Assembly (NCBI GenBank): GCA_903892315.1
Contig: CAITHY010000114.1
Location: 1 to 34,699 of the forward strand
Direction: 5' to 3'
DNA: 34,699 nucleotides
Source of the DNA: an uncultured beta proteobacterium
Lineage (GTDB): Bacteria > Pseudomonadota > Gammaproteobacteria > Burkholderiales > Burkholderiaceae
A program made the position numbers and the translations under genes. Shown one piece after another: positions 1 to 34,699 of this stretch; within the stretch, counting starts at the first letter, position 1, and every line of letters begins with the position of its first letter. The notes beneath the pieces are model-generated. The model was not told the origin of the DNA and searched no databases. It saw only the letters and a program-made list of their open reading frames with translations.

Positions 1-63
1 CCTTGGGCCGGTAGCTTTTAGGCCAATATCGCGTAAATCTTCAGGGCTAGGGTTTTGGGTCAT
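1..63 (-). CDS. fur: Fur ferric uptake regulator, N-terminal 21 codons only (cut by window edge)
   Basis: The first 21 codons of a gene leaving the window to the left. The peptide starts MTQNPSPEDLRDIGLKATGP; the DLRDIGLKATGPR block is the typical N-terminus of Fur, just before its winged-helix DNA-binding domain. Fur is the iron-responsive repressor of iron uptake genes. It lies back to back with bamE, an arrangement known from other beta- and gammaproteobacteria, and the fur promoter must lie within or over the 5' end of bamE. The call rests on only 21 residues plus this context. Confidence 0.8.
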   Translation of the reverse strand, partial: MTQNPSPEDLRDIGLKATGPR

Positions 64-112
64 ATTTATGGCATTGGGAGCTAAAATCAATGTCTTAATG
101 ATACGGCCAGCC

Positions 113-829
113 ATGCAAAATTGCCTTGAACTTTTTATCCGCTTTTTGAACCCGTTTTTGAAGGGCGTGTATTCCCCTGCTCGATTGGGGCTGGTGTCTT
201 TGGCTTTACTGGGATTGATGGGGGTGGTTGGGTGTACTTCTGCTGTTGATGAAACTCAACGCGCTTGGATGAATAAGGTTTTTAGGCCATATGTGCCTGA
301 TGTCGTACAAGGCAACTTCATTTCTAGTGAACAGTATTCCAAATTGCAATTAGGCATGTCACGCGAACAGGTGCGTCAAATTTTAGGTACGCCATTATTA
401 GCCAGTTACTTCCATGCGAATCGCTGGGATTATATTTTTGAATTTAAGCGCGCTGGTCAGGTCATGGGCAAAGATCGTCATGTCACAGTGTTCTTTGATG
501 GTGACAAAGTAGTGAAGTTTGAAGGTGATGCTTTGCCAACAGAAGTTGAGATGGTTGCCGAGATCGATAACTACGCCAAAACTAAACGCTCGTTTTGGGA
601 TGTCATTACGGGATCTAATAAGCCACCAGTCACGCCACCATTACAGCAACCTGAACTCATGGTGCCAAGTAAAACGGATAATTTGGCGGCTGGTGTAGCC
701 ACACCGCCAGCTAATACTGGCAGTTCATTCTGGGACTATTTCAGCTTTTCTAAAAAAGAGCCAAATGTTCAGCCTCAGCCCTTAGGGCCTGGCGCTCTTA
801 ATGTTCCGCAGGCCAGTGAAGCCAAGTAA
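113..829 (+). CDS. bamE: BamE, outer membrane protein assembly lipoprotein
   Basis: Small lipoprotein of the BAM complex, which folds beta-barrel proteins into the outer membrane. A hydrophobic segment ends in a lipobox (LMGVVGC) with the modified Cys at 233-235. The SmpA/OmlA domain follows: [20 protein letters not shown], then a segment containing [13 protein letters not shown] and [15 protein letters not shown]. The frame is open from ATG 68, but that start lies 4 bases from the divergent fur start and would give a very long signal peptide. ATG 98 or ATG 113 is more likely, and 113 is chosen here without a strong ribosome binding site. The C-terminal third is proline-rich with two similar [20 protein letters not shown] patches, a lineage-type tail. 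It heads the dapB-leuS-lptE-holA-proA run. Confidence 0.88.
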
Positions 830-894
830 AAATTACTTATGTATTGTTGCTGAAGCGAATTTCTTCAGCAACTTTTAATCAGAAGCGAAGAAAA

Positions 895-1698
895 ATGATG
901 AAGATTGCAATTGCAGGCGCAACGGGCCGAATGGGTAGGATGTTGATTGAGGCTATTCTCAATACGACTGATGCACAGTTGGTTGGTGCGCTAGAACATG
1001 ATGCTTGCCCACAACTGAGTGAAGATGCTGGTGCATTCTTGGGCAAAAGGACGGGCGTACTGATTTCCTCTGATGTTGCCCAAGTTTTAGCCAATGCACA
1101 ATTCTTAATCGACTTCACTAGACCTGAGGGCACGATGGCCCATTTAGCTGTTGCTGAAAAGACTGGCACCAAAATGATTATTGGCACTACGGGCCTGACT
1201 ACCGATCAAATTGCGAGCTTGAAAAAAGCGTCGGCAAAGTTGGCGATCGTTTTTGCGCCAAACATGAGCGTCGGAGTGAATGCGACTTTTAAGTTGCTGG
1301 AGATTGCTGCAAAGATGCTCAATCAAGGTTATGACATTGAGATTATTGAAGCCCATCACAAGCATAAGGTGGATGCGCCTTCAGGTACCGCACTCAGAAT
1401 GGGTGAAGTAATTGCAGATGCTTTAGATAAAAAGCTCGATGACGTCGCTGTGTATGCACGCGAAGGTCATACTGGTGAACGCAAAGAGGGTTCGATCGGT
1501 TTTGCAACCATTCGTGGTGGCGATATTGTTGGTGACCACACTGTCTTATTTGCAGGTGATGGTGAGCGTATTGAAATCAGCCACAAATCCTCAAGCCGTC
1601 AGTCCTATGCTCAAGGTTCATTGCGCGCAGCCCGCTTCTTGCAAAACCAAAGTGCCGGTTTATTCGATATGCAAGATGTTCTCGGCTTACGTAAATAA
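895..1698 (+). CDS. dapB: 4-hydroxy-tetrahydrodipicolinate reductase
   Basis: Cytosolic enzyme of the diaminopimelate/lysine pathway, reducing 4-hydroxy-tetrahydrodipicolinate with NAD(P)H. The N-terminus shows the dinucleotide-binding loop GATGRMGRM. The catalytic block [20 protein letters not shown] holds the His pair (about residues 154-155), the Lys (about 158) and the SGTA substrate loop. At 267 residues it has the family length. The frame is open back to a TTG at 844, but the Rossmann strand begins at the tandem ATGATG at 895/898 behind a GAAG-rich stretch, so the start is put at 895 (898 is possible). It supplies meso-diaminopimelate for peptidoglycan as well as lysine. Confidence 0.96.
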
Positions 1699-4413
<2,715 letters not shown>

Positions 4414-4429
4414 GGAAGATGAGAGAGCT

Positions 4430-4990
4430 ATGAAGACAGGGCACATTACAAAGCGCGGAGTATTGCCGATCAATATGGCGCGACGTTCTACATTGGCCCT
4501 GTTTGGCGCTACAGTAATCGGCTCAATAACAGCTTGTGGCTTTCGCTTGAAAGGTGCGGTTGATCTGCCTTATAAGGCGCTTGCAATTACAGGTACTCCA
4601 TCGCCTCAGTTACGAGCTGATATTCAAACTGCCGTGTTGACGGGTACTGCGGTAAAGGTCGCTATTAATCCACGAGATGCAGACCTGATGTTAGATATTC
4701 TGAATGAAACTACGAATCAAGAAATCTTGGCCTTTAACGCCAACGGTCAGATTTCTGCTTATCGTTTAAATGTTCGTGTAGTTTTTAGAGCTTTCGATAC
4801 AGCCGGAAACGAAGTTGTACCTGAGTCGGAAATTTATATCACCCGAGATCTGGACTTTTCAGTCTCTACTGTTTTGGCAAATGATGCCCAGATTCAAGGA
4901 TTCTTGGGCTTGATGCGTCGTGATTTAGCAATTCAAATTTTGCGTCGTGTAGCGGCTTCTGCTAATGCGCCAAAAAACAAAAGCTTCTAA
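4430..4990 (+). CDS. lptE: LptE, LPS-assembly lipoprotein
   Basis: Outer-membrane lipoprotein that plugs the LptD barrel and helps insert lipopolysaccharide into the outer leaflet. A twin-Arg hydrophobic signal segment (ARRSTLALFGATVIGSITAC) ends in a lipobox Cys and is followed at once by GFRLKGAVDLPYKALAITG, the characteristic LptE/RlpB opening. The position between leuS and holA is the conserved proteobacterial one. ATG 4430 follows a GAGAG stretch at a workable distance and gives 186 residues. ATG 4475 would give a cleaner signal peptide with Cys at 21 but has no good ribosome binding site nearby. Sequence similarity in this family is low, so context carries weight. Confidence 0.9.
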   Translation: MKTGHITKRGVLPINMARRSTLALFGATVIGSITACGFRLKGAVDLPYKALAITGTPSPQLRADIQTAVLTGTAVKVAINPRDADLMLDILNETTNQEILAFNANGQISAYRLNVRVVFRAFDTAGNEVVPESEIYITRDLDFSVSTVLANDAQIQGFLGLMRRDLAIQILRRVAASANAPKNKSF

Positions 4991-5014
4991 AGTTTTGCAG
5001 GCTAAATAAACCCT

Positions 5015-6076
5015 ATGGTTAAAGTTGACGCGCTACTAACCCATCTTAAGAAATCGCAAGCAGGCAATGCTTTATTACCGTTGTATGTCTTTAGTGGGGA
5101 TGAGCCACTATTGATGATGGAGGCTATGAATCAACTACGCTTGTTTGCTAAGAGTCACGGATATACCGAGCGTGAAGTCTTACTTCAGGAGCGTGGTTTT
5201 GATTGGAGTGCGCTGCTGAATGCAGGACAAACTATGTCACTGTTTGGAGATAAGCGTTGGGTTGAGTTACGCATCCCGACAGGTAAGCCTGGGCGTGATG
5301 GCGCTGACGCTTTAAAACAATTCGCCACTCAAATTGCTTCACAATCGGTTGGGTCGGATGGTCCAGATACCGTTGTCTGTATTGTGTTGCCACGCTTAGA
5401 TGGCAAAACCAAGACATCAGCATGGTTCAGTGCTTTAGATGCTGCTGGCATGGCGATTCAAATTGATTCTATGGATCGCAGTCATTTACCGCAGTGGATT
5501 GCGGGACGACTCAAGCGTCAAGATCAAGAAGTCGAAGCGGGGCCGGAAGGTCAGCGTGCACTTGAGTTTATTGCCGATCAGGTAGAGGGCAATCTCATAG
5601 CCGCTCATCAAGAAATTTTGAAGTTGGGATTGTTATATCCCGTTGGAAAATTGACTGAGGAACAAATTCGTTCATCTATTCTGAAAGTAGCGCGCTACAA
5701 CGTCTTCGAATTGACTGAAGCGATGCTGTCTGGAGATCTAGCTAGGCTAAATCGCATGCTAGATGGCCTCAAAGGCGAGGGTGAGCCACTAGTATTGATT
5801 CTATGGAGCGTAACCGAAGAGCTTCGGATACTATCTAAATTGAAGGCAGCAAGTGATGCGGGAGAGTCTGTGCAGAACCTGATGCGCGCTAATCGGATTT
5901 GGGGAAATAAAGAGCGCTTATACCCAGCAGCATTGAGAAGGGTGCAGCCCCTCAAGCTGCGAAGAGCGATGCAAGTTGCAGCAGGCTTAGATCGCCAAGT
6001 AAAGGGTTTGTATGCGGCTGAGTTGCCAGCCGATCCGTGGGATGGTTTGCGTCTGGTTGGAAATTTACTCCGTTAA
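5015..6076 (+). CDS. holA: DNA polymerase III delta subunit
   Basis: Clamp-loader subunit that opens the beta sliding clamp during chromosome replication. The N-terminal AAA-like domain begins LPLYVFSGDEPLLMMEAMNQ, the usual HolA opening. A middle segment, HLPQWIAGRLKRQDQEVE, precedes ALEFIADQVEGNLIAAHQEILKL. The C-terminal half has YNVFELTEAMLSGD and the helical collar region GEGEPLVLILWSVTEELRIL. At 353 residues it matches the family (343 in E. coli). It follows lptE after 24 bases and is followed by proA after 18 bases, so it is probably co-transcribed. Confidence 0.95.
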   Translation: MVKVDALLTHLKKSQAGNALLPLYVFSGDEPLLMMEAMNQLRLFAKSHGYTEREVLLQERGFDWSALLNAGQTMSLFGDKRWVELRIPTGKPGRDGADALKQFATQIASQSVGSDGPDTVVCIVLPRLDGKTKTSAWFSALDAAGMAIQIDSMDRSHLPQWIAGRLKRQDQEVEAGPEGQRALEFIADQVEGNLIAAHQEILKLGLLYPVGKLTEEQIRSSILKVARYNVFELTEAMLSGDLARLNRMLDGLKGEGEPLVLILWSVTEELRILSKLKAASDAGESVQNLMRANRIWGNKERLYPAALRRVQPLKLRRAMQVAAGLDRQVKGLYAAELPADPWDGLRLVGNLLR

Positions 6077-6094
6077 GAAATAAGAGATTAAGAA

Positions 6095-7372
6095 ATGAGT
6101 TCATCGATTCAAGAAATGATGCAAGACATTGGGATGCAAGCACGTGCTGCATCACGTGCAATGGCGCGTGCATCAAGCGAGCAAAAGAATCAAGCTTTAT
6201 TACACATCGCTAAAGTGGTTCGTCAAAAGGCTACTGAGATTCAGAGGATTAATCTGGTGGATGTAGAGCGTGCAAAAGCAAACGGTCAAGATACTGCATT
6301 CGTTGATCGTTTAACCATGACTCCTAAGACCATTGAAACTATGGCTTTGGGTTTGGAGCAAATTGTTTCTTTGGATGACCCCATTGGAAAAATTTCTGCT
6401 TTACAAAAGCAGGCTTCCGGCATTGAGTTGGGTCAGATGCGCGTGCCTCTGGGTGTGATTGGCATCATTTATGAGTCTCGCCCAAATGTCACCATTGATG
6501 CAGCTGCCTTGTGCCTCAAGTCTGGTAATGCTGTGATTTTGCGTGGCGGTTCCGAGGCAATTGATTCAAATACTTTTTTGGCTCAGATTATTCAAGAAGG
6601 TCTAGGTGCTGCTGGCTTGCCCAAAGACGCTGTACAAGTAGTGACTACTACTGATCGCAGTGCGGTCGGGGAAATGATCACCATGACCCAATACATTGAC
6701 GTGATCGTACCCCGTGGCGGTAAGAGTTTGATTGCCCGCCTCATGGCTGAAGCGCGCGTACCGATGATTAAGCACTTGGACGGAATCTGTCATACCTATA
6801 TCGACGCTGATGCTGATGTGGCGATGGCCGTGAAGGTATGCGATAACGCTAAGACGCAACGCTATGCGCCTTGTAATGCAATGGAGACCTTGCTGGTTAA
6901 TCAAGAGATTGCAGGAAAAGTGTTGCCAACGCTTTGTAAAATTTACCAAGATAAAGGCGTAGAGCTGCGAGTCGATAGCTTGACTCGCAAAACGCTAGAG
7001 GCAAATGGTTTCCAGAATCTCGTCGATGCCAAAGAAGAAGATTGGCATACAGAGTACTTGGCCCCAATCCTAGCTATTAAGACGGTAGCTACTATCGACG
7101 AGGCCATAAATCACATTGAGCAATATGGTAGCAAGCATACGGATGCCATTATTACTAATAACAAAACACAGGCTGATCGCTTTCTGCGTGAAGTAGATAG
7201 TGCCAGCGTGATGGTCAATGCGAGCACCCGCTTTGCAGACGGTTTTGAATATGGCTTGGGTGCAGAAATCGGCATTTCTAATGACAAATTACACGCCCGT
7301 GGTCCCGTAGGCCTGGAGGGCTTGACCTCATTGAAGTATGTGGTCATGGGTCATGGTGAGATTCGTACCTAA
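6095..7372 (+). CDS. proA: Glutamate-5-semialdehyde dehydrogenase (gamma-glutamyl phosphate reductase)
   Basis: Second step of proline synthesis: NADPH-dependent reduction of gamma-glutamyl phosphate to glutamate-5-semialdehyde. It belongs to the aldehyde dehydrogenase superfamily. Diagnostic blocks are [38 protein letters not shown] and [12 protein letters not shown]. The catalytic Cys is at about residue 260 in [14 protein letters not shown]. The C-terminal block [20 protein letters not shown] is also typical. The length of 425 is normal. An AAGAGA stretch lies before the ATG. The N-terminus [21 protein letters not shown] is the betaproteobacterial form. The proB partner is not in the window. 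Confidence 0.97.
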
Positions 7373-7402
7373 ATTCAAGAGAACAAACTACAGACACTAC
7401 AT

Positions 7403-7828
7403 ATGAGTAATGCCTACCTCTGGGTAAAAACCTTTCACATCGTATTGATTACCTCCTGGTTTGCCGGTTTGTTTTACCTGCCCAGAATTTTTGTGAACTT
7501 GGCCGAAGAGAAAAACCCTGAGGCCTATGTCCGCTTATTGGGTATGGCTGATCGTTTGTTTCGATTCATGACAATCTTGGCTGTGCCAGCGGTGCTACTA
7601 GGCCTGACGCTATGGCTTTACTTTGGGATTGGCGCTGGCGATATCTGGATGCATGCTAAGTTGTTCTGTGTGATTTTGGTTGTTGGGTATCACCATGCTT
7701 GTTTAAGTTTGCTCAAAAAGTTTCGTGCAGGTGTTAACAAACGCTCTGGCGTTTGGTTTCGTTGGTTCAATGAAGTCCCAGTGATCTTATTGGTCATTAT
7801 TGTTGCCTTAGTATTGTTTAAGCCTTAA
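7403..7828 (+). CDS. hemJ: HemJ-type protoporphyrinogen IX oxidase (CopD/UPF0093 family membrane protein)
   Basis: A 141-residue integral membrane protein with four hydrophobic segments. The opening WVKTFHIVLITSWFAGLFYLPRIFV and the later WMHAKLFCVILVVGYHHACL match the HemJ family pattern (His in helix 1, FAGLFYLPR, and an H-x-K-L pair before the third helix). HemJ replaces HemG/HemY in many bacteria and oxidises protoporphyrinogen IX to protoporphyrin IX in the inner membrane. It follows proA after 30 bases. hemL, of the same pathway, lies 1.8 kb downstream. A CopD-like copper protein is the main alternative, since the two share a fold; length and motif favour HemJ. Confidence 0.82.
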   Translation: MSNAYLWVKTFHIVLITSWFAGLFYLPRIFVNLAEEKNPEAYVRLLGMADRLFRFMTILAVPAVLLGLTLWLYFGIGAGDIWMHAKLFCVILVVGYHHACLSLLKKFRAGVNKRSGVWFRWFNEVPVILLVIIVALVLFKP

Positions 7829-7829
7829 G

Positions 7830-7868
7830 AACAGCTTTTTAATACTGCTTAGTACTGTTTTATTTTTT
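7830..7868 (+). terminator. Possible weak intrinsic terminator after hemJ
   Basis: An outer stem AACAG (7830-7834) pairs with CTGTT (7855-7859). An inner TACT/AGTA stem closes a GCTT loop, with unpaired bases on the left arm. A T-rich tract (7858-7868, one A) follows. The stem is short and AT-rich, so termination would be partial. It sits where the proA-hemJ unit could end before the methyltransferase gene. Confidence 0.35.
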
Positions 7869-7897
7869 AATCCCCCCATTTAAAGACTGTTAGCCCC

Positions 7898-9334
7898 ATG
7901 AGATTTTTTGTTGTTTGCCCAGGCGGTTTAGAGGTGCCGCTTGCCCAGGAGCTAGCAGAGATTGCTGGACGCCCAGAATGTAAGGCTTTGGGAGCATGGG
8001 TGATTGATCCTACACCTACTAGCCCTACTGGTGGCGTTGGTCTTGCTGCGCCGATTTCTGCTGCAATGGCCTTGAACTTGCATTCCCGTATTGCGAGTCG
8101 AGTGTTGTTGCAAATGGCCCAAGCGCCATACAGACAAGAAGAAGATTTGTATAAGTTAGCTAGTGGCCTAGCATGGGAAGAGTGGTTTAGCTCTCAACAA
8201 ACTTTACGAGTGGATGTCACAGCTCACCGCTCTCCATTAAAGAGTTTAAATTTTGCAACCCTCAAAATTAAAGACGCCATCGTTGACCGTTTGCGTGATG
8301 TGACTGGTGATCGCCCTAGTATCGATACTGCCTTTCCGGACGTACGAGTGCAGGCCCATTTAACAGCGACTCAAATCACAATTTATTTAGATACTTCAGG
8401 TGAAGCATTATTCAAGCGGGGCTGGCGCGATGAAAAGGGCGATGCACCCCTCAAAGAAAACTTAGCCGCTGGTATCTTATCGATTACCGCTTGGAAACCA
8501 GGACAAGCTTTATTTGATCCCATGTGCGGTAGCGGCACCTTCTTAATTGAGGCTGCGCAGATAGCATTGGCTATTCCCCCTGGCGCTATTCGTGCGGGCA
8601 TGTATGGCGATGATGCTAAGCCAAGTCGATTAGCTTATCGCCCCTTGGTGACATCAGCTCACGGCTTTGGGTTTCAAAGACTCAAGCCATTTAATGAAGC
8701 TGCTGAGCAGAAGTGCTGGGTAGATTTGAAAGAAGCGGCTCTGGCTTTAATGCTAGAAAAACGCAAGCAGCTTCCTAGCGTGGAATCTTTAAAAATTACT
8801 GGTGGAGATATTAATGAGAAGCTGGTATCGATGTTTAGGGGTAATTGGCAAAGAGCCCAATTACCGGATCAGCCGGTAGTGCGTCAGATTGATGCTTTGG
8901 CAGCCAAAGCTCCGGGTAATCTCAGTGAGGGCGTGATGTTATTGAATCCCCCTTACGGTGAGCGCTTGGTAATTAAAGGTGGACGTGGTCAGGATCGCGC
9001 TTCTAGTGAGGACGCTAATGACGATGACGAGCCTGATAATCGTTTTGAATTGAACTTAGAAACTGGTCGTCAAAGTGCTAAGCGTTCAAGCCGTGAGTCT
9101 TTGAAAAAACTGCAAGCTCAAGAAGAGCAGGATCCAAAGTTCGTAGAGTTTTTGCTTCAGTTCGGCCAACATCTGAAAGACGATTTCGGTGGCTGGAATG
9201 TCTTTGTTTTGACCGCTGATATGGCTCTGCCGGGTCAGTTGCGTATCAAAGAATCCAAGCGCACACCATTATTTAATGGTCCTTTAGAGTGTCGTTTATT
9301 TAAGTTTGAGATGCATGCTAAGCGACCGTCTTAA
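7898..9334 (+). CDS. rlmL: RlmL-type 23S rRNA (guanine-N2) methyltransferase, THUMP domain
   Basis: SAM-dependent RNA methyltransferase. The N-terminus (MRFFVVCPGGLEVPLAQEL) and residues to about 165 form the ferredoxin-like plus THUMP RNA-binding part. LKENLAAGIL and FDPMCGSGTFLIEAA (motif I, from about residue 206) begin the Rossmann methyltransferase domain. The catalytic NPPYGER tetrad is at residues 350-356. In E. coli the equivalent RlmL half makes m2G2445 in 23S rRNA but is fused to RlmK; this 478-residue protein lacks the RlmK half. After the catalytic motif, a charged stretch (about residues 359-405, rich in Asp, Glu, Arg, Ser) separates it from the last strands and looks like a disordered insertion. 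The exact target nucleotide is inferred from family only. Confidence 0.85.
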   Translation: MRFFVVCPGGLEVPLAQELAEIAGRPECKALGAWVIDPTPTSPTGGVGLAAPISAAMALNLHSRIASRVLLQMAQAPYRQEEDLYKLASGLAWEEWFSSQQTLRVDVTAHRSPLKSLNFATLKIKDAIVDRLRDVTGDRPSIDTAFPDVRVQAHLTATQITIYLDTSGEALFKRGWRDEKGDAPLKENLAAGILSITAWKPGQALFDPMCGSGTFLIEAAQIALAIPPGAIRAGMYGDDAKPSRLAYRPLVTSAHGFGFQRLKPFNEAAEQKCWVDLKEAALALMLEKRKQLPSVESLKITGGDINEKLVSMFRGNWQRAQLPDQPVVRQIDALAAKAPGNLSEGVMLLNPPYGERLVIKGGRGQDRASSEDANDDDEPDNRFELNLETGRQSAKRSSRESLKKLQAQEEQDPKFVEFLLQFGQHLKDDFGGWNVFVLTADMALPGQLRIKESKRTPLFNGPLECRLFKFEMHAKRPS

Positions 9335-9414
9335 GGCACTCAAAAACCTTAAAATAAACGAGCAAGATTAATGCAGCTCATTCATGCAGTTAGAAATATT
9401 CGGAGATGAAGGTA

Positions 9415-9585
9415 ATGGAATTTAAAACGTATATGTGTTTGATCTGTGGCTGGGTTTATGACGAAGCTGCTGGCTTGCCTGATGAAGGGATTGCACCTGG
9501 AACGCTATGGAATGATGTCCCTATGAATTGGACCTGTCCAGAATGCGGTGCTCGTAAAGAAGATTTTGAAATGATGGCAATTTAA
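9415..9585 (+). CDS. Rubredoxin (56 residues)
   Basis: A small iron-sulfur-less iron protein: one Fe is bound by four Cys in two loops, here CLICGWVYD and [11 protein letters not shown], about 30 residues apart. The core [20 protein letters not shown] is also typical. Rubredoxins carry single electrons in the cytosol, for example to oxygenases or in oxidative-stress routes; the partner here is unknown. The start at 9415 has a GGAG and an AAGG just upstream. An in-frame ATG at 9406 abuts the GGAG and is less likely. The gene ends 13 bases before hemL, and a rubredoxin next to hemL is, from memory, a recurrent betaproteobacterial neighbourhood. Confidence 0.95.
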
Positions 9586-9598
9586 TTCGGAAGTCATA

Positions 9599-10900
9599 AT
9601 GGCAAAAGTAGATCAAAACGAAGTTTTATTTGAGCGTGCGCAAAAGACGATTCCAGGAGGCGTGAACTCTCCCGTGCGAGCGTTTCGTCAGGTGGGAGGC
9701 ACCCCTCGTTTTGTTACTAGAGCCCAAGGTCCTTATTTCTGGGATGCCAATGATCAGCGCTATATCGACTTAATCATGTCTTGGGGCCCAATGATTGCAG
9801 GTCATGCCAATCCTGAGGTAGTGGCTGCGGTTCAGAAGGCTGCTGAGACCAGTTTTAGTTATGGTGCCCCGACTGAGGGCGAAATTGAACTAGCCGAGCG
9901 CATTTGCGCCCTGATGCCAAGTGTTGAGCAAGTACGTATGGTTTCTAGCGGGACTGAAGCAACCATGAGTGCCTTGCGTCTAGCCCGTGGTTACACCGGT
10001 CGTGACTTGATTATCAAGTTTGAGGGTTGCTATCACGGCCATGCCGATAGTTTGTTGGTGAAGGCTGGCTCTGGTTTGCTAACCTTTGCTGATTCGACCC
10101 AAAATGCACCGTCTTCTGGTGGAGTTCCACAGGATTTAGTGAAGCACACTTTAGTTCTGCCCTATAACGATGTCGCAGCAATCGAGGAAGTCTTTCAAAA
10201 GCAGGGTGATCAAATCGCTGCGGTGATTTTGGAGCCGATTGCTGGCAATATGAATCTGATTCAACCTTCGAAAGAATTTTTATCGACTATTCGAAGTTTG
10301 ACCAGCAAGCATGGCAGCGTCTTAATCTATGACGAAGTGATGACTGGCTTTAGGGTTGCCTTAGGTGGCGCTCAATCTTTGCAGGGCATCACCCCTGATC
10401 TCACTTGCCTAGGTAAGGTCATGGGCGGCGGTATGCCGATGGCGGCATTTGGTGGCAAGAAAGACATCATGAAAAAGCTTGCCCCTTTGGGTAATGTGTA
10501 TCAAGCGGGTACTTTGTCTGGCAATCCAGTAGCGGTTGCTGCAGGATTAAAGACCTTGGAGATTATTTCCCGCGACGGTTTCTACGAATGCTTGACTGGC
10601 CAAACAGAAAAGTTAATGGCAGGCTTAAAACAGGCTGCAGATAAAGCCAGCGTTCCTTTTGCTGTGGACAGTGTTGGCGGTATGTTTGGCTTTTACTTTG
10701 CCGATCAAGTGCCAACCACTTATGAAGCGGTTACTAAAACGAATATTGAGGCGTTTAAGAAATTCTTTCATCTGATGTTGGATGAAGGTGTTTATCTAGC
10801 GCCATCAGCTTATGAGGCTGGTTTTACTTCAATTGCTCATGACAATGCAGTAATCGATGCCATCATTGTTGCTGCAGAGAAATCCTTTAAAAAGCTTTGA
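9599..10900 (+). CDS. hemL: Glutamate-1-semialdehyde 2,1-aminomutase
   Basis: PLP-dependent class III aminotransferase-fold enzyme making 5-aminolevulinate from glutamate-1-semialdehyde in the C5 heme pathway. Features seen: [20 protein letters not shown] start, [47 protein letters not shown] with the PLP-contacting Asp, and the Schiff-base Lys at residue 273 in [13 protein letters not shown]. The length of 433 is normal. A GGAAG stretch lies upstream of the ATG. It converges with apaH downstream, with only about 35 bases between the two stop codons. Confidence 0.97.
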
Positions 10901-10935
10901 GCTTTAGGTATTTAATAATCACTATTTCTGATTGT

Positions 10936-11775
10936 TTACATTCTGAGTGGGTGGTCATAGCCACTCACTTGAATGAGTTCTAGTTTTTTAGAGTCTTGAT
11001 TCGTGCTGGAAATTTCTAGGGCGGTGAGCTTACCACCCCATACACAGCCAGTATCTAGGCCAATCACATTATGCTGACGTAGTAAGCCCAATGTTGACCA
11101 GTGGCCGAAGTACGTGAGAACGTCCTGAGTCTTTCTGCCTGGGACTGTGAACCAAGGGATATAGCCTTTGGGACCTTGCTCTAAACCTTCCTTGCTCTCA
11201 AATTCCATTTTTCCAGTGGGTGTGCAGAAGCGCATTCTGGTTAGCGTGTTGGTAATCACGCGTAGGCGTTCGTAACCTTTCAGTGATTTGCTCCACTGAT
11301 TCGGCGTGTTGCCATACATATTGGCTAAAAAGTCTTTATATGATTTGCCACGTAAGATTTTTTCCACTTCTTGAGCACATTCAATCGTTTGCTGCAGATC
11401 CCATTGCGGTAAGACTCCTGCATGAACGGCTAATACTTTCCCATTGCTTAAGGCCATGGGCCGATTACGAATCCAATCAATTAGCTCCCTACGATCTGGC
11501 GCTGAAAGTATGGGTTCGATGGTATCCAAGCCTTTAGGTTTGCGAAGCCCTGCATCGATTGCTAGGAGATGAAGATCATGATTGCCTAAGATGCATTCAG
11601 CGCGACCTGATTCTTGTAAGGCCCTCAGTTGCCGCAATGCTCCGAGTGAGTCTGGACCACGATTGACAAGATCTCCTAAAAATATCATCTTCGATTTTTT
11701 AGGAAGCTTCTTGACTAGGGCTTTAAGGGAGGGTGCGCAACCCTGCACATCGCCTATGGCGTATATCTTGCTCAT
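10936..11775 (-). CDS. apaH: Symmetrical bis(5'-nucleosyl)-tetraphosphatase (Ap4A hydrolase)
   Basis: Metallophosphoesterase that hydrolyses Ap4A to two ADP and, in E. coli, removes Np4 caps from RNA. The three metal-ligand motifs are present: GDVQGC (residues 8-13), GDLVNRGPDS (34-43) and GNHD (64-67), plus a downstream VHAGVLPQWD block with the expected His and GHWSTLG. The usual GDxVDRGP appears with Asn (GDLVNRGP), a substitution also common in bacterial ApaH. The length of 279 matches the family. It sits about 50 bases downstream of the photolyase gene on the same strand and is probably co-transcribed with it. Confidence 0.95.
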   Translation of the reverse strand: MSKIYAIGDVQGCAPSLKALVKKLPKKSKMIFLGDLVNRGPDSLGALRQLRALQESGRAECILGNHDLHLLAIDAGLRKPKGLDTIEPILSAPDRRELIDWIRNRPMALSNGKVLAVHAGVLPQWDLQQTIECAQEVEKILRGKSYKDFLANMYGNTPNQWSKSLKGYERLRVITNTLTRMRFCTPTGKMEFESKEGLEQGPKGYIPWFTVPGRKTQDVLTYFGHWSTLGLLRQHNVIGLDTGCVWGGKLTALEISSTNQDSKKLELIQVSGYDHPLRM

Positions 11776-11824
11776 GCCCTATCTTAAATCGGAACTGTGC
11801 ATAGCCTTTGAATGATTCAATGGA

Positions 11825-13297
11825 TTAGGTAACTTTTTTAACAACGCTATACCGCACCAAGGTATTTTTGCGTGCTTCATCGTGATCCACTACCGGCAGC
11901 GGATAGTCTCGCCCAAGCACCAGTCCGTCGGCCTCTAGCTCAATATGGCCGGCTTTCCAGGGGGCATGAATAGTCTTTTTGGACAGCTTTTCCAATTGAG
12001 GCAGGTAGCGTTTAATAAATTTACCTTCTGGATCAAATTTTTCTGACTGGGTGATGGGGTTGAAGATGCGGAAGTAGGGTTGCGCATCACATCCTGATGA
12101 AGAGGCCCACTGCCAGCCACCATTGTTTGAGGAAAGCTCAAAGTCATTGAGGTGTTCTGCAAAGTAGGCTTCACCCCAGCGCCAATCAATTCCCAAATCC
12201 TTAGTTAGAAAACTCGCAACCACCATACGTAAACGGTTATGCATATAGCCACTTTGGTTGAGTTGATGCATGGCGGCATCCACTAATGGATAGCCTGTTT
12301 TACCTTCGCACCAAGCAGCAAAGAGTTTCTTTGCTTTGGGGCCAGATTCCCAAACGATATTGTCATAATCTGGCTTAAAAGCTGCTCCTGTGGCTAAGCG
12401 AGGATGATTGGCCAAAATCATGAAATAAAAATCACGCCAAATCAGTTCGCTTAACCAAATGGTTGCTCCCATGCTACCAGCTAACATACGACGATGGGCT
12501 TCACGTACCAAGCCTCTGATAGAGAGCATGCCAAAGCGTAAATGTGTAGAGAGGTAGCTGACGCCTTTAATTGCTGGGAAGTCCCTGCCAATCTGATATT
12601 GATCAATGCGAGATAGGAAGTCTTCCAAAAAAGCTTGGCCACCCTCAGAGCCAGGTGGCAAGTAGCTTTCAATGCCGGTAGGGCAAAAACCCATCGACTC
12701 CAGCGAAGGCAACGCTTGATCTAATTTTTTAGGGATAGCTGAAAATTGGCCAGGTTTTGGGTTGCATTCATAGGCGGCAAGATCTTTTTCCTGGAGAGTC
12801 TTGAGCCAATTATTTTTATAAGGTGTAAAGATCGAAAAGACGGTATTCGAGTTGGTGAGAATTTCTTTCTTCTCAAAAATGACTTGATCTTTAAAACTCT
12901 CGAAATGAATTCCTAACTTTTCTAGGGATGCTTTGATAGCTTCATCCCTCTCAATCGCCGAAGGTTCGTAGTCATGGTTTGTAAAGACGGTTTCGATACC
13001 CAACTCTTTGGCAATTTCAGGAATGCATTCAGTGGGTTTTCCGAAGCGCACGATGAGTCCGCCACCTTGTTTGCGAAGCTCATCATCAATTTGCTTTATG
13101 CCCTGCCAGATGAAATCCAGGCGACGATCGTGCTTGAGTCCATTGGTATCTAATTTGCCTTGAAGGAGGGGCTTCAGAATATCGGTATCGAAAATGAAGG
13201 TAAGCCAAACTTGGCTACTTTCCTTTAGGGCGTGATGAAGCGCGGCATTGTCATAGAGGCGGAGGTCGCGGCGGAGCCAAACGAGAGCTTTTTGCAT
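11825..13297 (-). CDS. phrB: Deoxyribodipyrimidine photolyase (class I CPD photolyase)
   Basis: Light-driven repair of cyclobutane pyrimidine dimers, using FADH- plus an antenna chromophore. The N-terminal alpha/beta antenna domain opens ALVWLRRDLRLYDNAALHHAL. The C-terminal helical FAD domain contains GVSYLSTHLRFGMLSIR, ELIWRDFYFMIL, NRLRMVVASFLTKDLGIDWR and the diagnostic ASNNGGWQWA-like segment, here SSNNGGWQWASSSGCDAQPY followed by FRIFNP. The length of 490 is normal (471 in E. coli). Such genes are common in sunlit surface-water bacteria. It diverges from the DUF218 gene at 13371, leaving about 73 bases for both promoters. A cryptochrome-like role cannot be excluded, but the Trp/Asn pattern fits a CPD photolyase. 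Confidence 0.94.
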   Translation of the reverse strand: MQKALVWLRRDLRLYDNAALHHALKESSQVWLTFIFDTDILKPLLQGKLDTNGLKHDRRLDFIWQGIKQIDDELRKQGGGLIVRFGKPTECIPEIAKELGIETVFTNHDYEPSAIERDEAIKASLEKLGIHFESFKDQVIFEKKEILTNSNTVFSIFTPYKNNWLKTLQEKDLAAYECNPKPGQFSAIPKKLDQALPSLESMGFCPTGIESYLPPGSEGGQAFLEDFLSRIDQYQIGRDFPAIKGVSYLSTHLRFGMLSIRGLVREAHRRMLAGSMGATIWLSELIWRDFYFMILANHPRLATGAAFKPDYDNIVWESGPKAKKLFAAWCEGKTGYPLVDAAMHQLNQSGYMHNRLRMVVASFLTKDLGIDWRWGEAYFAEHLNDFELSSNNGGWQWASSSGCDAQPYFRIFNPITQSEKFDPEGKFIKRYLPQLEKLSKKTIHAPWKAGHIELEADGLVLGRDYPLPVVDHDEARKNTLVRYSVVKKVT

Positions 13298-13370
13298 AGC
13301 CTCTATATTAGGGCTTATTCAGGGTAAATGCAGGCGGCTAGGCAGGCAAGACAGGTTAAGATCCTAAGGA

Positions 13371-14183
13371 ATGATGGATACGATCTTTTTTATTCTCTCG
13401 AAGGTAGTGCAATTTTGCATTGAGCCGCTTAATTGGGTGCCCATTTTTATATTGCTGGCGCTCTTCTTTTTGTACTTACGAAAACTGCATCTCTGTAAGC
13501 AATTCTTGCTGCTGGCTTTGGTAGATCTTGCTCTGGTGGGCTGGCTTCCTGCATCTGAGGTATTTCTTCGGGCGCTTGAGAATGCAGTATCAAAAACGGA
13601 GATTACAAAACTTTCCAATCATGAAGTTGGCGGCATCATCATTTTGGGCGGTGCAGTTGACGGCGGAGAGATTGCTATTGACCGTGGCGAGATTTCAATC
13701 TATTCATCGGCTGAAAGGGTGACTAAGGCGTTTGAGTTAATCCGCAAGCACCCTAATATGCCATTTATATTCAGTGGTTATTCGGGCCGTATCACGCCTA
13801 AAGGGGTTGCGGAGGCAGATGCATTTAAGCAATTGGTTCAAGAGCAGGGTTTAAGCGAGCAGAACGCGCATTACGAAAATCAGTCTCGAAATACCTATGA
13901 AAACGTGCTTCATATGAAACCCATGATTGAGGAGTTTGGCTTAAAAACGGAATCAGGTGAGTTGAAGCCATGGCTTCTCATTACCTCCGCGAGTCATATG
14001 TATCGCTCTACCAAAATTTTCCAAAAACAGGGCTTAGGAGTGCTTCCGATGTTGGTCGATTATCAAACGGCTAATAGCCTTCAGTGGACGATGTTTGATT
14101 TAGTGGATGGAGCACACAATTGGAACGTCCTGCTTCACGAAATAGTTGGCCTTTTTGCTTACTGGATTACCGGAAAAATCTAG
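13371..14183 (+). CDS. DUF218 (YdcF/ElyC-like) membrane-anchored protein
   Basis: Two N-terminal hydrophobic segments (about residues 5-35 and 40-60) precede a soluble DUF218 domain. That domain has the family landmarks GGIIILGGAVDGGE, PFIFSGYSGR, then NTYENV and a WLLITSASHMYRS block with a conserved His. It is 270 residues long. Relatives include E. coli ElyC, SanA and YdcF, several of which affect envelope integrity or undecaprenyl-phosphate metabolism; the reaction is unknown. Tandem ATG codons at 13371 and 13374 sit almost directly behind an AAGGA, so 13374 may be the true start. The yqgE start follows 21 bases after the stop. Confidence 0.85.
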   Translation: MMDTIFFILSKVVQFCIEPLNWVPIFILLALFFLYLRKLHLCKQFLLLALVDLALVGWLPASEVFLRALENAVSKTEITKLSNHEVGGIIILGGAVDGGEIAIDRGEISIYSSAERVTKAFELIRKHPNMPFIFSGYSGRITPKGVAEADAFKQLVQEQGLSEQNAHYENQSRNTYENVLHMKPMIEEFGLKTESGELKPWLLITSASHMYRSTKIFQKQGLGVLPMLVDYQTANSLQWTMFDLVDGAHNWNVLLHEIVGLFAYWITGKI

Positions 14184-14204
14184 ATATTCTGTAAAATAAG
14201 CCCT

Positions 14205-14849
14205 ATGACTTCGGCTAAAAAAGCGCCCCCTGCTTCAGAACAAGCTTCTGTTTCAGAGTCATCTATTTCATTGTCTGCAGACCATCTTGCCAATCAGTTT
14301 TTAATTGCTATGCCTGGCATGGCGGATCCTAATTTTGCTGGCTCTGTGGTTTACCTCTTTGAGCATACTGAGCGGGGTGCGATGGGCTTGGTCATCAATC
14401 GTCCTACTGAGGTTGATTTGGAAACTCTTTTTGACAAGATTGAGTTGAAATTAGAAATTGCTCCTTTATTAAAGCAGCCGGTATATTTTGGCGGTCCAGT
14501 TCAGATAGAGCGTGGCTTTGTTTTGCATGAGTCTGATGCACTATCACCCTATAGTTCTTCATTGATTATTCCAGGCGGGCTGACGATGACAACCTCTAAA
14601 GATGTCCTCGAGGCTGTTGCTGTAGGCAAAGGTCCACAACATTTTTTGATGACTTTGGGCTATGCCGGATGGGGTGCTGGGCAGCTTGAAGAAGAAATTA
14701 CACTCAACGGCTGGATGAACGTTCCCTTGGCACGCGAGCAAATGATGGAGATCATCTTTAATACCCCATCAAGCCAGCGTTACGGAAAAGCTGTGAGTCA
14801 CCTAGGATTTGATTTATCACGTCTGTCTGGAGAGGCTGGGCATGCCTGA
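14205..14849 (+). CDS. yqgE: YqgE/AlgH family protein (UPF0301)
   Basis: Cytosolic protein of unknown biochemical function. The family core starts LANQFLIAMPGMADPNFAGS and continues VVYLFEHTERGAMGLVINRP, VYFGGPVQIERGFVLHES and FLMTLGYAGWGAGQLEEEI. An N-terminal extension of about 28 Ala/Ser-rich residues makes it longer (214) than E. coli YqgE (187). The 3' end overlaps the start of ruvX by 8 bases, the conserved yqgE-ruvX pairing. In Pseudomonas the homologue AlgH was first linked to alginate control, but a direct role is unproven. Confidence 0.95.
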   Translation: MTSAKKAPPASEQASVSESSISLSADHLANQFLIAMPGMADPNFAGSVVYLFEHTERGAMGLVINRPTEVDLETLFDKIELKLEIAPLLKQPVYFGGPVQIERGFVLHESDALSPYSSSLIIPGGLTMTTSKDVLEAVAVGKGPQHFLMTLGYAGWGAGQLEEEITLNGWMNVPLAREQMMEIIFNTPSSQRYGKAVSHLGFDLSRLSGEAGHA

Positions 14850-15255
14850 CGTATTGACGATGATGGCATTTGATTATGGAACTCGTAGAGTGGGTGTAGC
14901 GGTTGGAAACTCCCTCACAAAAGCCGGCCAAGCCTTAAAGACCATTGCAGTACCCAGTAGTGACGTCCTTTTTCGGGAGATTGAGAAGCTTTTGAAGGAG
15001 TGGCAGCCTAACCATATAGTGGTTGGCCGACCAGTTCATCCAGATGGTAGTCCTCATGAGATGACTGCTAAGGCAGTCCGCTTTGGCAATCAGTTACATG
15101 GCCGCTTCCAGCTGCCAGTTTCTTGGGTGGATGAGCGTTATACCTCAGCAGTTTTAGAGGGGGACTCTGGGATGCACGACAATCTAGACGCGCACTCTGC
15201 AGCGCTCATTTTGGAGCAGTATTTTGCAGAACATAACGTGAAGCCCGTCAGTTAG
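14842..15255 (+). CDS. ruvX: RuvX/YqgF Holliday-junction resolvase-like nuclease
   Basis: RNase H-fold protein, 137 residues from the ATG at 14842. Conserved acidic sites are visible in MAFDYGTRRVGVAVGN (first catalytic Asp), HIVVGRPVHPDGS, VSWVDERYTSA (Glu) and DAHSAALILEQYF (last Asp). The E. coli protein is essential and is implicated in pre-16S rRNA processing as well as junction resolution. The frame is open back to a TTG at 14809 inside yqgE, but ATG 14842 has a GGAGAGG ribosome binding site and places the first strand correctly. Translation is probably coupled to yqgE. Confidence 0.95.
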   Translation: MPDVLTMMAFDYGTRRVGVAVGNSLTKAGQALKTIAVPSSDVLFREIEKLLKEWQPNHIVVGRPVHPDGSPHEMTAKAVRFGNQLHGRFQLPVSWVDERYTSAVLEGDSGMHDNLDAHSAALILEQYFAEHNVKPVS

Positions 15256-15308
15256 ATTAAGTTAAACGCCAAAAATAAATAGATCTTATATAGAGCTCGG
15301 ACTAGAGA

Positions 15309-15809
15309 ATGAACGCTGAACAGTTATACGGAAAATTACTTGAAAACTTGCGCAAGAAAACACAACAAGGTTCTTTTGAGCTTGCTGGGCTTGCTATGGG
15401 TGGTGCGTGGATTGCAGAGCGGCTCGCCGATGATTTAAAACTTCCACACTTTGGGATCATTAATGTTGCTTTTCATCGAGATGACTATGCGGAGAAGGGT
15501 ATGACAGCTTTGCGTACCGCTAGCACCATGACAACGCATTTACCTTTTGATGTAAACGGTGCCAATGTCATTTTGATTGATGATGTACTGCTCACTGGAA
15601 GAACGGTTCGAGCAGCTTTGAACGAATTATTTGATTTTGGAAGGCCGGCCCAAGTTGAGCTCATGGTCCTTGCTGATCGAGGAAATCGTGAATTACCAGT
15701 TGCCGCTAACTTTGTTGGTGAGCAGGTACAGGTTCCGGAAAACCAAATTCTGGTTTTAGAAAAAGATACTGCTGGCAAGTTCAGCTTTCAGCTAGAGGAG
15801 CGTGAGTAA
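15309..15809 (+). CDS. pyrR: PyrR bifunctional regulator / uracil phosphoribosyltransferase
   Basis: Type I phosphoribosyltransferase fold. The PRPP-binding motif is [18 protein letters not shown]. The hood segment [15 protein letters not shown] and the C-terminal loop around [11 protein letters not shown] (here [13 protein letters not shown]) match PyrR. It is 166 residues long. In Bacillus it binds pyr mRNA to attenuate transcription; in proteobacteria the regulatory role is less clear and the UPRTase activity may dominate. The 53-base gap after ruvX is AT-rich with a TATATA sequence but no evident terminator-antiterminator leader. It overlaps pyrB by one base (TAATG). Confidence 0.93.
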
Positions 15810-16768
15810 TGAGTCAGCTAGTGAATCAATTTAATGCAGCTGGAGAATTAACGCACCTTCTGACTCTTGAGGGTCTTCCAAAGGAGCATATTCTCCATAT
15901 TCTGGATACTGCGCAACAGTTTGTGAGTGTGACAGATCCTGCCCGCGAGGTGAAGAAAGTGCCCTTGTTGCGCGGCAAAAGCGTATTCAACCTGTTCTTT
16001 GAAAACTCTACTCGAACTAGAACCACTTTTGAAATCGCTGCTAAGCGTCTATCAGCAGATGTGATTAATTTAGATATTTCCACATCATCTACCGCTAAGG
16101 GTGAGAGCTTGCTCGACACCATTGATAATTTAGTGGCAATGCAAGCAGATATTTTTGTTGTGCGCCATAGCGTATCGAAAGCCCCAATTGAAATCGCGAA
16201 GCACGTACCCACACATGTGCACGTGGTGAATGCGGGTGATGGTAGCCATCAACATCCGACCCAAGGTTTGCTGGATATGTATACGATGCGCCACTTTAAG
16301 CAACACTTCAAAGGTTTGAAGGTGGCGATAGTGGGCGACATTGTTCATAGCCGTGTTGCTAAATCGAATATCCACGCGCTTACGACTTTAGGTTGTGAAG
16401 ATATTCGTGCTATTGGTCCAGAAAGTTTGCTGCCAAGCGATCTAGATATGTTGGGCGTCAAAGTCTTCCATAGCATGGAAGAAGGCTTGAAGGATGTAGA
16501 TGTTGTCATGACTCTACGCATTCAAAAGGAGCGCATGGAAGCTGGACAGGTTCCCGAAGGTGATGCTTTCTTTAAGCAGTATGGATTAAACCCTGGTCGT
16601 TTAGCTTTAGCCAAATCCGATGCCATCGTAATGCACCCAGGCCCTATGAATCGTGGTGTGGAAATTGACTCCGTTGTTGCTGATGGTCCACAGTCAGTCA
16701 TTTTGAATCAAGTCACCTTTGGTATTGCAGTGCGGATGGCTGTGATGTCGATTGTTGCTAGTAACTAA
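15809..16768 (+). CDS. pyrB: Aspartate carbamoyltransferase catalytic subunit
   Basis: Catalyses carbamoyl phosphate plus aspartate to carbamoyl aspartate, the committed step of pyrimidine synthesis. The carbamoyl-phosphate site is [15 protein letters not shown]. The [14 protein letters not shown] block and the C-terminal [14 protein letters not shown] are also diagnostic. The length of 319 is normal. The start overlaps the pyrR stop, so translation is probably coupled. No pyrI regulatory subunit follows. In related genera I would expect a pyrC or inactive PyrC-like gene next; here the surface-polysaccharide locus begins instead. Confidence 0.96.
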
Positions 16769-16806
16769 CTGGCTCCATTCAATTGCACGAGACTCATTCA
16801 AATACG

Positions 16807-18135
16807 ATGACGACAGAAAAACGCTGGCTCATTCTGTCGCATGGTTTCAATATGGATGGACGTGCAGCGAGCCAAACGATTACCGATAAAATTCCATACC
16901 TGCTAGATGCTGGAATTCAGCCAATCGTCTTGAGTGCCATTACCGGCATTAAAGATCAACGTTTTCCACACCATCAATTTTTAGCTTGGGGCCCGTCAGG
17001 TTTCCGTTTCGATTTTCGTCATTGGGTGGCTAATCAATATGGGCGAGGTTTATTTTATAAAGTCACCACGAGAACGGTATCTTTATTGTTGGCGCCTTTG
17101 ATTGCGCTTGAGAAGTTGTGTCTGGGTTACTCTAGTCAGTGGTCTTGGGCCTTACCTGCCTATATACATGGGCGCCGTTTAATTAAAGCTGGCAAAGTAG
17201 ATCTGGTGTACTCGACTGGTGGGGCCTGGTCTGCTCACTTGGCAGGCCTTTGGTTAAAAAAATCTACTGGTATTCAATTAATTTCTGAGATCCATGATCC
17301 ACTGGTCATTCGCAAAAACGCTGAAGATATGGGATTTGCAAAACCCAGCAATCGAGACGCTGCTTTTCGTCAGAAACTTGAGACTAATTTATGTGCGTAT
17401 GCAGATCACCTCTGGTGGTTTACTGAAGGCGCTTTGCATTATGCTAAGGCGCGCAATCCCAATCTCAATACTCCTAAGAATGCCCATGGTTTTGTAGTGA
17501 TGCCTGGTGCACAGCCGCCGAGCCAATCAAATTTTGCAGCTGAGCATCAATATGGCGAGCACCTGAATCTTTGTCACTTTGGTTCTTTGGCAAAAGATCG
17601 TTCTCTATCAATCCTCTTGGCTGCACTCAATACTTTGTTGCAAAAGCACCCTGAAGCGCGCGCAAGTATTCGTATTCATGCCTATGGCGCACCTTTGGAT
17701 CCATTGACGGTCCAAGCGATTGAGCGCTTTAGATATGATGATCTTGTCATTGCACATGGGCGCTTAGAAAAGGATTCTGCTTTAGGTAAATCCGGCAGAG
17801 AGCAAGTCATTGAAAAAATGCAGCAAGCAGATATTTTGATATTGCTACATGGAAATGGTGAGGAGTGCGCAGAGTACATTCCTTCAAAACTCTATGACTA
17901 TTTATGGACGAGACGCCCCATCTGGGCCGTTACCCATCGAAACCCTCAGCTGAATGAAATGCTCAGCGCTAGAAATGCCTATTTAAGCACTAGTGGAGAT
18001 GCTTCGGAGCTTGCTATTACGTTAGAAAAAATTTGGCAGGACTGGCAGCAGAAAAACCTGAATCCAGTATTGGGAAGTCCGATTGGGGTCAATCAGGCAG
18101 TCGAACAAATTCTAGAAGCAGTGAATGCAGCTTAA
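16807..18135 (+). CDS. Glycosyltransferase-like protein (GT-B, GT4-like)
   Basis: Predicted cytosolic 442-residue protein opening KRWLILSHGFNMDGRAASQT, which resembles the donor-free half of GT-B enzymes. A VYSTGGAWSAHLAGLWLKK stretch followed by ISEIHDPLVIRKNAEDMGF resembles the N-domain of GT4 transferases. The second half has NLCHFGSLAKDRSLSILLAAL and the ILILLHGNGEECAEYIPSKL-YDYLWTRRPIWAV block, which fits the GT4 sugar-nucleotide site region (E-x-x-P-x-K-x-Y-D-Y). Donor and acceptor are unknown. A TTG start at 16783 is possible, but ATG 16807 is preferred. It is the first gene of the polysaccharide locus and converges with manC, with 20 bases between stops. A TGCAGCTTA repeat (18127-18135, 18141-18149) flanks its stop. 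Confidence 0.75.
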   Translation: MTTEKRWLILSHGFNMDGRAASQTITDKIPYLLDAGIQPIVLSAITGIKDQRFPHHQFLAWGPSGFRFDFRHWVANQYGRGLFYKVTTRTVSLLLAPLIALEKLCLGYSSQWSWALPAYIHGRRLIKAGKVDLVYSTGGAWSAHLAGLWLKKSTGIQLISEIHDPLVIRKNAEDMGFAKPSNRDAAFRQKLETNLCAYADHLWWFTEGALHYAKARNPNLNTPKNAHGFVVMPGAQPPSQSNFAAEHQYGEHLNLCHFGSLAKDRSLSILLAALNTLLQKHPEARASIRIHAYGAPLDPLTVQAIERFRYDDLVIAHGRLEKDSALGKSGREQVIEKMQQADILILLHGNGEECAEYIPSKLYDYLWTRRPIWAVTHRNPQLNEMLSARNAYLSTSGDASELAITLEKIWQDWQQKNLNPVLGSPIGVNQAVEQILEAVNAA

Positions 18136-18155
18136 AGAGTGCAGCTTACGAGTAA

Positions 18156-19592
18156 TTAGGCTCTACCGTACTGATCTTCAAATCTGACAATATCGTCTTC
18201 GCCTAAGTAGTCCCCAACCTGCGCCTCAATAATAACCAAAGGTGTATCACCTAAATTGGTCAGCCGATGCTGAGTCTCTTTGGGAATATAAGTGGATTCA
18301 TTGGCATTGAGATGCAAGACTTTGTCGCCGTTAACGATTTCTGCTTTGCCGGTAATAACAACCCAATGCTCATTACGATGGTGGTGCATTTGCAGGGATA
18401 GCTTGCCACCTGGATGCACAACAATTCGTTTGATTTTGTAATCAGGACCTTCTTCGATGACCGTGTAGGTTCCCCATGGGCGATGCACGGTGCTGTGATA
18501 GCTGGCGCGCTCGTCTTGATCCTGATTTAAAGAATCAACCACTTTTTTAACGGATTGGGAATGTCCTTTGGCGCTCACAAGTAAAGCATCTGGAGTATCT
18601 ACGATGATTAAATTGTCTAAGCCTACTGCTGCAATTAAGCGCTCACGACCAAATACAAAGTTGTTTTTTGAATCAACAAAAATCGCTTTTCCTTGAGAGG
18701 CATTACCGTGCTCATCTTCTGGGAAATGTTTTGCCATAGCATCCCATGAGCCCACATCATCCCAGTCAAAGCTAGCATTCACGGAAACAACATTCGGCGC
18801 CTTTTCCATAATCGCGTAATCGAGTGAAATATCTTCGATTGCAGTCATGGTAGTTTTATCTAGTGTGAGCGAGGCAGCGCCATTTTTTCCTTGGGTACTT
18901 GCGCTCCAGCAGCTTTCGACTTGCTTTAATAGATTGGGTGCAATGTCGCCAGCAACTTTAAGCAGGGTGTTCGGGGTAAAACAGAACATCCCAGAGTTCC
19001 AGTGGTAATTGCCTGCAGCTACATATTGTTCGGCCAAGGCAAATGCGGGTTTTTCTACAAACTGTTCAACGATGCGCCCTTCGGCATTACGTGGGGTATG
19101 TGCGGCTTTGCCCAACTTCAGATAGCCATAGCCGATTTCCGCATGCGTAGGCGGAATACCAAAAGTAACTAAATTACCTTCTTGGGCAAAATCAACCGCT
19201 TTGGCAACAGCCATTTCAAAACCAACCTTGTCATGAATGACGTGATCAGCTGGTAATACCAACATCGGAATATCACCGCGTCTAGCATCTTTGGCGGCTA
19301 AGGCAGCAAAGAGTACGGCAGGGGCAGTGTTGCGACGAAGCGGCTCAATGATGGTGAGTTTGGCTGTTTGCTCAGAATTTTTGAGATCCGCCACCACCTG
19401 AAAGCCAAGGCTTTCGGAAGTAACAATACAGAGCCAAGGATTATTGGATTCAATTCGATTGGCAGTTTCACTCAGCAGCGATTGCTTGCTTGCAACCGGC
19501 ATGAAAACCTTAGGGCGGTTCTCACGAGAAACGGGCCACAAACGGGAGCCTGCTCCCCCACAAATAATTACCATCGAAAAGTTCAGATTCAT
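18156..19592 (-). CDS. manC: Mannose-1-phosphate guanylyltransferase / mannose-6-phosphate isomerase
   Basis: Bifunctional type II enzyme giving GDP-mannose. The N-terminal nucleotidyltransferase shows MVIICGGAGSRLWPVSRENR followed by PKVFMPV, and LPADHVIHD. The C-terminal cupin isomerase domain has RPWGTYTVIEEGPDYKIKRI followed by VVHPGGKLSLQMHHHRNEHW with its metal-binding His cluster. From ATG 19592 the length is 478, as usual for ManC/CpsB. The frame is open to a TTG at 19610. It is the last gene of the minus-strand gmd-fcl-manC set, 71 bases after fcl. A phosphomannomutase, needed between the two activities, is not in the window. Confidence 0.95.
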   Translation of the reverse strand: MNLNFSMVIICGGAGSRLWPVSRENRPKVFMPVASKQSLLSETANRIESNNPWLCIVTSESLGFQVVADLKNSEQTAKLTIIEPLRRNTAPAVLFAALAAKDARRGDIPMLVLPADHVIHDKVGFEMAVAKAVDFAQEGNLVTFGIPPTHAEIGYGYLKLGKAAHTPRNAEGRIVEQFVEKPAFALAEQYVAAGNYHWNSGMFCFTPNTLLKVAGDIAPNLLKQVESCWSASTQGKNGAASLTLDKTTMTAIEDISLDYAIMEKAPNVVSVNASFDWDDVGSWDAMAKHFPEDEHGNASQGKAIFVDSKNNFVFGRERLIAAVGLDNLIIVDTPDALLVSAKGHSQSVKKVVDSLNQDQDERASYHSTVHRPWGTYTVIEEGPDYKIKRIVVHPGGKLSLQMHHHRNEHWVVITGKAEIVNGDKVLHLNANESTYIPKETQHRLTNLGDTPLVIIEAQVGDYLGEDDIVRFEDQYGRA

Positions 19593-19663
19593 GGAAGGGA
19601 TTTTACCCAAAGAAAAGAGGTCATATAGCCCCCTAAATGCAATTAATTGCCTTGGATTGGAAT

Positions 19664-20608
19664 TTATTGCTGGAGTTTGGGGGCAATTTGCTCTAAGAAC
19701 CAGTTATAGGCATCTTGGATGCCAGGGCGCAACTCAATTTCAGCTTTCCAGCCCAAACCATTTGCTTTGCTCACGTCAAGCAGTTTTTGTGGGGTGCCAT
19801 CGGGTTTGGAGGTGTCAAATTGCAACTCCCCCTCAAATCCAACAACGGAGACCACTTGCTCTACTAATTCGCGGATCGTAATGTCGTTGCCGCAACCGAT
19901 ATTCACAAATGAGCCATCGTAACCTTGCTCCATGAGCATGACGCAGGCTCTAGCCATATCGTCAACGTGCAAGAACTCACGACGCGGTTTACCAGATCCC
20001 CACACCATTAAATGGGGGTCTTTGCGGAGTTTAGCTTCATGGGCCTTGCGAATGAGCGCAGGCAAAACGTGAGAGTTATTTAAGTCGTAGTTATCGCCAG
20101 GACCATATAAGTTGGTTGGCATGACGCTGACATACTTTGTACCGTATTGGCGGTTGTAGTTTTCGCAAAGCTTAATACCGGCAATTTTGGCGAGCGCATA
20201 AGGCTCATTGGTTTGCTCGAGCGGTCCCGTCAATAAATATTCTTCTTTGATTGGCTGCGGGCAATCTCTTGGATAAATACAGCTCGACCCCAATGACATT
20301 AAGTGATTAATACCAGCTTGATAGGCGCCATGAATGAGGTTGCACTCAATCATTAAATTTTGATAAATGAAGTCAGCGCGATAAATATTGTTCGCCTGAA
20401 TACCGCCCACTTTGGCAGCGGCAATAAAGACGTAGTCAGGCATTTCGGTGGTCAAGAAGTCATGTACTGCTGCTTGATTTAGAAGATCGAGCTCAGCATG
20501 GGTACGAGTAATGACGTTTTCATAGCCGCGGGCTTTGAGTAAACGCGTGATACCACTTCCAACCATGCCACGATGGCCTGCTACATATATTTTTGCTGCT
20601 TTATTCAT
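19664..20608 (-). CDS. fcl: GDP-L-fucose synthase (3,5-epimerase/4-reductase)
   Basis: Converts GDP-4-keto-6-deoxymannose to GDP-L-fucose with NADPH. Short-chain dehydrogenase fold: the coenzyme loop is [17 protein letters not shown], the Ser site is [19 protein letters not shown], and the Tyr-x-x-x-Lys pair is in [38 protein letters not shown] and the [17 protein letters not shown] segment are hallmark blocks. The length of 314 is normal. The start overlaps the 3' end of gmd by 8 bases, so the two are translated as a pair. Together they commit mannose to fucose for the two fucosyltransferases about 8-9 kb away. Confidence 0.96.
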
Positions 20609-21692
20609 GTCGACTTAAAGAGGTGTAGCCATGCTTTTTAACTAATTCATCACGCTCCGCACCTTTTAAGTCTTCGCGAACCATTTCTTTCACTAGGTCT
20701 TGGAATGAAGTTGCAGGCGTCCAACCTAATTTCTCTTTTGCCTTAGTGGCGTCACCGAGCAAGGTTTCTACTTCGGTTGGGCGGAAGTAGCGTGGGTCAA
20801 CAGCAACAATGCACTTACCGTTGGAGTCAAAACCTTTTTCCTCAACACCTTCACCCTTCCAGGTGATCTTCATGCCGAGCTCTTCAGCTGCGTAGTCAAT
20901 AAATTGACGTACGCTGTACTGAACGCCAGTAGCAATAACAAAATCTTCAGCTTGCTCTTGTTGCAACATCAGCCATTGCATTTCTACATAGTCGCGTGCA
21001 TGACCCCAGTCGCGTTTAGCGTCAAGGTTACCGAGGTATAAGCATTCTTGGAGTCCGAGCTTGATGCGCGCTAAAGCACGAGTAATTTTTCTGGTAACAA
21101 ATGTTTCACCGCGAATTGGGCTCTCGTGATTAAAGAGAATGCCGTTACAGGCATACATGCCATAAGCTTCGCGATAGTTCACTGTAATCCAGTACGCGTA
21201 GAGTTTTGCAACTGCATAAGGGCTACGTGGATAGAAAGGGGTAGTTTCCTTTTGTGGAATTTCTTGTACTAAACCATAGAGTTCAGAAGTAGAGGCTTGG
21301 TAAAAACGGGTTTTCTTCTCGAGCTTCAAAATGCGAATGGCTTCAAGAATGCGTAATGCACCTAAGGCATCTGAATTGGCGGTGTACTCAGGCTCTTCAA
21401 AAGAAACGGCAACGTGAGATTGCGCTGCCAAGTTATAAATTTCGTCTGGCTGAGTTTGCTGAATAATACGAATCAAGCAAGAAGAGTCGGTTAAGTCACC
21501 ATGGTGGAGGGTTAGCTTAGAACCTTCAATGTGTGGGTCATGGTAAAGGTGATCAATACGATCGGTATTGAATAAAGAAGTGCGGCGTTTAATCCCATGA
21601 ACTTCATAACCTTTTTTGAGCAATAGCTCTGCTAGATAAGCGCCATCTTGGCCAGTAATACCGGTAATTAGGGCAACTTTGGATTTTGACAT
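20601..21692 (-). CDS. gmd: GDP-mannose 4,6-dehydratase
   Basis: First step from GDP-mannose toward GDP-L-fucose (also GDP-rhamnose or perosamine in other pathways). The opening [20 protein letters not shown] is almost diagnostic. Other blocks seen: [19 protein letters not shown], the catalytic Thr/Glu in [37 protein letters not shown], and [19 protein letters not shown]. It is 363 residues long. It is the first gene of the minus-strand trio, facing away from the GT9 gene across a 153-base divergent intergenic region that holds an inverted repeat. Confidence 0.97.
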
Positions 21693-21740
21693 GGGATTTT
21701 CTTCAGAAATTGGTTAGTAAATCAATACGTGAGTAAATGC

Positions 21741-21765
21741 GCTATTGTAAATTGTTTTAAATAGC
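21741..21765. promoter_or_regulatory. Inverted repeat in the gmd / GT9 divergent intergenic region
   Basis: GCTATT (21741-21746) and AATAGC (21760-21765) are exact inverted repeats separated by 13 AT-rich bases. They sit between the start of gmd (21692, leftward) and the GTG start of the GT9 gene (21846, rightward). A site here could serve both promoters. A second dyad with GCTA/TAGC half-sites lies in the intergenic region at 25715-25736. The repeat is short and AT-rich, so chance is a real alternative. Confidence 0.3.
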
Positions 21766-21845
21766 ATTCCGTGTTGCCGGGCATCCAGAAAGCTGAGGAA
21801 ATACAATGGGATCAGTGATTTCATAAATTCTAGGGGTGGATATCG

Positions 21846-22991
21846 GTGGCTTTGTCAGAAAAGGCTGAACGCGGCAGAGGGTTCTTGCGCAAGCTGGATC
21901 GCTGGATTGGCGTACCCCTCCTCCTGCTTCTATCTCGTTTCCGCAAGAAAAGAGCAAAACCCCAACAATTTCAGAGTGTTGGGATCTGTGTTTTTGCCGC
22001 CATTGGAGATGCCTTATTGGCCTCCAGCCTCATTGCAGACCTTAAACTAGCCCTCCCGGGCGTCAAAATCACCATTTTTGCTACTCAAGCAAATAAAGTA
22101 GCTTTCGATTTAGTGGAAGGTTATGACGATCTCGTATTGGTGCCCATTACCAAGCCCTTGGCAGCTATTCAGCAGTTGCGAGATCATCCGGTAGATATAT
22201 TGATAGATACGTCCCAATGGTCTCGAATAGGGGCTTTGGTGGCCGGTCTAAGTGGTGCCGGTTGCACTATTGGTTTTGAGACTGAGGGTCAAAAACGTCA
22301 CTATGTCTTTGATTTTGCAGTAAAACACAGCTCAACAGTCCATGAATTGAGTAATTTTGGCGCGCTTTTGGAGCCTTTAGGGATAAAAGCCAATTTCTTG
22401 CCGCCTGTAGCGATTTCACGAATATTAGGGCCAAGTTGCTTAAAAATTAAGCAGCCTTACGTGGTTTTCCATCCCTGGGCTAGTGGCAATCATTTTGAGT
22501 TGAGGGAGTGGCCTCAGACGTGCTGGGTTGAGCTGGCCCAAAAGCTTGCGAATGCTGGATATGGAATTGTGATTAGCGGGGGGCCAAGTGACGAGGGTCG
22601 AGCCAAGGAGCTGTGCGATCAGATTAGCAGGAGTTCGCCTGGTGAGTTGTTGAGCTTGGCTGGCAACGCCAGCCTATTAGATAGCGCTGCCTATCTCCAA
22701 TCGGCAGCTGCAGTGGTTTCCGTGAATACGGGAACGATGCATTTGGCTGCTTTGCTTAGCGCCCCATTGGTCGCTTTGCATGGACCTACCAATCCAGATC
22801 GTTGGGGCCCCAATTACCCAGGCAGCACGGATCAGCATAAAACCATCATCTTGGGGCCTGGTACGCAAGCAGGCGGCGCTTATCTTAATTTGGGATTTGA
22901 GTACCCAGATAACCCCGTCTACCTAATGGACCAGATTTCTGTAGAGGCGGTTATGAATGCTTTACGCAAATTTTCCATAAACATTGCGTAG
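21846..22991 (+). CDS. Glycosyltransferase family 9 (heptosyltransferase-like) protein
   Basis: GT-B enzyme of the ADP-heptose:LPS transferase type, 381 residues. The N-domain has VGICVFAAIGDALLASSLIA (the IGDxL loop) and DILIDTSQWSRIGALVAGLS. The C-domain has PYVVFHPWASGNHFELREWP, GIVISGGPSDEGRAKELCDQ, and VVSVNTGTMHLAALLSAPLV followed by ALHGPTNPDRWGP, the typical GT9 nucleotide-binding block. The start is GTG 21846 with AGGGGTGG upstream. The basic, hydrophobic N-terminus (WIGVPLLLLLSRFRKKRAK) may be a membrane-contact helix. Whether the sugar is heptose or another cannot be told. It is followed by the initiating transferase after 17 bases. Confidence 0.9.
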   Translation: MALSEKAERGRGFLRKLDRWIGVPLLLLLSRFRKKRAKPQQFQSVGICVFAAIGDALLASSLIADLKLALPGVKITIFATQANKVAFDLVEGYDDLVLVPITKPLAAIQQLRDHPVDILIDTSQWSRIGALVAGLSGAGCTIGFETEGQKRHYVFDFAVKHSSTVHELSNFGALLEPLGIKANFLPPVAISRILGPSCLKIKQPYVVFHPWASGNHFELREWPQTCWVELAQKLANAGYGIVISGGPSDEGRAKELCDQISRSSPGELLSLAGNASLLDSAAYLQSAAAVVSVNTGTMHLAALLSAPLVALHGPTNPDRWGPNYPGSTDQHKTIILGPGTQAGGAYLNLGFEYPDNPVYLMDQISVEAVMNALRKFSINIA

Positions 22992-23008
22992 TACTGCAAA
23001 ATACGGCG

Positions 23009-24340
23009 ATGGCTGCATCCTATCTAATTAATTCTTACATCATTCGTATTTTTGATTTTGTTGCTATTAACTTAGTGGGTCTTTGCACGTTCTTTGCAAT
23101 TCAGGTTTTCAAGGACCCGGATTTAGATTTGCAGCGTTATGCCTCTTTGATGTTGTTGGCAAGCTTGGCGTATTTATTCTTGACCAATCGAGCGTATCGT
23201 TCTTGGCGGGGCGGCAACTTAATGGCTCTCTTCGGACAAGTTGCTAGTGGCGTTTTAAAAACTTGGATCTTGATATTAATTTGGTTAGTGTTTAGTAAAT
23301 CTACCGAGATGTATTCGCGTCTTTGGTTAGGATCATGGGCACTCATTAGTCTATTTGTTTTGTGTAGCAGTCGATTATTTGCTTATCTCTTAATACGTCG
23401 TTATCGCAGCAAGGGCATCAATCTGCGTCATATTGCGATCGTTGGTTCTGGTGATACTGCTCATGAAATTGAACGCAGAATTCAAGAGTCTGCCTGGTCT
23501 GGATATCGCATACAAACAGTGATGAAAGACTTGGATCCAAATCAACTGGATCAATTGGCAAAACAGTCCTTAAATGAAATTTGGTTGGCTTTGCCGATGG
23601 GTGATGGCTCACAGATGCGAATGGTAATGGAGCATCTCAAAATGAGCACTGCCACTATTCGTTTTGTGCCAGACTGGTTTTCATTTCGGCTGATTAACCA
23701 TGGTGTCAGTGAAGTTTTAGGTATGCAGATGATCGATCTGTATGGCACGCCGATGACGGGAATGAATTTATTCCTGAAATCACTAGAGGATTACTTTATA
23801 GCTAGCTTGATCTTGTTATTCATTAGTCCCCTCCTATTGATTTTGGCGATCGGCGTAAAGCTGAGCTCTCCCGGGCCCATTCTGTATCGCCAGCAGCGGG
23901 TGGGCTGGAACGGTGAGTTATTTGAAATCTATAAATTCAGAACAATGCCAGTGGACCTAGAAGAGGGCGCAGTTGTTTGGGGTGGTTCAGCCAAAAAATC
24001 AGTCACCCCATTCTCCAGGTGGTTGCGTTCTACTAGTCTTGATGAATTGCCTCAATTTTTTAATGTGCTCCAAGGGAAGATGTCGATCGTAGGGCCACGT
24101 CCTGAGCGTCCGATCTTTGTTGAGCAATTCAAAAAAGAGATCCCGGACTATATGAAGAAGCACTTAGTCAAAGCAGGCATTACTGGCTGGGCGCAAATTC
24201 ATGGTTGGCGTGGAGATACAGATCTTCACGCGCGCATTGAGCATGATTTGTACTACATTGAAAATTGGTCTTTGTGGTTAGATCTAAAAATTATCTTCCT
24301 CACCATCTTCCGCGGCTTTGTAAATAAAAACGCGTACTAG
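23009..24340 (+). CDS. Polyprenyl-phosphate hexose-1-phosphate transferase (WcaJ/WbaP type)
   Basis: Starts the repeat unit by moving a sugar-1-phosphate from a nucleotide sugar to undecaprenyl phosphate at the inner membrane. Four N-terminal hydrophobic segments (about residues 10-135) are followed by a Rossmann-like domain with RHIAIVGSGDTAHEIE. A further hydrophobic segment (LILLFISPLLLILAIGVKL) leads into the bacterial sugar transferase domain: SPGPILYRQQRVGWNGELFE, IYKFRTM, STSLDELPQFFNVLQGKMSI, VGPRPERPIF and KAGITGWAQIHGWRGDT. The length of 443 fits the WcaJ group, where glucose-1-phosphate is common, but the sugar is not proven. Its TAG stop overlaps the stop of the convergent ligase gene. 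Confidence 0.93.
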   Translation: MAASYLINSYIIRIFDFVAINLVGLCTFFAIQVFKDPDLDLQRYASLMLLASLAYLFLTNRAYRSWRGGNLMALFGQVASGVLKTWILILIWLVFSKSTEMYSRLWLGSWALISLFVLCSSRLFAYLLIRRYRSKGINLRHIAIVGSGDTAHEIERRIQESAWSGYRIQTVMKDLDPNQLDQLAKQSLNEIWLALPMGDGSQMRMVMEHLKMSTATIRFVPDWFSFRLINHGVSEVLGMQMIDLYGTPMTGMNLFLKSLEDYFIASLILLFISPLLLILAIGVKLSSPGPILYRQQRVGWNGELFEIYKFRTMPVDLEEGAVVWGGSAKKSVTPFSRWLRSTSLDELPQFFNVLQGKMSIVGPRPERPIFVEQFKKEIPDYMKKHLVKAGITGWAQIHGWRGDTDLHARIEHDLYYIENWSLWLDLKIIFLTIFRGFVNKNAY

Positions 24341-25698
24341 TTTTTCTTTTTTAGCACCATGGTATTGAGTAGTGCAATACAGAAAAACAAAATCTCAATG
24401 GTATGTTTGCTGCTGACTTCAGCAAAAGTAAAGATTAGTAAAATACCACTAGCTATCCAAATGGCTGTTAATCGTTGGGGAGATTGCGATTTTGCGGCAA
24501 TGACGATGATGGAGATTAATGCCCCAATCGTGAAAATTAAACCTGGTAAACCAAATGCAAGGCCGTAATCAATCCAGGCGCTGTGGGCGGATTGAATAAC
24601 TGCCTCTGGATAGGATTTGCGAATGAGTTTGCCCAAAGAGTGCTCTAACAGCCCATAGCCAAGGGGATTTGCAGCAATCGTTTCTATACCGGCCGTTGCC
24701 CAAGCAGCCCGTTCATAGTTGTTTGGATATACCGACTCTCCCGAATTGGTGCGGGGGTACCCATATTTCTTAACATCCTGCCAGTTTGGCACTTCTTTAA
24801 TTTGAACAGCAACGCTCACATCATCGATGAAGTGATTCCAACCACGATTAATGCTTAAGTGCTGCTGTACAAAAATGATTCCAATTAAAAGAGGAATAAA
24901 TAGCAGGATGCTAGATTTCCAATTGCGCTCTCGTTCGGCTCGTTGACGTTTCAGAATTAAGTTTCCAACATAAAGCACCCATGAACCAATCAATATCAGT
25001 GCGATACCAATCCCATTGCGTGTATCAATGATGGTGGTAAAGCTAAATAGAATGGTCAAAGTTCCCAATAGCCAAAAGAGATATATTCCCCGGGGCAGCT
25101 TAATTTCTTTTTGCCTTAGGGCATCAGCAGTACAGCCACAGATTGCACCAATAAAAAGGTTGCCCATCATCACGGTATTAATTTTGTTGCCAAAAGGACT
25201 GGAGAAGTAATAGTTAGGCATGAAGACTAGACCGGACTGACTGTATGCCCCTAGGTAGTGGATCAACAAGTAAATAAAGCTAGAAAGTAGTCCAGCCCAC
25301 AAAAACTGACTTCGAATGGGCTGGTCGCGCAATATGAGTCCAGAAGCTGCGCCGATGATGGTGGCTAGAAGGACTCTCAACCAAGTGCTGGTCAACTCCT
25401 GCGACTGGAGTGCAAACTCTTGGCTAAATCCAATGTAATGAATCAGCACCCAGATAAACATACAGCCGGAAAGAATTGCTGGTGTAAATTGAGAAAGGCG
25501 CCCTAAAGAGAGCGCTTTTCTAGAGTCTTTTGGGTAATTTATGAGAAATAAGAGGCCGGCGATAGTGCCAAGTGCCAAAAGGCTATTGCGCAAGGCAATC
25601 GTATTTTTGATAGACCAAATAGCAAGCAAGGTGCTGCTAATGAGAATCAGAAGTACGCTCAAAACAGGTAAAGAGCGGTTTGAGCCGGTGGGTTTCAT
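24337..25698 (-). CDS. O-antigen ligase / polymerase superfamily membrane protein (WaaL/Wzy-like)
   Basis: A 453-residue multi-span membrane protein with about ten to twelve hydrophobic segments and one large loop after the segment near residue 270. The loop holds NRGWNHFIDDVSVAVQIKEV and WATAGIETIAANPLGYGLLE, and the region ends SAHSAWIDYGLAFGLPGLIF. This matches the Wzy_C/O-antigen ligase family, in which a loop His (here HSAWID) is functionally important. WaaL joins O-antigen to lipid A core, Wzy polymerises repeat units and PglL-type enzymes glycosylate proteins; sequence alone does not separate them. It converges on the initiating transferase gene with stop codons sharing the four bases CTAG. 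Confidence 0.85.
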   Translation of the reverse strand: MKPTGSNRSLPVLSVLLILISSTLLAIWSIKNTIALRNSLLALGTIAGLLFLINYPKDSRKALSLGRLSQFTPAILSGCMFIWVLIHYIGFSQEFALQSQELTSTWLRVLLATIIGAASGLILRDQPIRSQFLWAGLLSSFIYLLIHYLGAYSQSGLVFMPNYYFSSPFGNKINTVMMGNLFIGAICGCTADALRQKEIKLPRGIYLFWLLGTLTILFSFTTIIDTRNGIGIALILIGSWVLYVGNLILKRQRAERERNWKSSILLFIPLLIGIIFVQQHLSINRGWNHFIDDVSVAVQIKEVPNWQDVKKYGYPRTNSGESVYPNNYERAAWATAGIETIAANPLGYGLLEHSLGKLIRKSYPEAVIQSAHSAWIDYGLAFGLPGLIFTIGALISIIVIAAKSQSPQRLTAIWIASGILLIFTFAEVSSKHTIEILFFCIALLNTMVLKKKN

Positions 25699-25714
25699 AT
25701 AATTAAATAATAAC

Positions 25715-25736
25715 GGCTAAATTGGGCTTATTAGCC
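25715..25736. promoter_or_regulatory. Inverted repeat GGCTAA-N10-TTAGCC upstream of the ligase gene and galE
   Basis: Exact 6-base arms (25715-25720 and 25731-25736) lie in the 134-base divergent intergenic region between the ligase gene (start 25698, leftward) and galE (start 25833, rightward). The arms contain the GCTA/TAGC core also seen in the 21741-21765 dyad. This could be an operator or a leader hairpin; there is no T-run, so termination is unlikely. Confidence 0.3.
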
Positions 25737-25792
25737 TCTTCCCATGTGGTGCTGACCAAAAGAGGTGGATGGGTAGGGGGAGTTTCAGTTTA

Positions 25793-25818
25793 GCTTAATT
25801 GCTTAAGCGGCTTAATTG
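25793..25818 (+). repeat. Direct repeat of GCTTAATTG just upstream of galE
   Basis: GCTTAATTG occurs at 25793-25801 and 25810-25818, a 17-base period, with a palindromic GCTTAAGC between them. The pair ends 14 bases before the galE ATG, so it may overlap the ribosome binding region. A G-rich stretch (25764-25780) with four G runs lies just upstream. Confidence 0.4.
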
Positions 25819-25832
25819 GTGGAAATATTGCG

Positions 25833-26843
25833 ATGATTCTTTTAACGGGTGCAACGGGTTACATTGGCTCCCATACATGGCTGGAGTTATTGCTAGCTGG
25901 CTATCAAGTGCTTGGCGTGGATAATTTCGCTAACTCTAGCCCAAAGGCATTGACGCGTCTCGAATCGCTCTCAGGTCAAAAATTAGAATTTATTCAGGGC
26001 GATGTTTGTGATCCTGCATTCTTGGAGTCAGTATTTCAGTCGCATTCAATTAAAGGGGTTGTTCACTTTGCAGCCTTAAAAGCAGTCGGCGAATCTTCGT
26101 CTAATCCATTGCGCTATTACGAGAATAATTTAGGCGGATTAATTACCCTCTTGCAAATCATGCGAGCACATGATTGCCGCAATTTTGTTTTTAGTTCATC
26201 TGCTTGTGTATATGGTGATCCCGATGAGAGCCCTGTTAAAGAGAATGCCGCCTTAAGACCTGAAAATCCTTATGGTCAAACGAAGTTTATGAGCGAGCAA
26301 ATATTGCGTGATCTTGAAAAATCAGACCCCCATTGGCGTGTTGCGTATTTGCGGTATTTCAATCCTATTGGTGCGCATGAGTCTGGCTTGATTGGAGAAG
26401 ATCCAATGGGTATTCCGAATAACCTATCTCCTTTAGTTGCGCGAGTGGCCTCTGGAAGGATGGAGGAGTTGAAGGTATACGGCAATGATTGGGAGACTCC
26501 AGACGGGACTGGTGTGAGAGATTACATTCATGTGGTTGATTTAGCTCGCGGTCACGTCAAAGCAATTGATTATTTGTTATCGGGAAAACCTTCATTAACC
26601 GTGAATCTTGGGACGGGGGTGGGGTATAGCGTAATGGATGTCATTCGCGCTTACGAAGAGGTAATTGGGCGCCCAATTAGGTATCAGGTGACCGATCGTC
26701 GGCCTGGAGATGTAGCGCTTTACTACGCCGACCCCTCTCTGGCAGAGGCACTCTTGGGCTGGCGTGCTGAACGTAGCTTAAAACAAATGTGTGCCGATAG
26801 TTGGCGTTGGCAATCACAAAACCCAATGGGTTACGAATCCTAG
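25833..26843 (+). CDS. galE: UDP-glucose 4-epimerase
   Basis: Interconverts UDP-glucose and UDP-galactose (or the N-acetyl forms in some members) with tightly bound NAD. The coenzyme loop is LLTGATGYIGSHTWLELLLA. VVHFAALKAVGESSSNPLRY, the Ser site SSSACVYGDPDESP, the Tyr-x-x-x-Lys pair in NPYGQTKFMSEQIL, and LRYFNPIGAHESGLIGEDP are classic GalE blocks. The usual SSSATVYG appears with Cys in place of Thr; the neighbouring Ser may serve the same role, but this is worth noting. It is 336 residues long. The TAG stop directly abuts the ATG of the next gene, suggesting translational coupling. Confidence 0.95.
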   Translation: MILLTGATGYIGSHTWLELLLAGYQVLGVDNFANSSPKALTRLESLSGQKLEFIQGDVCDPAFLESVFQSHSIKGVVHFAALKAVGESSSNPLRYYENNLGGLITLLQIMRAHDCRNFVFSSSACVYGDPDESPVKENAALRPENPYGQTKFMSEQILRDLEKSDPHWRVAYLRYFNPIGAHESGLIGEDPMGIPNNLSPLVARVASGRMEELKVYGNDWETPDGTGVRDYIHVVDLARGHVKAIDYLLSGKPSLTVNLGTGVGYSVMDVIRAYEEVIGRPIRYQVTDRRPGDVALYYADPSLAEALLGWRAERSLKQMCADSWRWQSQNPMGYES

Positions 26844-27749
26844 ATGGCCGTTGACTTCGTTCTCTACTGTAAGTCTTATCGTAAAGATCTGCTGCGAGTT
26901 AAGCGTCTATTAGATTCTTTGCGTCGACACAATATTGAGTCGATTCCTTTTTATATATCTACTCCCGAGTCTGACCATGAGGAGTTGATTGAGTTGCTTG
27001 GAGAAGGCAATGATTATCAATGGATTTCGGATGAATCGATTGTGCGCGCCAACCCTCGCGCTCCTCAGGATATTCAATGCACTAAACCTGGCGGCATCGC
27101 GCAGCAAGTCATTAAATCTGAGTTTTGGCGTTTGGGTCTTTCCCAAAACTATTTATGCATTGATTCAGACAGTGTTTTTATTCGCGACTTCACAAAATCT
27201 GATTTTCTTGCTCCCGATGGAAATCCCTATACCGTTCTTCATCAAAATAAAGAATTTTTTCAGCTGGCGAGTAATCGTGGCCATTTGAGGGTAGAGCGTG
27301 ATTTACGTATTGAGGCAGAAACAGTAAAAGCCTTATTTGGCAGAGTCGGTCCAAATTACTATTGCGCGCCTGCCCCATTTATATGGTCGGCCAAGGTATG
27401 GGAATCTCTGGATCGCAATTATCTGCAACCCAGAGGGATAACTTTGTGGGACCTAATTACCCCTGAACACCCAGAGAGTTTGGTTTACGGAGAGACACTG
27501 TTGGCTTATCAGGCGATCCCAGTTCGGACGATTGAACCCTTGTTCCGTATTTATCATTACGATTGGCAATACTATTTAGCGCGTCGCTTTGGGGAAACAG
27601 AAGCTAAACTTCGCGAGAACTTTATTGGCGTCATTTATCAGTCAGCCTGGGAAGCGGAGATGGATTTTGGTGCTCCAACCAAATCTTTGCCGTCTAGACT
27701 GTTGCGAAAAGCAAAGCGCTTTCTCCGTTTATTGCAAAGCTATCTCTAA
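26844..27749 (+). CDS. DUF6492-like putative glycosyltransferase
   Basis: A 301-residue protein I recognise only as resembling the DUF6492 group. It opens VDFVLYCKSYRKDLLRVKRL, like a GT-A fold, and has a DxD-type motif CIDSDSVFIRDF (D107-S-D109), the likely metal and nucleotide-sugar site. ALFGRVGPNYYCAPAPFIWS and LVYGETLLAYQAIP are conserved-looking later blocks. The C-terminus is a short basic helix (RLLRKAKRFLRLLQSYL) that could touch the membrane. It is flanked without gaps by galE (stop abuts start) and a GT2 gene (one-base overlap), so a role in adding a galactose-type sugar is a reasonable guess, not shown. Confidence 0.6.
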   Translation: MAVDFVLYCKSYRKDLLRVKRLLDSLRRHNIESIPFYISTPESDHEELIELLGEGNDYQWISDESIVRANPRAPQDIQCTKPGGIAQQVIKSEFWRLGLSQNYLCIDSDSVFIRDFTKSDFLAPDGNPYTVLHQNKEFFQLASNRGHLRVERDLRIEAETVKALFGRVGPNYYCAPAPFIWSAKVWESLDRNYLQPRGITLWDLITPEHPESLVYGETLLAYQAIPVRTIEPLFRIYHYDWQYYLARRFGETEAKLRENFIGVIYQSAWEAEMDFGAPTKSLPSRLLRKAKRFLRLLQSYL

Positions 27750-28696
27750 TGAATAATATGATTGCTGACGAAGGCATGCCTTTGGTCACTGTTTCCATGC
27801 CTGCTTTTAATTCTGAGCGCTATATTGCTGAAGCAATCGAAAGTATTTTGGCTCAAACGTATCAAAATTTTGAGTTAATTATTGTTGATGATGGCTCCAC
27901 AGATCGGACTCGCGAGATTATCGAGGGCTTCACGGATCCCCGCATTATTAAGATTTATTCTGACCAGAACCGAGGGCTAATTACGACCCGCAATCGGATT
28001 GCTCAGTTGGCTAAAGGTAAATACCTTGCTTTGTTAGATGCTGATGACCTAGCATTCCCAGAGAGGCTTGCTTTACAAGTTGCTTTTTTGGAGGCTAATC
28101 ATGCGGATTTGTGTGGTGCCGACCATTGGACCTTAAATCAGGTGACTGGCCAACTCAAGTCCTCAAAGCAGAGGCACGCCAATGCAGATATTCATGCCTT
28201 ATTGAGCGTATGTAGCCCCGTTTGCAACCCTGCAATGATGGGGCGTTTAGAAATTTTTAGACGCTTTCCCTATAAAGCTTCTTATTTGCATGCTGAAGAT
28301 TATTGCTTGTGGACAGAAATCGCTCTTGCAGGCTATCGGTTTGCCAACATTAAAAAGAAGTTAATTACCTATCGATTGCATTCGACCCAGACGAGTGTTA
28401 ACCATCTTCAAGCCGCACGAAATGTATTTTCAGGAGCGCAGGCTAGCTATTTAAAGGGGCTGCACATTCCGCAAGATTGTTTGCCGCGAGCACTTCCTTT
28501 TTTTGAGCGCTTGAAATATGGTGTCAAATTTATGGTGCTGATGAATAAAAAGATTTCTAGAATCTCTATTCGGACTAATCAAGAGCTGTATGCACGCTTC
28601 CAATTTCGTGGCAATGGAATATTGACGCCATTTACCCGTTTAGAGCGCTTAGTAATTGCCGCTACTGCCAGCTTAGTTGGCAGGTTTAACGGCTAA
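27749..28696 (+). CDS. Glycosyltransferase family 2 protein
   Basis: GT-A inverting transferase. The N-terminal domain is canonical: PLVTVSMPAFNSERYIAEAI, ESILAQTYQNFELIIVDDGS followed by TDRTREI, and a DADD metal site (residues 97-100) in KYLALLDADDLAFPERL. A later AEDYCLWTEIALAGYRFANI block holds the probable catalytic acidic pair (ED). The C-terminus has no long membrane helix. It is 315 residues long. Its ATG overlaps the stop of the preceding gene (TAATG). The stop faces the GT11 gene with only five bases between. The sugar is unknown. Confidence 0.93.
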   Translation: MNNMIADEGMPLVTVSMPAFNSERYIAEAIESILAQTYQNFELIIVDDGSTDRTREIIEGFTDPRIIKIYSDQNRGLITTRNRIAQLAKGKYLALLDADDLAFPERLALQVAFLEANHADLCGADHWTLNQVTGQLKSSKQRHANADIHALLSVCSPVCNPAMMGRLEIFRRFPYKASYLHAEDYCLWTEIALAGYRFANIKKKLITYRLHSTQTSVNHLQAARNVFSGAQASYLKGLHIPQDCLPRALPFFERLKYGVKFMVLMNKKISRISIRTNQELYARFQFRGNGILTPFTRLERLVIAATASLVGRFNG

Positions 28697-28701
28697 TTAG
28701 A

Positions 28702-29595
28702 TCATTCAATGGCAACTTTATTCCATTGAGCAGGCAGTAGGTTGGATAGATCAAGATGTTGATCATTAATCCAGCGATTCGGTGCGAATACCAATCCGCC
28801 TGTGTCTTGCTTCAGCCAAGCCCCCCACCAGCTTAAAGAGCTGTTCGCGATAATATGATGTTTGCAAGCAAACATCAGTTGTAGTTCCTGTGCAGCCGCA
28901 TCAGCTGAAGAAGTATGTTCAATATAAGTCTTTTGCGCACTGGCCCCGAGAGCCTCTTTAGCCCATGCTAAATCATCAGAAAAAATGAAAAAATGGGCAT
29001 GAGGCTTGGCTACTAATAAGTGTTGAATAGCAGTCTGGTAATAATCAATTGGTAAGGTGCCGTGGTATTGGGCTGCTGCAGGGGAGTGGACATAATCACC
29101 TCTACGAATATGCACCATGACAGACTCAGAAGAATGTATTTGTTGTAAATAATCTTGATATGAGGCTGCAATGGCGCTTCTAGTTTTAAATTCTTCCTTT
29201 AATTGCTCTCGTATAGCTTCAATGTAGGGGAAAGCCTGCCAATACCCAGAAAGATAAAGATCTCTAGTGGAGATATTTTTTAACCTCAATAACCTTGGAT
29301 CAAAATCAAATGCATTTCGCTGATACATCACTAGCGACTGTGTTGGTAGAAATGGTTGCAGAATACGGGAAATTTTGCCGAGCTTTTTAGGGAAGACTTC
29401 GCCCGTAAACGGAATATCTTGAATATTTAAAAGACTTAATTGCAGTTCTCGGGGGGTCGCGTTACCCTGTGGCGCATCAAACCAGCTACGGTTTAAGGTA
29501 AATGCCGTCTGATAGCGCTCTGAAAGAGCTCTAGCAATCGCATATTGAAACATTTGATTGCCGAGCCCCCCTTGAAGGTAGGAATAAATGGCCAT
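28702..29595 (-). CDS. Glycosyltransferase family 11 fucosyltransferase (alpha-1,2-type)
   Basis: GT11 enzyme, 297 residues. The N-terminus YLQGGLGNQMFQYAIARALS is the family hallmark. The GDP-fucose motif VHIRRGDYVH lies at residues 161-170, as in alpha-1,2-fucosyltransferases (FutC, WbsJ, mammalian FUT1/2). Further blocks are FFIFSDDLAWAKEAL and IIANSSLSWWGAWL. Family members move L-fucose from GDP-fucose to galactose, usually at O-2; the acceptor here is not known. It lies divergent to the GT10 gene, leaving about 72 bases between starts. It needs the gmd/fcl/manC products made by the same locus. Confidence 0.93.
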   Translation of the reverse strand: MAIYSYLQGGLGNQMFQYAIARALSERYQTAFTLNRSWFDAPQGNATPRELQLSLLNIQDIPFTGEVFPKKLGKISRILQPFLPTQSLVMYQRNAFDFDPRLLRLKNISTRDLYLSGYWQAFPYIEAIREQLKEEFKTRSAIAASYQDYLQQIHSSESVMVHIRRGDYVHSPAAAQYHGTLPIDYYQTAIQHLLVAKPHAHFFIFSDDLAWAKEALGASAQKTYIEHTSSADAAAQELQLMFACKHHIIANSSLSWWGAWLKQDTGGLVFAPNRWINDQHLDLSNLLPAQWNKVAIE

Positions 29596-29600
29596 AACCC

Positions 29601-29606
29601 TATAAT
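29601..29606 (+). promoter_or_regulatory. Possible -10 element (TATAAT) ahead of the GT10 gene
   Basis: A perfect TATAAT lies 62 bases upstream of the chosen GT10 ATG (29668), in the gap between the divergent fucosyltransferase genes. I see no good -35 at 16-18 bases, so it would need an activator or be a chance match in AT-rich DNA. Confidence 0.3.
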
Positions 29607-29667
29607 TAGACCATTACTACGAGCAAAAAACTCATTCCAGCGCTTAACCTTAAATGAATGGCTGTCT

Positions 29668-30744
29668 ATGTTAGTTGGAGGGATTGTCGGATGGGGGGAG
29701 GGTCACGATGACATCTTTAACCCCCATAGCCCTAGAAATCGCGATAACTGTCTTGAACCTTTTCGGGTTTTGCGCGCGCAGGCACAAGCTCGCGATATTC
29801 AGTTGCATACTCTAGATACTCTCTCTGATAGAGGCATTTCGCCCAATTTCAATCTTTATATTGAATCGCTGCCGATTATTCCGATTGAAGGTTGTAAAAA
29901 TTACCTCGTACGATTTGAAACTGAGTTAACGGTGCCAGTGAATGGTGATTCAAGTTATCTGAAGCAATTTGATGGCATATTTACCTGGGATTTGGATCTT
30001 CTAGACCCCAATTCAAAAAGTACCTTGTCGCAAGAGCTGAAAGAAGTTCCAAAATTTCCTATTGCTTATCCGAATGTATTGCCTACTGACTTTAAGCTTA
30101 ATGCGATTGTGAATTCTGGTTTTGCTAATCGCGATTTATTTTGCGTATTGATTGGTAGCAATCGCCATGCCAATGTATTGGACTCTCGAGAGCTCTATTC
30201 GGAAAGAGTGAAGGCCATACGCTGGCTTGAATCTCATGCCCCCAATGATTTTTCTTTATTTGGCAATGGCTGGCGCGTTCCACCAAAGCGTTTAGGCAGT
30301 ATCGGCAAGCTTCAATACCGATTCGAAAAAATTATGCCCTTTGTAACCAGAAGACCGGTTTTCCCTAGTTACCAAGGCCCAGCGAATACGAAGTTTGAAG
30401 TGTATTCTCGGTCGAAATTCAGTATTTGTTTTGAAAATGCTAGAGACATTCGTGGTTACATTACCGAGAAAATATTTGACTGTTTGTTCGCTGGTTGTGT
30501 ACCGATTTACTGGGGAGATCCAGCTGTTGAAGCGTTGATACCTACGACCTGCTTTATTGATTTCAGGGAATTCCAGAATCAATCTGACCCCTATGGGGAG
30601 CTGTATAGTTACATCAAGAATATGAGTGAAGTAACTTTTCTGGAGTATCAACAAGCAGGTAGAGATTTTTTAAGTTCGCCCAGTTTTGCTCCATTTACTT
30701 CTGAAGCATTCGCACAGTCTATTTTGAGGCCAATTGAATCATGA
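29668..30744 (+). CDS. Glycosyltransferase family 10 fucosyltransferase (alpha-1,3/1,4-type)
   Basis: GT10 enzyme of 358 residues from ATG 29668. The family's strongest block is intact: [20 protein letters not shown] followed by [20 protein letters not shown] (from residue 251). The Glu and Lys of FEN...TEK contact GDP-fucose in known structures. The N-terminal half ([14 protein letters not shown] to [11 protein letters not shown]) is the variable acceptor domain. The frame stays open upstream to a TTG at 29545, inside the divergent GT11 gene, so the extension is rejected. H. pylori and mammalian relatives build Lewis x/a-type linkages. No heptad-repeat tail of the H. pylori kind is seen. It overlaps rfbB by four bases (ATGA). 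Confidence 0.92.
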
Positions 30745-31799
30745 TTTTAGTTACTGGGGGCGCAGGTTTTATTGGGGGTAACTTTGTTTTGGACTGGTTA
30801 GCCAATCCAAAAGCAGAAGAGATTATTAATCTTGATAAATTGACCTATGCCGGTAATTTGGCCACACTAGCATCTCTTGAGAATGACCCTAGACATATTT
30901 TTGTTCATGGCGATATCGGTGACCGCGGATTGGTTGAGAGCCTCTTGCAAAAATATCAACCCCGAGCGATTGTTAATTTTGCTGCTGAAAGTCATGTTGA
31001 TCGCTCAATACACGGTCCCGCTGATTTTGTCCAAACGAATGTTTTGGGAACATTTCATTTACTGGAAAGTGCTCGAGCTTATTGGAGTTCCTTGCCGCAG
31101 GACCAAAAATCATCTTTTCGGTTTTTGCATGTTTCCACCGATGAAGTGTACGGATCACTAAAAGCAGAGGATCCGCCTTTCAGTGAAACCAATACCTATG
31201 AACCGAATAGCCCCTACTCGGCCTCCAAAGCAGCTTCTGATCACTTGGTTCGAGCCTGGTTTCATACTTATGGACTGCCTGTATTAACGACGAATTGCTC
31301 AAACAATTACGGCCCCTACCATTTTCCAGAAAAGCTGATACCGCTCGTCATTTTGAATGCATTGAATGGTAAGCCGTTGCCAGTCTATGGCGATGGTCAG
31401 CAAATTCGTGACTGGCTTTATGTGTCAGATCATTGCTCAGCTATACGTCGTGTATTGGAGCGCGGTCAGATAGGCGAAACTTATAACATTGGTGGCTGGA
31501 ATGAAAAAGCCAACCTCGATGTTGTCAATACCATTTGTACGGTGCTTGATTCCTTAAAGCCACGCGCTGACCATCAGTCCTATTCTCAGCAAATTACTTT
31601 TGTAACTGACCGTCCGGGGCATGATCGTCGCTATGCAATCGATGCAAGAAAAATAGAACGAGAGTTGGATTGGAAGCCGCAAGAAACATTTGATACTGGC
31701 ATACGTAAAACGGTGCAATGGTATCTTGATAACCCTGTCTGGATAGAAGGGGTTGTGAGTGGCTCGTATCGCGACTGGTTAAACAAGCATTACAGCTAA
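30741..31799 (+). CDS. rfbB: dTDP-glucose 4,6-dehydratase
   Basis: Second step of dTDP-L-rhamnose synthesis. The NAD loop is [19 protein letters not shown], followed by [20 protein letters not shown], the catalytic Thr-Asp-Glu in [11 protein letters not shown], and the Tyr-x-x-x-Lys pair in [17 protein letters not shown]. Also typical is [20 protein letters not shown]. It is 352 residues long. Its ATG overlaps the GT10 stop, tying fucosyltransferase and rhamnose genes into one transcript. The next gene, rfbD, starts 56 bases later. Confidence 0.97.
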
Positions 31800-31855
31800 T
31801 ATGCTGCTGAGCCCATCTCCATTCATACCCTCGCTTTCACATCATTTATCTCCCT

Positions 31856-32812
31856 ATGCACATTCTTGTTTTCGGTAAAGATGGTCAGCTAGGAAAAGCA
31901 TTCCAAAAGCGATTTTTAGAAAGCGCAGAGAAATCGCACGATATGGCGGTTCAATATGTTGGCCGAGCAGACTGTGATCTGACTGATGCGAACGCTCTTG
32001 CCAATCTATTAAAACAAGCCAAGCCTGATCTCATCATCAATGCCGCAGCCTATACAGCTGTTGATAGGGCGGAGAGTGAACCTGAGTTAGCAAAAGCGAT
32101 AAATACTATCGCCCCTGAGTTGATGGCTCAATATGCGGCAGATCATGGCGCAACCCTGTTGCACTTCTCGACTGACTATGTATTTGATGGAAGCAAATCA
32201 GGTTCTTATATTGAGGAGGATTTACGTAATCCGCTTGGTCAATACGGCAAGAGTAAAGCTGAGGGTGAGCAGGCTATTGAAAGAATTTTTCAGGGTGCAT
32301 CAAAAGGCCGGTACGCCATTTTGCGCACCAGTTGGGTGTATGGTGATGGCGGCAATTTCATTAAAACGATTTTGCGTTTGGCGAAAGAGAGAGAAACACT
32401 TGGGGTTATTCAGGATCAATGGGGTGTGCCCACCGCAGCTGACTGGCTTGCTGCTGTAAGTCTAGATTTAATACTGGATGCGCAATGGCAATTATGCAAA
32501 TTTACTTCCGGCATTTATCACGCAGTTCCACCAGGTGAGACTAATTGGTATGAATTGGCTCGCTTGGCAATTGGCACAGCGCTTGAGGCCGGATCCCCGC
32601 TCAAAATTGATCTTGCGAATATCAAACCCATTCAGGCGGTGGACTATCCATTGCCAGCCTCTAGACCCATGAATTCCCGAATGTCTTCAAAGAAATTACA
32701 GGAAGCCATCGCCAGGAGTGTTGATGTGTCAAAATTGCAGCGATGGAACTTGCCTTGGGCTGATCAGGTTCGATCTTATGTGCAAGAGCTGGTTAAAAAG
32801 CAGATTATTTAA
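31856..32812 (+). CDS. rfbD: dTDP-4-dehydrorhamnose reductase
   Basis: Last step of dTDP-L-rhamnose synthesis, reducing dTDP-4-keto-L-rhamnose with NAD(P)H. The opening ILVFGKDGQLGKAFQKRF is the family coenzyme loop. DLIINAAAYTAVDRAESEPE, HFSTDYVFDGSKSG, NPLGQYGKSKAEGEQAI (Tyr/Lys pair) and ILRTSWVYGDGGNFIKTILR are all standard blocks. It is 318 residues long, slightly above E. coli RfbD (299). No good ribosome binding site precedes the ATG at 31856. Confidence 0.96.
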   Translation: MHILVFGKDGQLGKAFQKRFLESAEKSHDMAVQYVGRADCDLTDANALANLLKQAKPDLIINAAAYTAVDRAESEPELAKAINTIAPELMAQYAADHGATLLHFSTDYVFDGSKSGSYIEEDLRNPLGQYGKSKAEGEQAIERIFQGASKGRYAILRTSWVYGDGGNFIKTILRLAKERETLGVIQDQWGVPTAADWLAAVSLDLILDAQWQLCKFTSGIYHAVPPGETNWYELARLAIGTALEAGSPLKIDLANIKPIQAVDYPLPASRPMNSRMSSKKLQEAIARSVDVSKLQRWNLPWADQVRSYVQELVKKQII

Positions 32813-32825
32813 AGGGTGAGTGGAT

Positions 32826-33719
32826 ATGGGGCTTAAGCGAAAAGGCATTATCTTGGCTGGCGGCTCAGGAACACGCCTATACCCTGTCACTCAGGCAGTC
32901 TCCAAGCAGTTAATGCCGGTGTATGACAAGCCTATGGTGTACTACCCTTTAACTACATTAATGTTGGCGGGAATTCGTGACATCTTACTGATCTCTACCC
33001 CTCATGACACCCCGCGTTTTTCTGAACTACTGGGCGATGGATCCCAATGGGGTCTCAATATTGAATATTGCGTTCAACCATCTCCTGATGGTTTGGCACA
33101 GGCATTTACTTTGGGCAAATCTTTCATCGGCAATCATCCCAGTGCTTTAGTACTTGGAGATAATATTTTTTACGGCCATGAGTTAGTAAATCATCTTCAA
33201 AGTGGTGACCAACGTAAAAAAGGGGCAACCGTTTTCGCCTATCATGTTACTGATCCAGAGCGTTATGGTGTGGTGGAGTTCGATCAGAATGCTAAAGCAC
33301 TCTCTATTGAAGAAAAGCCATCAAAGCCGAGAAGTAGTTATGCGGTGACTGGCTTATATTTTTATGACAATCAAGTGTGTGATATCGCAGCTTCGATTAA
33401 GCCCAGCGCTCGCGGGGAGCTTGAAATCACGGACGTCAATCGTTTTTATCTCGAAAGAGACGAGTTAAACGTAGAGATGATGGGTCGAGGCTTTGCATGG
33501 CTTGATACGGGGACGCATGATTCATTGCTGGATGCTGCAGGCTTTATCGCTACACTCCAAAAGCGTCAAGGCCTTATGGTGGCTTGTCCTGAAGAGATCG
33601 CCTACCGACAGGGTTGGATTACTGCCGATACTGTGCAAAAGGTGGCCGCTCAACTAAGCAAGAATAGTTATGGGCAGTATCTGAATAAGATTTTGCAAGA
33701 ACTCAATCGCTCTTATTAG
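32826..33719 (+). CDS. rfbA: Glucose-1-phosphate thymidylyltransferase
   Basis: First step of dTDP-L-rhamnose synthesis, joining dTTP and glucose-1-phosphate. The nucleotide loop is [20 protein letters not shown], followed by [29 protein letters not shown], and [20 protein letters not shown]. The allosteric RmlA family length is kept (297 residues from 32826). The frame opens at GTG 32820, but ATG 32826 sits about ten bases after AGGG, a better fit. The gap to rfbD is 13 bases. Confidence 0.96.
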
Positions 33720-33759
33720 TCTTCATTCATAACACTACATTACCCAAGCAAAGCCTAAC

Positions 33760-34335
33760 GTGTCTAATCCTACTGCAACGAGTAAGTTAAAGGTTGAAAC
33801 TACTGCCATACATGATGTATTGGTGATAGAGCCCAAGGTATTTGGCGATGAGCGTGGCTGGTTTACTGAGTCCTTCAATGCCTTGGATTTCTCACAAGCA
33901 ACTGGCTTATCGGTTGATTTTGTACAGGATAACCACTCGTTTTCGAGACAATGGACATTACGGGGGATGCACTTTCAACAAGAGCATGCTCAAGGTAAGT
34001 TGGTGCGTGTCGTTGCGGGAGCGGTCTTTGATGCTGTGGTGGATCTTCGTAAAACATCTCCGACTTTCGGTAAGTGGGCAGGGGTTGAATTGAGTGCCCA
34101 AAATCACCGGCAGCTATGGATTCCACCGGGTTTGGCGCATGGATTTCTAGTGCTATCTGAAACTGCTGAGTTCTTATATAAAACGACTGATTACTACTAT
34201 CCCCAAAGCGAGGTTTGCTTAGCATGGAATGACCCTAGTGTTGCGATTGATTGGCCCTTGCCTCCAGGTGTATTACCGAATGTGAATGCTAAGGATGCAG
34301 CAGGGCTATCTTGGGATGCTGTTCCCAAGTTTTAG
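33760..34335 (+). CDS. rfbC: dTDP-4-dehydrorhamnose 3,5-epimerase
   Basis: Cupin-fold epimerase, third step of dTDP-L-rhamnose synthesis. Typical blocks: VLVIEPKVFGDERGWFTESF, FVQDNHSFSRQWTLRGMHFQ with the catalytic His, QGKLVRVVAGAVFDAVVDLR, and WIPPGLAHGFLVLSETAEFL then YKTTDYYYP. The length of 191 matches (185 in E. coli). The start is GTG 33760, the only plausible start codon before the conserved domain. The gene order rfbB-D-A-C puts rfbC last. Confidence 0.95.
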   Translation: MSNPTATSKLKVETTAIHDVLVIEPKVFGDERGWFTESFNALDFSQATGLSVDFVQDNHSFSRQWTLRGMHFQQEHAQGKLVRVVAGAVFDAVVDLRKTSPTFGKWAGVELSAQNHRQLWIPPGLAHGFLVLSETAEFLYKTTDYYYPQSEVCLAWNDPSVAIDWPLPPGVLPNVNAKDAAGLSWDAVPKF

Positions 34336-34364
34336 TTGGGCCTCAAACAGGCGATAATCCGTCC

Positions 34365-34699
34365 ATGAGCATTTCCTCGCCCTCATCTCTAAATCTAGAT
34401 CGTCCAAAAGTATTGTTGGTCAAGCTTTCTTCATTAGGGGATGTGCTGCACAATCTGCCGATTGGTTGGGATTTACGAGCACGTTTACCTGATGCTCAAA
34501 TTGATTGGGTGGTCGAAGAAGGGTATGTTCACTTACTCGAACCTTTGCTCACAAAGCCTGGCTTTCGCGGCATTGATCGCATTATTCCGTTTGGTTTGCG
34601 TCGCTGGAAAAAAGAGTTATTGAATCTCAGCACTTGGCGAGAATTTTTTGCATTTAAATCACAGTTACAAGAAGTCTCATACGATGTTGTGATTGAAAC
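34365..34699 (+). CDS. waaC: Lipopolysaccharide heptosyltransferase I, N-terminal part (cut by window edge)
   Basis: 111 complete codons of a GT9 enzyme running off the right edge. After a short Ser-rich lead, KVLLVKLSSLGDVLHNLPIG is the WaaC/RfaC signature (E. coli has KTSSMGDVLHTLPA), followed by IDWVVEEGYVHLLEP and FRGIDRIIPFGLRRWKKELL. WaaC adds the first heptose to Kdo in the LPS inner core, using ADP-heptose. It follows rfbC after 29 bases. It suggests an LPS-core locus continues beyond the window and that at least part of the polysaccharide here ends on LPS. Confidence 0.92.
   Translation, partial: MSISSPSSLNLDRPKVLLVKLSSLGDVLHNLPIGWDLRARLPDAQIDWVVEEGYVHLLEPLLTKPGFRGIDRIIPFGLRRWKKELLNLSTWREFFAFKSQLQEVSYDVVIE

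What the first reader, a model, noticed from the sequence alone, without database searches (positions are those of the whole stretch)
28702..30744. Divergent pair of fucosyltransferases from two families (GT11 and GT10): a possible Lewis/blood-group-like glycan in a freshwater bacterium
Seen: GGLGNQMFQYA and HIRRGDY in one protein, and FEN...[20 protein letters not shown] in its neighbour, encoded back to back. Known: GT11 members are mostly alpha-1,2-fucosyltransferases and GT10 members alpha-1,3/1,4; together they make H/Lewis b/y-type structures in H. pylori and animals. Inference: this organism decorates its surface polysaccharide with two differently linked fucoses. In a planktonic bacterium host mimicry is not an obvious reason; phage evasion, grazing defence or adhesion to algae are alternatives.
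Basis: partly seen in the sequence, partly recalled or inferred. Interest (0 to 1): 0.72.

Follow-up and report, generated by a model that had tools for sequence, protein, structure and literature searches.

The report
Swappable fucose-adding genes in lake bacteria
A lake bacterium carries two neighbouring genes for enzymes that probably attach the sugar fucose to its outer coat, and in related species this gene set is repeatedly exchanged for other sets at the same chromosomal place, which may change what the cell surface looks like.

Summary
Confirmed: 28702-29595 (-) is an intact GT11 and 29668-30744 (+) an intact GT10 fucosyltransferase gene, divergent, 72 bp between start codons (GT10 starts at 29668, not at the upstream TTG). 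The window is Polynucleobacter; GDP-fucose genes lie in the same locus.

The surroundings say more. The pair lies between pyrB and waaC (LPS heptosyltransferase I), where GT4-DUF6492-[cassette]-rmlB is in order in 104 of 115 fetched Polynucleobacter intervals. 73 of 115 carry GT10 and/or GT11. Three GT10 lineages never share an interval; each is one clade on the GT10 tree, yet the cassette classes need 39 changes on a 79-row core tree. GT10 and GT11 diverge together (r 0.80) and only weakly with the core (0.19, 0.31). 72 of 92 GT10/GT11 genes run against the frame.

Best reading: fucosyltransferases of a horizontally exchanged LPS core/oligosaccharide cassette; a polymerised O-unit is the main rival. 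Two differently linked fucoses are plausible, but linkage is untested (a GT11 enzyme with alpha-1,3 activity exists), and a Lewis b/y-like product is not specifically supported. Both enzyme families and surface replacement islands are known; I found no paper describing this cassette in the searches made.

The parts
28702..29595 (-). GT11 fucosyltransferase (297 aa)
29668..30744 (+). GT10 fucosyltransferase (358 aa)
29596..29667 (.). 72-base gap between the divergent start codons; no sigma-70-like match in it
27749..28696 (+). GT2 glycosyltransferase of the same cassette
   Evidence: PF00535 124.5 bits; in 19 of 19 class-A intervals
26844..27749 (+). DUF6492 protein, part of the constant frame
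   Evidence: PF20102 34.3 bits; in 104 of 115 intervals
25833..26843 (+). galE-like UDP-glucose 4-epimerase
   Evidence: ORF, homologues; name from recall, not scanned
24337..25698 (-). Wzy_C-family polymerase or ligase
   Evidence: PF04932 38.1 bits, cut-off 31.7
23009..24340 (+). WcaJ-type undecaprenyl-phosphate glucose phosphotransferase
   Evidence: TIGR03023 454.5 bits, cut-off 410.75
21846..22991 (+). GT9 glycosyltransferase
   Evidence: PF01075 90.2 bits
20601..21692 (-). gmd, GDP-mannose 4,6-dehydratase
   Evidence: TIGR01472 600.4 bits, cut-off 415
19664..20608 (-). fcl, GDP-L-fucose synthase
   Evidence: NF047922 489.8 bits, just below its cut-off of 500
18156..19610 (-). manC-type mannose-1-phosphate guanylyltransferase / mannose-6-phosphate isomerase
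   Evidence: TIGR01479 521.4 bits, cut-off 372.95
16783..18135 (+). GT4-like protein, first gene of the constant frame
   Evidence: PF13579 25.8 bits, below cut-off 29.7; in 104 of 115 intervals
15809..16768 (+). pyrB (name from recall), left flank of the interval
   Evidence: its protein matches in 162 of 186 congeneric genomes
30741..34335 (+). rmlB, rmlD, rmlA, rmlC (dTDP-L-rhamnose); only rmlB was scanned, the other names are from recall
   Evidence: rmlB TIGR01181 504.3 bits, cut-off 365.1; homologues of rmlB, rmlD, rmlC in 115 and of rmlA in 112 of 115 intervals
34311..34699 (+). 5' part of waaC, LPS heptosyltransferase I, right flank (listed from the first TTG; the profile match begins about residue 33)
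   Evidence: window part 92.7 bits to TIGR02193; full homologue in L001 306 bits, cut-off 185.3

Best explanation
The two genes encode working GDP-L-fucose-dependent fucosyltransferases, one GT11 and one GT10. They add terminal or branching L-fucose to a lipopolysaccharide oligosaccharide (outer core, or a short O-unit) made by the enzymes of the pyrB-waaC locus. Shown: enzyme families, intact and constrained genes, co-location with GDP-fucose and dTDP-rhamnose synthesis and with heptosyltransferase I, a constant frame around an exchangeable cassette, and, by trees, a history of the cassette unlike that of neighbouring core genes, GT10 and GT11 travelling together. Inferred: that the enzymes are active; that the glycan is LPS core/oligosaccharide rather than polymer or capsule; that GT11 makes an alpha-1,2 and GT10 an alpha-1,3/4 bond; that exchange is selected because it changes what phages or grazers recognise.
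For: Families and fold. Columns E256, N257, Y264, E267 and K268 are the same in 68 of 68 GT10s of the locus, window included. Constraint against L001: dN/dS 0.09 (GT11), 0.25 (GT10). GDP-fucose genes. Location: pyrB and waaC co-oriented in 118 of 118 genomes where both listed matches lie on one contig within 60 kb, median gap 9.9 kb; GT4-DUF6492-rmlB in order in 104 of 115 and 665 of 665 frame genes forward; waaC named by TIGR02193. Core rather than polymer: 12 of 19 class-A intervals have no WcaJ/WbaP-type initiator, no Wzy_C-cluster protein and no fcl in the interval; in 3 of 5 searched genomes of other than window type (G017, G018, G025) a PF01943 flippase lies within 5 kb of fcl, outside this interval. 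Exchange: 39 class changes on the core tree of 79 rows, least possible 8, shuffled mean 49.2, against 3 of a possible 3 on the GT10 tree; Mantel r GT10-GT11 0.80, GT10-DUF6492 0.87, GT10-core 0.19, GT11-core 0.31.
Against: No chemistry. In window-type loci a WcaJ initiator and a Wzy_C protein sit in the same interval (7 of 19 class-A intervals), which fits an undecaprenyl-linked unit better than plain core sugars. 13 of 114 genomes with GT10 or GT11 lack an fcl match. G020 and G022 gave no PF01943 match. The core tree uses genes next to the locus, which may themselves recombine, and was a short search. Classes are less scattered than random over all (0 of 200 shuffles as low), so inheritance is partly vertical; GT4 follows the core moderately (r 0.47).
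Confidence: 0.66

Rival explanations
1. The pair decorates a Wzy-polymerised O-antigen or capsule repeat unit started by the WcaJ enzyme of the window, not the LPS core.
For: WcaJ above its cut-off and a Wzy_C protein in the same interval; the same block in 7 of 19 class-A intervals.
Against: 12 of 19 class-A intervals keep GT2-GT11-GT10 with no initiator and no Wzy_C-cluster protein. PF01943 matches in 0 of 5 window-type genomes (G001, G002, G004, G008, G010), and PF13440 gives one weak 523-aa match in each, probably MurJ. ABC exporters and other flippase families were not searched.
Confidence: 0.27
2. True Lewis b/y or H-type determinants (host-like mimicry).
For: GT10 with GT11 type enzymes make Lewis y/b in H. 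pylori (PMC12342981, passages read). A sister cassette (class C) pairs GT25 with GT10, reminiscent of Lewis x assembly (GT25 for HP0826 is recalled).
Against: No evidence of a Gal-beta-GlcNAc acceptor in this cassette. The GT2 matches many solved GT2 enzymes, chondroitin synthase best (E 3.1e-25) and a GalT1 next (1.9e-15), so its sugar is open. Family membership does not fix the linkage. Homopolymer tracts in 20 gene pairs are at most 8 bases.
Confidence: 0.08
3. The enzymes add fucose to residues other than Gal/GlcNAc, for example rhamnose, heptose or fucose, so that neither linkage follows the family rule.
For: Rhamnose genes are part of the frame (rmlB, rmlD, rmlC homologues in 115 of 115 intervals). 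HhFT2 shows that GT11 linkage varies (PMC4202792). The N-terminal half of this GT10 is not matched by Pfam.
Against: No direct evidence for such acceptors.
Confidence: 0.3
4. The mosaic distribution reflects ancestral polymorphism and differential loss, not exchange between species.
For: Classes A, B and E are less scattered than random, C slightly (32 of 500 shuffles as low).
Against: Classes A, B and C need 12 changes each on the core tree (10-11 forced by starred branches) while each GT10 lineage is one clade; GT10 identity barely follows core identity; none of 118 intervals holds two GT10s.
Confidence: 0.1

Closest known systems
H. pylori FutA/FutB (GT10) with FutC (GT11), Lewis antigen LPS
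   Same: Same two families; LPS oligosaccharide fucosylation; GT10 here matches the H. pylori structure 2nzw
   Different: There the genes have separate locus numbers (HP0379, HP0651, HP0093/0094) and switch by homopolymer slippage (PMC12342981, passages read); here they are adjacent, divergent, inside an exchanged cassette, without long homopolymers; acceptor unknown
E. coli O-antigen alpha-1,2-fucosyltransferases WbsJ, WbwK, WbiQ (GT11)
   Same: Family GT11, HxRRxD motif (PMC4202792, section 18 read)
   Different: No sequence comparison made (one search found no record); no GT10 partner known to me; different locus
Replacement genomic islands of aquatic bacteria, including the CSC (cell surface composition) island of Polynucleobacter asymbioticus
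   Same: Same place, different surface-glycan genes, exchange between lineages (PMC5644125 and PMC4033161, passages read)
   Different: The passages read name no fucosyltransferases; whether CSC is this pyrB-waaC interval could not be checked (PMC5244307 not held). Here the pattern spans species and concerns defined GT10/GT11 lineages
Fucosyltransferase-producing bacteria isolated from marine samples (Kajiwara 2012)
   Same: Fucosyltransferase activity in bacteria from environmental samples (PMC4103564, part 1 of 3 read)
   Different: Activity in lysates; no gene or locus in the part read

Membership tests
CAZy GT11 (28702-29595) | PF01531 above its curated cut-off | tested here: met
   107.8 bits against 23.9
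CAZy GT11 (28702-29595) | HxRRxD donor motif | tested here: met
   HIRRGD in the window; 26 of 26 GT11s of the locus
CAZy GT11 (28702-29595) | GT-B fold shared with alpha-1,2/1,6/O-fucosyltransferases | tested here: met
CAZy GT11 (28702-29595) | alpha-1,2 linkage | not testable with these tools
   needs enzyme assay; HhFT2 in GT11 is alpha-1,3 (PMC4202792)
CAZy GT10 (29668-30744) | PF00852 above its curated cut-off | tested here: met
   42.7 bits against 23.9; only profile positions 49-125 of 182 are matched
CAZy GT10 (29668-30744) | alpha-1,3-FucT signature FEN..Y.TEK..P.YWG (motif recalled) | tested here: met
   aligned with 2nzw over it; E256, N257, Y264, E267, K268 in 68 of 68
CAZy GT10 (29668-30744) | fold of H. 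pylori FucT / FUT9 | tested here: met
CAZy GT10 (29668-30744) | alpha-1,3/1,4 linkage | not testable with these tools
   needs enzyme assay
Lewis/blood-group glycan system | enzymes for a Gal-beta-GlcNAc backbone beside the fucosyltransferases | tested here: inconclusive
   GT2 of unknown specificity in the window; GT25 in class C
Lewis/blood-group glycan system | phase-variable homopolymers in the fucosyltransferase genes (as in H. pylori) | tested here: not met
   longest runs 5-8 bases in 20 pairs
Wzx/Wzy-dependent O-antigen locus | Wzx flippase in the locus | tested here: inconclusive
   none among the 10 window proteins given; PF01943 in 0 of 5 window-type genomes; other exporters not searched
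Wzx/Wzy-dependent O-antigen locus | undecaprenyl-phosphate sugar phosphotransferase | tested here: met
   TIGR03023; in 7 of 19 class-A intervals
Replacement genomic island | same place, conserved flanks, different genes of like function | tested here: met
Replacement genomic island | history unlike that of the core genome | tested here: met
   core sampled by six genes upstream of the locus
Replacement genomic island | SNP peaks in the flanks or identical islands in divergent strains | not tested
   one genome per species was available

The most novel reading that the evidence does not exclude
Across the freshwater genus Polynucleobacter one LPS locus behaves like a blood-group locus: three deeply separated GT10 lineages and one GT11 family act as alternative versions of a cassette between DUF6492 and rmlBDAC, mostly encoded against the direction of the rest of the locus, and are traded between species so that the fucosylation pattern of the surface, not the core genome, decides which phages or grazers recognise a cell.
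Probability: 0.33. Interest if true: 0.68.

Novelty: new member of a known kind. Interest (0 to 1): 0.5.

Why it matters
Polynucleobacter is a common freshwater bacterioplankton genus (recalled). A fixed locus with a few recurrent fucosyltransferase cassettes would give a readable 'serotype' for a free-living genus and a natural experiment: neighbouring species with different cassettes on similar backgrounds can be compared for phage adsorption, grazing and LPS chemistry. The enzymes are also candidate fucosyltransferases from outside the gut.

Tried and rejected
Phase variation by homopolymers: not seen (longest 8 bases in 20 pairs). A sigma-70-like promoter in the 72-base gap: no match (one match in 28600-30900, at 28677-28705, against 5.2 expected). 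A solved GT11 homologue by sequence: none meaningful (none; two SH3 chains at E 0.66). NCBIfam names for GT10, GT11, DUF6492 and the Wzy_C protein: none. Base composition: GT10 42.1%, GT11 43.0% GC against 45.5% for the window, a small difference not pressed. E. coli O127 yardstick for GT11: no such record in the collection. A tree with biochemically characterised enzymes was therefore not built; placement rests on Pfam, PDB profile and fold matches. Uniqueness to Polynucleobacter was rejected: 7 of 41 more distant GT10 loci (L026-L066) also have a GT11 match in the fetched DNA (L032, L034, L042, L043, L050, L053, L059). Literature: 'Polynucleobacter' with 'fucosyltransferase' 0 papers; with 'O-antigen' 6, none on point by title; with 'genomic island' and 'glycosyltransferase' 5; three of four terms on LPS and flexible genome 48, 20 listed; with 'cell surface', 'glycosyltransferase', 'replacement' 1, unrelated. 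Fucosyltransferase searches: 2; 4; 4. Only open-licence papers are held. The third protein search was not used.

Rows dropped and limits: of 186 genomes pyrB matched in 162 and waaC in 164, and both place lists were cut short by the tool, so the 118 intervals with both on one contig within 60 kb are a lower bound. Three intervals over 20 kb (G022, G124, G131) were not fetched, leaving 115. ORFs of at least 120 aa were chosen greedily and clustered by BLAST, so short or displaced genes can be missed. The core tree took 78 of the 115 by quota (all of A, B, D, F, X; 15 of 28 C, 8 of 21 E, 3 of 7 G, 3 of 10 H) plus the window; five rows have only 30% of columns, G011 has a long branch. D, F, G and H labels are as scattered as chance there (500 of 500 shuffles as low). 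In the GT10 tree G024 and G117 are long branches and the class-A clade has support 89. The wider GT10 tree took 39 of 41 outside loci (length filter) and 8 A plus the window, 7 B, 8 C; how A and B relate to the outsiders is not resolved. The divergent count of 31 includes G121, whose genes lie 3.3 kb apart and outside this interval. The 25 of 25 is ascertained by a class-A GT10 query.

Full report
WHAT IS THERE. The minus-strand ORF 28702-29595 is a complete GT11 protein (PF01531, 107.8 bits) and the plus-strand ORF ending at 30744 a complete GT10 protein (PF00852, 42.4 bits). The GT10 start is corrected to 29668: the upstream TTG at 29545 lies inside GT11, 24 of the 30 best hits have 358 aa, and M1 is nearly invariant among 17 aligned sequences. 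The start codons are 72 bp apart, GT11 converges on the GT2 gene, and GT10 overlaps rmlB by four bases. Against L001 (Polynucleobacter sp. AP-Kaivos-20-H2, the closest named locus) both genes are constrained: dN/dS 0.09 for GT11, 0.25 for GT10.

WHERE THEY SIT. In 118 of 118 genus genomes with listed matches of both on one contig within 60 kb, pyrB and waaC are co-oriented, a median 9.9 kb apart. waaC is LPS heptosyltransferase I (TIGR02193, 306 bits). I fetched 115 of these intervals, called ORFs, clustered them and annotated the larger clusters. GT4-like, DUF6492 and rmlB occur in this order in 104 of 115; rmlB, rmlD and rmlC homologues are in 115 and rmlA in 112; all 665 of these frame genes point the same way. 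Between DUF6492 and rmlB lies a cassette. Class A (19 intervals, and the window): GT2, GT11 reversed, GT10 forward. Class B (19): GT2, mostly a reversed unknown protein, GT10 reversed. Class C (28): GT25 and a distant GT10 (the member scanned has a FucT_N domain), reversed. Class D (6): GT2, GT11 reversed, another gene. Others (43): E 21, F 4, G 7, H 10, X 1. None of the 118 intervals has two GT10s. Of 92 GT10/GT11 genes in cassettes 72 run against the frame; I have no explanation for this bias.

EXCHANGE. On a tree of 79 rows from six genes upstream of the locus, the nine classes need 39 changes (least possible 8, shuffled mean 49.2, 0 of 200 shuffles as low); classes A, B and C need 12 each. 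On the GT10 tree the same three classes are one clade each (support 89, 98, 100), and with 39 outside relatives samples of A, B and C stay separate clades, C on a very long branch. Among 20 class-A loci, window included, GT10 identity follows GT11 (Mantel r 0.80) and DUF6492 (0.87) but scarcely the core (0.19; GT11-core 0.31). The window, G001, G018 and G019 are core neighbours of class A, yet the GT10s of L018 and L019 (which lie in G018 and G019) are 55% identical to the window's while that of L001 is 86%. The pair is thus one version of a travelling cassette. Exchange of surface islands is already described for Polynucleobacter asymbioticus (island CSC; PMC5644125, passages read) and for aquatic bacteria generally (PMC4033161, passages read); whether CSC is this interval could not be checked.

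WHICH GLYCAN? 12 of 19 class-A intervals contain no WcaJ/WbaP-type initiator, Wzy_C-cluster protein or fcl. Of five searched genomes of other than window type, three (G017, G018, G025) have a PF01943 flippase within 5 kb of fcl, 34-44 kb from the nearer end of the pyrB-waaC interval; G020 and G022 gave no match. That, and the place before waaC, favours an LPS outer-core oligosaccharide. The window type (7 of 19) adds manC-fcl-gmd-GT9-WcaJ-Wzy_C-galE to the interval; PF01943 matched in 0 of the 5 window-type genomes searched. A Wzy-dependent unit remains the main rival.

GENERALITY. Genus-wide, 99 of 186 genomes have GT10, 63 GT11, 48 both; 31 have a divergent pair with under 6 kb between the matched domains, 30 of them under 1.2 kb. 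Outside the genus 7 of 41 GT10 loci also have a GT11 in the fetched DNA, so co-location is not unique. Bacteria from marine samples with fucosyltransferase activity have been reported (PMC4103564, part 1 of 3 read).

VERDICT. The stronger result is an LPS cassette position holding recurrent, mutually exclusive fucosyltransferase lineages across a planktonic genus.

Noticed in passing
L087:2673-5443 and 27 other class-C intervals: A GT25 gene with a reversed GT10 in 28 of 115 Polynucleobacter intervals; in the member scanned the GT10 has a FucT_N domain and its closest PDB match is H. pylori FucT (E 3.7e-17). It is the more Lewis x-like arrangement in the genus.
   Followed up: partly
cassettes between DUF6492 and rmlB in 115 intervals: GT10/GT11 genes are encoded against the locus direction in 72 of 92 cases, while 665 of 665 frame genes are forward. 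No explanation found.
   Followed up: no
L092:5903-6934 (class B, 15 of 19 intervals): A 343-aa reversed gene beside GT10 with no Pfam or NCBIfam match above cut-off; possibly an undescribed glycosyltransferase.
   Followed up: no
L027, L047, L048: GT10 relatives (36-38% identity) in methanogenic archaea; L027 also has gmd (63%) and an fcl-like epimerase (33%) in the fetched DNA.
   Followed up: no
   Followed up: no
G004:C39:16190-16840, G008:C1:575336-575875: Second GT11 genes about 13-17 kb from a 720-722-aa Wzy_C protein (possibly a protein O-oligosaccharyltransferase), suggesting a second fucosylated glycan locus.
   Followed up: no
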